Positions 1 through 64,000 of a DNA stretch of 64,000 bases are shown piece after piece. Within the stretch, counting starts at the first letter, position 1; every line of letters starts with the position of its first letter. Origin of the DNA: a virus; IMG/VR virus record IMGVR_UViG_3300049855_000348, positions 126,001-190,000 of that record; one strand, 5' to 3'. The notes under the pieces were generated by a model. That model did not search any database, was not told where the DNA came from, and saw only the letters and a list, made by a program, of their open reading frames with translations. Both the position numbers and the translations under genes were made by a program.

Positions 1-3000
1 CCGTAACACTTGTCGCTGAGTAGAAGTTTGCCTGCCCAGAGGTTGAAGAAATATCAGCAAGAGTGCTAATGCTGGCTGTGCTTAGTGTAGCCGTTCCAGT
101 GACAGTGAGATTACCCTGGAGACGAGTATTACCTGCCTGCACCCACAAGGCGTAGGCGTTGGTAATCGTGGCATTGGTGCCAGCCTGCGGAGCATTATCG
201 ATGGCCACGGTTGCAGCCGTGGTTGCTGTGCTGGCACTGGCAAAAGTGATGGTCGGAGCCTTGATCGAAAAAAAACGCTGAGTGGTGAGTGTTCCTGCTG
301 CCCATCTCACCGAACGGTTCAAAGCAAAGTTCACATCCGAAACTTCGGTTGATGCCGTGTTTCCAGTCGCAGCACCGTTTGCTGCGCCGATAATCGTGAA
401 AGTCTCTGGAGTACCACTGCCCTGCGCTGTCGGAGCAAGGGTCAGTCCGTCTATTGAACTGTAGAGTAGTTCGGAGCTACCTTGAATCGTATTCACACCG
501 GATCCAAAGGCGATTTGTTCGGCTGAGATCGAGCCACCAATGGTACCAGATCCGAATGGACCAACGGTAGAACTGTTGATTCGCGCAAAGAGACCTGAAG
601 TGGTCGTCCACACATCACCGTTCACCGGCGAAGTTGGAGCGGTACCGTGCGGGAGTCGGAAACCAGAAACAGAAGTTGTCGATGCGGCAGTACGGAGAAG
701 ACCACTCTCAATATCGAGAGCGACCGAGGTCGTTATGGTCGCATTGGTTCCAGCAACTGGAGCACCACCGATACTAACCGTTGCGGCAGTTGTAATCGTC
801 GAGGCACCGACAAAGGCGTAGGTTGGCTGTAGGATTCTGAAAGCACGCTGAGTCGTCAGCGCACCAGTCGCCCACTGAACGGTACGCAAGAAGTCCCAAC
901 GTACATCGTTGACTTCTGTTGATGCCGCATTGTTGGTGTGATTTGCACAATTCAGCGAGAAGGCAACCGGCGCACCTCCAGAAACTGCTGGTCTGTTGAA
1001 TACGAGACCGCCATTGACGGTGTACGTCAAATCGGCAGAGCCACTGATGGTGTTGGTTCCAGAACCGATGGCCAACTGATCAGCCGCGATCGAACCACCA
1101 ATCGTACCACCACCGGAACCGAACGGACCAACTGTAGTGCCATTGATCCGAGCGAACATGCCAGCAGTGGTTGTCCACACGTCACCATTGGTCGGCGATG
1201 ATGGTGCAGTTCCATGCGGAACACGAAGACCGGCAACGGTTGTGGTCGAGGCTGCGGTACCAAGAAGACCAGACTCAATCCAAAGTGCGTAAGAAGTGGT
1301 GATGGTAGCATTACTACCAGCAGCGGGGGCACCAGAGATCGCAACCGTCGCAGCGTTGGTGATCGTTGAAGAACTGACAAAGGCGTAGGTCGGAGCAGCG
1401 ATGCGGAAAGCTCTCTGAGTAGTGAGTGCGCCACCCGCCCATGTCTTCGTAGCCGACAAGTCGAAAATAATACTCGACGCTTCAGTGCTTGCCGTTTGGG
1501 CGGTATGCGCTCCAGCAGCTACCCGGAAGTCAGCAGTGGCAGCACTACTGTAACTCTGAGATACGATGTCGACGATGCCTTTGGTCTGCGATGCACTACC
1601 GCCGATGGTCATGCCACCAATGCCAACATAAGAGAAACCAATTCCGTCTGTGTAATAGATTCCAGTGCTGTTGCCCGGTGATGTGAAGGTGATGCCTGGG
1701 GCTGAGGCACTGCCATCTAGCGCGACGTATGGTACAAACGCTTGAACCGAACTGGTACTCGCGGTTAGCACTTGAGTGCCGGTTGCTGATAATCCAACAG
1801 CACCACCAGCATTATACATGCCGGTATCATTTGACGTGGGGCCAACCGAGTAAGTTGGGAGAGACGCTGATCCGTTAGGACCACCGTACTGACCTGCTTC
1901 CACTCGGATCGCATAACCACGTGTGATCGTGGCATTCGTGCCAGCAGCAGGAGCACCGGTGACTGACAGTGTTGCTGCCGTAGTGATCGTCGAGGCACCG
2001 ACAAAGGCGTAGGTTGGAGCACGAATAACGAATGCACGCTGAGTTGTCAGGGCACCGGTTGACCACTGGACTGTACGAGAAAGATTGAAGTCAACATCGG
2101 GAACCTCTGTCGATGCCGTGTTACCAGTGCTTGCTGCACCAACGATAACCAACAGTTTTGGAGTTCCGACACCGCTTGCGGTTGGTGCAATGTGTACTTG
2201 ACCAAGCGTACCTGAGCGATGTGGACCTCTAAAGTAGACTGAATCATCAAAGTTGCTGATTCCAGCCTGTACCCAGAGGGCGTAGGTGTTGGTGATGGTG
2301 GCGTTTGTACTAGCGACAGGAGCACCAGTGATAGCGAAGGTAGCGGCGTTGGTGATGGTTGAAGCAGCAACGAAAGAATAGATCGGAGCAGTAATAACAA
2401 AGGCGCGTTGGCTAGTGATATTACCAGTCGCCCATTGTACGGCTCTTCCCAAACCGAAAAGGACATCGATGACTTCTGAACTAGCTGATAATCCAGTGTT
2501 GGCCGGAGCGGTTACCTGAATCAATTTTGGTGTACCGGAGGTGGCAGCGACAGAAGGCGCAATCTCTAATTGACCGGTTGTAGCTGAAACCTGTTGGCCT
2601 CCGAACCCTACCTGACCGTCAAATTGTGAGCGTCCACTTTGTGCCCACATCGTGTATGCGTTGTTGATGATAGCATTGCTACCAGAAGCAGGGGCACCAG
2701 TGATGGCAAAGGTTGCTGCTGTGTTGATCGTCGAAACACCAACGAAGGCGTAGGTCGGAGCCTGAATCAGGAAGGCTCTCTGAGTCGTCAACGTACCTGT
2801 CGCCCATTGAACTGTACGATTCAATGAAAAATCAATATCTGGAACCTCGGTCGACGCAGTGATGCCAGTATTGGGAGTACCTACCACCCGAACAAGTCGT
2901 GGTGTTCCATTACCGGCAGCAGAGGTCGGAGCGATGTCGAGCATCGCCGTACTTCCAGTTACCACACCCTGTGAACCAGAGAGTAAAACTTGGGCACCGA

Positions 3001-6000
3001 AGCTGGAGATACCGTTCATGACCCAAAATGCGTAACGGTTAGTAATCGTCGCATTTGTTCCAGCGGTTGGAGCACCAGAAATAGCGAAGGTGGCAGCAGT
3101 CGTAATTGTCGAAGCGCCAACGAAGGCGTAGGTCGGAGCCTGGACAAGGAAAGCTCTCTGAGTCGTCAGCGCACCAGTCGCCCACTGAACCGTTCTGGCA
3201 AAATTGAAGTTCACATCGGGAACTTCAGTGCTCGCAGTCATGTTGGTGTTGGCAGCACCGGTGACGAGGAACGCAGTCTGAACACCTGTGGCAACGGCTG
3301 TAGGAGCCAATGTGAGGCCAGTAGTCGCGGTGTAGGTCAGAGTCGCAGAACCCTGAATGGTATTGGTTCCTGAACCAAAGGCGACTTGACCAGAAGCAAT
3401 CGAGCCACCAATGGTGCCACCGCCAGCGGTGTAGTTGACCGTCACACCATTGATGCGAGCGAAGAGACCGCCAGCAGAGGTAGTCCACAAATCACCATCA
3501 GTTGGTGATGATGGAGCAGTGCCGTGAGGAATGTTCAAACCGGCACGAGAAGTTGACGAGGCCGATGTCAGGACCGATCCACTGAAGAGCGATGGGTTGG
3601 TGTTCCCTGAGTAGATGGCGTAGGTGCCGGTGAAGCCGGTGGAAGATGGACCGATCAAAAGGGTGGCGTTGTTCGTACCAACGGTCTGATCAGCGAGGTA
3701 AGCTCCGATCGCACGAGTGATGGTTGAAGTGGAACCCAGGCTGTGTGCCAGAACCTGAACGCCTGCTACAACCGAGGCGGTGTAAGCTACTGCCGAGGTT
3801 CCGAGAGAAACTGAAACACCAACGACAGCAGAAGTACCACCAGATGTTCCGGTGAGGGTGATTCCAACAGCGGTCTGACCAACACCGCTCAGTGGATTGG
3901 TGGCACCAATGGCGATGATGTTGAGGGAGCTACCAGCACCACCGATGCCCATACGGCCAGCGATGGTTGCTGTCGTACCATCATAGGTGAAGTTCGCACT
4001 TCCCTGGATGGTGTTGGCACCGGAGCCGTAGGCGACCTGATTGGAAGCGATCGAACCGCCGATCGTTCCACCACCTGCACCAAACGGACCAACAGTAGAT
4101 CCATTGATCTGTGCGAACATGCCGGCAGTGGTGGTCCAAACATCACCATTAGTTGGCGATGATGGAGCAGTGCCGTGCGGAAGACGAACGCTTGAAATGC
4201 TGGTGGTAGCTGCTGGAGCGATGATGGTACTGACCACCGTCAACTGTTGTGTGCTTCCGAAGGTCGCCGCGAGTGCTCCATTGCCGGTGTAGATCTTGAT
4301 AGCATCACCAGCGGTCCTGGTAACCAGTTCCAGGTCACCAGTGCCATAGGCGTTGATTTGTTTGATCTGCGAAGCTCCACGGAAATCAAGCAAGTTTGCC
4401 GCACAGAAAGATGGAGCACGAACAGAATTTGAACCACCTGGGTCTGTTCCTGCGATGATGATGCCACCACCAATAGCAACGTTCGTCGCGGCAACACCAT
4501 TACCAACAGTGACCGAACCAACAGTCGAACTCGTTGCCGAGGTAGTCTCTGGGAAGTTGACAACTGTGACAGTCGAGCCAGAGCGTGTGGCTTCAAGAAC
4601 GCTTGTGGCGACGCTCAGAGCATCATCAACAGCACGAATGACGAAGACACCAGCAGAGGATGCGAGCACATCCCAGAAACGATTGTTTGCTGTTGCTGCA
4701 CCGTTGTTCAAACCAAGTCGCGGAATAGATGCTTGGACAGTGATGAGAGCGTCGCTGGTAGCGCCTGTGGTGTACGAACCACCACGAGCGTGAACGCCAC
4801 CACCAACGAAGGCATCACCGCTGATACCAACACCACCACTGATAATCACTGCACCAGTTGAGGTGCTGGTTGAAGCCGTGGTGTTCTGGAACGTGGTAGG
4901 GGCAGCCGTTGAGAATGTCACCGCACCATTGGCGAAGGTGGCGATGCGGGTGCCAGCCTCGCAGATGGCAACACCGCTGGCATAGGTGATGCCAGAGGTG
5001 TTGTTGGTGATGAAGCTGTAGGCTGGGGTTCCGACAGCGCCGCCGTCGGTAAGGAAGATGCGACCACCGGCGTAGATGTTTCCACCACCGATGCCCACAT
5101 TGGTTACGGCTGTCGTCTGGTCACCGATGATCAGAGCACCAGTGATGGTGTTGGTTGCAGCCGTAGTGAGTGTGCTGCGGATGGTCTTAGCAGCAGCTAA
5201 ACCACCAGCCACGAACAATGCGGCAGCGCCAGCCGTATAACCGGCATCAGTCGAATCCAGAATAGAAACTAAGCCAGCGAAGCTGGATCCATAGGTCGAT
5301 GCTGAATAGATGGCATAAGAGCCGGTGTAAACGGCTGGTGATGTGGTTGCACTGATCGTCAGGTAGGCGCGGTTGGTACCGGCATTCGGGTCGACCAAGG
5401 CAAGCTGGTGGACTCTCGTGATGGTTGAGGCACCACCCTGAACAATCGGGCTCGCCAAGAGAGTGACGACATCATTGCATGTGAAGGCAGAGTTCTGAGT
5501 GGCTGCGGCGACACTGACACCAACAACCATTGTGGTGGCCGCACTCGATCCACGAACGAAGACGATGTTACCACCCTGCGTGGTTCCGGTCAGGCTGTTG
5601 CTTGCCGAAAGATTCAGGATGTACGAAGCCGATGCAGAAGTACCGACACCCATGACGGTGCCAACGTTCGCTGCTCCGGCCACACCAAGACCACCAGCGA
5701 TCACCACAGCACCAGTAGAAGTGTTGGTCGAGGCTGTAGTGCTAGTGAAAGAAGAATCACCAGTGCCAGCAGCGATGGTCAGACGATTTGCGTTGGTGGT
5801 ACGAAGATTCAGAGCGTGAGCGGTAACAGTACCGACAACAGCCGTACCGGCGAATGACCCAACAGCAACTTCAACCAGATTCACCGTGTCATAGCAAACC
5901 AAGGCTGGATTGAAGGTGGTGCCGGTGGCTTCCAGATAGAGGGCTCCAGAAGTCACCGCAGGACTTCCGAGTGAGCCGTTCATCAAAACGGTAACGGCAC

Positions 6001-9000
6001 CACCAGTGCGCAACTGCTTCGCCACGCTGAGGCCACCGCTGAGAACCACCGAGGCGGTGCCAATCGCCGAGGCATCAGTCGTATCACTGATGACGACAAG
6101 ACCAGCACCCTGGGTGTAGATGGCACGATTGGTGCCAGCACCAGAAATCGGTTCGATTTCAAGAGCGTTGTAGGTGGTGATCGCACCACCACCTGAGATC
6201 TGAGGAGCGCCGAGGTAGATGCCACGTGCTGTAGCGATGACTCCAGCAGCCGAGATCGAGACACCACCCGCACGGATGGTGAAGGCGTTCGTCATGTTGC
6301 CGGCAGCGGTGACGGCGATGTCGAAGTTACCAGCTACCGCACCAGTGACCGTACCGGTACCGGCGTGGATGACGGATCCATAGACCGCACGCAGGCCAAT
6401 GGCTGCGGTGTAGTTGAAAGCGTTGGCGCTTGTTCTGACAATCGCTCGATTCATGACGCGATTGGCATTATTTGCCGTGAGCACCATCGTCACATCAGAG
6501 AGGAATGGACTTACATCAGCACCTGGATCAGTGATGGTCATGCCTTGGCTGATCGCACCTGTCAGACCGAGGGTAGAGCCATTCCAGGTAAGGTTTGCGC
6601 TTCCAGTGATTGTGTTGGTACCAGAACCATAAGCGACTTGGTTGGAGGCAATCGAACCACCGATCGTACCACTACCAAGCTGAACCGTCGCTCCATTGAT
6701 ACGAACGAAAGCCGCCGTTGTGGTTGTCCACAGATCTCCATCCACCGGCGAAGAAGGAACAGCGCCATGCGGAAGATTGAAACCAGCACCACCAGAGGCT
6801 GATGCTATCGTGGTCACCTTGTTCCCGAATGTCCACTTGTAGAGCGAACCAGAGATCACTGTTCCCGCTGAACTGTCTGCATCGAGGAATCGGTTAGAAG
6901 CAAGCGATGCAGTAACACAGGAGAAGAAGGCACGAGTGCCGGAAACATCATAAACGGTCGTCAACGCCGGAAGAGCCGCATAGGTGTCAGAGGTCAGGAA
7001 GATGCTGGTGTTGTAGCCCAGTGCTCCGACCAGTTGAAGACCTGCACGGGAGGTTGTTCCACCGAGGTAATTCTGAATCTTTGCAAGAATATCACTGTTG
7101 TCGGAATAGTTGAAATCGAAATAGCTGGTCGATGTCAGAACACCCGACGTGTCGATGGACATCGTGAGCGTCGAACTGCCTGGCATGAATCCGATGCCAG
7201 CGGTGGAACGGAATCCCATGGCATCCGCAGAAATGGCCCCTCCACCGCCAGACACAGCGGAGTAGTGGCCGAAGATAATAGGTGCCGTTCCACTCCTATA
7301 GAAAAGCTGATAAACGCCATTTGCCGAAGTAGAATCGACCTTGAAGATTTCTGAGTTCGCACCGCCCGACAACGTCAGCTTGCCGCCAGCGAAAATGTTT
7401 CCGCCACCGATCGCCACAGAAGTAGCCGCGACACCATTGCCAATAGTGATCGAACCAACAGTAGAACTCGTTGCTGAAGTAGTCTCTGGGAAATTGATGT
7501 GCGTGACAGTCGAGCCAGAACGAACGGCTTCAAAGGCAATCGAAGCGGTGTTCAAAGCATCGTTGAGAGCACGCAGTACGAACGTACCCGAAGAGGTTGC
7601 GTACGAATCCCAGAACCGATTGTCTACTGTGGCACCTCCATGATTCCAAGAGATACGCGGTGCAGATCCCTGAATCGTCAGTGCAATGTCGGAAGTAGAA
7701 CCAGAGATATAACTTCCACCACCGGCGTGGATACCGTTTCCAACAAAGAGATCTCCGTTGATGCCAGCACCACCAGTGACAACAAAAGCACCAGTGGTGG
7801 TAGAGGTGGAGGTGGTGCTGTTATCCACCAACACACTGTTCGACCCAGCGGTACCGGCGATAATATGCAGATTTCCATTTGTTTGTGAGATATATGAATT
7901 GAATGCTATGCTATCGGTAAACTGCAAAGTCGTATCGGCACCACTACCATTTGAGGCAATACGATGGATGATATTCGCACGAAGAGTCGTGCTAGTGGCG
8001 TTGACCTCATACACATTCAAACGACTTGTGGTGGAGGATAGAGAAACGTTCGGATCAACACCGATACGGACAAACAAAGAACCAATCGCAGCACCAGCAA
8101 CGATATTACCACCGCCGATACCAACGTTGGTTCCAACAGTTGAACCGTCACCGATATTGACAGCACCGGTAAGTGTTGTGGTAGAGGCTGTGGTACTTCT
8201 AATGGTGACCGTCTGTCCGGTGGTCTTGGCCACAGTGAAAGTGCTGTCAGCACTTACCGCAAGCAAACCATCACTAGCAGCGATGGGCAATGTACTTCCT
8301 ACCGTGACACGGAAGTCTGTTCCCGTGGGAACGCCGATGTAAATGTGGCCAGTAGAGAAAAATGTAGCGCCATCAACACTTCCAGGAGCCGGACCACTGC
8401 TGTGCGTGATGGTGCGCTGCGTACCACTGAATTCGATGCTGGTATTGACGGTCAGCAGTGATCCATCAAACGTCAGATTCGCCGATCCCTGAATCGTGTT
8501 TGCTCCGGATCCAAACGCGACTTGGTTGACTGCGATCGTACCACCGATGATGCCAGCAGCAGACAACGTCGAGTTCACCCACAGTGTGCCGTTGTAGCGA
8601 AGAAGATCACCGGTCGTAGGTGAGGTGATCGTGACATCCGAGATGTTGGTCAGAGCCGGCAGAACATCAACATTCACCAGGATCTTACCAAGCGTCGGGT
8701 GTGCTCTGGCAACGGTACCGATTCGGATCTGATTCGCTGGTGACGTTGGTTGCGTGGCAGTCAATGTTCCAGAAGTCGTGAGCCACAACATATCACCATC
8801 TGAAAATGCCGACGTGTTGACATCGCTGGCAATTCCACTGGTGACAACATAGCCATCCGAGTTGTTGGCGATGGGGACCGTCACGATACCGATGGAGCGG
8901 AAGCCAGTGGAGTTGGCGTTGGTGGCCAACGTGATATTTGGCCTGAAACCAGTCGCACCCGAGATGTAGACGACCTTTCCAGCCGCAATGGTTGAGCCGG

Positions 9001-10164
9001 TGCTATTTCTGACCAAGGCAACCGATTCTTGCCCCATGTGAACGACCTGCACGTCGTTCCAGTAAGTCATGGCGTTCTGGTCTGAATCGTAGTAGAATCG
9101 GCCCTCTGACAGAGCCGGAACCGAGGCACCGGTGTCCAATTGTCCGTAACGGAAGCTGACAGCCTTGGAGGTCGAATTGAAGGTGAACGTTGCGTCACCG
9201 GCAAGCGTGTCGAGAGCACTACCGTAGCCAATCTGAGTGGCTGCAAGAGTACCCAGAATCGTACCAGTTCCTGCCGGCAGATCCGCAGCCACCAAGGCTC
9301 TGAACGTTGGAACCGCTAAACCACCACTGGTTGGGCCAGCGAAGACAAGGTTGGCAGCCTGATTCGTCAGCGTGCCAGTCAACGTTCCCGAGGTGGTGAC
9401 TGGCGAGCCAGAGACCGAGAAGATCGACGGGAGTGACAGTCCAACCGAGGTGACCGTGCCACCACCTCCACCAGCACCGACAGCAACCCAGCCAGTGTTC
9501 CCAGCGCCGGATTCCTTGACGTAGAGAGTGGTCGACGTGCCGCCATCGGTACGCTGGAAGATGTCACCAACAGAACCAGTGACGACACCCTCAGGAGTGC
9601 CAGTGCCACGCTTGATGTTTTTGGCGATGATGACGCCGGCAGCGTTGGTAAAGTCCGTGCCATCGAAGGTCAGATTCGCCGAACCCTGAATGGTGTTCGT
9701 GCCCAGGCCGAAGGCCACCTGATTGGCTGCGATCGAGCCACCGATTGAGCCACCAGCACCGGCATCGAGTTGAACGGTCACACCACCACGGCGAGCGAAG
9801 ACACCAGTCGACTCAACCCAGAAGTCACCATCCTGAGGAGTCGAAGGGGCAGCACTCTGAGCGATGTTCAGACCGCCACGAGTTGCAGAAGAGTTGGCAA
9901 GGACACGACCAGAGACCTGTGCATCGCCGGTGATCTCGACGCCATTGACCGACACCGCCAAGCGGTCAGTACCCATGACAACCGTGACCATTTTCTCGGC
10001 AGCAACAGTGCGGTCGAAGTAGAAACCGATACGACTCGGCCCGCTATGAGCTTCGAGCCAGGACTTGTCGCCATCCGCCTGCGGAGCGGCAAAAGCGAGG
10101 TAGGAGTTGTCACCAAGGACAACCGAGCGGAAACCCGTATCTCCCATCCATGATTGTTTCATGA
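1..10164 (-). CDS. Giant repeat-built tail fibre-like protein (partial, C-terminus beyond the window)
   Basis: One frame stays open from the ATG at 10164 to the left edge, giving at least 3388 residues with no stop. The product is very rich in G, S, T, A and N, as in long beta-structured phage fibres. Three module types recur. Module A contains LTTQRAF...PTYAFVGASTIT and has about seven copies between roughly 120 and 3260. Module B contains HGTAPSSP-NGD-WTT...GTIGGSIA--QVA-GSG-NTI-GSA and has about seven copies, near 490-650, 1040-1225, 3355-3535, 3990-4190, 6580-6780, 8475-8640 and 9670-9880. Module C contains TSATSSTVGS-TIGNGVAAT-VAIGGG and lies around 4460, 5090, 5660, 7390, 7740 and 8090. 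The N-terminus (MKQSWMGDTGFRSVV) is non-repetitive and could be the virion-attachment end. It lies downstream of a terminator, so it is probably its own late unit. A receptor-binding or decoration role is inferred from composition and repeats only. Confidence 0.8.
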
Positions 10165-10184
10165 CTTACCTACGAAGAAGAGCC

Positions 10185-10208
10185 CGGGGAGGCGGACCTC
10201 CCCGGGTG
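10185..10208 (-). terminator. Rho-independent terminator
   Basis: A perfect 10-bp GC-rich stem (CCCGGGGAGG paired with CCTCCCCGGG) closes a 4-base loop. On the minus strand it is followed by the pyrimidine-rich CTCTTCTTCG. It sits just past the 130-residue gene and just before the giant fibre gene, separating the two. Confidence 0.75.
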
Positions 10209-10215
10209 TTTGAGG

Positions 10216-10608
10216 TCACTCGTCGTTCAGGCTGAGCAGCATCAGCAGTTCGATGGCGTACTTGGTCACCATGAACGCACCCTGCTTCAGGTAATAGCGC
10301 ATGCAGGCGCGGACGGCTTCTTTTTCCTTGTCGGTCCACTCGACCTCGACCTTGGGATCGCCCCACTTGTTCAGGCGGATCTCATGGGCACTGGCGAGTT
10401 CATCCTTGTCCGGCTTCGGACGATCCGGCAGTTCAGGGATGGCTTCGCAGGCGGCGAACGAGCGGCAGATCAACTGACCCTGCTTGGCTTCGTCCTTGTA
10501 CCACTGCGTGGTGGGAAGGATCTCGGCGAGGACGCTGGCTGCGCCTACGGAGATGGTGTACTTGGTCTTGGTCGGCGTTGCGACCTTGGCGGCTTCTTCG
10601 GTGCTCAC
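10216..10608 (-). CDS. Conserved-looking phage protein of unknown function, 130 aa
   Basis: I do not recognise a family. The protein starts at a GTG (MSTEEAAKVATPTK) with GGGGA about nine bases upstream. It has charged N-terminal and central parts and a hydrophobic helical end (YAIELLMLLSLNDE). A TTATAAAC box sits immediately before the start and could be a late promoter, but it is so close to the GTG that the geometry is doubtful. A strong terminator follows. The position between the NlpC-like gene and the fibre gene suggests a virion or assembly role, which is inference from context. Confidence 0.7.
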   Translation of the reverse strand: MSTEEAAKVATPTKTKYTISVGAASVLAEILPTTQWYKDEAKQGQLICRSFAACEAIPELPDRPKPDKDELASAHEIRLNKWGDPKVEVEWTDKEKEAVRACMRYYLKQGAFMVTKYAIELLMLLSLNDE

Positions 10609-10683
10609 GGTTTATAATCCCCGGTGGGCGGTGAAGGATCTACGTTGTTCGGATTGAGCTACGAGATCTCCTTCGGTGTGATC

Positions 10684-11133
10684 CTATGTAAGCCCTTGCC
10701 GGTATTTTGATGCCCACTTGTAGAGCTTGTTGGGCGAGTAGCGGCAGGGCTTGGCACCCTCCAGCAGGCCGATCTTCTTCAGGGTGGCTACGGCCAGTTC
10801 AGAACAGAACCATTTGGTCTTATTCTCACGGCTGATGCCGAGGACCTGAGCCATCCACAGACCGAACCAATCGTAGCCGGAGCCCATCTCCCCAAGGAGA
10901 AAAGACTTCACCTCTTCGAGTTGGGCATCGGTGAGGGGGATGTCGACCGTGGTCCAGCGGTCGGGATCGAGCAGCCGACCCAAGGCGAACTGCGTGACGC
11001 CTTGCTGATCATTGGCCTCGATGACGTTTCCGTGCTCGAACAGCATCCCGACGTGGAAGTACGGACCACCAGTCCACAGGCAGATCAGACGCTCGAAGAT
11101 GTTGTGCGGACGCTTCTGAAAGATGAGTTGCAT
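10684..11133 (-). CDS. Permuted NlpC/P60-like cysteine hydrolase, 149 aa
   Basis: The order of motifs is FHVGMLFEHGNVIEA (His near residue 27, then a Glu) followed by KWFCSELA (Cys near residue 109). This His-before-Cys order is that of circularly permuted NlpC/P60 (YaeF/YiiX-like) papain-fold enzymes. Family members hydrolyse amide or ester bonds, often in peptidoglycan or acyl substrates. In a phage tail or head neighbourhood it could help entry or lysis, but its substrate cannot be read from sequence. There is no signal peptide. The start ATG has no Shine-Dalgarno; instead TAAATA lies six bases upstream, resembling the leaderless starts seen elsewhere in this window. Confidence 0.65.
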   Translation of the reverse strand: MQLIFQKRPHNIFERLICLWTGGPYFHVGMLFEHGNVIEANDQQGVTQFALGRLLDPDRWTTVDIPLTDAQLEEVKSFLLGEMGSGYDWFGLWMAQVLGISRENKTKWFCSELAVATLKKIGLLEGAKPCRYSPNKLYKWASKYRQGLT

Positions 11134-11158
11134 GCCCGATATTTAGCGGGCGAACTGC

Positions 11159-11617
11159 TCACTTACCGGCACGACGGTTCTTCACGGCGATCCGCAGGGC
11201 ATCACGGCTGCGAGTGTCGCCACGCTGACGCATCTGGGCGACCTCTTCGTCGATGCTCATGGTCTCAGGCTGGTACTCGTGGGTCGTGGCAGAAGCCTGG
11301 GCTTTCGCCACCTTGGCCGGCTTCGAGACGATGTCAGTTGTGTATCGTTCGACCTTCTTGGAACACTTGGGTGGCTTTACCTCCAAAGCGGTTTCGTCGC
11401 TGGTCTGGAAGTCGAAGGTCCGTTCGTGGAAATCCCGCAGGCGCTCATGCCGTTCAGCCGTGAGGGGGAGACCCATCAGGCTTTCGTGGTTGAGGGAGCG
11501 GGCTTCTTGGAGGAGGGTGACGAGGGCGGCAGAGGTGTAAAGCATTGGGCGGGAGCATGTCAGTGCTTCCGCGTTTTCAATACGGCCATTCCTGGGCAGT
11601 TTCAGACAGGATCTCAC
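11159..11617 (-). CDS. Unknown phage protein, up to 152 aa (start uncertain)
   Basis: The frame opens at a GTG (11617), 24 bases after the stop of the 653-residue gene. An internal ATG at 11545 (MLYTSAALVTLLQEARS) would give 128 residues. Neither start has a clear Shine-Dalgarno. The C-terminal half is hydrophilic, with K, R, Q and E-rich stretches (EEVAQMRQRGDTRSRDALR) that look helical. No family is recognised. It lies between two probable virion-associated genes on the same strand. Confidence 0.55.
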   Translation of the reverse strand: MRSCLKLPRNGRIENAEALTCSRPMLYTSAALVTLLQEARSLNHESLMGLPLTAERHERLRDFHERTFDFQTSDETALEVKPPKCSKKVERYTTDIVSKPAKVAKAQASATTHEYQPETMSIDEEVAQMRQRGDTRSRDALRIAVKNRRAGK

Positions 11618-11640
11618 CGCCAGTGGCGTTGGGTACCCAA

Positions 11641-13602
11641 TCAGCCAAAGATGCCGATGTCGAGCTTCCTGGCCTGCTCAGTGATCACTTGGTCGACCGG
11701 GCAGAACCAGAGGTACTTGTCGTTGTCGGACAGGACACCGTCCATGGTCTTGGTGGTGTAGCCGTTGACGATGGGCTGCATGATCCCAGTGCCGGAGAGC
11801 GGGTAGCTGGGATCGTTGTAGGGAGCGTTGAGGTTGAGCGGGACCTTCTTGAAGCCGAACTTCTTGGCAAGCTGGTCCGAGGTGAAGGAGCGAGGTGGAT
11901 TGGCACCACCCAGCTTCACCTTCTGCGCATAGGTGACCCACCAGAGGTTCTTCACCCCGTGAGCCTTGGCAGTGAGTTTGACGGCATGCATGGCCCAGCG
12001 AGGGAATTTGTCGACGACCTCACGCATGGCGGCGATGTCTTTTTGCCACTCTTGGGTCTCGGAAGACTCTGGGTCTCTCCTGTCGATACGAGCCCGGGCT
12101 TCGGCTGCATCCTTGAGGTGATGGTCGGCTTGCTTCTGAGCTTCTGCGAGTTTTTCCTTCAGGTCGTTGATCATCGCTAAAACATCATTTGGTTTGAACC
12201 ACTCATTGGTTCTAGCATGCACGCCAACTTCATTCAGTGCTTTTCTTGCTGCGAGCATATCTGGAATGACATCCAGCAGATTTTTAGGAAGCGTTGGGTC
12301 ATTCGTTGGTTTGAAAGAGTCCCAGGTGATATGCAAAATATCACCGAGCAACTTCTGTCTTTCTACTTCCAAGGCTCTCCAGCCAGCATCGTTGGCTTTG
12401 ACAATTTCATACCACTTTTCAACGAGTGGTAGAGCCTTCTGAGAGTCACCAACGTTCGCCATGGTACGATGAGCGGCTTTGGTCGAATCGTCATGAGCAT
12501 GCTGATGAGTCAGGGCGTTGTACTTCATGTTGCCAACCTGTGGATGCTCCAGGTTGTCGACATCCTGCTGTAGTTCTTCGATCAGCCAGTTCTCAGCATT
12601 GAGCTTGTCGATGCGTACCCAGCCAAAGGGACGGCTGCCACGATGCACTGACTTGTGATTGCTCTTCCGCAGATCCTTCATGAAAGCGTAGAGCTTCGGA
12701 TGCTCTGTCTTCCATTTCTTCTCGACGCTGGCTGGTAGTCCAACAGAGACTAAGGCTGAATCAGCACCTTTACCACGGATCATCTGAGCGTTGTGGTAGG
12801 TGCCACGGAAATCTTTCACGTGGCTCGTGGCGAACTTATCCTTCGGAGCCTTCATGATCTCCTGGTACTTGTCGGCACGGAAGACCTTTGAGCCGTGTTC
12901 GTTCGGCGAGATGACGCCGACCTTCTCCATCTCACGGAGCATGGTATCGATGTCGGCCTTCGATTGAGTCTTCAGTTTGGGACGCAGCTTCTCCCAGGAC
13001 GTGTCGGCGGTCGGTACCTCGTCTGGCATCCACTTCTGCCAGTGCTCGGTCATGGTTGGTCTCAGACCGACTTCTTTGCCGGTCTTCTTGGTGATCAGAC
13101 CCTTTGCCGCAGCAGCCTGTGCCTTCTCGCGTCTGACCTGCTTGATCAGGTTCTGGGCTCGCTCAACAGCGGTGGCATCCCACGGCACACGGGTGAACTT
13201 GTATTTGCCATCGACCGTGGTTCTGACTTCACGCTCTGGATTCATTCCAGAAGCGATGGAACCCACTTCTCGAATGATACGTTGCTTGGACTGATTCTCC
13301 AAACGATCAAACAGACTCTGGTGAATATAGAGTTTACCATTCACATGATCGATCATGGCTGATTCAATCGAGCCGCTGATCTCCTCATTGCTGTATTTTC
13401 TGGTCAGAGCTTCGTATAGGTTATCCGGGAAGTCTCTGTCCGACTGAACGACCTTTCTTACAAAATCGTCAGCCTCTTCACCACTCATACCGGTGACCAG
13501 ATCATCCAACTCTGAAGCCGTCCAATCACCCCACTCGCCAGTTGAAACGGCGGTGCTGAGCTTGTTCTTGAGATTGGCCTCTTCAAAGATGGCGTTGAGC
13601 AT
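11641..13602 (-). CDS. Large phage protein of unknown function, 653 aa
   Basis: This is a long, clearly coding frame starting MLNAIFEEANLKNKL. It is translationally coupled to the membrane peptide upstream (TGATG overlap at 13602). The protein is charged and mixed alpha/beta by eye, with a helical segment around residues 480-530 (LKEKLAEAQKQADHHLKDAAE) and a W/Y-rich C-terminal 100 residues. I see no signal peptide, membrane span or known catalytic motif. Its place directly downstream of the capsid gene and upstream of the NlpC-like gene suggests a virion or injected protein; that is inference. Confidence 0.75.
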   Translation of the reverse strand: MLNAIFEEANLKNKLSTAVSTGEWGDWTASELDDLVTGMSGEEADDFVRKVVQSDRDFPDNLYEALTRKYSNEEISGSIESAMIDHVNGKLYIHQSLFDRLENQSKQRIIREVGSIASGMNPEREVRTTVDGKYKFTRVPWDATAVERAQNLIKQVRREKAQAAAAKGLITKKTGKEVGLRPTMTEHWQKWMPDEVPTADTSWEKLRPKLKTQSKADIDTMLREMEKVGVISPNEHGSKVFRADKYQEIMKAPKDKFATSHVKDFRGTYHNAQMIRGKGADSALVSVGLPASVEKKWKTEHPKLYAFMKDLRKSNHKSVHRGSRPFGWVRIDKLNAENWLIEELQQDVDNLEHPQVGNMKYNALTHQHAHDDSTKAAHRTMANVGDSQKALPLVEKWYEIVKANDAGWRALEVERQKLLGDILHITWDSFKPTNDPTLPKNLLDVIPDMLAARKALNEVGVHARTNEWFKPNDVLAMINDLKEKLAEAQKQADHHLKDAAEARARIDRRDPESSETQEWQKDIAAMREVVDKFPRWAMHAVKLTAKAHGVKNLWWVTYAQKVKLGGANPPRSFTSDQLAKKFGFKKVPLNLNAPYNDPSYPLSGTGIMQPIVNGYTTKTMDGVLSDNDKYLWFCPVDQVITEQARKLDIGIFG

Positions 13603-13751
13603 CAGATCTTCTCGATGAAGTTCTTGGTCTTGTCGATCGCTTCAGCAGCCTTCGAGCGCAGGTACTTGCGGACCTGCCAGATGGCTGCCAGAGACAGGCA
13701 GATGCTCAAAATGTTGGCGATGATGCCAGTGATCACAAGGAGCGTGTTCAT
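13602..13751 (-). CDS. Small single-span membrane protein, 49 aa
   Basis: It starts MNTLLVITGIIANILSICLS. A hydrophobic segment covers residues 3-25, followed by a basic, soluble tail (VRKYLRSKAAEAIDKTKNF), so the C-terminus is probably cytoplasmic. The stop overlaps the start of the 653-residue gene as TGATG, which implies coupled translation. There is no Shine-Dalgarno; TAACTA-AGCC directly precedes the ATG, a context shared with other late starts here. A holin or spanin-like role is possible but nothing specific supports it. Confidence 0.65.
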   Translation of the reverse strand: MNTLLVITGIIANILSICLSLAAIWQVRKYLRSKAAEAIDKTKNFIEKI

Positions 13752-13778
13752 GGCTTAGTTAGCCGGGAAACAGGCACC

Positions 13779-13815
13779 AAAAAAGAAGCACCCCGAGTCT
13801 TTCGACCCGGGGTGC
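13779..13815 (-). terminator. Rho-independent terminator after the capsid gene
   Basis: A 12-bp stem (13788-13799 with 13804-13815, one G-U pair) closes a GAAA tetraloop on the minus strand and is followed by CTTCTTTTTT. It lies about 30 bases past the capsid stop and is the clearest intrinsic terminator in the window. Confidence 0.9.
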
Positions 13816-13846
13816 TCGCCTAACCTTCAGGCTGCCTGATCAGAGA

Positions 13847-15406
13847 TCAGAGCGAACCGCCGAAGATCGTTCCACCGACACCGCCACTGCTGAACAGGTT
13901 GCGGACGTTGAGGGTGGCGTAGTAATACTGGCCATCCTCGACGAGGTGCTTGGCGTAGCGGCTGAGCATCGCCTTGCGCGGGGTGAAGTCCTCGGGATCG
14001 AGGATCGCATCGGTCATCAGGACCGGCACGTACGGCGCGTGGATGTACGCCGCTTCCAGTTGGCTCTGCGGCTTGCGACCGATGAGGATCTTGTTCCGTG
14101 GGAACGAGGTCATCACGAAGACCGTGTAGCGGTCTTCCAGGGTGCCGGCCTTGTAGACGGCAGCATCCGAAGGAGCGATGCTTCCAGCGCCCTTCCAGGT
14201 GTTGACGTTGGCGAAGCGGGCAGCGATTTCCGGGCCGGTGACGATGAAGTTCGCCGGGCCACGGTTGGTGAAGCGGTGGATCTGAGCAGCGACATCGTTG
14301 ATGCCGTGGATCAGAGCGATGTTGCGGTCCTTGAAGTTGCCGCTGACACCACCGACGACGCCGGTACCACTGGTCGCGTAGTCGAACTCGAAGCGCAGAC
14401 CAGCGATGCGGAGCAGATCGTTGATACCTTCACGGTTCACGTTCTGCGCCATCAGGTTGGTCATGATGCCGGTGAGTTCTTCTTCGAGATCGATGTCATG
14501 GTACGCACGGAAGTCCATCTCGGCCTCGGGGGTCCAGATGGTCTTCAGCTTGCGGGTCTTGGCCTTCAGCATTTCGCTGTCCATGCCGACTTCGACTTCA
14601 GGAATCGACGAGTTCTTTTCCAGGTCGAAGCAGTAGTCGATGGCAGCGATCAGCGTGGTGGTCGCACCGACGGTGTAACCGGTCAGCCATGCAGCCGACG
14701 CGGTGATGGTCAGTTGGCTCGAACCGTTCAGGCCGACAGTCGGCTGGACGGACAGGGTGAGGCCGGTCAGTTCGTTGTAGACGATGCTGAACGTGCCGCC
14801 CTTGGATTCGACGACCGCCTTGACGGTGTTCGTGTCCTGGTCGATCAGGCTGATGCGAACCGGGGTGAACGTGCCGGGCAGGGCTGCCGGGCTGGCCAGC
14901 GAGGTGAAGTTCAACGCCAGGGTGTTGATGTTGGCGTTGGTGATCGTCGAGCCGGAAAGCTCGTACTGGATCGATTCACTGTCGTAGTATTGATCCGCGT
15001 TCCACAGGTTGAACTGGGGAGCCGCGAAGCCCTTGGGACGACCGAGTTCGATCGCGCTGTTGACACCCGCACGGAGGCGGTTCTGGGTCAGGCGCTGACG
15101 GAGGTAGAACACCAAGCCGGTCGGCTGGGGGATCGCCTGCACGTTGCAGATATCCGGGAGGATGATCTGTTCGCCCCATGCCTTGCGGATGGTCGGCAGA
15201 GCGGTGCGGGTGAACGCAGCGATGTTGCCGGAGACGGTGTCTTCGTTGATGTTGCGGACTTCGTTGTCCAGGAGGCGGGCGCAGAGACGGGTGCGGCTGG
15301 AGTCGAGACCTTCGCAGAGTCCCGCCCACTGTTCGGTGAGGGTTTCGACTTCGCGCTTGTCGCTTTCCAGATAGTCCGAAATTTCGGCTTCAGAGAGGCG
15401 TGGCAT
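13847..15406 (-). CDS. 23: Major capsid protein, gp23-like
   Basis: At 519 residues it matches T4 gp23 in size. Its order (terminase, portal, protease, scaffold, capsid) is the T4 head-gene order. Features typical of T4-type capsid proteins include the N-terminal helical region with TRTALPTIRKAWGEQI, a beta-rich insertion around residues 150-260, the stretch WTPEAEMDFRAYHDIDLEEEL near residue 300, and a C-terminal block containing AAYIHAPYVPVLMTDAIL. In this family the N-terminal roughly 65 residues are removed by the gp21 protease during maturation; the cleavage site here was not determined. It sits alone between two terminators with a 190-base upstream leader, so it is probably a strongly expressed separate unit. 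Confidence 0.92.
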   Translation of the reverse strand: MPRLSEAEISDYLESDKREVETLTEQWAGLCEGLDSSRTRLCARLLDNEVRNINEDTVSGNIAAFTRTALPTIRKAWGEQIILPDICNVQAIPQPTGLVFYLRQRLTQNRLRAGVNSAIELGRPKGFAAPQFNLWNADQYYDSESIQYELSGSTITNANINTLALNFTSLASPAALPGTFTPVRISLIDQDTNTVKAVVESKGGTFSIVYNELTGLTLSVQPTVGLNGSSQLTITASAAWLTGYTVGATTTLIAAIDYCFDLEKNSSIPEVEVGMDSEMLKAKTRKLKTIWTPEAEMDFRAYHDIDLEEELTGIMTNLMAQNVNREGINDLLRIAGLRFEFDYATSGTGVVGGVSGNFKDRNIALIHGINDVAAQIHRFTNRGPANFIVTGPEIAARFANVNTWKGAGSIAPSDAAVYKAGTLEDRYTVFVMTSFPRNKILIGRKPQSQLEAAYIHAPYVPVLMTDAILDPEDFTPRKAMLSRYAKHLVEDGQYYYATLNVRNLFSSGGVGGTIFGGSL

Positions 15407-15544
15407 GTGAGTGTTTCCTTAGAAACGGGGGTTGGTGCTTGGCATCGACACGATGCTTCGCGGCAGCTTTGGACCCCCCTTCACCTACGCGCCCCTCGCA
15501 TACACACAGGGGGCTGTTGAGGCCGGTGAAGACCCTCGCTGATG

Positions 15545-15552
15545 TCTATGTA
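15545..15552 (-). promoter_or_regulatory. Candidate late promoter box for the capsid gene
   Basis: TACATAGA on the minus strand resembles the T4 late box TATAAATA and lies about 140 bases upstream of the capsid start, after the scaffold terminator. A partial copy of the early operator (TTTGTCGCTA) is just upstream of it. No other promoter-like sequence is obvious in this leader. Confidence 0.4.
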
Positions 15553-15596
15553 GGGTTAGCGACAAAGACGACTTGATCATGCACCACAGAAACGAA

Positions 15597-15622
15597 GAAA
15601 CCCCGGGATTTCCCGGGGTTTC
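15597..15622 (-). terminator. Hairpin terminator after the scaffold gene
   Basis: An 11-bp perfect stem (GAAACCCCGGG with CCCGGGGTTTC) closes a 4-base loop, followed on the minus strand by TTCGTTTCTG. It lies 25 bases past the scaffold stop. The T tract is interrupted, so read-through into the capsid gene is possible. Confidence 0.65.
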
Positions 15623-15646
15623 GCTCGAATCCTGATCGGCTCAGGC

Positions 15647-16396
15647 TTACTTCTTGATGCCGGCCAGACGGCGCATGCGTTCCATCTGGGGGCTGAAGCC
15701 CTTCTGGGTGCCCTGTTCGCCCTCGGCGATGACCTTCTCACCCTTGCCGGTGGAGTCGAGGTGTTCCTCGTTGGCGGACGTGCCCTTGGTCGGGGCGGTC
15801 TCTTCGACGGTGACCTGGAGGCTGGTTTCCAGGCTCTCGCGGAGTTCCTTGACCGTGCCTTCGGCGACGTTGGCACGGGCGGTCTGCTCCAGGACCTTCT
15901 TCTTCTCGCCCTTGATCTGCTCTTCGAGGGCGGCGACCTTGGTCTTGAGGTCCGTGACTTCCTTCGGATCGACCTTGGCACCTTCGGTGATCTCGGCCTT
16001 GCCCTTGGTGATCAGCTTCTCGACCTCTTCGAGGAGAGCCGAGCCGCGCTTGGCTTCGGTCTGCTCGGCGATGCGGGCGAGACGGTCACCATGGCTGTCG
16101 ATGGCGGAGACCAGGAGACCCTTCACGCGCTCGGCGAGAAGTTTCTCGTACTTGGTCAGTTCCTCCTTGATCGTCTTGTCGCCAGCTTCCTTGGCTTCTT
16201 CCAGCTTCTCCAGGTAGGAGGCTTCGAGCTTGATCTTCTCGGCCTTGACGGCTTCGGTGATCGCACCCTTCTTGCTGGCTTCGGCTTCGGCGACGGTCTT
16301 GGTGTAGAACGCCTCCAGCGACTCGACCACCTTGGTCGACTCGTCGGCACCGATGGTCTCGGTCAGGAGCTTCTTGAGATCGGCTGGGACGGGCAT
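15647..16396 (-). CDS. 22: Prohead core scaffolding protein, gp22-like
   Basis: This 249-residue protein is almost entirely helical and charged, with E/K-rich heptad-like stretches over residues 30-200 (for example EKLEEAKEAGDKTIKEELTK), as expected for the T4-type head core. In T4 the core protein fills the prohead and is degraded by the gp21 protease before packaging. It lies between the protease and capsid genes, exactly the gp21-gp22-gp23 order. GAAGGAA provides a Shine-Dalgarno before the ATG, and a TACATAAAC box lies upstream. Identification rests on composition and order rather than on a sequence motif. Confidence 0.8.
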   Translation of the reverse strand: MPVPADLKKLLTETIGADESTKVVESLEAFYTKTVAEAEASKKGAITEAVKAEKIKLEASYLEKLEEAKEAGDKTIKEELTKYEKLLAERVKGLLVSAIDSHGDRLARIAEQTEAKRGSALLEEVEKLITKGKAEITEGAKVDPKEVTDLKTKVAALEEQIKGEKKKVLEQTARANVAEGTVKELRESLETSLQVTVEETAPTKGTSANEEHLDSTGKGEKVIAEGEQGTQKGFSPQMERMRRLAGIKK

Positions 16397-16413
16397 GGGC
16401 TATTCCTTCTCGT

Positions 16414-16422
16414 GTTTATGTA
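16414..16422 (-). promoter_or_regulatory. Candidate late promoter box TACATAAAC
   Basis: The box lies 18 bases upstream of the scaffold ATG, leaving room for a transcription start and the GAAGGAA ribosome site. It is the closest match here to a T4-type late promoter (TATAAATA) and resembles TAGATAAAC before the 629-residue gene. Confidence 0.45.
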
Positions 16423-16427
16423 CGAGG

Positions 16428-17111
16428 TTACTTGATACCCAGCCAGCGATCGACGAGCGATGCCAAACCGAGCTTCTGAGTGGATGGGCGGGCTTTGGTG
16501 AACTCGCAGAACTCACGGATCAGTTGCTCACTGACCACTGAGGGGCGGGCACCTGGGGTGCTGGGGTCATGGACCAGATCGTAGGTCTTCATCGAGTAGT
16601 CTTCACCCACCATGGTGTCACCACCCTTGGTGAAGAGACTGCCGGCACCACGACTGGAAGTTCCGACCTTGCCACCCAGGGCATCGCAGCAGCCGATGGC
16701 AGCCGGGCCGAGGGGCAGTGACGGGATGAGCGTCATGCGTCCTTCGGTGATGCCGCTGGAGTTCATGTGCAGACGGTCGATCCGCAGACAGGTCTTCTGC
16801 ATGTTGATGTTGACCGTCTCGGGGTGATCGAGTTCCCCGAGGATGCCGCCGTTCTCTTTGATGATCTGCTGGAGCTTCTTGGTCTCACGCTCCAGGATGT
16901 GGAGCGGGTAGATGCGACCGTTCTTGTTGCGGGTGTTGGCCCGCTGGAACAGACCTTCGAGGACACGGGTGCCGCCCTCGCCGGCCTTCATCTCGCCCTC
17001 GAACAGGAAGGCTGCATGGCTTTCGCTGATGAGACCACGACGTGCTTCAAGAACGTCGTTCTCGTACGGCTTGACCTGCACCCATCCCTGTGATTCGAGG
17101 AGCGTCTTCAT
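16428..17111 (-). CDS. 21: Prohead maturation protease, gp21-like
   Basis: At 227 residues it has the T4 gp21 size and the family's catalytic signatures. GELDHPE carries the catalytic His (about residue 96), VGTSSRGAG the nucleophile Ser (about residues 152-153), and LVHDPSTPGA an Asp (about residue 182). The fold is that of the herpesvirus-assemblin-like phage proteases. It cleaves scaffold, core and capsid proteins inside the prohead. The early segment LFQRANTRNKNGRIYPL is also typical of the family. Its start lies 3 bases past the upstream stop, so the two genes are probably co-translated. Confidence 0.92.
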   Translation of the reverse strand: MKTLLESQGWVQVKPYENDVLEARRGLISESHAAFLFEGEMKAGEGGTRVLEGLFQRANTRNKNGRIYPLHILERETKKLQQIIKENGGILGELDHPETVNINMQKTCLRIDRLHMNSSGITEGRMTLIPSLPLGPAAIGCCDALGGKVGTSSRGAGSLFTKGGDTMVGEDYSMKTYDLVHDPSTPGARPSVVSEQLIREFCEFTKARPSTQKLGLASLVDRWLGIK

Positions 17112-17113
17112 GA

Positions 17114-19003
17114 TTACTGTCCCAGGCTCAGATCATCTTCCGCACCGGCTGGGGCTGGCTGGCCGCCAGGAACACCCTGGTCGCCTTCAGCGCCGGCTTC
17201 GTCACCACCCTTGTCGCCGATGGTGCTCATGTCGTCGAGATTTTCGTCGCCCATCTCATCTTCGGCGTTGGCTTCGTCCTGATCGGTCTTGTCCTTGCCG
17301 ACGGCGTCGAAGTAGTCGCCGATGACCTGGAGCATGGAGGAGATGTCGTCGCCGGTGAGTTCGGGCTGTTCGCCACCTTCACCGTCAGCAGTTCCATCCA
17401 CCTTGGCCTTGAGGTCGTTGAACTCATCCGAGTCTTCGATCTCGTCGCCGACCACGTCGAGGACCTTCTTCAGCATCTCACGGGCACGATCGGCTGACAT
17501 CGAGAAGGAGATCTGCTCACCTTCGTCGTCGCCACCCTCGTCGTCCATGCTGGTGAGATCTTCGTCGCCACCGAGATCATCTTCACCTTCGCCATCGGCG
17601 TCGGTCATGCCTTCGGTGCTCTTGTCATCGTTCAGATCGTCGCTGCCGAGGTCATCGGCGGCACCGAAGTCGAAGTCTTCAGCTTCGAGGAACAGGTGAT
17701 CAAGCTGCGTGCTGATCGGCAGTTTCTGCGACTTGATGGCTTCCGAGATCTCGTTGTCACCGATGCTGACCAGGAACTTATCCTTGGCAGCCTTGCCGTC
17801 CTTGGTCTCGCCTTCGGCGACGATGGCCTTGGCCACGGTGCGGATGTCGGCGGGATCGAAGGCGTCGATGTGCGGAGCGATGGCCTCGTAGACCTCGTCT
17901 TCCGTGAGCAGGGCCAGGAACGGCGCATGCTCGACGATCGCGGCGGCGGTCGACTGGTTCTTGATGAGGGCGGCGGTCTCTTCGGTGACCGGATCGGCAC
18001 GGAACGACTTCCAGGCCACAGCGGCACGGTAGTAGAAGTCCTTCTTCGGATCGAGGGTTTCCTTGATCGTCTTCAGATTGACGACGACGATACCTTCGTC
18101 GGTCTTCTTCTCTTCCTTGTCGTCCTTCTTGTCCTCGCCGTCCTTCTTCTCTTCCTTGTCGTCGTCCTTCTTCTCGCCCTTGTCCTTCTTGTCGTCCTTG
18201 TCGTCTTTCTTGTCATCGTCCTTCTTCTCGCCGTCCTTGTCGTCTTCCTTGTCCTTGAGGAAGGCCGGCTTGTCGTCGCCATCCTCCTCTTCGGCGATGG
18301 AGACGAGGACCGCAGCGCCCTTCGGACGCATGACGGTCGGGACGCCGAGTTCATTCTTCTCGACGATGAAACCTTCGATGAGCGGATCACGCTTCGAGAG
18401 ATCCAGGGTGGCCATCATGGCGACGGCAGCTTCGAGCAACGGAGCCAGCTTCTTGCCGATCTCCTTGCCTTCGTGGATCTTCTTGCGCAGGGCCGACGCC
18501 TTCTTGAAGACGAGGGTCTTGGCCGACTTCTTGGCTTCCTGGATGAGACGCCAGCGGGCGGCGGTCGACTCCTTCAGGTAGCGGGCACGACTGGCCGCGC
18601 CTTCCTTTTGCTCGACCATCTTGACGGCACCAACGGCTTTGGTCTTCATCTCCATGACCATGCCGATGAGCTTGCTGGCTTCATCTTCCTGGTCTTCGGC
18701 GACGAGGTCGACGAACTTGGCGGCGATCTCGTCGAGGAAGCTGGTGTTGTTCGCCTCCTCGGAGATGTTCATCAGGCGACGGCAGTCGGTCAGTGCGACC
18801 CGTCCTTCGCTGATGGTGTAGTGGGCGACGAACAGGTTGGCTTCACCATCGGCGAAGGCCACGCTGCTTTCGCTCACAGCGATAATCTTGTGGCTGGCAC
18901 CTTTATGGGCCGACCACACGCCCAAGGCGAGGTCCAGTTGCTCACGGATCACCGCCTCAGAGCCGGCGTCGATCTTTTCCAGGATGTTGCACAGATGGCG
19001 CAT
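17114..19003 (-). CDS. Acidic head-core-like protein with a D/K/E-run domain, 629 aa
   Basis: It lies between portal and protease, where T4 has the small core genes 67 and 68. The N-terminal 240 residues are an ordered, helix-rich domain. Residues about 245-305 are an almost pure D/K/E run. A second globular part covers about 305-440, and the C-terminal 190 residues are very acidic and G/D/E-rich. That composition suits a prohead core protein that is degraded or DNA-interacting. At 629 residues it is far larger than T4 gp67 or gp68, and I cannot claim homology. GAGG precedes the ATG and TAGATAAAC lies upstream. Confidence 0.7.
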   Translation of the reverse strand: MRHLCNILEKIDAGSEAVIREQLDLALGVWSAHKGASHKIIAVSESSVAFADGEANLFVAHYTISEGRVALTDCRRLMNISEEANNTSFLDEIAAKFVDLVAEDQEDEASKLIGMVMEMKTKAVGAVKMVEQKEGAASRARYLKESTAARWRLIQEAKKSAKTLVFKKASALRKKIHEGKEIGKKLAPLLEAAVAMMATLDLSKRDPLIEGFIVEKNELGVPTVMRPKGAAVLVSIAEEEDGDDKPAFLKDKEDDKDGEKKDDDKKDDKDDKKDKGEKKDDDKEEKKDGEDKKDDKEEKKTDEGIVVVNLKTIKETLDPKKDFYYRAAVAWKSFRADPVTEETAALIKNQSTAAAIVEHAPFLALLTEDEVYEAIAPHIDAFDPADIRTVAKAIVAEGETKDGKAAKDKFLVSIGDNEISEAIKSQKLPISTQLDHLFLEAEDFDFGAADDLGSDDLNDDKSTEGMTDADGEGEDDLGGDEDLTSMDDEGGDDEGEQISFSMSADRAREMLKKVLDVVGDEIEDSDEFNDLKAKVDGTADGEGGEQPELTGDDISSMLQVIGDYFDAVGKDKTDQDEANAEDEMGDENLDDMSTIGDKGGDEAGAEGDQGVPGGQPAPAGAEDDLSLGQ

Positions 19004-19016
19004 GGGTTGCCTCAGG

Positions 19017-19025
19017 GTTTATCTA
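19017..19025 (-). promoter_or_regulatory. Candidate late promoter box TAGATAAAC
   Basis: The box lies 14 bases upstream of the 629-residue core-like gene start, with a GAGG ribosome site between. It matches the TACATAAAC box before the scaffold gene at seven of eight core positions. Confidence 0.4.
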
Positions 19026-19030
19026 CGGAT

Positions 19031-21010
19031 TCAGACTACTGCTTCGGTTAGGCGCTTGATTTCAGCGTTGACCTTGCTGTTGATGGTCGATTCGTTGATG
19101 GCTTTCTGGGCGGTATCGAGCTTCGACAGGGACTCGTTGATCGTCATCCCGGCCTTGGTTTTGATGCTCAAACCACCCATCTCGCCATGGGTCAGGGCAT
19201 GCTCGAAGGTAGAGATTCTGGTCTTGGCCAGCTTCATGCCCTTCCGCTTGGTCATCCAGGCTTCGACCAGGGTCTGGTACTGGCGTTTGGTGCGGTCGTG
19301 AGCCGACTCGGTGACCGGCTTGCGCTTGTCCTGCACGCTGGCCATCTCGGGGGTACCCGGGGTCGGCATGGCTCCGCCAGGGGGTGGTTGGGTGCCATCG
19401 CCCGGCACGCCTTCTTGGCCACCACCCTCGGCACCCGGGGTGCCACCGGCGACATCCTCACCACCTGGGCTGGGCATGGCACCACCAGGACCCATGCCAC
19501 CCAGACCAGCACCGGCACCACCAGCAGCCGCACCCTGGGCAGCCGCCTCGGCCTGCATCTTCTGCTGGTCTTGCTGGAGCTTGAGTTGCAGGAGTTCGTT
19601 CGCCTCATCCTCGCCGAAGCCCATGATCTCGGTCAGGATGTAGATGTCCGGCAGGATCTCAGTCGCACGGGCGGTGCTGACGATCTCCAACTTGGCGGAC
19701 ATGGCATCGAGACGGAGGAGTTCTGACAGCGCCGACGGTGGCGTCATGCGCAGGGTGAAGCTGGTGATCTGACGGAAGTTGAAGCCGCGCAGCATCAGGT
19801 GAATGAAGCAGATCTTGTTCAGACCCTCGACGAACGCACGTTGCAGACGTTCGATCGTACGGCTGAAGCGGATGTCCTGCTGGCTGAGACCGGCCTTGGC
19901 GTCGAAAGCACCATCACGGCTGAGGTAGCTCGTGGGGATCTTCATTTCACTGTCGATCTTCTGACGGAACCACTTCAGATCTTCGATCTCACCCATGTTC
20001 TGGCCACCGGGCAATTGCTCGATGCGGGTGTTGTCTTTGTTGTCCTGGATGGGGATGTAGAAGTCTTCATCCCACGCCAACGGGTTCGCCTTCTCATCGA
20101 TCTCACCGGTGCGCGGATTGATGAAGCTCTTCTTACGGAACTTCGCCATCAGGTTGCGGATGTAACCTTCGGCTTCATCCTCAGCGAGATTGCCGACGTT
20201 GACGTAGAACACACGACGCTCAGCACCACGGCTGATACGGTAGATCACGATGGAATCTTCCATCAAGCGAACTTGACGCCACGTGCGGCGAGCGGCTTCC
20301 ATGATCGAACGACCATAGATCGAATCGCTACCATCCGGCAGACGCCAGTGGACGACACGGAACGGTGACAGGCTGATTTCTCCGCCCTTTTCACCACCTG
20401 CTCCACCACCCCATGACATTGCTTTGCCAGTGCGCTTCGGATCGTAGACGGCGTTGCGCAGCTTGAAGCCGATCAACTTGCCGTTCTCTTCCTGACGATC
20501 GAAGCGACGATGGTCGATGCGCTGGATGTCGTAGACGCCACGGAAATCCTTACGGAACTTGATCTCGTAGGGTGCATCACCGTAGGTCGCCAAGCGACGC
20601 ATGGTGTCCCAGCCCTTCGAGTCGATGCGCAGAACTTGGAACAGCAGACGTTCCAGTTCGGTATTCACATCCTCATCGTCGCCTTCGACTTTGATGATGT
20701 GGTGATCGACAGTGTCGGCCTGTGTCGCTTCGTCGGCGTAGATGTCGAGACCACCGCTGATGGCTGCGTCTTCGGCCATCTCGGAGTAGTCACGATATTT
20801 TTCCTGACGAGCACGCCAGAAATCGAAGTTCTGGCGATAGTTGCCATCGCTCATTCCAGAGCGGTAGCCGGGCTGCACGCCATGCTTGAGACGCTTCTTC
20901 AGATCGTGCTGAGTCTCGATGTCGTCCATGCCGAGGCGATGGCGCGTCGAGAACTTGCGCATCAAATCTTTGAGTTCTGGCCAGCGATCGAGCGTGACTT
21001 CATCAGCCAT
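19031..21010 (-). CDS. 20: Portal vertex protein, gp20-like
   Basis: The 659-residue protein follows the terminase gene and resembles T4-type portal proteins. It has an N-terminal region with YREYSEM-like text (YRDYSEMAEDAAISGGLDIYADEATQ), a segment RGVYDIQRIDHRRFD near residue 160, and SPFRVVHWRLPDGSDSIYGRSIMEAARRTW-type sequence around residues 220-250 that is strongly conserved in this family. Twelve copies form the ring through which DNA enters and to which the terminase and neck attach. Residues about 480-560 are a G/P/A-rich low-complexity insert. The start is preceded by GAAGGTGG. Confidence 0.92.
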   Translation of the reverse strand: MADEVTLDRWPELKDLMRKFSTRHRLGMDDIETQHDLKKRLKHGVQPGYRSGMSDGNYRQNFDFWRARQEKYRDYSEMAEDAAISGGLDIYADEATQADTVDHHIIKVEGDDEDVNTELERLLFQVLRIDSKGWDTMRRLATYGDAPYEIKFRKDFRGVYDIQRIDHRRFDRQEENGKLIGFKLRNAVYDPKRTGKAMSWGGGAGGEKGGEISLSPFRVVHWRLPDGSDSIYGRSIMEAARRTWRQVRLMEDSIVIYRISRGAERRVFYVNVGNLAEDEAEGYIRNLMAKFRKKSFINPRTGEIDEKANPLAWDEDFYIPIQDNKDNTRIEQLPGGQNMGEIEDLKWFRQKIDSEMKIPTSYLSRDGAFDAKAGLSQQDIRFSRTIERLQRAFVEGLNKICFIHLMLRGFNFRQITSFTLRMTPPSALSELLRLDAMSAKLEIVSTARATEILPDIYILTEIMGFGEDEANELLQLKLQQDQQKMQAEAAAQGAAAGGAGAGLGGMGPGGAMPSPGGEDVAGGTPGAEGGGQEGVPGDGTQPPPGGAMPTPGTPEMASVQDKRKPVTESAHDRTKRQYQTLVEAWMTKRKGMKLAKTRISTFEHALTHGEMGGLSIKTKAGMTINESLSKLDTAQKAINESTINSKVNAEIKRLTEAVV

Positions 21011-21218
21011 TGGTAGCCACCTTCGGGAGCACGCCCTTCTGGTCCGCCAGCGATCCCGGACGGGACGCCTTCATGATACGATCCATCAGGCGCTCAGCCG
21101 GATCACGGCGTTCAGCACGACGAACCTTGGACTTCATCTTCGGACCATGGGAGATCCGACGACTGGCCTTCTTGACCGCCGAGGCGAAACGACTGTTGAC
21201 TGCTCCGGTCAGATCCAT
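21003..21218 (-). CDS. Small basic protein of unknown function, 71 aa
   Basis: The product is strongly basic (KKASRRISHGPKMKSKVRR and RRDPAERLMDRIMK), suggesting nucleic-acid or acidic-protein binding. It lies between terminase and portal, and its stop overlaps the portal start by 8 bases, which suggests coupling. AGGAGG is 15 bases before the ATG, too far to be a normal ribosome site; TAGATA-GGCC lies directly before the ATG. No family is recognised. Confidence 0.6.
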   Translation of the reverse strand: MDLTGAVNSRFASAVKKASRRISHGPKMKSKVRRAERRDPAERLMDRIMKASRPGSLADQKGVLPKVATNG

Positions 21219-21271
21219 GGCCTATCTAGCAGACCTCCTGAGGGTAACGATTTACGAGCATACATACTTCG

Positions 21272-23209
21272 CTACTTCAAGAGCCATCCCAAGATATCTT
21301 CACCGGCGATCTCGTTCATCTCATGCATCTTCTCGATGAACTGACCGTGCTTGGTGCCCACGAGTAGGTCTTCACGCTTCTTCTTGGCCAGAATCTTCTC
21401 GGATGCCTCTGAGTAGACTGGCTTTGAGACCATGGTCTCCTGCTCGCCGATGGTCTCATTGACCAGCAGGACCGATTCCGGCTGCCGTGGGGTGGCCCGC
21501 TGGGCTGCCCGGATGACTTGGTCAGCGGTGCTGATGCACCATGCCATGATCAGATCGTCGTGGCTGTGGGAGTCCGCCTCGATACGACCTGTCTTGGTGA
21601 CGATGAACGTCTTGAGTTCGTCGATGAGACGGTGGCCATGGATGATCCAGGAATCGTCATAGAGACCCGATTCCAGGTCGGCGATCATCGTGTTGCGGGA
21701 CTTCGAGGTAGTCGTCCAACCCAGCTTCCCGTTCTCAGGGTCTGAGTAGATGCGCTTGTACTTCTGGATCTTGTCCAGACTGACCAGGGTCGCACCACCA
21801 GCCGTGGCGTTGACCTCGACGGCAATGACGGCGGTACCGTACCGGTAACCGGTGTGTGCCAGGATCGCAGCGTATTTGTCTTCTGGCAGCTTGCCTTGGA
21901 ACTCTGCGACCTGCTCGCCGGCTGTCACGTCGATCACATGGAACGCAGATTTGTCGAGACCACCAGCCGTGGCACAGTCAGCACCGATGGCGTATTTGTG
22001 AGCCGGTATCTTGGTGCCATCGGGGTTGATCTTCTCTCCGATGAAGTCTTTCCAGATGACCAACTTTCCACCGTATTCAAGACGCGGCTTCGGACTGTTC
22101 TCGTCCTTGGCGTAGGTGTCGGCAACGCGCTCCATCTTTTCGATGTGCTCGGAAGAGATGTAGGTGTTACCGGCAGCAAGGAATTTGCCCAAGACTTCCT
22201 GATCCCACTTGCGCTGACCAAGCTGACGGAGCACTGATGCTGCCCATTCCGGATTGTTGTAGTCCGGATGGTCGGTGTATTCCATGCGAGCGACTTTGAA
22301 GTCGTTCTCACCAGCGATGGCTTCCTGATATTTGTGGTAGTACCAACCACCGATGCCGCCCACACCGTTGACGGTTGAGACGACGAACACCGAACCCTTG
22401 GTGGACACGAGGGTGGGATAGATGCCGGCCCAGATGTCTTCGATGCGCTCGATGAAAGCCGCTTCGTCGATCACCAGGATCTTGGTGGTGAACGAACGAC
22501 CACCGGCCTTGCCAGATGGGAGTGAGCGGATCTTCGATTTGTTGGGCAGCCAAAGTTCAGTGGCTGATTCTTTCAGACCACGAGCACGATCCCACTTGAT
22601 GGGCTCGCCCTTGTCGTTGAGTCCACCACGCAGCCACTTCGGCAATGACTGATAGACTTCTTTCACATTTTCTTGCAGGTATTTCGTCGACTCACGTTGA
22701 CCGATCGAAATCACCATGCATTGCATGCGCGGGTGAACCAGGGAGTACCATAAACAGTACACCCCAGTGAGCAGCGACATGCCAGCCTGACGAAACTTCT
22801 TGGTGATGACGAAACGTTCGTTCATCAACATCTGCGCAGTGCGAAGCTGATATGGGTAGAGTTTGAAGTGAACGTAACCGTGAAGCTGGTTGTTGATCCA
22901 GACGTACTTCGAGCAGAAGTATTCAAAGCCAGTCTGCGGATCAGCAATCTTCGCCCATTCATCACAGATACGCTGGTACACCGATGGGTTGGTCATCCCA
23001 TTGAATTGCGGTGCATCCGGTGCTGGCTTTGGTGCCGGGCTGTGCTGCTGAATACCGTCTTCAGAACCTGGAGGTGTGTTCGTGCTTGGCGGCTGTTCTT
23101 CCTCATCGTCAGCAACAGCCGTAGCGCCAGTAGAGCGAAAATTCTTCAAAGCCTGCCGACCATTGTCGAGCAGGTTCTGGATATTCGCAAAGCCACTGCG
23201 TTTGAACAT
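21272..23209 (-). CDS. 17: Large terminase subunit, gp17-like packaging ATPase/nuclease
   Basis: The 645-residue protein has an N-terminal ATPase and a C-terminal RNase H-fold nuclease. The ATPase nucleotide loop reads TKKFRQAGMS (about residue 140), a deviant Walker A that lacks the usual GKT/S. Walker B with the catalytic Glu is LVIDEAAF (about residue 245). Nuclease acidic residues appear in AIGADCAT (about 410), AVEVNA (about 465) and DSHSHDDLIMAW (about 550). The protein pumps DNA into the prohead through the portal and cuts the concatemer. The N-terminal 70 residues are a poorly ordered P/S/T-rich extension. It is followed by the small basic gene and the portal. Confidence 0.93.
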   Translation of the reverse strand: MFKRSGFANIQNLLDNGRQALKNFRSTGATAVADDEEEQPPSTNTPPGSEDGIQQHSPAPKPAPDAPQFNGMTNPSVYQRICDEWAKIADPQTGFEYFCSKYVWINNQLHGYVHFKLYPYQLRTAQMLMNERFVITKKFRQAGMSLLTGVYCLWYSLVHPRMQCMVISIGQRESTKYLQENVKEVYQSLPKWLRGGLNDKGEPIKWDRARGLKESATELWLPNKSKIRSLPSGKAGGRSFTTKILVIDEAAFIERIEDIWAGIYPTLVSTKGSVFVVSTVNGVGGIGGWYYHKYQEAIAGENDFKVARMEYTDHPDYNNPEWAASVLRQLGQRKWDQEVLGKFLAAGNTYISSEHIEKMERVADTYAKDENSPKPRLEYGGKLVIWKDFIGEKINPDGTKIPAHKYAIGADCATAGGLDKSAFHVIDVTAGEQVAEFQGKLPEDKYAAILAHTGYRYGTAVIAVEVNATAGGATLVSLDKIQKYKRIYSDPENGKLGWTTTSKSRNTMIADLESGLYDDSWIIHGHRLIDELKTFIVTKTGRIEADSHSHDDLIMAWCISTADQVIRAAQRATPRQPESVLLVNETIGEQETMVSKPVYSEASEKILAKKKREDLLVGTKHGQFIEKMHEMNEIAGEDILGWLLK

Positions 23210-23216
23210 GCCTAAT

Positions 23217-23525
23217 CTACCAGCAACACTCGGGAAGCGGGACTTTCTGTCCCTTGAGTTCGTGGAAGCAGTCGTCGAGGAAGTGAATCACACCATCGGT
23301 CAGGAAGATGTGACAGCGACTCTCTGGGCGAGATCCGTTTACCAACAATGACGGCGTGAAGGTTGGCTTCTCCATGTCGCCATTCCACTGCCAGACCGGT
23401 TCACGGCCTTTGATGCGGTAGGGATGGTGGCTCTTGCAGCCTGGGCAGTAAAAGACCAACGTGATGTCCTCGGCCTGCTCGTCGGTCGTGGCGTCTCCGC
23501 TATACAGCTTTTTGAGGACTGACAT
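23217..23525 (-). CDS. DUF6527-like small protein, 102 aa
   Basis: The pattern CPGCKSHHPYRIKG (about residues 28-41), VWQWNGDMEKPTFTPSLLVN, a later CHIFLTDGVIHFLDDCFHELKGQ and a final LPECC matches the DUF6527 family of phage-encoded proteins as I remember it. Function is unknown; the Cys/His pairs suggest a metal site. The ATG has GGGAG six bases upstream and overlaps the end of the 548-residue gene by 26 bases. It lies immediately upstream of the terminase gene. Confidence 0.65.
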   Translation of the reverse strand: MSVLKKLYSGDATTDEQAEDITLVFYCPGCKSHHPYRIKGREPVWQWNGDMEKPTFTPSLLVNGSRPESRCHIFLTDGVIHFLDDCFHELKGQKVPLPECCW

Positions 23526-25146
23526 TGGTATCTCCCATGGCGAACGGTGCGTCTTCGTCTTCTTCCTTCGGCATGGGCGGTGGTTTACCGGTGGTCAGGA
23601 AGTAGGTGATGGCGGTACGCAGCATGGCGGGAATGGCTGATCCTTGAGTCTTGAGCAGCCACTGGAAGTAGGCTTTGTTGCCGACCAGGAACTTGGTGGC
23701 CTTGCCGACATCCGGGTAATCGATGGTGACACTGCCGTCATCGTTGACCACCAGAGACTCTGGATCGACGCCTGACGCCTGGGCGAAGCGATCCTTGATG
23801 GCCGTCAGGACCTTCTTCATGATCCAGGCTGGAGGCATCTTCATGCCCATGCGGCTGGCGATGGTAGCAAGGCGGAGGTCCATGGCTCCCCAGACCGGCC
23901 CAGGACTCGCCAGAAGCTCTTGGAAGCCCTTTTTCACTCCAACCGGGTTGCCGGCAGCCCCGACCAGTTTGATCGGTCCTGACGCCTGCTTACGGGCAGC
24001 AACGAAGCCATCCGGATCGCCATAGAGGGTCCAGTCGGCGATGCGCTGGGTGAACTTGTCTTTGTCCCAGGCTTTGCCGGTCTGTTTCTCGTAGCTGGTC
24101 TTGAACGTCTCGTAGGTCTTGTCGAGGTCCAGATTGTCAGCCGTGAAGACGGCTTCCCGCAAGATCTCGATCCGCTCCTTCAACGGCACAGCCTGCACCG
24201 GTGCTGGTGTAGGAGCCGGCTGAGGGGCTGGCTTCTGGGCGGCTGGTGCCATCTTCGACGGCTGGAGTTCCTTGTTGACGATCTCACGACCTTCGACCTT
24301 GCCGAGGTGGTAGTAGTCGAAGCCGGGCAGGATGGCGATCTTCTGCGGCGGAAAGTCACCGGTGACCACTGCGGTGCAGGCTTGGCCAACGATCTCAGTG
24401 AACAGCGCCGGCACTGCGGCAGGCGGTGCCATCTTGATGTGCGTGTTGTAGGCGCGGATCTCACCCTTGGTGCCGAACGGCTGACCACTCACGATGTGTG
24501 AGTAGTAATCGTGAACGGCACGGAACTTCAGATTCTGTTCATGAGTCCAGATCGGATGAGCGGTACCACCCTTCCAGATCTTGAGAACTTTGGTCTTCTT
24601 GACCTGATTCTTCATTTCCTCGGCATTGGGATACGGATCCTCGGCGACGTACTCGACCTTCACCACACCGGTGAGGCGCTTGTAAAGCGTCTCGATGTGG
24701 GTGATCAGAGACTTCCACGCAGGCGCAGCCTTCGCATCCATCATCGGAGCATCTTCGTAGGCTTTCGCCACGAGCTTGGAATACTCGCCGAAGTCTTTCA
24801 GTTGGATCGTCTCGGTGATCAGACCTTCCCTGATGACCTTGAGTTTTTTACCCTTCAATTCTGGCTCAGCGTATTTGATCGAAACGATGCATGCCCATGA
24901 GCCAGTCTTGTCGAGCCACTTCTTCAGGCCGGATTTGCTCTTGATGGCGAACACACCGCGACCATCAGCCCAACGAACAACGTAGGCTTTGCCTTCTTCA
25001 GCAGTTTCTGGCAGGTCTTTGTCGTCGATGATTGCCTGGACTTTGGCAACGTCGGCAGCCTCCGGCGCACCACCATCTTCGATCTCACGGATCTGACGGT
25101 GATTGCCGTAGGCTTTTCTCAGGATGCCTTTGATCGCTGGTCTCAC
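23500..25146 (-). CDS. Unknown protein with a putative metal-binding HD-H-E-H domain, 548 aa
   Basis: It starts at a GTG (MRPAIKGILRKAYG). Around residues 215-290 it contains RAVHDYYSHIVSGQPFG, then GEIRAYNTH, then PALFTEIVGQ and a GDFPPQKIA...GFDYYHLG stretch. The spaced His, Asp and Glu residues resemble a domain I recall from phage and mobile-element polyvalent proteins (HD...GH...F...GE..A...H...EtrGQ) and could bind a metal ion. A P/A/Q linker near residues 300-325 separates it from a helical C-terminal half. It sits at the head of the terminase block, so it may be a virion or injected protein. Enzymatic function is unproven. Confidence 0.65.
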   Translation of the reverse strand: MRPAIKGILRKAYGNHRQIREIEDGGAPEAADVAKVQAIIDDKDLPETAEEGKAYVVRWADGRGVFAIKSKSGLKKWLDKTGSWACIVSIKYAEPELKGKKLKVIREGLITETIQLKDFGEYSKLVAKAYEDAPMMDAKAAPAWKSLITHIETLYKRLTGVVKVEYVAEDPYPNAEEMKNQVKKTKVLKIWKGGTAHPIWTHEQNLKFRAVHDYYSHIVSGQPFGTKGEIRAYNTHIKMAPPAAVPALFTEIVGQACTAVVTGDFPPQKIAILPGFDYYHLGKVEGREIVNKELQPSKMAPAAQKPAPQPAPTPAPVQAVPLKERIEILREAVFTADNLDLDKTYETFKTSYEKQTGKAWDKDKFTQRIADWTLYGDPDGFVAARKQASGPIKLVGAAGNPVGVKKGFQELLASPGPVWGAMDLRLATIASRMGMKMPPAWIMKKVLTAIKDRFAQASGVDPESLVVNDDGSVTIDYPDVGKATKFLVGNKAYFQWLLKTQGSAIPAMLRTAITYFLTTGKPPPMPKEEDEDAPFAMGDTNVSPQKAV

Positions 25147-25148
25147 GT

Positions 25149-26057
25149 TCAGCCCAGTGCGATCTCGACGATGGCCTTGCGGAGTTTGGTCTTGGTGCTC
25201 TCGGTGATCTCCTTCTTGACCTCGGTCTCATCCTTGCCTTCAGCGGCTTCGGCTTCGAGACCCGGCAGGCGATCCTGCATGTCTTCGATTGCACCTTCGA
25301 TGTCTTCGATCTTGGCCTTGAGCCAGTTCATTCCGTCCTCGGAAAGATCATGCTTGGCCAGCATCCGCTTGTAGCGACCGATGTTCATCTTCTCGATACG
25401 GATGGAGACACGGAGGTCAGCAGCCAATTCGGCTGCACCACCCTTGCGCTCGTCGGCTTCATCCTTGGCGGTTTCCAACTTCTCACGAGTTGGATCTTCG
25501 GCGATCTCCTTCTCCTCGTCATGACCTTCAGGCTGGTTCTTCACTTCGGGAGCATCATCGCTGAGCGAGTGTTCCTTCACGTCAGAAATCTGCACCACCG
25601 AGGTGACAGGGTCTGCACCCTTACCATCGAACGTGTGTCCGAGGTAGTATTTCTTCGCCTCTTCGAGCGTGCCATTGAAGCCGGTGTGCCAGTGGTTGCT
25701 CTTGGTTGACACCTTGAGGTTGATGCGCTTCTTCTTGGCGGTTTCTTCCTCTGATTCAGTGGCGGTATGGATCACTGGCTTGTCATCCACCTCAGCGAGA
25801 TGGGTGTGAACCATGTGCTTCTTGCTCTTGGACGGCTTGAAATGAGCGAGAGCCGCGTTGTGAGCATCAGCCCTGGTTTCGGCATGGGTCTCATGCTTCT
25901 TGTCGCCGAAGTAGGAGATGTAGCCGTACTTCTTCTTTGCCGCTGGCTGTGCGGTGGCGACTTTGGACTCATCGTTTTCAACGAGAGGTTTCTTGCCAAC
26001 TCCGAGGCTCTTCATCACCCCGGCGACAGATTCGTTGATGCGGAGGGAGTTGATCAT
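25149..26057 (-). CDS. Unknown charged protein, 302 aa
   Basis: No family is recognised. Residues 40-110 contain several His and aromatic residues (KKYGYISYFGDKKHETHAET). The middle is E/K/D-rich and probably flexible, and residues 210-290 look like a coiled coil (RIEKMNIGRYKRMLAKHDL...IEDIEGAIEDMQDRL). It starts ATG three bases after the TGA of the previous gene in a tight same-strand series. A virion role is inferred from context only. Confidence 0.65.
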   Translation of the reverse strand: MINSLRINESVAGVMKSLGVGKKPLVENDESKVATAQPAAKKKYGYISYFGDKKHETHAETRADAHNAALAHFKPSKSKKHMVHTHLAEVDDKPVIHTATESEEETAKKKRINLKVSTKSNHWHTGFNGTLEEAKKYYLGHTFDGKGADPVTSVVQISDVKEHSLSDDAPEVKNQPEGHDEEKEIAEDPTREKLETAKDEADERKGGAAELAADLRVSIRIEKMNIGRYKRMLAKHDLSEDGMNWLKAKIEDIEGAIEDMQDRLPGLEAEAAEGKDETEVKKEITESTKTKLRKAIVEIALG

Positions 26058-26060
26058 GGC

Positions 26061-26396
26061 TCAGTCTTTCTTTCCGATGAGGGCGGCGATCTTCTTGAGG
26101 CGTTCTTCGAGTTTTGCAGCGTCTTTTCCATCACGCTTGTGATTGCTGATGCGGGCGCTCAAAGCATCATGTGCTGACTGGAGGTGAACATCCTCGTGGT
26201 CGGCGATGGTGGTCTCATTGACCTTCTTGGCCTTGGCGGCATCGGCTTTGTTGCGCTCGACCGTCTTCTGAAGACATGCCCCACAGGTGAAACGATCAGT
26301 ACACTGACAGTCCTTCGGCTTGTTCTTGCCGAAACGGGCTGGACCAGTGGTGACTTCGACGACAGGCTTCACGCCATGACGAATGATCTTGATCAT
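26061..26396 (-). CDS. Small protein with a Cys cluster, 111 aa
   Basis: A cluster CQCTDRFTCGAC at about residues 30-41 has four Cys spaced as a possible zinc site. The rest is helical and charged (AHDALSARISNHKRDGKDAAKLEERLKK). AAGAGGAT provides the ribosome site. No family is recognised. It forms part of the tight run of genes between 23217 and 32936. Confidence 0.65.
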   Translation of the reverse strand: MIKIIRHGVKPVVEVTTGPARFGKNKPKDCQCTDRFTCGACLQKTVERNKADAAKAKKVNETTIADHEDVHLQSAHDALSARISNHKRDGKDAAKLEERLKKIAALIGKKD

Positions 26397-26398
26397 GG

Positions 26399-27601
26399 TT
26401 AGATCCTCTTCACTTCACGGCTGCCGAGATTCTTCCAGAGAGCTTCTGGGTTATGCTCGTCAGCACGCTTGTTCTTCGTGTTGGCCACGATGTGAGCCTT
26501 GGCTGCTTCCTTGAACTTGCCCTTCAAGGTAGCGAAAGACTCCATCGGACGATGCAGCATATCGACCGTCAGCTTGTCACTGACGACGCCTGCCTGGATG
26601 CAACGTTGAACGATGTCCTTCAGCGTGTCCTTCTTGAAGTTGTCGTGATCGAGTGGCATGCCGACCTGAGCGGCCAGGAAGTAGATGATCTGAAGAGCAT
26701 CCGGGTGGAACGAATAGCGGTAGTCGATGTTCGACCAACGATCGTTCAGACGATTCTTGCTCTCATCCTTGTGCTTGAGGTAGTAGACGGCGGCCAGGGT
26801 TGCCTGATCGTCGTCGTTCTGCATCTCGCCGTGGGCACGCAGGAACTCGTAGTGGCTCTCGAAGTCGTCACCAGCTTCTCCGCCGACGGTCTTGTTCAGC
26901 CAGTCGGTGAGTTCGGCTTTGTTGTCGAGTTGCATCTGGTTGATGCGGTCGGCGAGACCAGATGCCTTCTTGGTCAGGCTCGCCATCTCAATGCCATCAC
27001 AGAGAGAGTGCATGATATCGATCTGTACCATGGCCTGACCACTCTTGTTGGTCAGATTACCGAGATTCGACTGCACACGCAGACGCTCGTCGTGATGATC
27101 CTTCCAGTTGGTCTGGCCATGACGAGCCTGGAGGATTGCACGCAGTTCACCGACGGTGAGCGGTTCAGCACCCTCACGGTAGATCGGGAACAGGAAACTG
27201 AACTGGTGGCCCATCTTCTGAGGATCGAGATCTTTGCCGCTGGTCTTGCTGGCGATGTCGCGGGTGTTCTGGGTGTTCTCGATCGCCCACTGCTTGATGC
27301 GTGACAGCGTCTCGGGCTTCTCCATGCGGATGATCACGTCGATGTCACCAAACACGGCACGGTTCTCCGCACCGAACTTGCCGGAGCCGATCATCTTGAC
27401 CTGTACGTCATCATCAGTCTCGGCGGCGATACCGTCGAACTTCGAGCGAAGCTGCTTGAGCGTCGACTCGATGAAAGCACGGGGGACAAGGTCTCCACCG
27501 AGGATTCCAGACTCCACAATGAGTGTAGAGGAGTTTGCACGCTCCAAAATCACTTCATTGAGGACGCTGACGAAGGCTCTTTGTGCGGATGGGCGGATCA
27601 C
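26399..27601 (-). CDS. Nucleotidyltransferase-fold protein, 400 aa
   Basis: The motif MIGSGKFGAENRAVFGDIDVII (GSG...GDxD, about residues 69-91) followed by a third acidic strand VQIDIMHS (about residue 194) is the signature of the polymerase-beta-like nucleotidyltransferase fold, which includes MNT, tRNA and antibiotic nucleotidyltransferases. The reaction would be transfer of an NMP to a protein, RNA or small molecule. The substrate is unknown. The C-terminal half is helical. It starts at a GTG after GGGGAAG and overlaps the preceding stop by four bases. Its place inside a structural block is unusual and may mean that it is packaged and injected. Confidence 0.65.
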   Translation of the reverse strand: MIRPSAQRAFVSVLNEVILERANSSTLIVESGILGGDLVPRAFIESTLKQLRSKFDGIAAETDDDVQVKMIGSGKFGAENRAVFGDIDVIIRMEKPETLSRIKQWAIENTQNTRDIASKTSGKDLDPQKMGHQFSFLFPIYREGAEPLTVGELRAILQARHGQTNWKDHHDERLRVQSNLGNLTNKSGQAMVQIDIMHSLCDGIEMASLTKKASGLADRINQMQLDNKAELTDWLNKTVGGEAGDDFESHYEFLRAHGEMQNDDDQATLAAVYYLKHKDESKNRLNDRWSNIDYRYSFHPDALQIIYFLAAQVGMPLDHDNFKKDTLKDIVQRCIQAGVVSDKLTVDMLHRPMESFATLKGKFKEAAKAHIVANTKNKRADEHNPEALWKNLGSREVKRI

Positions 27602-28974
27602 GTCTGCTTCCCCTTTGGGGAGTTGATGTTCTCGAACACCTCCAAGAGGCTCCCCTTCTTGGTCTTCTTCTCGATCGTCTTGCGACCATCTTCGACGGAG
27701 TCGCCGATATGATCCTTGTAGGGATATTGGCTACGACTCTTCTTCATCGGCTGCTTCTGAGGTCTGGTCTGTTGCTGCTGCGGCTGAGGTTGCGGTTTAG
27801 GTTGAGGCGGTTGTGGCACTGCTGGCCCACCAGTCTCTTCACCACCCTGAGCAGAATCCTGCTGCGGCGGTACTGGCTTCACTTCCGGTGCCGGTGGCTT
27901 GGCCGGCTGAGGGGCAGGTTCGGCAGCCTGCTGAGCGGCTGGCTGCTGAGCGGCTGGCTGTTGCTGGGCTGGCGGCTGGGCCGGTTGCTGTTGGGCTGGC
28001 TGAGCGTTCGGATCGACCTTGGCCCATTCGTACTGCGACGCCGGCAATGAGATTGTGCTCTTCCCATCGGCTGATGGCTTTCCAGTGTTGATGACGTAGT
28101 TGCCCTTGTCATCGACAATAGCGACCTTGCCAGTGTGAACCTGATTGGTTTTCGGATCCGTAGCAGTGACCTCATCACCTTCCTCGAATTTCTTATCGAA
28201 GGTGACTTTCTTCGCCGGTGGTTGAGCCGGTTGTGGTGCCGGCTTGGCAGCGGGCTGCTGTTGTTGTGACTGCTGCTGTTGCGGCTTTGGCTGTTGCTGC
28301 TGTTGCGGCTTTGACTGTTTCGGTTCCGAAGAACCTCCACCACTGAACACTCCAGCGTGATCACTCATCACACGCTGGATACCAGTTTTGATTGAGTTCT
28401 GGTCACCAGCGCCAGCTTTCACGGCTTTGTCGATACCATGCAGCGCACGAGCGGTCTGCACGTCACGAACTTTGATGCCCTTCTTCAGAGCCTCAGCTTT
28501 GTCCTGTGCAGTGATGAATGACTTCACCTGTGCAGCAGCTTCTTCCTTCGTCTTGCCCTGACCTTCGAGGCGCTTCTGAAGGTGATCACGAGCGGCTTGT
28601 GGGTTCTTCTTGTAGGCGTCGAGGAACTTCTCGGTCTCAGTCTCGTTGCCGAAAATCTTCTTCAGTTTCGTTTTGAATGCACCATAGAGGTAACGAAAAC
28701 CGCTGACTGCATCCCGCCAGATACCTTCGTTGATCAACTCGTACTGATCATGCTCATTGAGCACGAACATCTGATCTTCGTTCACTGCGACAACGAGATC
28801 ACCCAGAATGGCATCGGCCTTCTTCTCGACTACGATCTTGCGACCGTCAAGATGCGTGCTCTCCATGAGCGCCATGCCGTTCCTGGTGAACTGCCGGGCG
28901 ATCTTGGTGACCGGCTTCTGGCATTTCATCTCGTTGAGAACAGACGGGTGAATGTTCTTGCTGTGCAGGTACAT
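27598..28974 (-). CDS. Protein with long P/Q/A-rich low-complexity region, 458 aa
   Basis: The N-terminal 200 residues look folded and charged. Residues about 215-410 alternate Q-, P- and A-rich tracts (PKPQQQQSQQQQP and similar) around a short ordered segment near residues 255-330 (FEEGDEVTATDPKTNQVHTGKVAIVDDKG) that resembles a small beta-barrel such as an SH3 or KOW-like fold. The C-terminus is basic. AGAGG precedes the ATG and a TACATAAC box lies upstream. No function can be assigned; such proteins are often phage virion linkers. Confidence 0.65.
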   Translation of the reverse strand: MYLHSKNIHPSVLNEMKCQKPVTKIARQFTRNGMALMESTHLDGRKIVVEKKADAILGDLVVAVNEDQMFVLNEHDQYELINEGIWRDAVSGFRYLYGAFKTKLKKIFGNETETEKFLDAYKKNPQAARDHLQKRLEGQGKTKEEAAAQVKSFITAQDKAEALKKGIKVRDVQTARALHGIDKAVKAGAGDQNSIKTGIQRVMSDHAGVFSGGGSSEPKQSKPQQQQQPKPQQQQSQQQQPAAKPAPQPAQPPAKKVTFDKKFEEGDEVTATDPKTNQVHTGKVAIVDDKGNYVINTGKPSADGKSTISLPASQYEWAKVDPNAQPAQQQPAQPPAQQQPAAQQPAAQQAAEPAPQPAKPPAPEVKPVPPQQDSAQGGEETGGPAVPQPPQPKPQPQPQQQQTRPQKQPMKKSRSQYPYKDHIGDSVEDGRKTIEKKTKKGSLLEVFENINSPKGKQT

Positions 28975-28986
28975 GCTGGCCTCTGA

Positions 28987-28994
28987 GTTATGTA
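28987..28994 (-). promoter_or_regulatory. Candidate late promoter box TACATAAC
   Basis: The box overlaps the end of the 434-residue gene and lies 12 bases upstream of the 458-residue gene, with an AGAGG ribosome site between them. Confidence 0.35.
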
Positions 28995-30292
28995 GCGGCC
29001 TGGGAATCCGAGATCAGGTCTGCCAGCTTGGTCTTGATGAACTTGTTCGCCTCGACCAGGAAAGCATCCCACAGGGCACCACGGCCAGTATGGCGATCGG
29101 TCGGGACATTCTCGTCGTTGAGGTGCAGGGCGTAGAGGTCACCAGGGACACCCTCCTCCTCCAGGTGTCTGCGAACCCACTGCATCACTGCATCTTCGGT
29201 CACATCACCCTTGATTTCCTCCAGCGAGTGGATGGCTTGGGTGATCGGGTCGTGATTGGCGTCGGCGAAGAGATAACGACCGACCTGACCACGTACCCAG
29301 GCCGACAGGTAATTCAGGTCGCGGTAGTCTTCCAAGTGCTCACGGCTGTTGGCACCGTATTCCTCGATCGTGTCGGCGATCTCCTTGTCTACGTCGGCTG
29401 CCCGGCGATAGAGTTTGGCGACAACGTCCCTGTAGGCATCCCGCGTAACCGCTGTGCTGTCCGAGACTTTGCCCTGCTTGTCGAGTTTGCGAATGTCGAA
29501 ATCGTCGAAACGTCGAATGGCGTGTCGAAAGAAACGCTCGTAGTCCTTCTCGGTCGGCTGGTCACCGGCCTGGGCCAGGAAGTTGTTCAGGATCTGGCTG
29601 AAGGCTGGGTCCTGTTCAGCCGACTTGGCCATGCCTGCCACGACCTTCTCAGGTGCCTCCAGACGGCCACGGAAGAGCAACGGCAGGCTGTCGGTACCCA
29701 GCTTGTGGGCGATGCTCTGGACCTGCGCATGGCTCTCCCAGCGACCGGCCATCTTCAGCGCCTGTTCCTCGATCTCACCAGGGTCAGTGAGTAGGTCAGA
29801 GAGACCGGTTTCGGGCACCTCATACTTCACGCCGACCACGACCATCCTGGCCTTGGCATCGTCCTTGTGCAGGCGCGTTTCCGGGTTGCGGGTACCGATC
29901 TCCACCACGATCAGGGTACCAGGATCGACAGCATCGAGCTTGCCGGACTTGGTACGCTGGATGATCTGTTCAATCGGCTTGCGCAGATCCTTCTGGGTGA
30001 AGCCAATGGAGAAGCCGACGTTATCGTCATCGAGATGGTTGAGATCGACCTCGTAGCGACCAGACCAGAAGCGCCAGCAGTCCTCGGGATTGTTGGCGGT
30101 GTCCTTCTCCTTCGTGCGGTAGCACTTCAGCAAGGCACCACTGGAATGGGCAACGATCTCGACTTCCTGAGCGTGTAGGTAGCGGACCAGATCCTCACCG
30201 CCGTTGTGCTCGATGAAGTCTGACAGTGCCTTGAAGCGGGGCTCCATGGCTTGGGCGATGTCTTCACAGAGAATGCGTTTGTGGTGGATCAT
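28988..30292 (-). CDS. Unknown phage protein, 434 aa
   Basis: It starts MIHHKRILCEDIAQAM, with the ATG overlapping the stop of the preceding gene (ATGA). The first 180 residues look alpha/beta (EDCWRFWSGRYEVDLNHLDDDNVGFSIGF). The rest is mostly helical and charged. I recognise no domain and no membrane segment. It belongs to the same closely packed late-type series as its neighbours. Confidence 0.65.
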   Translation of the reverse strand: MIHHKRILCEDIAQAMEPRFKALSDFIEHNGGEDLVRYLHAQEVEIVAHSSGALLKCYRTKEKDTANNPEDCWRFWSGRYEVDLNHLDDDNVGFSIGFTQKDLRKPIEQIIQRTKSGKLDAVDPGTLIVVEIGTRNPETRLHKDDAKARMVVVGVKYEVPETGLSDLLTDPGEIEEQALKMAGRWESHAQVQSIAHKLGTDSLPLLFRGRLEAPEKVVAGMAKSAEQDPAFSQILNNFLAQAGDQPTEKDYERFFRHAIRRFDDFDIRKLDKQGKVSDSTAVTRDAYRDVVAKLYRRAADVDKEIADTIEEYGANSREHLEDYRDLNYLSAWVRGQVGRYLFADANHDPITQAIHSLEEIKGDVTEDAVMQWVRRHLEEEGVPGDLYALHLNDENVPTDRHTGRGALWDAFLVEANKFIKTKLADLISDSQAAT

Positions 30293-30984
30293 TTGGGTAG
30301 TTCTCCGTCATCGCCCCAGGCATCGCCATCGCCCTTCTTGGCTTGCTGGATCTTGAGTGCGGCCAGAGCGGCGGCATCGCCGTTCTTCTGGGCATTGACC
30401 AGGAGTTCAGCCACCTTGTGAACCTGTTCACTGGCCTTCATCGCCAGTTCGAGGGATTTGAGAGTCGCACCGGTGTTGTCGGCGATGACTGTCGCCACTG
30501 GCATCGACAACTGCATGCTGTCCAGAACTTCGGCACGATCGAGATGCACCTGGAATAGCGAGATGGCCATTGCACGGTTGTGCTGGGCCAGTTGCAGGTC
30601 CTTGTTCAACAGGACTGCGAGGTTCTTCTCGAACGTACCCTGATCGCTCAGATCGAACGTAGTGGGTGCTGAAGCATCGGCCTTGGCCACTGTTCCACGT
30701 GGAACAACGCTTGGCAGCGCCACGGCCTTTGGACCACCAGCGGCAGCAGCCGGCTGACCCTGGCCGGAACCGCCCTGCCCGCCCGGCTGACCCTGGCCGC
30801 CAGCGGCTTGCGCGACCGCATTGGCCGGTTGAGCGGTCAATGGCGGGGCGATGGCCTGCGACTGTGGCGTAGGCGGCGGGAGCGCCACCGCCTTGTGAGC
30901 CGGGTTCTGAGAGGTGGGCAGCGTCCCGAGGAGGTCATCCAGCATCTGGATGGCGGGTGGTTCTGGGGGCTGCTCTCCACTCAT
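30289..30984 (-). CDS. P/A/G/Q-rich protein of unknown function, 231 aa
   Basis: Residues 1-110 are low-complexity and rich in P, A, G and Q (GQGQPGGQGGSGQGQPAAAA). Residues 115-210 are helical and more ordered (KNLAVLLNKDLQLAQHNRAMAISLFQ). It is coupled on both sides by ATGA overlaps. No family is recognised. Confidence 0.6.
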   Translation of the reverse strand: MSGEQPPEPPAIQMLDDLLGTLPTSQNPAHKAVALPPPTPQSQAIAPPLTAQPANAVAQAAGGQGQPGGQGGSGQGQPAAAAGGPKAVALPSVVPRGTVAKADASAPTTFDLSDQGTFEKNLAVLLNKDLQLAQHNRAMAISLFQVHLDRAEVLDSMQLSMPVATVIADNTGATLKSLELAMKASEQVHKVAELLVNAQKNGDAAALAALKIQQAKKGDGDAWGDDGELPK

Positions 30985-31709
30985 GCGTTGAAGACCTGAT
31001 CCAGCAGCTTGGTACGCTCCTCATCCGACAGCACGGCCTCTTTGAGTTCGGTGCTGCGGGGCGTGGTGAGCTTGCCGGGATTGGTGATCTCGTGATGACC
31101 CTGCGGACGGCCTGCGCCGTCCTTGCCGTAGCCAGCCGGCACGTTCTTGCCGTCAGCGCCAGGGAAGATGTCCTTGGCACGCTGCGCTGGGCGCTTGTCA
31201 GCCGCATCATCGTTGAAGGACTGCTTGTCGTCCGGGTTTGCAGCATCTTCAGCGGGCTGGACGGTGAGTTTTTCAACAGCCGTGCTGCCACCTTCAACAC
31301 TCTCGACAGCCTGCACCACCGGCTTGCCGGAGGCACCCTGCTGACGATTCGCCATGGCATCCTGCTGGATGCCTTTGGAGGCGGCAGTCGGGCTGATCTT
31401 GGTCGGCTTCGGCTGGGCGGTGAGGTTCTTGTTCACCTGCTCCTGCTGCTTCGGGTCGATACCCTGCTGGTGGGCCATGTCCGCCTTGACGGCCTGATCA
31501 CCCTGCTGGGCGTTGGCGGCAGCGGTGGCCTGCACTCCATTGGCCAGTTGCTGGGCGGCAGTCTGCACCTGCTGCTGGGGCTTGCCCGGTGCCATCTTCA
31601 CCGGCTTGCCGGGAGTGGGCAGGGCGGTGCCGCCAGCGGCCTGGGCATTGGAGGAACCCTGAAGTTCTTCCAGGATGGCGGCGACGTTTTCGTGGTAGAC
31701 TCGGCGCAT
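30981..31709 (-). CDS. A/Q-rich protein of unknown function, 242 aa
   Basis: A composition dominated by A, Q, K and P (AANAQQGDQAVKADMAHQQ) suggests an extended or disordered protein. The C-terminal 25 residues (STELKEAVLSDEERTKLLDQ) look helical. Its stop overlaps the next gene as ATGA. Like its neighbours at 27598 and 30289 it may act as a linker or scaffold component, which is inference. Confidence 0.55.
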   Translation of the reverse strand: MRRVYHENVAAILEELQGSSNAQAAGGTALPTPGKPVKMAPGKPQQQVQTAAQQLANGVQATAAANAQQGDQAVKADMAHQQGIDPKQQEQVNKNLTAQPKPTKISPTAASKGIQQDAMANRQQGASGKPVVQAVESVEGGSTAVEKLTVQPAEDAANPDDKQSFNDDAADKRPAQRAKDIFPGADGKNVPAGYGKDGAGRPQGHHEITNPGKLTTPRSTELKEAVLSDEERTKLLDQVFNA

Positions 31710-31712
31710 AGG

Positions 31713-32381
31713 TCAGACCTTTTTGAACTGGATGGCCAACTGGCTCTTGAGCACCCCAGCACCAACAGGCTTGAGCGCCTTGGACTGGACGATGCGACCG
31801 AAACGACGGAGGGCGAGCGGATCCTTGGGATCGAGGGCGCTCTGCGTCTTCATGACGCGCACGATCTCCTTGACCAAGTTCGGCGACATGACCTTCGAGC
31901 CCGGATCGACAGTCGTTCCCAGGGGAGCGATAGCACGGGTGACGTTGTCGAAACGGCGAATGCGCAGACTCGAACCGTCACGGCTGATGCGGTAGTGCTT
32001 GCCCTGTTTGCCGACGGCAACGATGGCAAGAATCTTGCTCTCTTTGAGATCGAAAAGGTTGGAATAGCCGATGTAATCCGCATTTTGGTAATGCAGACCA
32101 CCCTTGCTCAGGAAGGTGATGTCGTAGCCCAGATCACGCAGCACCCACGACAGCGTCTGGAGCGTGCTGAGGAACTGGCCGTAGTCGCTGATGTCGATCG
32201 GGTAGTCGGTGCCACCCCACTTGTTCTTGATCGGACCCTTGGCCTCGACCTTCTTGACGATCGTGTTGATGCGATCGGCCTTCTCGTCGGAGCCGCTTTC
32301 ACCGGTGGCGTAGGCCATGCCGTTGTAGGGCCAGCGATTCTGGAAGCCGGCGTTCTTGCGTTGGATGGTCAGCAGGTCCAT
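31713..32381 (-). CDS. Unknown basic phage protein, 222 aa
   Basis: It starts MDLLTIQRKNAGFQNRWPYN after GGAG, close behind the preceding stop. The sequence is well mixed and ordered, with a central alpha/beta-looking part (ISDYGQFLSTLQTLSWVLRDLGYDITFL) and a basic C-terminus. No domain is recognised. Confidence 0.65.
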   Translation of the reverse strand: MDLLTIQRKNAGFQNRWPYNGMAYATGESGSDEKADRINTIVKKVEAKGPIKNKWGGTDYPIDISDYGQFLSTLQTLSWVLRDLGYDITFLSKGGLHYQNADYIGYSNLFDLKESKILAIVAVGKQGKHYRISRDGSSLRIRRFDNVTRAIAPLGTTVDPGSKVMSPNLVKEIVRVMKTQSALDPKDPLALRRFGRIVQSKALKPVGAGVLKSQLAIQFKKV

Positions 32382-32384
32382 GGG

Positions 32385-32936
32385 TTACTCCACCAGCTTG
32401 GCGAGATCTTTGACGGCGTTCATCACGGCCTGGATGGGGCCACGCAACGTCAGTTTGTGAGTCTTGATCGAGTTGTCGCTGGCCTTGTTCTCGGTCAGCG
32501 CCTGGATGAGCAGGTCGACGGTCTTGATATTGGCCGTCACCTCGGTCATCTTGTCGGACACGTCCTGGAGAGTGTTCAACGACGTGGCAGGCTTCTTGAG
32601 CTTGACTTCTGGGTTCGTGGGTGGCTTTGCGCCCTGATTTTGGCCGTTGGGGGCTCCAGCCTTGTTTTGTGGCTGCATGCCGCTAGCCTGCCCGGCCTTG
32701 GGATCCACCGCTGGGGCTTCACCCGGCATATCGAGGGGCGACGTGCCACCAGCTTCGCTGATGATATCCTCGGGCTTCATGCGAACGCCGAGTTCTTCCA
32801 GAACGCTGTTGACGCGGGGATCCACCTTGCCGCGCTCTTCGCGCATCTTGTTTTCCGAATGGTTCGGATCGACGCCCATCTTCTGGAGGGCTTTGGCGAC
32901 TTGGGCATTCACTCCACCGGTGCGTTTCTGAAACAT
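32385..32936 (-). CDS. Unknown phage protein, 183 aa
   Basis: The ATG at 32936 is chosen over the GTG two codons upstream because GGGAG sits six bases before it. The N-terminal 60 residues are charged, residues 65-115 are P/G/Q-rich, and the C-terminal 70 residues are helical (LNTLQDVSDKMTEVTANIKTVDLLIQAL). It is the first gene of the minus-strand block that ends at the fibre gene, and lies back to back with the plus-strand UvsW-like gene. Confidence 0.6.
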   Translation of the reverse strand: MFQKRTGGVNAQVAKALQKMGVDPNHSENKMREERGKVDPRVNSVLEELGVRMKPEDIISEAGGTSPLDMPGEAPAVDPKAGQASGMQPQNKAGAPNGQNQGAKPPTNPEVKLKKPATSLNTLQDVSDKMTEVTANIKTVDLLIQALTENKASDNSIKTHKLTLRGPIQAVMNAVKDLAKLVE

Positions 32937-32975
32937 GGTCACTCCCGGCTATCAGCCTGTCACATAGGTACCAGC

Positions 32976-34427
32976 ATGTTGACCTTCTCCTACTCGAACG
33001 CTTGGACAGCCACCTACCAGGGTGACGTTCGGGGCGTCGCGTGGCTGAAGCGTCTGTTCACCTACACCGACATGGCAGACACCCGGCACAAGCAGCGGCT
33101 GGGTTATTTTCCCTCCTACTGCACGCTCGACACCGATGGGTGCCGGATGTCCCACGGGCAGGTGATCCACGCTGTACGGCACGCCAAAGCCGACGGCATC
33201 CCCATCACGATCAATGACCCCAGTTGCCGGTATCTGGTCGAATCTGGTCCTATCCCGCCAGATTACCTTCCGGAGATCACCGGGTACGACTACCAACTTT
33301 TGTCAGCCCAGATCGCCCTGGGCAGCGGGCACGGGCTGGTGGTGATCGCCACCGGTGGTGGCAAGACCGTCGTGATCGGGATGGTGCTCAAAGCTCTGGC
33401 CACCATGACCAACGTTCAGGGTATCCTGATCCTGATCTACTCGAAGGACCTGCTGAACCAAACCGCCAAGCGGATGGAGAAGTACGGTGTCCCAAGTGAC
33501 GACATCGGTGTCATCCACTCCGACATCCCACCAGCCAAGCAGGCTATCGCAGCCACGAAGCGCATCGTGCTCGCCACCCACACCTCCATCGCCAAGTACC
33601 ATGGGGTGATCGAACGGACGCAATACGTGCTGGTCGATGAGGGTCACCGGGCGGTCGGCCCACTTTACTCCGCCCTGTTCGGCAAGCTGCCCAACCTCGT
33701 GAACATCCTCGGCTTCACCGCCACACCATGGGACAACGAAGCTGAGCGGATGAAGATGCTGGCGATCTATGGCCAGATCCTGGTGAACATCCCGGTGCGC
33801 TTCCTCATCGATCGCGGTGTGTTGATGAATCCCGAGGTCTACTTCATCAAGCTCTACTACAAAGACCGCGACATCAAACTGTGCAATCAGATGGAATGGC
33901 GTGAAGCCAAGACTCAGTTCATTCTTGAAGACCGTAACCGCAATCTGCTACCGATCGTTGCTCTGAAGAAGTTCGGTGGTCGCATGCTCGTCATCTATGA
34001 CGATCTCGACCATGGCGAGCATCTACAACAACTTTACATCGAGCAAGGTTTCGAGACTCGTCTCGCTGAAGGAAAGACTTCCACTAAGAATCGTGCGAAT
34101 GCCATCGAATGGTTCGAGCAAGACTGCGAGCCTGGACAGTGGGGCAAGGTTCTGCTCGCCTCGAAGGTATTCGATGAGGGTGTCGACATCAAAGGCGGCT
34201 GCGACATTTTCTTCGCCATCGGTGCCGGAAAAGATGTCAGCAAAGTTGCACAGCGACTCGGTCGTGCTCTACGAAAAAACCGCAGCGGTAAACTGCGGTG
34301 TTTCGACTGCCAGGACAGCAATCATCCAATCCTGTCGCGGTGGTCATCCACTCGTCGTGGGGCGATCGAGGATCTGAAGATTCCGGTGAAGACGATCAGC
34401 CTGGAAGAGTTTGCGGTTCTGACTTGA
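32976..34427 (+). CDS. uvsW: UvsW-like SF2 helicase
   Basis: At 483 residues it has the size and motif set of T4 UvsW: Walker A ATGGGKT (about residue 125), a DExH-type motif LVDEGH (about 221), TATPW (motif III region, about 247) and a helicase C-terminal domain ending with QRLGRALRK. UvsW unwinds branched DNA and R-loops and helps the switch from origin-dependent to recombination-dependent replication. The ATG at 32976 is chosen because TAGGT lies about eight bases upstream; the same frame stays open 2 kb further upstream, but that part is antisense to real minus-strand genes. Its 3' end overlaps the opposing gene by 32 bases. Confidence 0.88.
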   Translation: MLTFSYSNAWTATYQGDVRGVAWLKRLFTYTDMADTRHKQRLGYFPSYCTLDTDGCRMSHGQVIHAVRHAKADGIPITINDPSCRYLVESGPIPPDYLPEITGYDYQLLSAQIALGSGHGLVVIATGGGKTVVIGMVLKALATMTNVQGILILIYSKDLLNQTAKRMEKYGVPSDDIGVIHSDIPPAKQAIAATKRIVLATHTSIAKYHGVIERTQYVLVDEGHRAVGPLYSALFGKLPNLVNILGFTATPWDNEAERMKMLAIYGQILVNIPVRFLIDRGVLMNPEVYFIKLYYKDRDIKLCNQMEWREAKTQFILEDRNRNLLPIVALKKFGGRMLVIYDDLDHGEHLQQLYIEQGFETRLAEGKTSTKNRANAIEWFEQDCEPGQWGKVLLASKVFDEGVDIKGGCDIFFAIGAGKDVSKVAQRLGRALRKNRSGKLRCFDCQDSNHPILSRWSSTRRGAIEDLKIPVKTISLEEFAVLT

Positions 34428-34785
34428 CCAGGAGTTGTTCGACTTTTTTGGCGAACGCTTCCAGCATGTTTTCCACGCCAGAGGTCATGTTCAACCTCGT
34501 CTGCTCTTGGCAGTAGCTGGGCACGTGATCGAACCAGTGCCAGTTCCACTTTCCTGAGTAGGGATTGAGATGGCCTCCACAGTCGTGTGTGGGGAGATGC
34601 TTGATTGCGGCTGGGATATCCTCGAAATGGCAGGCCAGCCAGTCATCCATGGGCCGGACACGAAGAGGGCCAGCCACCGTGTTGATCCGGAACTCTTTGT
34701 TCCAATCGCACGGTACTTCCTCCAGGTGAAGACGATCCTTCAGCTTGAGCAGGCCGGCGAGCACTTCTTTGGTCAGGTCGATCAT
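34396..34785 (-). CDS. Unknown small phage protein, 129 aa
   Basis: It starts MIDLTKEVLAGLLKLKDRL, with the ATG overlapping the upstream TGA (ATGA). The sequence is W/H-rich in the middle (NPYSGKWNWHWFDHVPSYCQ), with no recognised family. It is the last gene of a four-gene early-type operon that begins at 35564, and it overlaps the end of the uvsW-like gene tail to tail. Confidence 0.6.
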   Translation of the reverse strand: MIDLTKEVLAGLLKLKDRLHLEEVPCDWNKEFRINTVAGPLRVRPMDDWLACHFEDIPAAIKHLPTHDCGGHLNPYSGKWNWHWFDHVPSYCQEQTRLNMTSGVENMLEAFAKKVEQLLVKSEPQTLPG

Positions 34786-35069
34786 GTGATGACTCCGTTC
34801 GTGAGATTCAGTTCTCCGACGTAGAGGTAGTTGTGCCCCTGGCTGATGGATGGGTCTGGGTAGTGGGCCGGTGGTTCGGCGAAGGTACACCCATCACCGA
34901 ACTTCAACAGCTTCAGATGTCCGAGCGTCTTGCTACCAAGATCGTGGTTTTGGTAAGCCGCCCACCGTCCACCACGTTCACGTACCGTTGTCAGTGCCTG
35001 TGGATGGATACACTTCCCCTCAGCATTTTCATTCTCGGGGTCGATGAGTTTGGCGACAGTGGTGGTCAT
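34782..35069 (-). CDS. Unknown small phage protein, 95 aa
   Basis: The ATG at 35069 (MTTTVAKLIDPENENAEG) has GAGG six bases upstream, so the longer upstream frame is not used. The text RGGRWAAYQNHDLGSKTLGHL and later FAEPPAHYPD shows an ordered small domain. No family is recognised. It is coupled to the 129-residue gene. Confidence 0.6.
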   Translation of the reverse strand: MTTTVAKLIDPENENAEGKCIHPQALTTVRERGGRWAAYQNHDLGSKTLGHLKLLKFGDGCTFAEPPAHYPDPSISQGHNYLYVGELNLTNGVIT

Positions 35070-35094
35070 GTGATTCCTCGGGTTGATTGGTGTT

Positions 35095-35286
35095 TCAGCG
35101 TGAGATGTAGAAGCCAGCGCGATCCTTGCCGACGAGATCTTCGAGTTCTTTGTGAGCTTTGATGGCTGCCTGCTCAGCCTCAGCGAAAGCCAGCGCAGCA
35201 GCATGCCGCTTCTCACTGGCTGCTTTGGCAGCAGCACCGAGGGTGCGAGCGAGAGCATCGAAATCGGCAGCGGGTTTCTGACTCAT
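35095..35286 (-). CDS. Small alanine-rich helical protein, 63 aa
   Basis: It starts MSQKPAADFDALARTLGAAA and is almost entirely predicted helix, rich in A, E and K. The ATG overlaps the stop of the upstream 93-residue gene (ATGA), so it is expressed from the same promoter. Function is unknown. Confidence 0.55.
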   Translation of the reverse strand: MSQKPAADFDALARTLGAAAKAASEKRHAAALAFAEAEQAAIKAHKELEDLVGKDRAGFYISR

Positions 35287-35564
35287 ACCATGACCTCCGT
35301 CTTGTGGGTGCTGTATTGTGGGCTGAAGATCGTCAGAGCCTTTACGACGCCATTCCATTCTTTCTTGATGATTTCCTCCGCCTCTGCGAGCACAGCGTTC
35401 ATCTCGGCACCGTAGCGGATCCACGCCTGCTTTCTGCCGTTGATGGTGAACGTGATGAGGTATGGCTTCAGACCATTGACCTCTCCCAGCTTGAAGAAGG
35501 ACGCCTTGGTGTATTCCACCCAGGCACCTTCGTATTCGGCGGTCTTTTTGTCTTCGTTGTTCAT
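35283..35564 (-). CDS. Unknown early-type protein, 93 aa, leaderless start
   Basis: It starts MNNEDKKTAEYEGAWVEYT. The ATG lies exactly six bases after a TATACT -10 box, so the transcript should begin at the ATG itself; a GTG six bases earlier would lie upstream of the transcription start and is not used. There is no Shine-Dalgarno. The protein has a short beta-rich centre (GLKPYLITFTINGRKQAWIRY) and a helical end. It heads a coupled operon of four small genes. Confidence 0.65.
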   Translation of the reverse strand: MNNEDKKTAEYEGAWVEYTKASFFKLGEVNGLKPYLITFTINGRKQAWIRYGAEMNAVLAEAEEIIKKEWNGVVKALTIFSPQYSTHKTEVMV

Positions 35565-35570
35565 GTCCAC

Positions 35571-35598
35571 AGTATAGCGACTAAAAGGTCGCTGTCAA
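35571..35598 (-). promoter_or_regulatory. Sigma-70 promoter with palindromic operator in the spacer
   Basis: On the minus strand TTGACA and TATACT are 16 bases apart. The spacer, GCGACCTTTTAGTCGC, is a perfect 5-bp inverted repeat (GCGAC...GTCGC). The predicted transcription start falls on the A of the ATG at 35564. Confidence 0.85.
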
Positions 35599-35602
35599 CA
35601 CC

Positions 35603-35686
35603 CTATCCGAACAGCGCCTTGAGGCGGAACAGGAAGCTCGGCTTCGTGACGGGGTAGCGGCCAGCGGAGTTTGAGGTGTTACGCAC
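35603..35686 (-). CDS. Possible 27-residue basic peptide
   Basis: A GTG-started frame (MRNTSNSAGRYPVTKPSFLF, then seven more residues) has AGGA eight bases upstream and ends just before the next promoter. It is the only coding-like sequence in the gap between the 70- and 93-residue genes. The short length keeps this tentative. Confidence 0.35.
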   Translation of the reverse strand: MRNTSNSAGRYPVTKPSFLFRLKALFG

Positions 35687-35737
35687 GGTGTGTTCCTACT
35701 AGGGGGAGGCGTTCTGTTTTCTAGAAAATAGAATGGG

Positions 35738-35950
35738 TTAGCGACCACGTGGGGATGGTTCGCCGTCCTTCTGGACGTAGGGGGCGATCTTCACACCCGG
35801 ATTCCAACGTTTCGCAAACGCCGCCTTGTTTCTCTCCCAATGGGCAAGAGCAGCCTCTTCACCCCGTTCGCTTGCGAGGTATTCGTAGATCAAGCCATCG
35901 CTGACGTTGACGTAGAGGTGGACGAGAGGGAGTTCGGCGGTGGTGCTCAT
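35738..35950 (-). CDS. Unknown early-type protein, 70 aa, leaderless start
   Basis: It starts MSTTAELPLVHLYVNVSDG and contains a helix EEAALAHWERNKAAFAKRW. The ATG lies six bases after a perfect TATAAT box and lacks a ribosome site, so the mRNA should be leaderless. Function is unknown; small early phage proteins of this kind often modify host functions, which is a general inference. Confidence 0.65.
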   Translation of the reverse strand: MSTTAELPLVHLYVNVSDGLIYEYLASERGEEAALAHWERNKAAFAKRWNPGVKIAPYVQKDGEPSPRGR

Positions 35951-35956
35951 GCCCAG

Positions 35957-35984
35957 ATTATAGCGACACTTTAGTCTAAGTCAA
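35957..35984 (-). promoter_or_regulatory. Sigma-70 promoter with operator-like spacer
   Basis: On the minus strand TTGACT and a perfect TATAAT are 16 bases apart. The spacer TAGACTAAAGTGTCGC keeps the right half-site GTCGC and a GAC left half. The predicted start of transcription coincides with the ATG at 35950. Confidence 0.88.
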
Positions 35985-36019
35985 CACCTTCCTCAACACC
36001 GGTCATGGCTACATAAGCC

Positions 36020-36196
36020 ATGAACCTCAAGCCCCTCGTCGAAGATACCTGTTCCGGCAACGTGGCTGCATTTACCCGGGCTCGCATTGGTGGCGGGGAT
36101 GACAAGGTCGTCCGCAAGCCTGTAGAAAAGAAGAAGGGTACCGGACTCAAGCCCGGTACCCTCTTCGACTTCGTCAACGGCTACAAGAAACGCTAG
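36020..36196 (+). CDS. Possible small basic protein, 58 aa
   Basis: The frame (MNLKPLVEDTCSGNVAAFTR...) has a plausible protein composition with a lysine-rich centre and ends FDFVNGYKKR. It is directly preceded by a four-codon mini-frame (ATG GCT ACA TAA) and TACATA-AGCC. Its stop shares a CTAG palindrome with the stop of the opposing 458-residue gene. A terminator hairpin for that opposing gene lies inside this frame, so the coding call is uncertain. Confidence 0.5.
   Translation: MNLKPLVEDTCSGNVAAFTRARIGGGDDKVVRKPVEKKKGTGLKPGTLFDFVNGYKKR
36136..36161 (-). terminator. Rho-independent terminator of the 458-residue gene
   Basis: A 9-bp stem (GGGTACCGG with CCGGTACCC) with an 8-base loop is followed on the minus strand by TTCTTCTTTTCT. 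It lies about 30 bases past the stop at 36193. On the plus strand there is no T tract. Confidence 0.65.
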
Positions 36197-37569
36197 CCGG
36201 CAAGCTGACCGGTTGCCTTGAGCAATCCGTTCAGCAGATCTTCAGCCGAGGCCGAGGCACCTGCCGGGGGTGGATTGCTGACCGGTGGAGCCTGCTGGAC
36301 CGACGATTGAGCCACGACCGGGGGCACAACAGGGTTCGTCGATACCGAGGGCGGTACGGGCATCCCAGCGTCACTGCGGATGGCAGCCTTGATGTCAGAG
36401 ACCTTCTCCAGGTCCTCCAACTTGGGCATGCTCACCCGGGTTGATGGCAGGGTAGCAGGAGCCGAGTGCAGGGGCGGCGGCACATGCTGGTGGCTGGTGG
36501 TGGGCTCGGCTGGCTTGAAGACCACAACCGGTTCCTGAGGCTGTGCGGTCGGACCATTGATCGGCACCCCACCCTCCTTGAACAAGCTCTGCTGGCCTTT
36601 GCTGGCGTTCTCCTTGGCGATCACGGCGTCAGACTCGGCGATGAGCGCCTTGTATGCCTTCTCAGCGTCGGTGATGTTCTTGGCCCCGGTGACGGTCTCG
36701 ATCTGCTCCGGAGTGAACATGCTACGGCTGTTCAACTCGTCGACCATCTTTTTGAGATCGGCGTCGATCTGTTCCTTGGTGCGACGACCACGCTGAACCG
36801 TTCCAGAGATCGGCGGCTTGCTGCTACCAACACCAGTCAGGATCTGCTTGGTATCGGTGGTGACACCGGCTGTCTGAGCGGGTGATCCGAGGCTGGGCGG
36901 GGTGGCCGGCTGACCGTTGTTGCTGAAGGGGAGCGATGTCACCTCGTAGATGTCCGGCACTTCAATGTCGATCCAGTCGACCGCATCCATCATCATCTCC
37001 ATCGCCCAGTCGGTCGAATAGAGAGGGAAACTACCAAGCTGACGAGCCGCGATCTCCGCTTCGGCCAGGATGACACCGAACACATAGCGATCAGGAACCT
37101 GACCAGCACCGCCGATGGTGCCGAGTTTGATGAGACGACCGGCGATATCGGCATCGTAGTCCTTCACCACACGGTTTTTCACGTCGGTGCCGGAGAGTTC
37201 CAGCGTCGCAAAAGTGGCGGTTACCAGACCAAACGAGCAATCCCACTTCACGCGGGCATTGAGTGATGCCATCAGACGCTGTTGGTCACTGACCATCAGG
37301 CAACCTTTGTCGTTGCCCTCAAGTTTGTTCTTCAGGTACCAACCCCAGACCTCGTTCGAGTTGATGTTCTGGACTCGACTGGTGTTGTCCAAGCTGATGA
37401 TGTTCTTCTCAGCATCGAACTTGAAATTCTTGTGGTTGGCCTGGATCGCCTTGAGCAGGTACTTCACCGGCACGCCGATGACACGCGCCATCTCGAAGGC
37501 GGTGAACTTCGGCAAGACATCCTTGCTGAGCTTGATCGACTCGACGATGGATTCACGAGTGATTTTCAT
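36193..37569 (-). CDS. Unknown phage protein, 458 aa
   Basis: The N-terminal 230 residues look folded, with a helical start (TAFEMARVIGVPVKYLLKAIQ) that could be a winged-helix-like segment and several Trp/Met-rich helices (YSTDWAMEMMMDAVDWIDIEV). Residues 230-450 are largely P/S/T/A-rich and probably disordered, apart from a helical piece around 270-320 (RRTKEQIDADLKKMVDEL). GGGAG precedes the ATG. It is followed by a terminator and preceded by a coupled 265-residue gene. Confidence 0.65.
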   Translation of the reverse strand: MKITRESIVESIKLSKDVLPKFTAFEMARVIGVPVKYLLKAIQANHKNFKFDAEKNIISLDNTSRVQNINSNEVWGWYLKNKLEGNDKGCLMVSDQQRLMASLNARVKWDCSFGLVTATFATLELSGTDVKNRVVKDYDADIAGRLIKLGTIGGAGQVPDRYVFGVILAEAEIAARQLGSFPLYSTDWAMEMMMDAVDWIDIEVPDIYEVTSLPFSNNGQPATPPSLGSPAQTAGVTTDTKQILTGVGSSKPPISGTVQRGRRTKEQIDADLKKMVDELNSRSMFTPEQIETVTGAKNITDAEKAYKALIAESDAVIAKENASKGQQSLFKEGGVPINGPTAQPQEPVVVFKPAEPTTSHQHVPPPLHSAPATLPSTRVSMPKLEDLEKVSDIKAAIRSDAGMPVPPSVSTNPVVPPVVAQSSVQQAPPVSNPPPAGASASAEDLLNGLLKATGQLAG

Positions 37570-38363
37570 GAGTCGGCTCCCTTATGAGCGAGTTGTTGAC
37601 CGGTGATGGTGATCGTGCCGGAAGTGGTGACGATGTGGACATAGCCGCTGTCGGCTTCCACCTCGATGTCGAGCACGACACCACCACGACACTTGCTGTC
37701 TGGTGTGGTATCGAGTCGACCGAAGAGCTTGGAAGAGAGTTCGGTGTGAAGCTGTTGGAAAGGACGTTCCAGACCGTTGGCCTGAATCAGTGTCTTGGCC
37801 GTCGAATAGGTCGCTTCGTTCTGTGCCAGCGCATAGGCAGCTTCCAGCATCGACTGGAGTTTCTTGTGATCGGTGCGCGGCGGCTTGACGGTGATATTCA
37901 CTGGTCTTTGCGGGGCTGCGATGGTTGGAGCCGGAGCACCAGGAGCGACAGCAGGGGCGCTAGTCGCTGGGCGTGTTGGATCTACCGGGCGCAGATGCTT
38001 TCCAGCCGCAAGGGTTGACGGAGCGACCGCAGCCACGGTGACACCAGACTCACTGATGGGTGAACCGAGCGGAATCGGGCCATTCTCTTCGTGCGGTCGA
38101 GGAACAGCACCTCCAGCACCCATGATCTCAGGAACCGAACCTTCTTCACTGTCGAGATTGATCGCCTTTTTCGGATCGAACGACACGCTCTTGTTCATCT
38201 GAGTTGGTGTCTTCTTCTCATTGAGGACAGTGACGATCTCGGTGTCGTTCAGTTGTCCGAACAGAGCGGCGGTCCATCCGAGAGATTTCACCTTGTGCCA
38301 GATAACACCCTTGGCGATCATGTTCCCTTTGTATGGAATCAGTTCATCGTGATCAAAAGCCAT
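37566..38363 (-). CDS. Unknown phage protein, 265 aa
   Basis: The ATG at 38363 (MAFDHDELIPYKGNMIAKGV) is preferred because the longer frame would run into the resolvase gene. The N-terminal 70 residues and the C-terminal 90 residues (ending with a beta-rich VVLDIEVEADSGYVHIVTT) look ordered, with an A/P/T-rich linker between. Its stop overlaps the next gene's start (ATGA). No family is recognised. Confidence 0.6.
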   Translation of the reverse strand: MAFDHDELIPYKGNMIAKGVIWHKVKSLGWTAALFGQLNDTEIVTVLNEKKTPTQMNKSVSFDPKKAINLDSEEGSVPEIMGAGGAVPRPHEENGPIPLGSPISESGVTVAAVAPSTLAAGKHLRPVDPTRPATSAPAVAPGAPAPTIAAPQRPVNITVKPPRTDHKKLQSMLEAAYALAQNEATYSTAKTLIQANGLERPFQQLHTELSSKLFGRLDTTPDSKCRGGVVLDIEVEADSGYVHIVTTSGTITITGQQLAHKGADS

Positions 38364-38370
38364 GGTTTCT

Positions 38371-38973
38371 TTACCTGTAAATGGTGATTTTAGCGGCAAC
38401 ATCAAGATCGTCCTTACGAACGCCCAAAGTGCCAGGAATGGGTTTCGCATAGGCAACCAGTGATATCCGTCCTAAGACATAGGCGTCAGCGATATTGTTG
38501 TCGCTGGATTCAAAAGTCCAGCGTTTGTAGACCCCGAGCATCACTTGGTCCTTCTCACACGTCCCTTTGCCGGTGGCGAACTTCTTCAGTCCATTGGTGC
38601 CACAGCAGGCGAAGTGCCAGTCGGTCCTGCTCATCATGATTCTGAAGTGCCAGCCCAGACCACCGAGCTTGGCCATCTGATGAGCTTGAGAGAAGGCGAA
38701 GTCTTCCATCACCGCACAGACCTTGCGACCAGCAGCGATCTCGGTGACAAACTTGTAGGTCTCACTGAACAAAGTGACGATGCGGTGGACTTCATCCATC
38801 GGCGTCGAGCCGGCCTTGGTAGAGATCAGTTTCTGGCCAAGCAATGTGCCCTGGTCGTCAAAGATACAGACGCCAGTGCCGGTCATCGACTGGTCGATGC
38901 CAACATAGACCCCACCCTTCACCCAGGGAGAGACTTGCACGCATGCGGGTACGAGGTTCTTTTTCTTAGCCAC
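38371..38973 (-). CDS. RuvC-like Holliday-junction resolvase / RNase H-fold nuclease
   Basis: The GTG at 38973 is chosen because GGAAGG lies six bases upstream, giving 200 residues. GIDQSMTGTGVCI (first Asp, about residue 27), VMEDFAF (Glu, about 88) and the C-terminal SSDNNIADAYVLG (Asp, about 158-161) with a preceding GKGTCEKDQVM match the RuvC/YqgF-type active site of phage resolvases. It would cut branched DNA made during recombination-dependent replication, clearing it for packaging. T4 uses the unrelated endonuclease VII for this step. It overlaps the stop of the 86-residue gene. Confidence 0.78.
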   Translation of the reverse strand: MAKKKNLVPACVQVSPWVKGGVYVGIDQSMTGTGVCIFDDQGTLLGQKLISTKAGSTPMDEVHRIVTLFSETYKFVTEIAAGRKVCAVMEDFAFSQAHQMAKLGGLGWHFRIMMSRTDWHFACCGTNGLKKFATGKGTCEKDQVMLGVYKRWTFESSDNNIADAYVLGRISLVAYAKPIPGTLGVRKDDLDVAAKITIYR

Positions 38974-39226
38974 TGACACCCTTCCGTCGCGCCCATCGAC
39001 GTTCGTGTTCGACATTCACCGCTGCGACTTCTTCAGCTTTCAGCGATGGTGACGTGAGCGCACGGAAGTGTTCAGCCTTGAGGCGGATCTCATGTGCGAC
39101 ACGACGCAGTTCGGCTTGGGCCACACCTGCGCCGTGCCCGCCAGCCGCTACCTTCTCTCGATTCAAACGCTGGCTGTTGGCCAGGGTCACGAGATCGTCA
39201 AAGATGCGGATGGCGTCAGGAGTCAT
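38966..39226 (-). CDS. Small helical protein of unknown function, 86 aa
   Basis: Nearly all helix by composition (MTPDAIRIFDDLVTLANSQR... VAHEIRLKAEHFRALTSPSL). Its start overlaps the upstream stop (TGATG) and its stop overlaps the resolvase GTG, so it is tightly coupled to both. It may partner the resolvase, but only context supports this. Confidence 0.6.
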   Translation of the reverse strand: MTPDAIRIFDDLVTLANSQRLNREKVAAGGHGAGVAQAELRRVAHEIRLKAEHFRALTSPSLKAEEVAAVNVEHERRWARRKGVSG

Positions 39227-39777
39227 CAGACGTGGTTGTAGCCGTCCCCACCGTTATCGACGATGCTCTTGGCAGCAACGTTGATCGATGGAGCGGTACC
39301 AGACTTCGGCCAGTTGGTGTCGAGATCGCGGTTGGCGATATCGGTTTCGTTGACGATGAACGGACGGATCAGACGTTCAGCCCATCCACCGACTTCAACC
39401 TGAGCCAAGGTGGCTGACTTGTAGAGGATCATGCGACCTTCGTCGCCGACCTGAGCACCTGCGGACATGATCTTTTCGATCACACCGCCACCAACGACAG
39501 CGCGGGTCGTGTAGGTGTACTCGGATGACGACTTGAGGAACGTGTAGTCCTGGTTCGGTTTGAGACCACTGTTGGTCGGCACGAAGCCAGAGCCATGCAC
39601 CGTCGGGACACGCAGAACTTTTGACGGCACCTCTTTCTGCGCTGTCAGACCCGGCTGAACAACGAAGTTCATGTCCCCGATGGTGAACTGGAGGACCTGA
39701 TTCTTCTGGTTGTTCTGCGTCTGGAGTGCAGGGTTCTGATTCACTGCCGTCGAATCAAATGGATAGGTGGCGAGCAT
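39226..39777 (-). CDS. Unknown protein, 183 aa (late-type start chosen)
   Basis: Two starts are possible. The ATG at 39777 (MLATYPFDSTAVNQNPAL) follows a TACATAGG box and GGAG. The ATG at 39849 overlaps the stop of the Mre11-Rad50 gene and would add a hydrophobic signal-peptide-like end (MIRTLALLTLIFAASSYIG). I prefer the shorter form. The body is beta-rich (VLQFTIGDMNFVVQPGL, YTYTTRAVVGGGVIEKI), suggesting a virion or exported protein. No family is recognised. Confidence 0.55.
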   Translation of the reverse strand: MLATYPFDSTAVNQNPALQTQNNQKNQVLQFTIGDMNFVVQPGLTAQKEVPSKVLRVPTVHGSGFVPTNSGLKPNQDYTFLKSSSEYTYTTRAVVGGGVIEKIMSAGAQVGDEGRMILYKSATLAQVEVGGWAERLIRPFIVNETDIANRDLDTNWPKSGTAPSINVAAKSIVDNGGDGYNHV

Positions 39778-39793
39778 GGCGTGTTTCTCCACG

Positions 39794-39801
39794 CCTATGT
39801 A
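39794..39801 (-). promoter_or_regulatory. Candidate late promoter box TACATAGG
   Basis: The box is 16 bases upstream of the ATG at 39777, with GGAG between. It lies inside the longer alternative frame and supports the internal start. Confidence 0.35.
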
Positions 39802-39845
39802 GCTGGACGCAGCGAAAATCAGAGTCAGGAGGGCCAGGGTCCTGA

Positions 39846-42800
39846 TCATACCGGTTTGATCGCCCAGGAGGTCTGCTCATCGACCATGGTGGCCACGATG
39901 GTACCAGCACGGCTGGAACCCGGCACATCGGCGTGGGTGATGACGAAGATCCGCTTCACCCGATTGACCATGGAAGCGATCAGATCCTGCACGGCACGGC
40001 GACCCTTCACGTCGAGGGCGTCGAAGACTTCGTCGAGGGCCAAGAAGCCGGCACGGTGCCGAGAACGCTGACGGGCCAACTCGAAGATCGAGAATAGCGC
40101 AGCCAGATCGGTCCACTTGCGCTGACCGCCTGAGCGCCGGCCATACCGTTCCTGGTAGGTCAGATCCGAGTTGAAGGTGAGGGTCATCTTCCCGCCGAAG
40201 TGTTGTCCGATGTAGGACTGGACGACGAGATTGAGTTGTTTCACGCTCTGGTCAAGCAGGAAACCCCTCATGGAGCCCTTAGCGGCAAAAGCCTTGTCCC
40301 AGAACGTGATGTAAGCCGATTTCAGGTCCAGGGCATGCGCCTGAGCCTTTGAGGTTTCCATCGCAGCGAACGCAGCCTGTCGGTCGGCGACCAAACGGTC
40401 CTTGGCGATCTTCAGAGCGGCAGCCGGGTCGGTGGCGGTGAGGTTGCGCTCCTCTTGAGCCAGGGCCGCCTCGGTAGCGGCTCCACCAGCCTCCAGGGCC
40501 GACTTTTCTTGCAGGAGGGCCGAGAGTTCCCCGGTGAGGCGTTTGTGCTCATCCTGAGCCTTCTGGAGGGCTTCTTTGGCCGAGACGAGATCCGTCACCG
40601 CCTGTGATGCCAGGATCAGATCGGCCTTGGTCCGGTAGGCACTCATGATGGCAAGTAGACCGTCGAGGATCCGCTGGAAGCCGGAGGCAGTGATGATGTC
40701 CTCCAGCCTCTCCGGCATGGGCAGGCACTGGTTGGCCTGTTCTGCGAATCGAGCATCGACCTGCTGCCGGCGTACGGCGATGGCCTGCAACCGAGCTTCC
40801 ATGTCCGGCAGGGACTTGGTCAGCGTTTCGAGCACGGTCTTGGCCGCAGCCAACTGGGCCAGGGTGGCGAGACCCTTGAGGGATTCATCAGCCTGAACTC
40901 GCAGTGCCTGGGCTTCGCTGATGAGTTTGGTCTGTTCGGCTTTGTAGGTCCGGTACCCTGCTCGCAGGCTCTCCAACTCAGCGTTGAGACCCTTCACCAC
41001 GTTGACCATCGATTCGCCATTGATCGAAGTCAGACACGTCGGGCAGTCACCACCAGTGGTGAGCTTTGAGAGCTTTTCAGCCTTCTGTGAGATCGGCGTT
41101 GCTTGCGTGGTGGTGGCCTCGGCCTTCGCACCTTCAGCCGCAGCCAACTGATCTTTCTGTGTTGCCTCTTGGCGGAGGACGTTGGCACGTTCATTGGCAG
41201 CAACCACTGCCGCTTCCTGTTTCAGTGCCGCTTCGAGACCAGTGATGCGATCACGAACAGTGCCGATCTCCGACTTGAGGATGTTCTCCTCGTTGGTGAT
41301 GTTGTTGTGATCGATGCAGCGGGAATTCCAAAGCGATTGAAAGCGAACGATGTTCTTGTTGGTCTCTTCCGCCTTGTCGACGTTGGCCTTCGCCTCGACA
41401 CGGATCGCCTCGACACCACCAGAGAGTAGTTGGACCTTCTCGGTCGCAGCCTTCACCACATCGTTGCTGTACTGAATAGTCTGCTCACCACTGGCTTCTG
41501 CATACATCAAACGTTCGCGTTCTTGACGCATCTTGACCTGATGGTCGTTCTTGCGCTGGGCCACTGAACTCAACATCACCTGATGATTCTTTTCAGCGTC
41601 GAGGATCTGCGTTTCGATGGCAGAGATCTGCGCTGCTGAGCGTTCGATTTCACCAGCACGAACCTTCTGAATGTTGGCCTGTTGTTCGAGTTGATCACTC
41701 ATGAGTTTCTTCAACTCACGAGTCTTCTCCAGGTAAGCGTCGAAGCGTTCGAGACCCAGCATCTCTTCGATCATGGCACGACGTTTCTTCTCGTCTCCGG
41801 TCATGAAGTTGGCCGTCACGTTTTGGCCCATGATGTAGGAACGACTGTAGGTCTCACGGTCGATGCCGATGAGATCGATGATCATCTTCTGGGTAGCTTT
41901 CGGATCACCCTTCTCGAATGACTCTTGATAGACGCCATCCTTGTAGACCTTCACACCAGTACCGCCGAGGTCGTGGTACTTGCGGAAGCGTTCGATGCTC
42001 CAGCCGTTGGCATGGTTCACCCGAACGTAGCAGTTCTTCCCCTTGCCGGTGAACTGAGGGTCGTAGACCACATCGTCAGCCTTCATCTCATCACGGATGG
42101 TCTCGCCGAAGTAGCACCAGAAGATAGCTTCGAGGAACGTGCTCTTGCCGGCACCGTTCTCACCTTCGAGGTACCACACGCCTGGACGCAGGTCATCAAA
42201 ATTGATGGTGATCTTTTCCTTCACACCAAGGAAGCCCTCAAGAGTCAGGCTGGAGACTTCACCATCGAAAGCCATGCCACCCTTTTCGGCATCTTGGAAA
42301 CGTGAATTCACCTCAGCGATGATCGATTTGCCGAACTGGATGGTGATGTCCACATCCAATTGACTATCGCCAGTGATGACCGACTTCACGAAGGGCTCGA
42401 CGAGGCCAGCGGCGGAGGTGGCTTCAACACCGAGGACTTCAACCTCCTGATCACGAATCGCTTTCTCGATGACCGACTCTTTGCGTACCGAGATGACACC
42501 GGCAGCTTCGAGCTTCAGTTGCAGGGCTTCGTGCTGCTCATCGGTGACGAGGTCGTCATAGATGACAGTGACGAAGCAGTCCTTGAGTGTGGTCAGATCC
42601 TGCGGCAGATCGCTGACACCGAGAACCTTGAAGGCATCGTGGTGTGGATTGAGGATGAACCGGTCGTTACCGGTATCCATGTCGAGGACCATGATACCAC
42701 GCTGGTCACCGGCATCGCCGAAATTGAACTGGAGGGGTGAGCCGCAATAGGTCACCCGGTGATCCATGCGCTGGAAGACGTGGAAGTGGCCAGAGTAGGT

Positions 42801-43337
42801 GGCCTTGAATGGGGCGAACACGTCGGGACCGACAGCACCAGAGAAGGTGGTCTTGTAGCGGGTGTTCTGTACCGCACCGTTGATGCCGAGGTGACCGAAC
42901 ACGGTCATCTTGGCGGCACGCTCGGGGAACTGCCGGGCGAAGTCCTGCACGAAGGCGACGATCTTCGACTGGTCTTCGTAGTAGGGGATGAACAGGAAAT
43001 GATCACCTACCGGGGTGATCTCACGGAAGACCTTGATCTTCGGATGCATATCCAGTCCGTCGAGACTGCTGACGGAGGTAGAATGCTTGAGGTTGAGATC
43101 GTGGTTGCCCAGGGTGAGGAACACCGGCCACTTGTCGGCGAGCTTGCGAAAGAAGTTGATGGCAGCCGACTGGCTGACCACATCGACCGCTTCACGGGTA
43201 ACCAGGGCATCACCCATGCAGACGACGGCCTGCACGCCTTGTCGTTGGAACTCTTCAATGATCCAGTCGCCGGTTTTGATGATGCGATCCAGCCCCTGTG
43301 GCTGGAAGTGGATGTCAGAGAAGATTCCAAGTTGCAT
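39846..43337 (-). CDS. Single-chain Mre11-Rad50 (gp47-gp46) fusion
   Basis: One 1163-residue protein holds both subunits of the T4 gp46/gp47 (SbcCD) nuclease. The N-terminal Mre11 part has all phosphoesterase motifs: FSDIHF (D8, H10), MGD (42-43), GNHD (77-80), FGHLG and SGHFH (about 185). After a capping region of about 150 residues, the Rad50 part has Walker A GENGAGKST (about 385-393), long coiled coils, a CPTC zinc hook (about 764), the signature SGGQRK (about 1070), Walker B with FLALDEVFDALD (about 1102) and a terminal ITHAD. It resects DNA ends for UvsX loading. In T4 the two subunits are separate genes. The ATG at 43337 is chosen because it lies exactly six bases after the -10 box; another ATG is one codon upstream. 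Confidence 0.95.
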   Translation of the reverse strand: MQLGIFSDIHFQPQGLDRIIKTGDWIIEEFQRQGVQAVVCMGDALVTREAVDVVSQSAAINFFRKLADKWPVFLTLGNHDLNLKHSTSVSSLDGLDMHPKIKVFREITPVGDHFLFIPYYEDQSKIVAFVQDFARQFPERAAKMTVFGHLGINGAVQNTRYKTTFSGAVGPDVFAPFKATYSGHFHVFQRMDHRVTYCGSPLQFNFGDAGDQRGIMVLDMDTGNDRFILNPHHDAFKVLGVSDLPQDLTTLKDCFVTVIYDDLVTDEQHEALQLKLEAAGVISVRKESVIEKAIRDQEVEVLGVEATSAAGLVEPFVKSVITGDSQLDVDITIQFGKSIIAEVNSRFQDAEKGGMAFDGEVSSLTLEGFLGVKEKITINFDDLRPGVWYLEGENGAGKSTFLEAIFWCYFGETIRDEMKADDVVYDPQFTGKGKNCYVRVNHANGWSIERFRKYHDLGGTGVKVYKDGVYQESFEKGDPKATQKMIIDLIGIDRETYSRSYIMGQNVTANFMTGDEKKRRAMIEEMLGLERFDAYLEKTRELKKLMSDQLEQQANIQKVRAGEIERSAAQISAIETQILDAEKNHQVMLSSVAQRKNDHQVKMRQERERLMYAEASGEQTIQYSNDVVKAATEKVQLLSGGVEAIRVEAKANVDKAEETNKNIVRFQSLWNSRCIDHNNITNEENILKSEIGTVRDRITGLEAALKQEAAVVAANERANVLRQEATQKDQLAAAEGAKAEATTTQATPISQKAEKLSKLTTGGDCPTCLTSINGESMVNVVKGLNAELESLRAGYRTYKAEQTKLISEAQALRVQADESLKGLATLAQLAAAKTVLETLTKSLPDMEARLQAIAVRRQQVDARFAEQANQCLPMPERLEDIITASGFQRILDGLLAIMSAYRTKADLILASQAVTDLVSAKEALQKAQDEHKRLTGELSALLQEKSALEAGGAATEAALAQEERNLTATDPAAALKIAKDRLVADRQAAFAAMETSKAQAHALDLKSAYITFWDKAFAAKGSMRGFLLDQSVKQLNLVVQSYIGQHFGGKMTLTFNSDLTYQERYGRRSGGQRKWTDLAALFSIFELARQRSRHRAGFLALDEVFDALDVKGRRAVQDLIASMVNRVKRIFVITHADVPGSSRAGTIVATMVDEQTSWAIKPV

Positions 43338-43343
43338 CATCTC

Positions 43344-43371
43344 ATCCTAGCGACATTTTGGTCTAAGTCAA
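43344..43371 (-). promoter_or_regulatory. Sigma-70 promoter with operator-like spacer
   Basis: On the minus strand TTGACT and TAGGAT are 16 bases apart, with the spacer TAGACCAAAATGTCGC carrying the operator half-sites. Transcription is predicted to begin on the A of the ATG at 43337. Confidence 0.75.
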
Positions 43372-43676
43372 ATGGACAGCGGCTTGCCCGCCAGCACGTC
43401 ATTTAGGGTCCAACGAGACCTCATCACTTTTTATCACACGTTCTCGTCTGATGGGGATTACCCGTGTGGTACCTGGGAATCTAGTCCCTTGGCGGTTAGA
43501 GCCACCGGCTCGATCTACGTCTGATGTGAGGATTGAATTACCCCAGCATTTCAACTACTCGGATCAGGAGTCACCGTCCCGGCTTCGCGTAGCCTCGAAA
43601 TGCCGAGGTTTCCGGCTTGGCTACCATATCGGTGAAGTTTGGTGGGCTACCGACGCTCCCACCAGGAATCCATGAT
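43372..43676. other. Gene-free structured intergenic region
   Basis: No convincing gene is seen on either strand. The region has several short perfect hairpins: GGGA-N6-TCCC (43475-43488), GAGCC-ACC-GGCTC (43499-43511) and CCTCG-N6-CGAGG (43593-43608), plus CACACG paired with CGTGTG around 43433-43466. It may hold a non-coding RNA or a long leader, but none of it fits a tRNA. Confidence 0.4.
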
Positions 43677-44237
43677 TCAGATTGGGAGAATCACCATGTA
43701 GGCGAACAGCATCTGCTCATCGGGCGCACGCACGTGGCTACCTGGGCTGAAGACGAAGAGGGTTGTGTTGGGGCGATGGTTGTCGAGCAACCACTTCTCC
43801 AGATCCACCATGGTGGCGAACTTGGTCAGCACGGTCTCTGCCGCACTGCCCTTCCATGGGAAACGGGTGTCCGGTGCCTGACGGATATCCATCTTCAGCT
43901 TGGCAGCTTCGGCAGCAGCCTTCACCCCTTCGATGGTGATGAACTTGCCATCCGAGGTTTGACTGACGCTGACTTCACCTTGGATGAGCTTGCGGGTCTT
44001 GCCGTCAGGGAAGATCACGACGTTCACCCAGCGTTCGACGCCGTTCTCAGACACCTTGGTCTTGATGACGGCGAAGCACCAACGACCGGCGAGCGACTTG
44101 TCGGTGGCGACGATGCGCTTGGCAGCTTCCTGAGGGGAGGCATGACCGGTTTCATCGATCATCTGTCCCATGAAGTCGTACCACGTCTGGCCGACGTAGG
44201 TGGGAATTTGCTTGGTGGTGACGCTGGCAGTAATCAT
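43677..44237 (-). CDS. Unknown phage protein, 186 aa
   Basis: It starts MITASVTTKQIPTYVGQTWY. The sequence is mixed alpha/beta (RWCFAVIKTKVSENGVERWVNVVIFPDGKTRKL suggests antiparallel strands). No domain is recognised. It is the last gene of the replication-side minus operon and starts one base past the stop of the 143-residue gene. Confidence 0.65.
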   Translation of the reverse strand: MITASVTTKQIPTYVGQTWYDFMGQMIDETGHASPQEAAKRIVATDKSLAGRWCFAVIKTKVSENGVERWVNVVIFPDGKTRKLIQGEVSVSQTSDGKFITIEGVKAAAEAAKLKMDIRQAPDTRFPWKGSAAETVLTKFATMVDLEKWLLDNHRPNTTLFVFSPGSHVRAPDEQMLFAYMVILPI

Positions 44238-44238
44238 A

Positions 44239-44670
44239 TCAGTCTCTGGTTTCTTTGAGGGTGACGAGGTCGGTAACGGGTGGGAAGAAGTGGATCAGCA
44301 GACGGACGAAGTAGCTGGTGTAGCTGTTCGACAGTTTGAAACCGCTGTTGCGGTCTCGCGTATCGATGATGTGTTTCCACCGTGCCACTTCAACGAGCAT
44401 CTTCATGCCGAAGGATTCTTTGCGCTCCAGCATGACCTTGGTCATCTGAACGAAAAGCGTCCAGACCTGCGGATTATCACGCAAGAACTGACGAGCCTTC
44501 TCGTCGAGATCGTTGCTGGGGGGAAAGGCCAGATCCAGTTTGGCATCGAGCAATGGAATCCCAGGCGGTGGCACGTAAGGAGGCGGCTCTGGTTTGGTGT
44601 CGAGACGTGGACCGGCACCAGCCTTGCCCAGTCTGTCGAGATCTAATTCAAAAGGATCGTCGTTATGCAC
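44239..44670 (-). CDS. Conserved phage protein of unknown function, 143 aa
   Basis: After a P-rich N-terminus, residues 55-140 read ARQFLRDNPQVWTLFVQMTK ... FGMKMLVEVARWKHI ... FKLSNSYTSYFVRLLIHFFP. This pattern (NP-VW--F, then a RW motif, then N-----Y--R) is, from memory, a family common in phage and prophage genomes with no known function. It overlaps the 93-residue gene by eight bases. Confidence 0.6.
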   Translation of the reverse strand: MHNDDPFELDLDRLGKAGAGPRLDTKPEPPPYVPPPGIPLLDAKLDLAFPPSNDLDEKARQFLRDNPQVWTLFVQMTKVMLERKESFGMKMLVEVARWKHIIDTRDRNSGFKLSNSYTSYFVRLLIHFFPPVTDLVTLKETRD

Positions 44671-44944
44671 GCTTCACCTTCTTGGTGAAGATCAGTCCAG
44701 CGGCACCTTCGTTCTCAACCCACAAGACCACACGATCATCAAAATAACGACCAAGAGTGGGATGACTCCTGGCCGATTCGATGATCTCTTTACCCTTGTC
44801 GTTGAGGAATGATTTCTTTCCTTCGATATCAAGATCGAAGAAGTCGACCTTGTAGTGATCGGCGACAGCCTCAATTGCATTCAGGCCAATGCGATTCAAA
44901 CGCTGGTCGATCCGAATGTTGTCTTCGTCAGGTCTTGGAGACAT
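44663..44944 (-). CDS. Unknown small protein, 93 aa
   Basis: It starts MSPRPDEDNIRIDQRLNRIG. The C-terminal half (RYFDDRVVLWVENEGAAGLIF) looks beta-rich. It overlaps both neighbours by a few bases in the same minus-strand operon. No family is recognised. Confidence 0.6.
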   Translation of the reverse strand: MSPRPDEDNIRIDQRLNRIGLNAIEAVADHYKVDFFDLDIEGKKSFLNDKGKEIIESARSHPTLGRYFDDRVVLWVENEGAAGLIFTKKVKRA

Positions 44945-45215
44945 TCCCTACCCCTCTGGATTTCAGGTAGTCGGCAAACAATTGGCGCTCGTGCAGAGCA
45001 CAGAAAGCAGATTCTTCAATCCACTGTTCCTGAGTGCCGTACTCCAAGCTCGGATGGTGCTGCTTCATGTAATCCATGACGAGAGTACACCCGATGCAGT
45101 GTTTGTGATCGACGGTAAGCGCAAACTCCTGGCAGACTTCATTGCGATGAGCAATCATTCCATCCAGGAGAATGGCCAGCGGATCAGACGGGGAGTTTGA
45201 TTGGGGTCCGTCCAT
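44928..45215 (-). CDS. Small Cys/His-rich protein, 95 aa
   Basis: The ATG at 45215 (MDGPQSNSPSDPLAILLDGM) has AAGGA five bases upstream and overlaps the upstream gene by 32 bases. The text HKHCIGCTLVMDYMKQHH and then SAFCALHERQLF gives two Cys/His pairs that could bind zinc. Function is unknown. Confidence 0.6.
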   Translation of the reverse strand: MDGPQSNSPSDPLAILLDGMIAHRNEVCQEFALTVDHKHCIGCTLVMDYMKQHHPSLEYGTQEQWIEESAFCALHERQLFADYLKSRGVGNVSKT

Positions 45216-45579
45216 CCTGTTCCTTGCCGACCGATTTCTCGGAACGCCAGACCGCTTCGAGGCGACGCAGGAAGTCCACGTCACTGGCCTTGGGTGTCTT
45301 GGCGCTCTCGACGTGGTGGAAGCGAGCAGCGCCCTGTGCCTTGCGGATCTCCTTGGTACCGATGTGTAGGTGGACCACATCAGCCTTGGAGTGCTTGCGG
45401 ATCTGAGGGATTGCTCCAGCAGTGCCGTCGATCGCCAGAACGGCGACCGGCAGATCCGGAATGACACCGCTCACTTCCTCAGGCGTCTTGTAGAGGAAGG
45501 CTACGCGGTTGGCGAGCCAGCGTCCTGCTAGCTCGACATGCTTGTCCGTATCGCCGGTGATGAGGAAGATGGTTTTCAT
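45184..45579 (-). CDS. Unknown alpha/beta protein, 131 aa
   Basis: It starts MKTIFLITGDTDKHVELAGR; the hydrophobic strand followed by G-D-T-D resembles the start of a Rossmann-like fold. Later strands (VAVLAIDGTAG, ADVVHLHIG) fit the same idea. No catalytic motif is recognised. The ATG overlaps the exonuclease stop (ATGA). Confidence 0.6.
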   Translation of the reverse strand: MKTIFLITGDTDKHVELAGRWLANRVAFLYKTPEEVSGVIPDLPVAVLAIDGTAGAIPQIRKHSKADVVHLHIGTKEIRKAQGAARFHHVESAKTPKASDVDFLRRLEAVWRSEKSVGKEQDGRTPIKLPV

Positions 45580-46559
45580 GATGTCCACTGATTCCTGTAC
45601 GTGGTGCAGAGAAACTGGGCTGTTTGATTGGCTTGTTCGGTGGCGAACTGATGACGTTGTTCCAGCCAGAGGCTGAAACGGGTGAAGTTGGTGGCGATCT
45701 GTCGAATGCTCTTCTGCTCAAGCTCAGAGACGATGACTTTCACCTTCTGGTGAATCCTTGAGTTGAAGAGATCCATCATGGAGAGATTCAGAGCTACGAC
45801 AGCACGAGCATCCTGTGCCACAGGAACTGGTGTCGGGTTGTTCTTGCTCTTACGCGGAGTGACCATGCCAGTCTCTTCGGCCAGCAGCGTCGGTACACGC
45901 TTTTCGATGATCGCCTTGGTGGCCGTGACTTCACCGACACCGATGAGTCCTGGGAGGTTGTCCGAGGCATCGCCCTGAAGGGCTTTGCAAAGCAAGGATT
46001 CCTGAGGGGTCAAGCCGGTCGACTCGACAGTACCATCACCCTTGTAGCGCCAGATCTTCCCATCTTCGCCAAGCTGATAACGCAGTGAATGAACTGGGTC
46101 GATCATGTAGGTGGTGGCATTGATCAATTGCAGGTAGTCGTTATCCGCAGTGATCAAGATGCCGGGCTTACCAACGTTGAGAGCCACCGCAGCAGCGGCC
46201 ATATCATCAGCTTCGATCCATGGGTACTGGAAGTTGGGGCAACCCATCAAGGAGATGAGTTCTGGCAGTACCTCTTCGATGCAGGTCGTGGCCATGACAT
46301 GCGCTGCTTCACGCACTGGATCCTTGGCCAGTTTCTCGGCACGATGTGCCTTGTAGCTGGGATGGACCTGCTTCCGCCAGCTTCCGCCCTTTGGATCCAG
46401 ACACCAGTAGACACGGGTGGCTTGGTATGAGCGGATGAATTGAGCAACCTTGGCGATGATCTCCAAAGCCACGGCTGGAGGACCGTGACGAAGAGACTCG
46501 GGCGGCAGCGAGTTCGCTGTCGCATTGGCAAGGTAGGATGCATCGACGTAGAGGTACAT
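45576..46559 (-). CDS. rnh: 5'-3' exonuclease / RNase H (FEN family)
   Basis: The start at 46559 (MYLYVDASYLANAT) overlaps the upstream stop as TGATG and gives 327 residues, close to T4 RNase H (305). Active-site acids appear in YVDAS (residues 4-8), WIEADDMA (about 117), TADNDYLQL (about 139) and GDASDNLPG (about 198). The last is followed by the helix-hairpin-helix-like GVGEVTATKAI. WRKQVHPSYKAHR matches the family's basic segment. It removes RNA primers and 5' flaps during lagging-strand synthesis. Neighbouring helicase and primase genes fit this role. Confidence 0.9.
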   Translation of the reverse strand: MYLYVDASYLANATANSLPPESLRHGPPAVALEIIAKVAQFIRSYQATRVYWCLDPKGGSWRKQVHPSYKAHRAEKLAKDPVREAAHVMATTCIEEVLPELISLMGCPNFQYPWIEADDMAAAAVALNVGKPGILITADNDYLQLINATTYMIDPVHSLRYQLGEDGKIWRYKGDGTVESTGLTPQESLLCKALQGDASDNLPGLIGVGEVTATKAIIEKRVPTLLAEETGMVTPRKSKNNPTPVPVAQDARAVVALNLSMMDLFNSRIHQKVKVIVSELEQKSIRQIATNFTRFSLWLEQRHQFATEQANQTAQFLCTTYRNQWTS

Positions 46560-47089
46560 CACTCGGCCTTGTGGATCATCACGTCGCACGGGTCTTTGTC
46601 CCATGCATCGAAGGTGTCAGCCAGGGTGGTGAGATAGGAAAGATCGGCTGACGATCCAACCACTCGATTGTTGCCGACGACGATCTTCACATCACGCACG
46701 TTGGCGAGGTTGATGAAGGTCATCTCTTCCTTGTCGCTGCTCAGCAGGGCTTTCTTGAGCAACGTGGCGAAGTTGTCGTCTTCGCCTTCACTGGTTGGGT
46801 TGATGCGGAAGAAGTGAGTGTCGATCGGATAGATGGAAGCCTTCAGATCCCCCAGGAAACGAACCGTCAGGCTGCCCTGATTCTTGAGCGCCTGATTGAT
46901 CTGTTCCCGTAGAGAGACCGTGAAACTGCCGAGCACCGACGGGACCATGATCCCATCGTCATTGAACGGCAGTTCGAGCGGATCAACCTCAGCCGCCTTG
47001 GCGACCAACTTGAGCGCAGCGATGGTGCGCTGGACTGAGAAGTCCGGTCCAGTCTTATCCACCCTTCCGAAACGGATCACTTGGTTCAT
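46559..47089 (-). CDS. Unknown replication-cluster protein, 176 aa
   Basis: It starts MNQVIRFGRVDKTGPDFSVQ; the stop overlaps the exonuclease start and its ATG overlaps the upstream stop. Residues 75-150 look alpha/beta (SLTVRFLGDLKASIYPIDTHFFR, RDVKIVVGNNRVVG). Lying between exonuclease and helicase it could be a replisome accessory protein, but no T4 counterpart is recognised. Confidence 0.6.
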   Translation of the reverse strand: MNQVIRFGRVDKTGPDFSVQRTIAALKLVAKAAEVDPLELPFNDDGIMVPSVLGSFTVSLREQINQALKNQGSLTVRFLGDLKASIYPIDTHFFRINPTSEGEDDNFATLLKKALLSSDKEEMTFINLANVRDVKIVVGNNRVVGSSADLSYLTTLADTFDAWDKDPCDVMIHKAE

Positions 47090-47571
47090 CAGAGTGCCTG
47101 CGGACCTTTGCCTTCAGGCGTCGGCGGAGGCAGTTGACCACCAACCTGTTTCTCGGCGTGGTGTTCAGCCGAGGTGGCGAGCTTGTTGCCGGCACCGGCA
47201 TTCGGAGCCTTCGCCAGGATCTCCTTGATCTCATCACCACCGAGGATGCGTGGCTTGCCACCCTTCAGCGAGATCCACGGACCCTGCTGATCTTCCGGTA
47301 GACCGGCCTGGACGATCTGGAGGTTGAGGCAGGAGGCGATGGCACGGACGTTCTTGGGCTGCGTACGATGCAGGAACTTGAAGAAGTCCTCACCGCCGAC
47401 GGTCCATTTCTTCCGGCGATCGAATTCATCGGTCTCATAGACCCAGAAGTCGCCGATCAGACTGCCGTCATCACGGATGGTCAACTTGACCTCGCACAGC
47501 GGCTTCGGCTTCTTCGGTTTCTCGTCGCCGATATTCTGGGTGTTGCCACCGGTGTTGTTGGGCTTGGCCAT
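47089..47571 (-). CDS. Unknown protein, 160 aa
   Basis: The N- and C-terminal 30 residues are low-complexity (K/P/N-rich and P/G-rich). The central 95 residues look folded (CEVKLTIRDDGSLIGDFWVYE, FFKFLHRTQPKNVRAIASCL). A TGAGGAA ribosome site precedes the ATG. It may interact with the replication proteins encoded around it; that is inference. Confidence 0.6.
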   Translation of the reverse strand: MAKPNNTGGNTQNIGDEKPKKPKPLCEVKLTIRDDGSLIGDFWVYETDEFDRRKKWTVGGEDFFKFLHRTQPKNVRAIASCLNLQIVQAGLPEDQQGPWISLKGGKPRILGGDEIKEILAKAPNAGAGNKLATSAEHHAEKQVGGQLPPPTPEGKGPQAL

Positions 47572-47650
47572 GACTGGGTTCCTCAGCTAGGTAGACGATG
47601 TGGTTCTGCCCCGGAAGTCGGGAGCAAGGTTGGTTGGCAGGTGATTGCTT

Positions 47651-47678
47651 ACGATGGCGTCAATAGTGTCGCTGTCAA
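47651..47678 (-). promoter_or_regulatory. Operator-like site with a good -35 but weak -10
   Basis: On the minus strand TTGACA is followed after GCGACACTATTGACGC (16 bases) by CATCGT, a poor -10. It belongs to the same sequence family as the leaderless promoters but has no ATG at the expected distance. It may be a weak or repressed promoter for the 160-residue gene. Confidence 0.4.
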
Positions 47679-47683
47679 TACGG

Positions 47684-49261
47684 CTACTTGGGAGTCGCTA
47701 TAGGTGGCGGTTGGAGCCCCATACCCCAGGCAGCATTTTCAGCCTGCTGACCTTGAGTGAGTTGCACGACCGCATTTTTGGCTTTGACCGAGTGAGTGCC
47801 GAACGACGAGGCACCCAACAGCGACTCCATACCAGCCTCTGGACTGTCTGGGGTGAATGGAGGTTGGATCGCCAGGGTTCCACTGCTGGCAGCTTTGGCG
47901 ATGGCAGCCGTGGTCGCCTTGGCTACCGCAGCGTTGTAGTTCATCGTTGAGGCCGAGTCCTCGGAGATACGCAGCGTCTTGTAGTCGACATCGGTCATGA
48001 TGGTGTAGCAGTCGTCGAAGTCGCGGACCTTCGAGGCATACAGGCGCATCTTGCCCATCTGCTTCTCAGCTTCGGTCTGATTCAGCGTCAGCACACAGTC
48101 CAACACATGCATGACAGCGTAGGAGTCGGCGATGTCTTCCTTGCCGATCTTCTCCTTGCTGGCTGCATTACGATTCGACTGGAGTGCGGTGACGATCGGG
48201 ATGTCCATCTCCATGGCGATGGCACGGACCTCTTCAGCGATCTGCTTGAGCTTGGCGTAGTCACGCTTCATGTCGACGTTGTCGGGATCGTTCGGCAACA
48301 TGATGGTCAGGTAGTCGAGAATGATCACGTCCGGCTTCGGGCCACCGAGCAGCAGGTAGTCATTGAGCGATCCACGAACGGTGTTCGCTGAGGCTGTGCC
48401 AGTTGGATGCTGGATGACGTAGAGTTTCCCCATCGTCCCTTTGTCTTTGATCTTCTTCAGCGCATCGTCGAGGATCTGAGGGTTGTTGCGACGCTCGTCG
48501 GAGGAAACACCACCGATGCAGACATCGTAGCGAGCCTTGGTTTTCTCAGCAGAAAGCTCGAAGGTGAAGTGGTAGACGTTCAAACCATTGAGAACACAGC
48601 AGGCACCGACATTCACGAGGTTGATCGACTTACCAGAGCCTGTCGGACCCATGAAGGCTGACAGGGCAGCTACCTGGAAGCCACCACCATGCTTGGCATT
48701 GAAGGTTGCCCACGGTGTCTTCACACCGGCCTTGAGCGTCTTCTCCTTGGTAACACGGGCGACAACTGACTCAGCCTCAGTGCTGAGGTAGGCATCAACC
48801 GGTTGTGCCAACGTGTGGCGAACGGTGATCTCTTCGAGGAGCTTCGGAATCGACTTGTGATTCTTCTGAGAGATGAGCTTGGCAGCCTCGATGATGAAGC
48901 GATCGTAGTCGACCGCCTTCATGTGATCCATCAGACAGTCTTTGGTGTATTTCTCTTCGGTCTGGTAGTTCTTGGTGAAAATTTCATCGATATATCGGAC
49001 GAAATTTTCCAACGCATCGTAGACGCTGAGATGTTTCAGCAGTTCTTGTTTGATGATCGAGATCGTCGGGAGTTCTTTGTACTTCGTCGTATGCTCATCG
49101 ACGATCTTGAAGATCACCTGGATGTGTGGTTCATTCCAGTGATCGACCTTCAGCCGATTCTTCCACTTGACCAGGAAGCTCTGGTCTTTGGTAACGATGA
49201 CAATCGCCTGCTGCTCGATTTCCGGAAGGAATTCAAGTTTGCGAGTCGGAATGTCGGTCAT
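47684..49261 (-). CDS. 41: Replicative DNA helicase, gp41/DnaB-like
   Basis: The 525-residue protein has a RecA-like core with Walker A GPTGSGKS (about residue 207), VIILDYLTIMLP (Walker B, about 315) and a Q-containing VTALQSNRNA (about 355), as in DnaB-type hexameric helicases. The N-terminal 180 residues are the helical primase-interaction domain. It unwinds DNA 5'-3' on the lagging strand and stimulates the primase, which is encoded at 52758 in this window. The C-terminal 90 residues are A/P-rich and look flexible. Confidence 0.92.
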   Translation of the reverse strand: MTDIPTRKLEFLPEIEQQAIVIVTKDQSFLVKWKNRLKVDHWNEPHIQVIFKIVDEHTTKYKELPTISIIKQELLKHLSVYDALENFVRYIDEIFTKNYQTEEKYTKDCLMDHMKAVDYDRFIIEAAKLISQKNHKSIPKLLEEITVRHTLAQPVDAYLSTEAESVVARVTKEKTLKAGVKTPWATFNAKHGGGFQVAALSAFMGPTGSGKSINLVNVGACCVLNGLNVYHFTFELSAEKTKARYDVCIGGVSSDERRNNPQILDDALKKIKDKGTMGKLYVIQHPTGTASANTVRGSLNDYLLLGGPKPDVIILDYLTIMLPNDPDNVDMKRDYAKLKQIAEEVRAIAMEMDIPIVTALQSNRNAASKEKIGKEDIADSYAVMHVLDCVLTLNQTEAEKQMGKMRLYASKVRDFDDCYTIMTDVDYKTLRISEDSASTMNYNAAVAKATTAAIAKAASSGTLAIQPPFTPDSPEAGMESLLGASSFGTHSVKAKNAVVQLTQGQQAENAAWGMGLQPPPIATPK

Positions 49262-49266
49262 GTGAT

Positions 49267-49635
49267 CTACCGTTCGATATGAATGAGGCGAAGTTGCCGC
49301 TGAAACGCCCGTCTCAATGACTTCTTCAGCGTGGGGATCCGATCTTGCGGGATGCCCAGGAATTCTGCAACACGTTCTTCGGTCCAGCGTTCTCCCGCCT
49401 GTTGCAAGGCGAAATCCATCGGAACGTTGTAGATGAAGTCAAACAACTTGCGCTGTTCTTCAGTCTTCAACCAGTCACGGACTTTGCCCATGAAGGCTGA
49501 GTCCTTGAGTAACTGCGTCTCGAACGATCCTTCAACTGAAGCATCCGAGGATGACTTCGGCAACGCGCTGAAGTCGATCTTTGGCGGTGACGACAACCGT
49601 ACGGTAAGAGTGGGTGTAGTGGTTCGCTGCGGCAT
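49267..49635 (-). CDS. Small DNA-binding protein with sigma-region-4-like HTH, up to 122 aa
   Basis: The C-terminal 45 residues (RWTEERVAEFLGI, then TLKKSLRRAFQRQL) look like a helix-turn-helix of the sigma-region-4 type. From the ATG at 49635 it overlaps the kinase gene by 104 bases in another frame; an internal ATG at 49491 (MGKVRDWLKTEEQ), with AAGGA ten bases upstream, would avoid the overlap. It could be a transcription accessory factor, in the spirit of T4 gp33 or MotA, but no homology is claimed. Confidence 0.55.
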   Translation of the reverse strand: MPQRTTTPTLTVRLSSPPKIDFSALPKSSSDASVEGSFETQLLKDSAFMGKVRDWLKTEEQRKLFDFIYNVPMDFALQQAGERWTEERVAEFLGIPQDRIPTLKKSLRRAFQRQLRLIHIER

Positions 49636-50305
49636 ATGCCTCTTCCCATTCGGCCTGGGGTGTTACACCACGATGAGATTTTTCGGCAGTCTTACCGAGC
49701 GGCATCTCATGTGCGCAGGCTTCGACCGGAACGTAGAGATGACTGAGCGAAATGTTGAGCGCCCAGCCGGCAGCCTGCCCGACCAGATCACCCATCAGCA
49801 TGTTGTATTCTTCATCCATCGCTTCGGTCACCGAGGCGAACTGCTCAGGGGACAGTTCGAGCTTCGAGTAGGCAGCGATGTCTCCGAACCAGCGATCGAC
49901 GAAGATCACACCACCGCCATTGGCCTTGGCGGCAGCAACCTGGGCGATGAGTTTGCGAGCCAGGATGCCGGGCAATTCCCGCTGCATCTGCTCACGGAAT
50001 CCCATGAGGTTGATGTCGTTGTAGGTCTCAGGGTAGGGCTTACCCTGTTCCTTGAGTGATGCCTGAGTCTGCTGGAACCATGCGGTGGAGCAGGAGGGCA
50101 CCGAGAACTGGGTCAGGGATTTGTAGTCGTAGGAGGACAGATCGAACGAGCCGTCGATGGGGAGATCCGGGGTCTTCCCCTCCATCAGATCGGCCAGAGC
50201 ACTCTTCAGATCCGTGATCAACGTACTCTTTCCGACGCCATGTGCGCCGGAAAGAGTCAGGATGGTGATGATGCCACGTGGAAACAGGTTGTGAGAACGC
50301 GGCAT
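49532..50305 (-). CDS. P-loop nucleotide kinase-like protein, 257 aa
   Basis: After a short N-terminus a P-loop GAHGVGKST (about residues 20-28) is followed by an Asp-Arg motif VDRWFGDIAAYS (about 137) and a C-terminal lid region with basic residues. This arrangement fits the deoxynucleoside/nucleotide-kinase and NadR-like group of P-loop kinases. In a replication cluster it may supply dNTPs, but the substrate is not evident. The Walker A coding sequence forms a strong hairpin (50226-50256). Confidence 0.7.
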   Translation of the reverse strand: MPRSHNLFPRGIITILTLSGAHGVGKSTLITDLKSALADLMEGKTPDLPIDGSFDLSSYDYKSLTQFSVPSCSTAWFQQTQASLKEQGKPYPETYNDINLMGFREQMQRELPGILARKLIAQVAAAKANGGGVIFVDRWFGDIAAYSKLELSPEQFASVTEAMDEEYNMLMGDLVGQAAGWALNISLSHLYVPVEACAHEMPLGKTAEKSHRGVTPQAEWEEAYAAANHYTHSYRTVVVTAKDRLQRVAEVILGCFS

Positions 50306-50694
50306 TACTTGCCGGCCTTGATGTCGGCGAGGCTCAGATCATCCGAACGACGACGGCGCTTCGGCAGGTGAGCGTCCGAGACGAAGCCCTCAGGCAGGAT
50401 CGGGAACACGCACTTGTCGTAGTATTCCAGACCCTTCTCCGTCAGGATGAAGTCGCAGCGCGAGGTCTCGCCCTTCAGATTGATCTGAACACCTTGGAGA
50501 TCAGCAGGCGCATCTTCGATCAGGCCAGCACTCTTGGCCGGGTAGACCACATTGCGCTTCTCGTTGCGGCTGAGAACTCGGTAGTCATTCTTGACGACCC
50601 AGAATACCGCAGCCAGAGAGCAGCCGGGACGCGGCTTTTCAGGGAATGCGTTGTAATACGTGGTCTTCGGGTGCATTGGCTTCGGTGAGCCCAT
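50305..50694 (-). CDS. Unknown early-type protein, 129 aa
   Basis: The ATG at 50694 (MGSPKPMHPKTTYYNAFPEK) is chosen because AAGG lies nine bases upstream and the promoter at 50723-50750 gives a leader of about 22 bases. The protein has KNDYRVLSRNEKRNVVY and a basic C-terminus (PKRRRRSDD), so it may bind nucleic acid. No family is recognised. It starts the operon containing the kinase and helicase. Confidence 0.6.
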   Translation of the reverse strand: MGSPKPMHPKTTYYNAFPEKPRPGCSLAAVFWVVKNDYRVLSRNEKRNVVYPAKSAGLIEDAPADLQGVQINLKGETSRCDFILTEKGLEYYDKCVFPILPEGFVSDAHLPKRRRRSDDLSLADIKAGK

Positions 50695-50722
50695 AGTATC
50701 GCCTTTCGGTGCGGTCGCTCTG

Positions 50723-50750
50723 TGTATAGCGACAAAAAGATCGCGCACAA
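50723..50750 (-). promoter_or_regulatory. Sigma-70 promoter with operator in the spacer
   Basis: On the minus strand TTGTGC and TATACA are 16 bases apart; the spacer GCGATCTTTTTGTCGC carries the inverted half-sites GCGAT and GTCGC. Unlike most of the family this one is followed by a normal leader and ribosome site. It probably drives the 50694-47684 operon. Confidence 0.75.
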
Positions 50751-50763
50751 TAAAAATCAGGCG

Positions 50764-51090
50764 TCACGACTTGGCGTGCAGGATTCCCATAGCAGCGGAG
50801 AGCACTACCGCCAAGTGACCATCATCAATGGACTCGGGTTTCCGAATGCCGGGCATCCGGTAAAAATTCATTCTCGGCGGGAACTCTTCCTCCATCTGCT
50901 CAGCCAGAGCATGACCGATCCGGTCGTTCTGTTGTGCAGTCTTCACCAAGACCTCGACTTGCTGAATCGTGACGACGGCTTCACGACTGACGTTGATGCG
51001 GGTGACCTTCCGAGGTGTGAGCGTGCGCTCCCCGCCAGCGAGAGGGTTCTTCACTGGTCCCTGGTAGTTCGAGAAATCCAGGTCCACCAT
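50764..51090 (-). CDS. Unknown protein, 108 aa (start uncertain)
   Basis: The ATG at 51090 (MVDLDFSNYQGPVKNPLAGG) is chosen; a TTG at 51129 would add 13 hydrophobic residues. The middle is helical (SREAVVTIQQVEVLVKTAQQ). There is no clear ribosome site. It is the last minus-strand gene before the large gene-free region. Confidence 0.5.
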   Translation of the reverse strand: MVDLDFSNYQGPVKNPLAGGERTLTPRKVTRINVSREAVVTIQQVEVLVKTAQQNDRIGHALAEQMEEEFPPRMNFYRMPGIRKPESIDDGHLAVVLSAAMGILHAKS

Positions 51091-51129
51091 GGCTGGCAGA
51101 CTACTGGCTTGTAGCACCCACACAAGCAA

Positions 51130-51905
51130 TAGCAGTCAAAGGATCGCTAGGATTGACCCATCAAAATTGCCTTACTCAAAACTGCAAGGGTCAAAAAAAA
51201 CCCGGCGGAGTAAAATTTATAAAATTTATAAAAGTCATAAATTACTTGACAAAATATAATCTATCTGAGAATTGCCTTTGTCATGTCTTGCATTGCCAGG
51301 GTCCTGCCCTTGGATCAAGGTGGTAACAACTTAGCGCGAAGCGCGATAACTTACACTGACTGAGCTAAGCTAGGCTGTCCTTACAAGGAGAGTAAGAACA
51401 GCAAGACTTACAAGACTTGCAAGTCTTTCGCATTTTTGAAAGACGTGGTAGGGACTGCATAGACATCACTGGGGTATGAGAAGTCGCTACGCGAACTGGC
51501 ATGAACCTATGTTCTTGAGGATGACCACACCTTCATGAGCAAGTCTTCGCGCTTCGCGCTGAGGGTGTCTTGCCCTTGAGCTAAGGGTATGAAAGCATCA
51601 CTGGGATAGCTGGGGTCATGCAAGGCTTGTAAGCCGAGCAAGGCTTTCAAACCACACAGCCTAGCAAGCCACCGGCTTTCCGTTTTCTGGCCATCTGACG
51701 GGCTGTAGGTCGCCCAATGACCATCCAGGGTCAACCTGTCTCAAATCGCCCAGGAACGGCTCGATTGAGTACCCCTGATGAGATACGGATTGGTGTGACA
51801 CGGGTCAATAGAGACACTACCACATCCAGTATCGTGTTGTATTGACAGTTTTTGGGTGATGCCACACTTCGGCCTTCCGGTCTAAGTCAACACCCAGAGG
51901 AAGTC
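51130..51905. other. Gene-free, AT-rich and palindrome-rich divergence region; origin candidate
   Basis: No credible gene lies here. From 51160 to 51300 the DNA is AT-rich with a direct repeat of ATTTATAAA (around 51215-51232), TTGACA (51246) and TATAAT (51255). Two 13-base inverted copies, AGCGCGAAGCGCG (51333-51345) and CGCGCTTCGCGCT (51548-51560), lie 200 bases apart. A perfect 16-base palindrome AAGACTTGCAAGTCTT is at 51412-51427, followed by GTCTTTC-N7-GAAAGAC (51423-51443). Genes diverge on both sides. An origin, a structured RNA or a control region would all fit. Confidence 0.45.
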
Positions 51906-52523
51906 ATGCAAACGATCTACGACATCGAAACCATTGCCGTTCTCGATGCCAAGTCGATCAACCGTCGTTCCTTCCGATCTGGACCAGCCTCACGCATCCT
52001 TTCAATTTACGATGACCCTGAGATCCTACGGAAGCGACTTGAAGCGAATGTCCCCTGCCCGCTCAAAATGGCGATTGAAAAAAATGGTTACGATCCCGCC
52101 AATCCTCCGAAGTTGAAGCGCGGTCATTACATGGATCCGAAGGAGTTGTTCTACCGCACCATGAAAGTTCAGATGGCTGGTGGAATCGACAAAGCGGGTC
52201 GTGATGGAGAACGTTTCATCGAACTGCTGACCCTGCTGGCGAATGGTTATATGGGTCGCATCATGTTCAAGGATACCGGCTCGATGGCCAATCTCACTGA
52301 AGACATGGTGCAAGAAGCTATCACCAAGTGTGCGATGATCGTCATGCGCTTCAATCCCTGGGACCCCCGCGCCACCAAACCCACTCTCAATAACGCTTTC
52401 GCCTATTTCACCACGGTTATCCGCAATCGCTTCTATGAAACACTCACTTGCCCATTGGTCGGGTCGGATGTGTTCCTCGAAGATCTCAAAACCGAAAACC
52501 AGTCGATCGGTGATTTGATTTGA
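51906..52523 (+). CDS. 55: Late-transcription sigma factor, gp55-like
   Basis: The ATG at 51906 has AGAGGAAG six bases upstream and gives 205 residues, near T4 gp55 (185). The C-terminal half (FIELLTLLANGYMGRIMF ... NLTEDMVQEAITKCAMIVMRF ... NNAFAYFTTVIRNRFYETL, residues about 98-180) matches the sigma-region-2-like core of gp55, which recognises the late promoter box. With the sliding clamp it directs host RNA polymerase to late genes. It opens the plus-strand operon to the right of the gene-free region. Confidence 0.8.
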   Translation: MQTIYDIETIAVLDAKSINRRSFRSGPASRILSIYDDPEILRKRLEANVPCPLKMAIEKNGYDPANPPKLKRGHYMDPKELFYRTMKVQMAGGIDKAGRDGERFIELLTLLANGYMGRIMFKDTGSMANLTEDMVQEAITKCAMIVMRFNPWDPRATKPTLNNAFAYFTTVIRNRFYETLTCPLVGSDVFLEDLKTENQSIGDLI

Positions 52524-52547
52524 CTTAGCGACAATTTGGTCTAGATT
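52520..52547 (+). promoter_or_regulatory. Sigma-70-like promoter with operator-like spacer
   Basis: TTGACT and TAGATT are 16 bases apart on the plus strand; the spacer TAGCGACAATTTGGTC is the operator in reversed orientation. It begins at the sigma gene stop and would produce a roughly 200-base leader to the primase, antisense to the small minus-strand gene at 52541-52759. Confidence 0.5.
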
Positions 52548-52759
52548 GGCTTCCTGGAGGAAGTCCGTTTGACGAACTGTGCGACTGGCATCACGAGTGC
52601 ATCTCGTGACTCATCAACCAATGCGTCGATCTCCGCTGGCTCGATCTCGCCTTTGGCGGCTCGGGTGGCGATCAACTCGAATTTGTCGTGCAGGATTTCT
52701 TCCAGCCGCTTCGAGAGCGTGAAGATGTCACGCGCATGGTTTTTCTGAGATTCCGCCAT
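52541..52759 (-). CDS. Small helical protein, 72 aa
   Basis: It starts MAESQKNHARDIFTLSKRLE and continues EEILHDKFELIATRAAKGEIE, a composition typical of a real helical protein. Its ATG overlaps the ATG of the oppositely directed primase gene within one CATG. No ribosome site is visible. Function is unknown. Confidence 0.55.
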   Translation of the reverse strand: MAESQKNHARDIFTLSKRLEEILHDKFELIATRAAKGEIEPAEIDALVDESRDALVMPVAQFVKRTSSRKPI

Positions 52760-53876
52760 GGCAGATTTATCCACCCCAGACGACATCAGGATCGAAAAAC
52801 TTCGCCGCTGGCTGGAGGGTAAGGGGATTGACGTGGTACAGATCGGCAACGAACTGTGCTGCCCATCCCCCTTCAAAGAGCGTGAAAAGCGCAAGACCGA
52901 CCCCCATTACCACGACGATAAGCGCCGGCTGTCGATCACAGTGGTCCAGGAAGCCGGTATCCCCACCCTGCGTTGGCAGTGTTGGTGGTCGAAGGGGAAG
53001 ACCGGCAAGCCGTTCGGTGGTCGGTCGGCCTATGCCGTCTCGATCCTGGCCAAGACCTCACAGGAGGAGATCGCCAAGCTGCTGGATTTAGAGTACGACG
53101 CCCAGGTCGAAGCCGCCGAGACCAACCTCGACAAGGCTATTGCCATTCTCGGTCAGCCGGCCCGCCAGTTGGAGGCACGCCGTCAGTTCGCTGCCGCCAA
53201 GCAGGCCAAGGTCCGTCGACCTCACCAATTGCCGACCAGCCTGCTGCGCATGTGGGATGGAAGCCCACTGACCATGGGCGGTGAGCAGATGGTCACCGAG
53301 CGTGGCATCCTGCCTGAGATCGGGAAGACCTACGGGCTGTTGTGGGACTATGAGGAACAGGCTGTGGTGATGCCCTGGGCTGATCGTGATCAACGAGTCA
53401 TGACCTACCAGTGTTGGTACGGCAGCAAGTATCGTTTCCCCAAGGAGAGTGAAGACCTGATGACGAAGATGGATGCCATCTTCGGACTGCACACCTGGAC
53501 CCCTGGTAGACCACTCATTCTTTGTGAGGGTGGCTTCACAGCCATGTCAGTTTGCGGTATGGCTCTTGGTGGATCAACGATCTCTGATGAGCAGATCGCT
53601 CTGATCCACGGTTGTGCTCCGTCGATGACGGTGGTTGCCTTCGACAACGACACCGGTGGTCTCTACGGGGCACAGGGTGTCACCAAAGCTCTCTCCCAGG
53701 CTATGCCCTACACCAGAGTTGTGCCGGTCTTCGCTCCCACTGGGAATGATTGGAACGATGTCATCAAGGTGAATGGCTTTCAAAAGACGATGGAGCTTTT
53801 CGCTCGACGGATCAAGGATTCTCTCACGATGGAACCGGCACACGCCATTGCATTGCAGTATCGAGGCACCCGATGA
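52758..53876 (+). CDS. 61: DNA primase, gp61-like with TOPRIM domain
   Basis: The 372-residue protein has an N-terminal Cys-containing region (ELCCPSPFKEREKRK, about residues 32-46) and a TOPRIM fold with LILCEGGFTAMSV (Glu, about 256) and VVAFDNDTGG (Asp-x-Asp, about 292-294), as in DnaG/gp61 primases. It makes RNA primers on the lagging strand with the gp41-like helicase. The start shares a CATG with the divergent 72-residue gene. Its end overlaps the next gene as ATGA. Confidence 0.85.
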   Translation: MADLSTPDDIRIEKLRRWLEGKGIDVVQIGNELCCPSPFKEREKRKTDPHYHDDKRRLSITVVQEAGIPTLRWQCWWSKGKTGKPFGGRSAYAVSILAKTSQEEIAKLLDLEYDAQVEAAETNLDKAIAILGQPARQLEARRQFAAAKQAKVRRPHQLPTSLLRMWDGSPLTMGGEQMVTERGILPEIGKTYGLLWDYEEQAVVMPWADRDQRVMTYQCWYGSKYRFPKESEDLMTKMDAIFGLHTWTPGRPLILCEGGFTAMSVCGMALGGSTISDEQIALIHGCAPSMTVVAFDNDTGGLYGAQGVTKALSQAMPYTRVVPVFAPTGNDWNDVIKVNGFQKTMELFARRIKDSLTMEPAHAIALQYRGTR

Positions 53877-54427
53877 ATTCACCAGCCAATGAACCGACTG
53901 ATCCGAAGGTTGCCTTCGTGCATGTGGTGAAAGATCACATCAAGCATAAGCCGATCGCTGAGATCGCACGATTGTTGATCTCTGATCAGTACGCTGATTT
54001 CTGGCAGGCACCGTTCTCCAACGGACAGGGACGCTGGGATTCCAACGGCGGTCTCGCTGAAGCAACTGTCCTTGGTTACCGTGCGATGCGCTTTCTCATG
54101 GCGACGGCGAATAACCTTTTCTCCACGCTCGACGCCGACGCTGAGAATCGGATCGTCGCTCTCTACCTCTCGCTCATGTCCGCTCGTTGGGCCGATGTGA
54201 GGAACCTCCATCGTACATTCAGCAAGTTCAACCCAGCCAGTGCATCGTCGGTCGCGGTGGCCAATGCCGTGGCTTTCGGCATCGACCTCAAGCCGACTGA
54301 AGTAACTGCACTGACACGCTGGTACTCCAGTCGTATTGAACTGGCCAGGGAGTTCGACGGCTTCACGGTCGAGTGGTGGGTTCTCAGTGAAACGATGAAC
54401 TGGCTCTTCGTCGGCAACCGTCGGTGA
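53873..54427 (+). CDS. Unknown protein coupled to primase, 184 aa
   Basis: The ATG at 53873 overlaps the primase stop (ATGA). It starts MNSPANEPTDPKVAFVHVVK. The rest is helical, with a central run LMSARWADVRNLHRTFSKFN. No domain is recognised. Coupling suggests a replication-linked role, which is inference. Confidence 0.6.
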   Translation: MNSPANEPTDPKVAFVHVVKDHIKHKPIAEIARLLISDQYADFWQAPFSNGQGRWDSNGGLAEATVLGYRAMRFLMATANNLFSTLDADAENRIVALYLSLMSARWADVRNLHRTFSKFNPASASSVAVANAVAFGIDLKPTEVTALTRWYSSRIELAREFDGFTVEWWVLSETMNWLFVGNRR

Positions 54428-54450
54428 CTTGACAATTCCTCCCGCTCAAT

Positions 54451-54468
54451 AGCGTGCAAAAGATCGCC
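54451..54468. promoter_or_regulatory. Operator-like inverted repeat without good promoter boxes
   Basis: AGCGTGCAAAAGATCGCC contains half-sites resembling the GCGAT...GTCGC operator spacer and sits just before the ATG at 54470. A TTGACA at 54429-54434 is followed only by weak -10 candidates (TAGCGT). Confidence 0.35.
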
Positions 54469-54469
54469 A

Positions 54470-54805
54470 ATGCCACAGTACCTCGTTCTCTTCGATTTGC
54501 CTGACGAACTCATCGAACACATGAAGAAACATGGAGAAATCGATTGGGGCGCTGTCGGCCCGTACTCGGATGAAAAACACATAGAGCAGTTTGCCACTTC
54601 GTTGAAGTTGACCAGGGAACACTTCAAACTCGAAGGGGATCAAAAACTTCACGGTCTTTATACCAAGGGCAGTGAGGTGATCATCGGGCACACCGGTACC
54701 TCACCAACCTGCGGCCTTCACGCTCGAATCATCACCGGTCTTTGGAACGCTCTTCACCATCAGGTAACGCATCCACCCATCGGTGCTGAGGGGGCTTTGC
54801 TGTGA
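54470..54805 (+). CDS. Unknown small protein, 111 aa
   Basis: It starts MPQYLVLFDLPDELIEHMKK; alternating strands and helices suggest a compact alpha/beta fold, with KGSEVIIGHTGTSPTCGLHA in the C-terminal part. The first 60 bases upstream hold a TTGACA and an operator-like repeat. Its stop overlaps the next GTG start. Confidence 0.6.
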   Translation: MPQYLVLFDLPDELIEHMKKHGEIDWGAVGPYSDEKHIEQFATSLKLTREHFKLEGDQKLHGLYTKGSEVIIGHTGTSPTCGLHARIITGLWNALHHQVTHPPIGAEGALL

Positions 54806-54954
54806 ACAATCAGAAGAAGCTCGAAAAGAAAAAGAAGAAGGCCAAGGCGCGTGCGGCCAAGCGTAAGGAACGCAAGAGAAACGCGGAAAAACCAAGGCAA
54901 GTCTTCATGACTGGCCAAGACACTCCAGATCTCTCAGGAACCGGATTTCCGTGA
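54802..54954 (+). CDS. Very basic 50-residue protein
   Basis: The GTG at 54802 overlaps the preceding TGA, and the stop overlaps the next GTG. About half of the first 33 residues are K or R (KKLEKKKKKAKARAAKRKER), followed by a neutral tail ending DLSGTGFP. It probably binds DNA, RNA or an acidic protein. No family is recognised. Confidence 0.65.
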   Translation: MNNQKKLEKKKKKAKARAAKRKERKRNAEKPRQVFMTGQDTPDLSGTGFP

Positions 54955-55505
54955 CCGAACCTATCGTCGGATCAGCCGAAGACTTCACCATTGAAGTCCT
55001 CACCGAACTCGGTGCGAAGATCCGTCATGCGGCTCTCGATCAGATCGCAGTCAATGATGAACACCTTCTTCAGGATGCCAAGGAACTGCCGCAACTTCTC
55101 TTCTACTACCAAGCCGCATGGTGTCGTCTCAACCTGAGGGCAGCCCAGACCAAGATCAAACTCGAACAAGCTGAAGCCAACGCCTTCGTTATGCACAAGG
55201 CCAACAATCTCAAACTCGGCGAGCGCATGCCGGTCGAAGAGATCAAGGCACGCATCATCCTGGAACCGAATGTCATATCACTCACCAACGAGCATGCCGA
55301 ACTGGAAGCCAAGGCGGCCACCGTCAAGGGCATCCTCGAAGCTCTTCGTCAGAAGGGTTATTCGCTGCAACTCGTTGCCTCCATTCGCGGCAAGGAGGAA
55401 GACTGGCTCCGGTCATCCTTCGCTGACCGCTTCGCTGATCACCCACAACGGGAGCAGATAGCTTCCGCTTTCAATTCTGTCATCGGCTCTAATCTGGTTC
55501 GCTAA
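54951..55505 (+). CDS. UvsY-like recombination mediator (candidate), 184 aa
   Basis: It starts at a GTG and is wholly helical. The layout resembles T4 UvsY: helical N-half with LLFYYQAAWCRLNLRAAQTK, a segment RMPVEEIKARIILEPNV, then a helix ending LEALRQKGYSLQLVASIRG. UvsY loads UvsX recombinase onto single-stranded DNA coated by gp32, and the next two genes encode gp32-like and UvsX proteins. The call rests on pattern and context, not on a firm motif, and the protein is longer than T4 UvsY (137). Confidence 0.5.
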   Translation: MTEPIVGSAEDFTIEVLTELGAKIRHAALDQIAVNDEHLLQDAKELPQLLFYYQAAWCRLNLRAAQTKIKLEQAEANAFVMHKANNLKLGERMPVEEIKARIILEPNVISLTNEHAELEAKAATVKGILEALRQKGYSLQLVASIRGKEEDWLRSSFADRFADHPQREQIASAFNSVIGSNLVR

Positions 55506-55579
55506 TCACCCCCTCATGCATCGTCACGGCATTCGCCATCGACACTTAGATGCAGGGACAACAACAAAGGAAGCCTACC

Positions 55580-56872
55580 ATGGCTCTCTTCGACGTACTC
55601 GGTAACATCAACCCCTCCACCGTCCAAGGGCAGAAGCCCACCAAAGGACGCTTCATCAAGGAAGGATATCTCGACTGGGATAATCCTGAGATCGCCAAGG
55701 TCGATCCGAACAACAAGGCCATCAAAGAAGTCGTCGGCGTGATCTTGCCGCCGTACGCTTCCTACCTCCAAGAGCGTGTCGCTGCCGCACAAGCTGGCAT
55801 CCCGTTCAACATCCCATTCTACCTCCAGGTCGGCAATCATGCGATGGGTCATCGCAACGATAAGGAGAAGGTCTACATCTCCTGCCAGCGTGAACTGGTT
55901 CGCAACAACAAGGTCGGCGCGGCTTACCCCATGCTGCACCCCGATGTCGCCAAGATGTCGGATCACTGCGAAGTGTGCGCGACCTGCTGGGAAAATCTCT
56001 GGCCGATCGTTCAGCAGTACCAGAACAACAAGAATTCGCCCGAGTACAAAGCCTACAAGGAAGCCCACAAGCAACTCTGCCCGCAGCAGAAGTACGTCTT
56101 CAACTTCCTGCCGGCTGGCTCAGCGACTCCTGTGCTGCTCGAAGCTGCCAAGACCCTCGGCGAGTCGATCGTCAATCTCCACTACGACGACAAGCATCCC
56201 GACCTGCTCTGGCCGTATCCGGTCGGTCACTTCGCCTGCGCCTGGGTGCAGTTGAAGCGTGAAGAGAAGCCCGACACCACGAACTACTCGGCAGCACCGG
56301 TCTATCACAACCTGCCGCACGTTCGTGATGCCGCCAGCGGTGCGTTCAACGAACGCCTCTACCTGGAAATCATCGGCAAAATGAAGGATCTGCGTGAGGT
56401 CAGCAAGCTCTACGTGCCGGAACAGGCCGACATCACCAAGGCTCTGCTCAAGCGCGACAAGATCCTGACGAGTGTCGGTCTTGGCATCGCTACCGATCGC
56501 TCAGTGGCGGATGCGGTGAATGGTGCCACTGCCGGTGTGAACGGTCAGATCGCCAGCCCGCCGCCGATCATGGCCACTGGTATGCCGGCTGCGTTCCCGG
56601 TTCCCGGTGCGACGCCGGTGCCGGCTGCAATCCCGCAGCCGACTGCCACGTTGCCTCCGGCGATCCAGAGCACCCCTGCTCTGCCGCCCGCCACGCCGAC
56701 CATGCAGCAGCCCCCGGTTGCTCAGGCCAACGTGCCGGCCATGCCGCCCAGTCTCCCGGCGACTCCGCCTCCCGCCGCCACTCCTGCTCCGGTGAAGTCA
56801 CCGGGTCAGACCCCGGCTTCGGGTGAAGCATTCAACATGCTTCAGAATCTGCTGGGCGAACCGCCCAAGTGA
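55580..56872 (+). CDS. Single-stranded DNA-binding protein, gp32-like (candidate)
   Basis: The ATG at 55580 is chosen because AAAGGAAG precedes it. The N-terminal 320 residues form an ordered domain with a Cys cluster (HCEVCATC, about residues 130-137) and an upstream H/C pair (GHRNDKEKVYISC) that may form the zinc site known from gp32. YVFNFLPAGSATPVL and VGHFACAWVQLK look like OB-fold strands. Residues about 325-410 are a P/A/T-rich linker, ending in a short acidic helix (SGEAFNMLQNLLGEPP) like the protein-interaction tail of SSBs. It lies between UvsY-like and UvsX genes. Confidence 0.6.
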   Translation: MALFDVLGNINPSTVQGQKPTKGRFIKEGYLDWDNPEIAKVDPNNKAIKEVVGVILPPYASYLQERVAAAQAGIPFNIPFYLQVGNHAMGHRNDKEKVYISCQRELVRNNKVGAAYPMLHPDVAKMSDHCEVCATCWENLWPIVQQYQNNKNSPEYKAYKEAHKQLCPQQKYVFNFLPAGSATPVLLEAAKTLGESIVNLHYDDKHPDLLWPYPVGHFACAWVQLKREEKPDTTNYSAAPVYHNLPHVRDAASGAFNERLYLEIIGKMKDLREVSKLYVPEQADITKALLKRDKILTSVGLGIATDRSVADAVNGATAGVNGQIASPPPIMATGMPAAFPVPGATPVPAAIPQPTATLPPAIQSTPALPPATPTMQQPPVAQANVPAMPPSLPATPPPAATPAPVKSPGQTPASGEAFNMLQNLLGEPPK

Positions 56873-56887
56873 ACTGAAGAGAATCGA

Positions 56888-56913
56888 GAGGGCGGCTCGT
56901 GTGAGTCGCCCTC
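56888..56913 (+). terminator. Hairpin terminator after the gp32-like gene
   Basis: An 11-bp stem with one G-U pair (GAGGGCGGCTC with GAGTCGCCCTC) closes a GTGT loop and is followed by GCCTCTTCGTC. It lies about 16 bases past the stop. The T tract is weak, so partial read-through to uvsX is likely. Confidence 0.6.
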
Positions 56914-56946
56914 GCCTCTTCGTCAACTCACAGCACAGAAAAAACC

Positions 56947-58230
56947 ATGTCCAAAGACAAAAAACCCGACGGCAAGCACAAGGCGTCGAAGGTCGATCGT
57001 GAAGGCGACGGCCCAGACATCTCGAACTTCGACAATTTCATGGACACCATCACCAAGGGTGTGGATCGCATCACCAATGTCGATCCCAACACCGCAGTGC
57101 GCTGGTTGTCCTGCTACAACGTTGCCACCAACCTCGCTCTGTCTGGCCATCCCGAACGTGGGCTGCCGGTCGGACGCATCATCAACTTCGAGGGTGAAAG
57201 CGACACTGGTAAGACCCTGCTCGCCTTGACCTGCATGCGTGAAACGCAGAAGCAGTACGGCAGCCTCTTCCGTGGTCTTGTCATCGACAGCGAACGCGGC
57301 CAGAGTCTTCAGCGCAATGCCGACCTCGGCATCATGGTGAAGAAGAAGCCCAAGAACGCCAAGAAGCCGAACGTCGAAGACGGCGAAGACGACACTGGAG
57401 ATCCCCGTGCCGGCACTTTCAAGGTCATCCAGACCACTGACGTGACCACCGTCGCCGACAACATCCTGCCGCCGTTCCTGGCTGCTGCTCGGGCACACCC
57501 CGAGATGATGTTCATCCTGCTCATCGACTCCGTGTCGATGCTGGTGACCGAGCATGAACGCAGCACTGACTTCGGTACTCGTGACATGGCTCGTGCCCAG
57601 GAACTCCGCAAGCTGATGCGCCTGCTGAACGATGGCTACTCGGACAACCTCACGGTATTCCTGGTCCATCACCAGACCGACCGCATCGCCACGGCTGGCA
57701 AGCAACTGACCGCTCAGCAGGGCACCCACGACAAGACCATCGGCGGTGGCAAGGCGATGAAGTTCGTCCCCTCCGTGCGCCTGGAAATCAGCTACGGTGG
57801 CAAGGAACGTCGCGGCTCCGGCGACAACGAGCGCATCATCGGTGCGAAGTGCAAGATCCAGGTCATCAAGACGCGCCTGTACCGCCCGCTCTTGATCGCC
57901 CAGACCTACATCGATCACAACACCGGCTTCACCCAGTTGGGCGGCTTGGCCGACCAGTTGGAACAGCAGGGTGTGATCACTTCGCCCAGTCAGGGCTTCA
58001 AGCAGTGCAAGGCACTCTTCGGCGACAAGAAGTGGCGTGAGGCCGACCTGGAGCAGGAACTGGAGAAGCCAGAGAACGCTCGTAAGGTCGTCGACATGAT
58101 CGTCGAGAAGATGCAGATGGCATCCTTCGGCGAGGGTGATGAAGCCGAACAGGCCAAGACGGAAGCGGATCCTCTGGATCTCGACTCCCTCGAAGCTCTG
58201 GCCACCAAGTCGGCTGACACCAAGAAATGA
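56947..58230 (+). CDS. uvsX: UvsX/RecA-like recombinase
   Basis: The 427-residue protein has Walker A GESDTGKT (residues 83-90), a Walker B region MMFILLIDSVSML (about 195), and a Q/H-containing FLVHHQTDRI (about 245) followed by a KTIGGGKAMKF loop, as in RecA/UvsX. It catalyses strand invasion, starting recombination-dependent replication. The C-terminal 60 residues are acidic. It lies after the UvsY- and gp32-like genes, a functional trio. The ATG has only a weak purine-rich ribosome site. Confidence 0.92.
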   Translation: MSKDKKPDGKHKASKVDREGDGPDISNFDNFMDTITKGVDRITNVDPNTAVRWLSCYNVATNLALSGHPERGLPVGRIINFEGESDTGKTLLALTCMRETQKQYGSLFRGLVIDSERGQSLQRNADLGIMVKKKPKNAKKPNVEDGEDDTGDPRAGTFKVIQTTDVTTVADNILPPFLAAARAHPEMMFILLIDSVSMLVTEHERSTDFGTRDMARAQELRKLMRLLNDGYSDNLTVFLVHHQTDRIATAGKQLTAQQGTHDKTIGGGKAMKFVPSVRLEISYGGKERRGSGDNERIIGAKCKIQVIKTRLYRPLLIAQTYIDHNTGFTQLGGLADQLEQQGVITSPSQGFKQCKALFGDKKWREADLEQELEKPENARKVVDMIVEKMQMASFGEGDEAEQAKTEADPLDLDSLEALATKSADTKK

Positions 58231-58238
58231 TGTGACCT

Positions 58239-58265
58239 GCCCCGGGAGGGATGCTCTCCCGGGGC
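58239..58265 (+). terminator. GC-rich hairpin after uvsX (terminator or processing site)
   Basis: A perfect 10-bp stem (GCCCCGGGAG with CTCCCGGGGC) closes a 7-base loop between uvsX and the 77-residue gene. No T tract follows, so it may be a 3'-end protector or attenuator rather than a simple terminator. Confidence 0.5.
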
Positions 58266-58281
58266 ACTACATGAGAGAGCC

Positions 58282-58515
58282 ATGGCGCAAGATCTGTTCG
58301 TGACCTTCATCGATGACGACAACGTCGTCCATATGCTTTTGGCCAGGGAATGCCACTTCACGTCGATGCGTGGTCAGATGTCGATCGAGATCAAGGGTCG
58401 TGTGTACCATCTCGCCAAGAACACCAATTACACCATCGGTGATCTGGCTGGTTGTCTTCCGCAATTCAACCAAGCCATCGCCTTGACCAACCTGAACCGT
58501 CCACCCGAGATCTGA
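58282..58515 (+). CDS. Unknown small protein, 77 aa
   Basis: It starts MAQDLFVTFIDDDNVVHMLL after a GAGAGAG ribosome site. Short strands (HFTSMRGQMSIEIKGRVYHL) suggest a small beta-rich domain. The stop directly abuts the next ATG (TGAATG). No family is recognised. Confidence 0.6.
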   Translation: MAQDLFVTFIDDDNVVHMLLARECHFTSMRGQMSIEIKGRVYHLAKNTNYTIGDLAGCLPQFNQAIALTNLNRPPEI

Positions 58516-59118
58516 ATGACCAAAGAACAACAATCTGTCGATGTCGAGTGCAAGCATGAGGTGGTCAACTACTCCATCCCGGCGATCTGTGCCAAGTGTG
58601 GTGCGCAGGTCGACGAGGGTATCGTAGCGGTGAAACTCTCAGACCTACCTGCCGACAAACAAGCCACGATTGCAGAACTCGCCCATGGTCTGCCTGACGT
58701 GGAGATCGGAGATGTCGAGTCGACTCCGGCTGCCATCAACATGCGTCGGCCACTCAAGATCCGTGCCGGTATCGAAAGAAAGCCCGCCAAGGCCGATTCC
58801 AAACCCTCAGAAGGCAAGAAGCCAGCCAAGGGAGCCATCACCAAGATCGAGGCTCTAAACGCCAAGGAACGCATCTTCGTGGTCAACGGGGTGAAGTTCT
58901 ATGCCGCCGTGACCGACTCCGGCTTCCGGGTGCTCGCTGCCTGCCATGAGTCGAAGAAGACCCTGGAGTCGGCTGCTCGGGTGCTGGAGATCAAAGGCTG
59001 GATCCCGAAGGTCAAACGCTCGAAGGACGACAAGAGTCTGTTCTCGCTGGAAGCCAAAGAGAAGCGCCCGTCCGGCCCCTGGCCTGATGAGGACCCAGTC
59101 GAAGAGAAGAAAGCCTAG
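58516..59118 (+). CDS. Zinc-ribbon-like protein of unknown function, 200 aa
   Basis: The N-terminus has CKHEVVNYSIPAICAKCGAQ (about residues 12-31), a C-x-H...C-x-x-C set that could bind zinc. A K/P-rich linker (residues 85-112) leads to a C-terminal alpha/beta segment (RIFVVNGVKFYAAVTDSGFR). The stop shares a CTAG with the stop of the opposing 123-residue gene. Function is unknown; its place next to uvsX suggests DNA metabolism. Confidence 0.6.
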   Translation: MTKEQQSVDVECKHEVVNYSIPAICAKCGAQVDEGIVAVKLSDLPADKQATIAELAHGLPDVEIGDVESTPAAINMRRPLKIRAGIERKPAKADSKPSEGKKPAKGAITKIEALNAKERIFVVNGVKFYAAVTDSGFRVLAACHESKKTLESAARVLEIKGWIPKVKRSKDDKSLFSLEAKEKRPSGPWPDEDPVEEKKA

Positions 59119-59486
59119 CCGTCTACGGTCACCTCGGTGATCCGCTTGGTCGGGTCCTCGGCGAAGTGCCAGACTGGCTGCTTGCCCGGGATCTCTTCTT
59201 TACAACTCAAACACCGGATGACGAGGGTGTAGCGCAACGGGGATCGTTTGGTCGAAACGATGTGGCAATCGTGGGTATAGATTGCGAGCCCTTGGCGTGG
59301 TCGGATGAAGGCGACGCTATGCCCCAGCCGACCAGGGGATGGGAATCGATGTAGGAACACCTTGCGGAAGCTCCTCTGTGAGACGATCTCGACAATGAGG
59401 ACTCCATGACCGGAGGTATCATCGTACTGGGTGATCTCCCAGGACAGACTGTCACACCGGTGAAATTTCCACTTACCGCCACTCAT
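59115..59486 (-). CDS. Unknown protein, 123 aa
   Basis: It starts MSGGKWKFHRCDSLSWEITQ with AGG eight bases before the ATG. The sequence is beta-rich with a C-x-x-C pair (RCLSCKEE, about residue 95) and several His. It is the only minus-strand gene here and is convergent with the 200-residue gene; upstream lies the shared operator region at 59517-59566. Confidence 0.6.
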   Translation of the reverse strand: MSGGKWKFHRCDSLSWEITQYDDTSGHGVLIVEIVSQRSFRKVFLHRFPSPGRLGHSVAFIRPRQGLAIYTHDCHIVSTKRSPLRYTLVIRCLSCKEEIPGKQPVWHFAEDPTKRITEVTVDG

Positions 59487-59516
59487 GCCTAGAACCTAGC
59501 ATGGTTGGTGTGGAAT

Positions 59517-59566
59517 ACAATAGCGATCAAAATGTCGCTTGATTTTGAAGTCTGATTTGGTACACT
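59517..59566 (+). promoter_or_regulatory. Divergent control region: perfect operator plus plus-strand promoter
   Basis: AGCGATCAAAATGTCGCT (59522-59539) is an operator copy. On the plus strand TTGATT (59539-59544) and TACACT (59561-59566) are 16 bases apart, and the ATG at 59573 follows after six bases. On the minus strand TATTGT (59517-59522) sits at the -10 position for the 123-residue gene, but the matching -35 (AATCAA) is poor. Confidence 0.7.
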
Positions 59567-59572
59567 GCGGGC

Positions 59573-59683
59573 ATGTTCAAACTCCCCATCCTGGCAGTCC
59601 TCCTCATCGCCACCTTCGCCTGCGGTCTCTACGTGGGCCACAAGCTCGGCTTCGCCCACGCGCAGAAGATCCAGACCAAGTGA
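59573..59683 (+). CDS. Leaderless 36-residue membrane peptide
   Basis: The peptide MFKLPILAVLLIATFACGLY... has one hydrophobic span (residues 4-21) containing a Cys, then a short His/Lys-containing tail. The ATG lies six bases after TACACT with no ribosome site, so the mRNA should be leaderless. LLIATFAC resembles a lipobox only loosely. It opens an operon running to 61966, and its stop overlaps the next GTG start. Confidence 0.65.
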   Translation: MFKLPILAVLLIATFACGLYVGHKLGFAHAQKIQTK

Positions 59684-60069
59684 GTAAGCCGGTTCAGGTC
59701 TATGATGGCAATGGGTTATTCGATAACGAATACTTCATAGCCAAAGAGTCGACCAAGATCGTCCTCGAACTGAAGGGATTGTTGATCGCACTTGAACGAT
59801 ATGCCAAGATGGGTGTTCGCAGAAAAGACGTTCACGGACACGATCTCGAACCACTGGATCCGGAAGAAATCTCACAAATTATAGAAAGCGCCAAAGCGGT
59901 TTATGATTGGCTGAATGATTTTGAACCTTACGAACTAGCGGCACCCGTCATTTATAGACTCGGCTTCCTTGCTGGGGAGTGTGTGAAGAAAGGATTCAAT
60001 CCGTTTGCAGCCCAACTCCATCAGCTTGTCGGCGGAATGAGTAAGATCCATGAATCACGCCGTCATTGA
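59680..60069 (+). CDS. Unknown protein with N-terminal YDGNG motif, 129 aa
   Basis: The GTG at 59680 overlaps the upstream TGA. It starts MSKPVQVYDGNGLFDNEYFI; the VQVYDGNG stretch is shared in variant form with three other proteins nearby (60050, 60472, 62342). The rest is helical (TKIVLELKGLLIALERYAKM, LDPEEISQIIESAKAVYDWL). No family is recognised. Confidence 0.6.
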   Translation: MSKPVQVYDGNGLFDNEYFIAKESTKIVLELKGLLIALERYAKMGVRRKDVHGHDLEPLDPEEISQIIESAKAVYDWLNDFEPYELAAPVIYRLGFLAGECVKKGFNPFAAQLHQLVGGMSKIHESRRH

Positions 60070-60472
60070 TGTCGTTCAAGTCTACGAGGGTGACGGTGTC
60101 AAACCGCCACGACGGAAAATCGTACGTCCTCCGAAGCCGTTCGAGAACGAAGGGAAGTTTCGGATCACCATCAATGATATCACGTTCATCATCAACTATA
60201 AGGTCCAAGAGTTCAAACAACATGGTGTGGTGACGAGTCAAAACGTTGCTGTGACCGGTTGCGGTTTTGGCGGAGTCTTCACCTCCAGTGATCTCAAATT
60301 ACAGGAACCGGTGAAGATCAGACAGGTCATGGTCGGCAAACAAAAAGTGCAGACCTACCTGTGGGATCTCGATGTTCTCATGATCACACGTATGACGCTT
60401 GAACGCTTCGGCGATCACCTCGCCAAGCATGCAGCCCACAAGAAAAAATACTACAAGAAGAGGACATGGTGA
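60050..60472 (+). CDS. Unknown basic protein with N-terminal YEGDG motif, 140 aa
   Basis: It starts MNHAVIDVVQVYEGDGVKPP, sharing the VQVY-G-G motif with its neighbours. The centre is beta-rich (KFRITINDITFIINYKVQEF) and the C-terminus strongly basic (KHAAHKKKYYKKRTW). It overlaps the preceding gene by 20 bases. Confidence 0.6.
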   Translation: MNHAVIDVVQVYEGDGVKPPRRKIVRPPKPFENEGKFRITINDITFIINYKVQEFKQHGVVTSQNVAVTGCGFGGVFTSSDLKLQEPVKIRQVMVGKQKVQTYLWDLDVLMITRMTLERFGDHLAKHAAHKKKYYKKRTW

Positions 60473-61167
60473 TGGAGATCCAGTGCTATGATGGTGATGG
60501 AGTTGAGCCATTATACGTTCGTCAGAAACGCGAAGCCGAGGAGGCTCGCTATCGCAGGCGTGTTGAGCAGGTTGGTCTGCGTCTGGCAAATCGTGAGCGC
60601 CGTGAACGCCATCGTTCAGAGCGTCAGAAGGCCAAGCCCATCGTTCGTTGTGAACGATTCGAGATGCGACGTGTCGGCAACAAGACCCATTTCCACATCA
60701 AGTCGACTGATCACCCAACCAAGCTGATCTTCTTCGCCGGTGACCATTTCAGGGAGATGACCTTTCGTTACCCTTCCTACGATGATGTCAGAGACCCCAT
60801 GCGGATGCCGGTGGTCCTCAGGGCTGTCAACGTGAAGGTCCTCCAGATGCATGCCGTCGAACCCATGGGTTCTGACGATGACACTCCGTTGTTCTATGAG
60901 ACTTCGATCACCATCGAATCAGACACCCTCATCAACGAGTCGGCCAAGGTTTACAAAGCCTTCCGAGACTCTATCTGTCTCCCCATTCCAACCCTGAAGG
61001 GCACTCATGGCTCAATACAGCCTGGGCAAGTGGCGTCATCCGAAGACCGAGCAGATTCGGATCTACCTCAACGGCCTCGACAGCACCGAGCAAAAGGTGT
61101 GGTTCGAGAGGGGGGAGCGAAAAAACGACCAGCTTCCGCCCGAGTTCGGCATCAAGCTGTGTTGTGA
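60472..61167 (+). CDS. Unknown protein with N-terminal YDGDG motif, 231 aa
   Basis: The ATG at 60472 is chosen because AGAGGA lies seven bases upstream and it overlaps the preceding stop (TGATG). It starts MEIQCYDGDGVEPLYVRQKR. A basic helix (residues about 20-50) is followed by a beta-rich domain (KTHFHIKSTDHPTKLIFFAG). The last 55 residues overlap the start of the next gene by 161 bases in another frame and look like out-of-frame sequence, so the ancestral stop may lie near 61010. Confidence 0.55.
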   Translation: MEIQCYDGDGVEPLYVRQKREAEEARYRRRVEQVGLRLANRERRERHRSERQKAKPIVRCERFEMRRVGNKTHFHIKSTDHPTKLIFFAGDHFREMTFRYPSYDDVRDPMRMPVVLRAVNVKVLQMHAVEPMGSDDDTPLFYETSITIESDTLINESAKVYKAFRDSICLPIPTLKGTHGSIQPGQVASSEDRADSDLPQRPRQHRAKGVVREGGAKKRPASARVRHQAVL

Positions 61168-61288
61168 AAACACGGTAACGCTGACCAAGCAGGAGGTTGT
61201 GGAGGAGATCGCCGAGGCGTTCTCCGAGATGGACCTCTTCCTCGACAAGACCACCTGGAGCCGCCTGGGAAGGGCTGCTAGCTGGTAA
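61007..61288 (+). CDS. Unknown small protein, 93 aa
   Basis: The ATG has AAGGG six bases upstream. It starts MAQYSLGKWRHPKTEQIRIY and contains FGIKLCCENTVTLTKQEVVE. Good protein-like composition in this frame suggests it is the true reading of the region shared with the 231-residue gene. No family is recognised. Confidence 0.6.
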   Translation: MAQYSLGKWRHPKTEQIRIYLNGLDSTEQKVWFERGERKNDQLPPEFGIKLCCENTVTLTKQEVVEEIAEAFSEMDLFLDKTTWSRLGRAASW

Positions 61289-61295
61289 CTAAGTC

Positions 61296-61793
61296 ATGCC
61301 GGTCACGCTCCCATCCCCGATCCTCTACAGCGCCCTGACCATGCTTCAGGACACGGATGAGAACGTCATCCTCCAGCGCCTGTACGACCGTGATGAAGCC
61401 CTACTGGCCGCCTTCAACGCCCTCAACGACATCCGTGAAGACCTGATTGCCCAGTTCTCCCGCTTCGACGATATCGAAGCCCGTATCCGCTCGATCGGCA
61501 ACATCATCAACGCCATCATCGCAGCGTTCTATCAGGACATCGACGGTAACGGCATCGTTCCGGACAACTACGCCTTCTTCAACCAGTTGATCGCCGACCT
61601 GAAGTTGAACATCAATGCGATCAACGCCGTCAGTGGTGGCATCATCAACTTCCTTGGTGTTCAGACCGCTGTGACGCCGGTTGCTGAGCATCTGGCCCGT
61701 CTCCAGGGGCTCGACAATCTGATCAAGGAAAAGTTGAACTACATCTACAGCAAGTGGGACATCGATCCGAACGACGATCTACTCTCGCTGTGA
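61296..61793 (+). CDS. Helical protein of unknown function, 165 aa
   Basis: It starts MPVTLPSPILYSALTMLQDT. Long amphipathic helices (FNALNDIREDLIAQFSRFDD, IEARIRSIGNIINAIIAAFY) alternate with short turns, one of which (DIDGNG) resembles a Ca-binding loop. It may form a coiled or bundled assembly. Its stop overlaps the next GTG. Confidence 0.6.
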   Translation: MPVTLPSPILYSALTMLQDTDENVILQRLYDRDEALLAAFNALNDIREDLIAQFSRFDDIEARIRSIGNIINAIIAAFYQDIDGNGIVPDNYAFFNQLIADLKLNINAINAVSGGIINFLGVQTAVTPVAEHLARLQGLDNLIKEKLNYIYSKWDIDPNDDLLSL

Positions 61794-61966
61794 CGCAGGA
61801 CGAGATCTACAAGATCTTCGCCAAATTCGTGGTGGGTAATCCAACCGCAAAAGCCGACGCTGTTGTAAAACACGTGCTATCGGCTTCTGGTGGATTCGGT
61901 GATCCGGTAACCATCAGCATCTGGTACAGTCAGTGGAGAATCATCTGGACCGAGTTGGCTCTCTAG
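61790..61966 (+). CDS. Small protein, 58 aa
   Basis: The GTG at 61790 overlaps the upstream TGA. It starts MTQDEIYKIFAKFVVGNPTA and ends IWYSQWRIIWTELAL. It is helical with a W-rich end. It is the last gene before the next promoter. Confidence 0.55.
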   Translation: MTQDEIYKIFAKFVVGNPTAKADAVVKHVLSASGGFGDPVTISIWYSQWRIIWTELAL

Positions 61967-61994
61967 TTGACAGCGACATTTTGGTCTTATATTT
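61967..61994 (+). promoter_or_regulatory. Sigma-70 promoter with operator half-site in the spacer
   Basis: TTGACA is followed by GCGACATTTTGGTCTT and then ATATTT (16-base spacing) or, shifted by one, TATATT (15-base spacing, five of six consensus bases). The ATG at 62001 follows after six to seven bases, predicting a leaderless transcript. Confidence 0.75.
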
Positions 61995-62000
61995 CCAATC

Positions 62001-62345
62001 ATGAAGCTCGCCGTTGTTGGAAGCCGTGAATTCTCGAAAATAGATGAGGTTCCCCGCCTTCTTTCAATGCTTCACGCACAGCGTCCTCTCACCAAAATCA
62101 TCACTGGTGGCGCTGATGGCCCAGACAAGCAGGCTGAGGAGTGGGCCAAGACCAACGGTGTCGAGTGTGTTGTTCATGCAGCCGATTGGAGTCTTGGTGA
62201 GGGTGCTGGCATCAAGCGCAATGGCACCATCATCGACGAGTCTGAAGCTCTGATGGCCTTCTGGGATGGAGAGTCCGCTGGCACCCTAGATTCAATCTGT
62301 CGCGCCTCCAAGAAGAAGCTCCCAATGCAGGTGATTCTCGCATGA
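62001..62345 (+). CDS. SLOG-family (DUF2493-like) nucleotide-binding protein, 114 aa
   Basis: The sequence MKLAVVGSREFSKID, then KIITGGADGPDKQAEEWA, then GEGAGIKRNGTIIDESEALMAFWDG and GTLDSICRA is the typical DUF2493/SLOG pattern (Rossmann-like; G-S-R and TGGA-G-D motifs bind a nucleotide-type ligand). SLOG proteins occur as sensors or enzymes in nucleotide-signalling and phage-host conflict systems. This copy is complete and single-domain. It starts a coupled early-type operon. Confidence 0.75.
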   Translation: MKLAVVGSREFSKIDEVPRLLSMLHAQRPLTKIITGGADGPDKQAEEWAKTNGVECVVHAADWSLGEGAGIKRNGTIIDESEALMAFWDGESAGTLDSICRASKKKLPMQVILA

Positions 62346-62884
62346 ACTCTGTTCAGGTAAACGATGGTGGACTCAAGTTCAGCGAGAAGAACGCAATTCT
62401 CAGTCACTGCGGAACCTATCGCTACGTGTTGACTCGTCGTGTCCCCCAGGTGATTCGCTGGGTGAAGCCGGCGCTGTTTATCATGCTGAATCCCAGCATC
62501 GCTGATGCTGAAGTTGATGATCCGACCATCCGTCGTTGCTGGGGTTTCTCCAATAGCTGGGGTTGCACCTCGCTGACCGTAGTCAACCGCTTTGCTCTGC
62601 GCTCCACGGATCCAGCAGGTCTGTATCATCACGCTGATCCCTATGGACCAGAGAATGATCGTCACCTTGAAGAACAGATCGCTGCTCATCGTCTTGGTGT
62701 GATTGTCTGCGCCTGGGGTGCTGAGCCGATCGCCACCGCATCACCCTGGTTCGAGCCTTTCATCCAGAAACTCAAGGAAGCCAACGCTCAGTGCCTCGGC
62801 ATGACCAAGAATGGCAGCCCCAAACATCCGCTCTACCTCAAGAAGACCCAAGATCTCATACCTTGGAAGGGAACGGCAGAATGA
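62342..62884 (+). CDS. DUF1643-family protein, 180 aa
   Basis: Its ATG overlaps the SLOG stop (ATGA). It contains ALFIMLNPSIADAEVDDPTI, then RRCWGFSNSWG, TVVNRFALRSTDP and GSPKHPLYL, which are the hallmarks of DUF1643, a family of unknown function widespread in phages and bacteria. The N-terminus MNSVQVNDGGLKFS resembles the YDGDG motif of the upstream operon. Coupling with the SLOG protein suggests a shared role. Confidence 0.75.
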   Translation: MNSVQVNDGGLKFSEKNAILSHCGTYRYVLTRRVPQVIRWVKPALFIMLNPSIADAEVDDPTIRRCWGFSNSWGCTSLTVVNRFALRSTDPAGLYHHADPYGPENDRHLEEQIAAHRLGVIVCAWGAEPIATASPWFEPFIQKLKEANAQCLGMTKNGSPKHPLYLKKTQDLIPWKGTAE

Positions 62885-63153
62885 CCGACATCTGTAAAAT
62901 TTGTGGCGATGACCACCTGCCCGAACAGGCTGATCAGATCCACAAGGAGTTGATCGCTACTCTGCGTGCCAAGACCAAGGTGATGATCACCGATGATCAC
63001 GTTACCGCCATCCATTCATCGGTGATCGGTTTCTACCACACCATCACCCCTGCTCAGGTGGTGTTGAAGTGTGATCCGAAGAAGCCTGAGTGGAATGCGC
63101 TCAGACAGATGCATGAACGTATCCGCGAAGGGTTGAAGGCGCTTTTCACATGA
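62881..63153 (+). CDS. Small zinc-binding-like protein, 90 aa
   Basis: The start MTDICKICGDDHLPEQADQI puts a C-x-x-C and His residues at the N-terminus, suggesting a small zinc site. The rest is helical. Its ATG overlaps the DUF1643 stop. No family is recognised. Confidence 0.6.
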   Translation: MTDICKICGDDHLPEQADQIHKELIATLRAKTKVMITDDHVTAIHSSVIGFYHTITPAQVVLKCDPKKPEWNALRQMHERIREGLKALFT

Positions 63154-63392
63154 TCGGCGGATTGGTGACCAGTGTTTCGATCAACCTCAAAGCCGTGTTG
63201 GTAACCGTCACCGACAAGGGTGAGAGCATCGTCCGTGGTCTGCCACTGAACGACAAGACTCGCTGTATTGGCATCGGTGACGCCATCTGGTGGCAAGGAA
63301 AGAGATACTTCTGGACCCCTCAGGGGTCGTCACGCACGAAGCAGGGCAAGGACTTCGATATCATCATCGAGTGGGATGAGGTGCCGGTATGA
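63150..63392 (+). CDS. Small beta-rich protein, 80 aa
   Basis: It starts MIGGLVTSVSINLKAVLVTV; the alternating strands and the KRYFWTPQ stretch suggest a small beta-barrel. Start and stop overlap both neighbours (ATGA). Function is unknown. Confidence 0.6.
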   Translation: MIGGLVTSVSINLKAVLVTVTDKGESIVRGLPLNDKTRCIGIGDAIWWQGKRYFWTPQGSSRTKQGKDFDIIIEWDEVPV

Positions 63393-63787
63393 CCGTTGAA
63401 GTCCTTCCTCTCATCCTTCCTCCCAAATGGCCACACGGCTGGCCTGAATGTGAAGAACACAAGATCGTCAAGGCGGCGATCAAGTTCGGTGACAAGGTCT
63501 ACGTTGGATGGCGGCATATCCACATCCTGGATCACCTCCGTCACGAAGGTCATGATCGTCTGAGCTTCGGTTCTCAAGAAGACCAGGGCTTCATCAACAA
63601 TCTCGGATGGTTCTTCGATCGTTATATGTCGGCCAAGATCGCCTCGGGAGCACGGCAATGCACCTGGAGTCAGATCAGGGCAAAAACGTTACTGAGTGAA
63701 GATCTCTGGGATGAAGAGGGCACTCCTCACCCGCCGAAGCCGGCATTCGACTCGAAAGACCTCGGTGAAAGGGGATATTACCGGTGA
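63389..63787 (+). CDS. Unknown conserved-looking phage protein, 132 aa
   Basis: The text KVYVGWRHIHILDHLRHEG, then EDQGFINNLGWFFDRYMSAKIASG follows a pattern (GWRH...QGF....G.F..R..A..IA) that I have seen in phage proteins of unknown function. The N-terminal 25 residues have HGWPECEEH, possibly metal-binding. Its stop overlaps the next GTG. Confidence 0.6.
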   Translation: MTVEVLPLILPPKWPHGWPECEEHKIVKAAIKFGDKVYVGWRHIHILDHLRHEGHDRLSFGSQEDQGFINNLGWFFDRYMSAKIASGARQCTWSQIRAKTLLSEDLWDEEGTPHPPKPAFDSKDLGERGYYR

Positions 63788-64000
63788 TCTGCAAGCAGAA
63801 GACGATTCGTTGGAAGTTCATCATGCACCTCAGCTTTGACAAAGCTCATGAGATGCACTGCAAATCGAAGTACCGTGGTCGTGAGATCGGTTGGGTGCAA
63901 GTCACCCCTCGTAAGAGAAGTGGTGAATTCGGCAAACCGAAGAGCTACTTCATGGATCTCACCAAAGATCCAAAGACCAGGACCGAACACACAACCAAGA
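63784..64000 (+). CDS. Unknown protein, N-terminal part only (runs off the right edge)
   Basis: A GTG overlapping the preceding TGA opens a frame (MICKQKTIRWKFIMHLSFDK) that stays open to the end of the window (72 codons). It is basic and His-rich. No family can be assigned from the fragment. Confidence 0.55.
   Translation, partial: MICKQKTIRWKFIMHLSFDKAHEMHCKSKYRGREIGWVQVTPRKRSGEFGKPKSYFMDLTKDPKTRTEHTTK

Follow-up and report, generated by a model that had tools for sequence, protein, structure and literature searches.

Mre11 and Rad50 form separate chains in T4 and in the bacterial SbcCD complex of E. coli, therefore a viral locus in which both enzymes occupy a single open reading frame raises the question of whether such a gene is intact, whether its architecture is new, and how a joined protein might have arisen and might work. 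The locus lies in the window, meaning the whole stretch of 64,000 nucleotides analysed here, which corresponds to bases 126001–190000 of a 220,489-bp virus record. In our reading, the gene very probably encodes the only Mre11-Rad50 (SbcD-SbcC) nuclease of the phage as one chain, which most likely originated from the loss of an ancestral stop codon and would retain the normal assembly and role of the complex. The gene and its parts are arranged as follows.

39846–43340, minus strand: whole fused Mre11-Rad50 (gp47-gp46) gene, 1164 codons, with a tandem ATGATG start
42648–43337, minus strand: Mre11/SbcD calcineurin-like phosphoesterase domain (residues 1–230), all metal ligands present
42279–42647, minus strand: Mre11 capping region and C-terminal helix-loop-helix (residues 231–353), as predicted by the model
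42258–42278, minus strand: junction or linker of about 7 residues (354–360); residues 349–355 have a pLDDT below 50 in the model
42273–42275, minus strand: in-frame ATG (Met355) with AAAAGGGTGGC upstream, possibly a relic or an active internal start
41748–42257, minus strand: Rad50 N-lobe (residues 361–530) with Walker A (G392ENGAGKST400)
40284–41747, minus strand: Rad50 coiled coils (residues 531–1018), helical in the model at lower confidence
41034–41045, minus strand: zinc hook C765-P-T-C768, neither Cys of which varies among 19 sequences
39849–40283, minus strand: Rad50 C-lobe (residues 1019–1163) with S1069GGQRK1074, Walker B D1102-E1103 and H-loop H1135

The numbering of the protein (P0001) starts at the second ATG (43337), and the stop codon occupies 39848–39846 of the minus strand. 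A search of the record places the fusion at G000:C1:165849-169337, also on the minus strand, with zero internal stops. The GC content by codon position, high at the third and low at the second, keeps one phase across the junction and thus gives no sign of a hidden frame break. Judged from its sequence, the fusion is real, and it is apparently complete and intact.

Residues 1–347 match phrog_100 (SbcD) with an E value of 1e-42 and residues 362–1137 match phrog_77 (SbcC) with an E value of 2e-72, which are low enough to rule out chance. Pfam Metallophos scores above its cut-off in the nuclease half, as do AAA_23 and SMC_N in the ATPase half, where SbcC_Walker_B and Rad50_zn_hook fall below theirs. 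Within the first half, the motifs D8, H10, G42-D43, G77-NHD80, H149, H184 and H186 provide the metal ligands D8, H10, D43, N78, H149, H184 and H186 and the catalytic H79; the fold, the D, H, D, N, H, H, H ligand series and the catalytic His following the Asn place it in the Mre11/SbcD/gp47 family. The second half has the split ABC ATPase of Rad50/SbcC/gp46, with Walker A in the N-lobe and the signature, Walker B and H-loop in the C-lobe, and in the model long helices flank C765-P-T-C768, as expected for antiparallel coils that carry a CxxC hook at their tip. This half is about 806 aa long, compared to 560 aa in T4. In an alignment of 19 rows (the window protein and 18 relatives, in-frame gene pairs being read through their stop), the catalytic positions show no or almost no variation, H10 belonging to those that are nearly invariant. 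The first-pass annotation was therefore correct in describing a natural gp47-gp46 fusion in one unbroken frame, which carries every Mre11 motif that it listed as well as Walker A, CPTC, SGGQRK, Walker B and the H-loop of Rad50, and it was also right that the chains are separate in T4 and E. coli; it named no strand for the frame, which is placed here on the minus strand.

The view that the fusion is a new architecture fails, as such proteins are already common and described. Yoshida, Claverie and Ogata (2011; PMC3175470) listed 13 proteins in which Mre11 and Rad50 are fused, among them Mimivirus R555 and that of Bacillus phage 0305phi8-36, and found them in bacteria, plasmids and eukaryotes as well. 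The window protein has the same composition as R555 and the 12 others, with Mre11 first, Rad50 second, both halves in a single frame and a short linker between them. However, two conserved positions of the Mre11 motifs are substituted in R555, and the fusion of the Bacillus phage is devoid of one P-loop segment and of the cap/helix-loop-helix region (PMC3175470), whereas the window protein retains the motifs, the P-loop and the cap/helix-loop-helix region altered or missing in one or the other. The same enzymes, motifs and genome order are found in T4 gp47/gp46 and E. coli SbcD/SbcC as separate chains, with two small genes between gp47 and gp46 in T4.

Many further viral fusions have been deposited, and a search for them recovered examples from phages, metagenomic phage lineages and, among the top fold hits, several giant viruses. 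Xanthomonas phage XacN1 ORF305 (BBA65453, 1099 aa, annotated as 'recombination endonuclease subunit') is likewise a single-ORF fusion with both ATPase halves and a hook, and is 25% identical to the window protein in a pairwise alignment. Its match to phrog_77 starts in the Mre11 half (residue 178, profile position 130), which indicates that this profile includes Mre11-half columns. The recombination exonuclease of Listeria phage LMTA-57 (AID17555, 1009 aa) and the 951-aa protein phiXF1_71 of Xanthomonas phage phiXF1 each contain both domains in one deposited protein but are remote in sequence; the former is encoded by a single gene of a deposited herellevirus genome (L276, 851–3880), possibly owing to a recent stop loss or to a sequencing error. 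In the similarly remote BPT24_019 of Tenacibaculum phage pT24 (1310 aa), sequence search confirms the phosphoesterase half alone, and the other, ATPase half is recognised by fold match. The metagenomic phage lineages L089, L094 and L097 are also fused. In Stenotrophomonas phages RAS14 and CM1 the junction is open, and the Mre11 half of the genes as deposited is interrupted by a frame break (in CM1 according to the same ORF layout). This break, at about 4660–4720 (L087, L088), reflects either faulty sequencing or a genuine frameshift, and the first part of the RAS14 gene is unannotated.

By fold, the top match to the window protein is a viral-library entry of the same length as XacN1 ORF305, and the best matches in this library include proteins of 960–1420 residues whose alignments exceed 1,200 columns, as those of fusions would; their sources are Tupanvirus, Harvfovirus, Catovirus, Tenacibaculum phages pT24 and PTm1, and other viruses. 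The best rows of a plasmid search were all separate halves. Single-protein scans of viral and genome contigs detected no close relatives of the fusion, and the highest identity to anything found is 25–28%, so that the predicted activity rests on motifs.

How fusions of this kind might form is suggested by relatives with separate genes. The two genes lie at most 60 bases apart in 94 of 195 distinct pairs, 31 of which are in frame, and in 8 of the 18 in-frame single-stop lineages listed the Mre11 codons are followed by a stop codon and then directly by the first Rad50 start (start codons were assigned by a mechanical rule). In the 19-row alignment, Met355 of the window protein shares its column with the start Met of the separate Rad50s. 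From these observations we infer that a single stop loss would make the fusion, and neighbouring in-frame genes that are split by a stop alone explain why fusion recurs. A single origin of all fused rows is rejected (AU p = 7.7e-6). The XacN1 fusion arose separately, because its closest relatives (32–43% identity) are unfused and it nests among them in the tree; a single origin of the remaining fusions is not rejected (p = 0.085), their branches being long. The window protein itself sits on a long branch with no close kin. The L094 family of uncultured phages (L268–L273), a separate lineage, is fused in all six contigs, down to 38% identity. L094, from the same contig as L268, has no His at the customary place two residues beyond the first Mre11 Asp. 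Mre11-Rad50 fusions have arisen repeatedly in phages and giant viruses, although no fusion rate is claimed since the sequences sampled were skewed towards relatives of the query.

The two-chain Mre11-Rad50 complex is already a 1:1, M2R2 assembly. Because of this, joining the chains should have little effect on their ratio, and the proposal of the first-pass annotation that the fusion forces 1:1 stoichiometry is a weak argument that changes little. An AlphaFold2 model of moderate confidence (mean pLDDT 72, pTM 0.44) orders the protein as nuclease domain, cap, two C-terminal helices (309–320 and 329–353), a low-confidence joint, the ATPase N-lobe (from 361), coiled coils and C-lobe. By fold, its nearest solved structures are the Mre11:Rad50 complexes 3tho and 6s6v, and chains C and D of Mre11-Rad50-Nbs1 (7zr1). 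The two helices are the predicted counterpart of the Rad50-binding helix-loop-helix described in PMC3175470, where the Mre11 C-terminus was placed about 28 Å from the Rad50 N-terminus and a linker of 9–12 residues was considered to permit a normal complex. With these ends so close together and a modelled joint of about 7 residues after the Mre11 helices, the tether probably preserves the usual dimer, and the idea that it alters the construction of the dimer is unsupported; a swapped arrangement may also be possible.

The position of Met355 also bears on whether one chain is the only product. If this internal ATG were used as well, the gene would yield both the fusion and free Rad50 in a ratio that is not fixed at 1:1, which we consider unlikely. 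The codon sits exactly where separate Rad50 genes start, the AAAAGGG upstream has a Shine-Dalgarno-like pairing energy of -4.5 compared to -4.0 at the gene's own start, and the fusion L097 has a strong site at its Met349 (-8.9). However, ATG355 ranks third among 27 internal ATGs by pairing energy and is thus unexceptional, no comparable ATG site exists at the junction of XacN1, L089 or L094, and Met355 may be a mere relic of the lost gene border. That the phage would tune its nuclease-to-ATPase ratio within one frame by making free Rad50 from Met355 is less to be expected still.

A single fused chain with a conventional role is the reading we prefer, and the gene content around the locus is relevant to that role.

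39226–39849, minus strand: gene that follows the fusion, 207 aa, without a family hit; its ATG and the fusion stop share bases (ATGA)
38371–39015, minus strand: RuvC-like Holliday junction resolvase, downstream (recombination module)
45576–46604, minus strand: 5'-3' exonuclease (Pol I 5' nuclease type), upstream
47684–49261, minus strand: DnaB-like replicative helicase
56947–58230, plus strand: UvsX-like recombinase, expected downstream partner of the nuclease

The ATGA overlap between the fusion and the 207-aa gene suggests an operon. The window also contains a primase gene and encodes a major head protein, a portal protein and a large terminase. The prevailing gene direction seems to flip from minus to plus at about 50300–52758, between the helicase and the primase/UvsX sides. 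At the window edge, an open frame of at least 3387 codons (2–10162, minus strand) runs past the boundary and has no PHROG hit; it represents a giant phage protein.

In the 220-kb record, no other phrog_100 (SbcD) match was found, and phrog_77 matches elsewhere just once, weakly and over 105 residues (E 2e-4). As far as the sequence goes, a separate gp46 or gp47 is absent from this record, which may be incomplete. The fusion might alternatively be a nuclease with a special task, such as degrading host DNA or countering defence systems, instead of a canonical end-processing enzyme. Cellular fused copies coexist with a separate pair and were argued to have possibly other roles (PMC3175470), and the Rad50 half is longer than that of T4; however, such specialisation is improbable for a sole copy that is accompanied by replication and recombination genes and shows neither losses nor additions except in coil length. 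It is extremely improbable that the genome truly has two genes joined by a sequencing or assembly error, for although no close relative carries the same junction to confirm it and deposited copies such as those of RAS14 and CM1 do show frame breaks, such an error would have to change exactly the stop codon, the codon-position bias is continuous, the linker length agrees with known geometry, and the same fusion is present in unrelated phages and kept in the six contigs of the L094 family.

To conclude, we propose that two adjacent in-frame genes became one in an ancestor of this phage when the stop codon that separated them disappeared. Two fused chains would associate both by the Mre11 dimer interface and by the ATP-bound Rad50 heads, and each Mre11 helix-loop-helix would dock at a coiled-coil base of Rad50, similarly to the two-chain complex. 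The fused nuclease would then resect double-strand DNA ends with ATP-driven processivity, and the resulting 3' overhangs would supply the phage UvsX-like recombinase for recombination-dependent replication and repair. A search of the available literature found no published functional test of a natural Mre11-Rad50 fusion. The gene adds a new phage example, with all catalytic motifs present, to an architecture published as early as 2011. Considered with the other lineages, it shows how such proteins can arise again and again, namely from in-frame neighbours that are separated by a stop codon alone. Furthermore, a natural single-chain Mre11-Rad50 is potentially handy for structural and single-molecule study of the complex.
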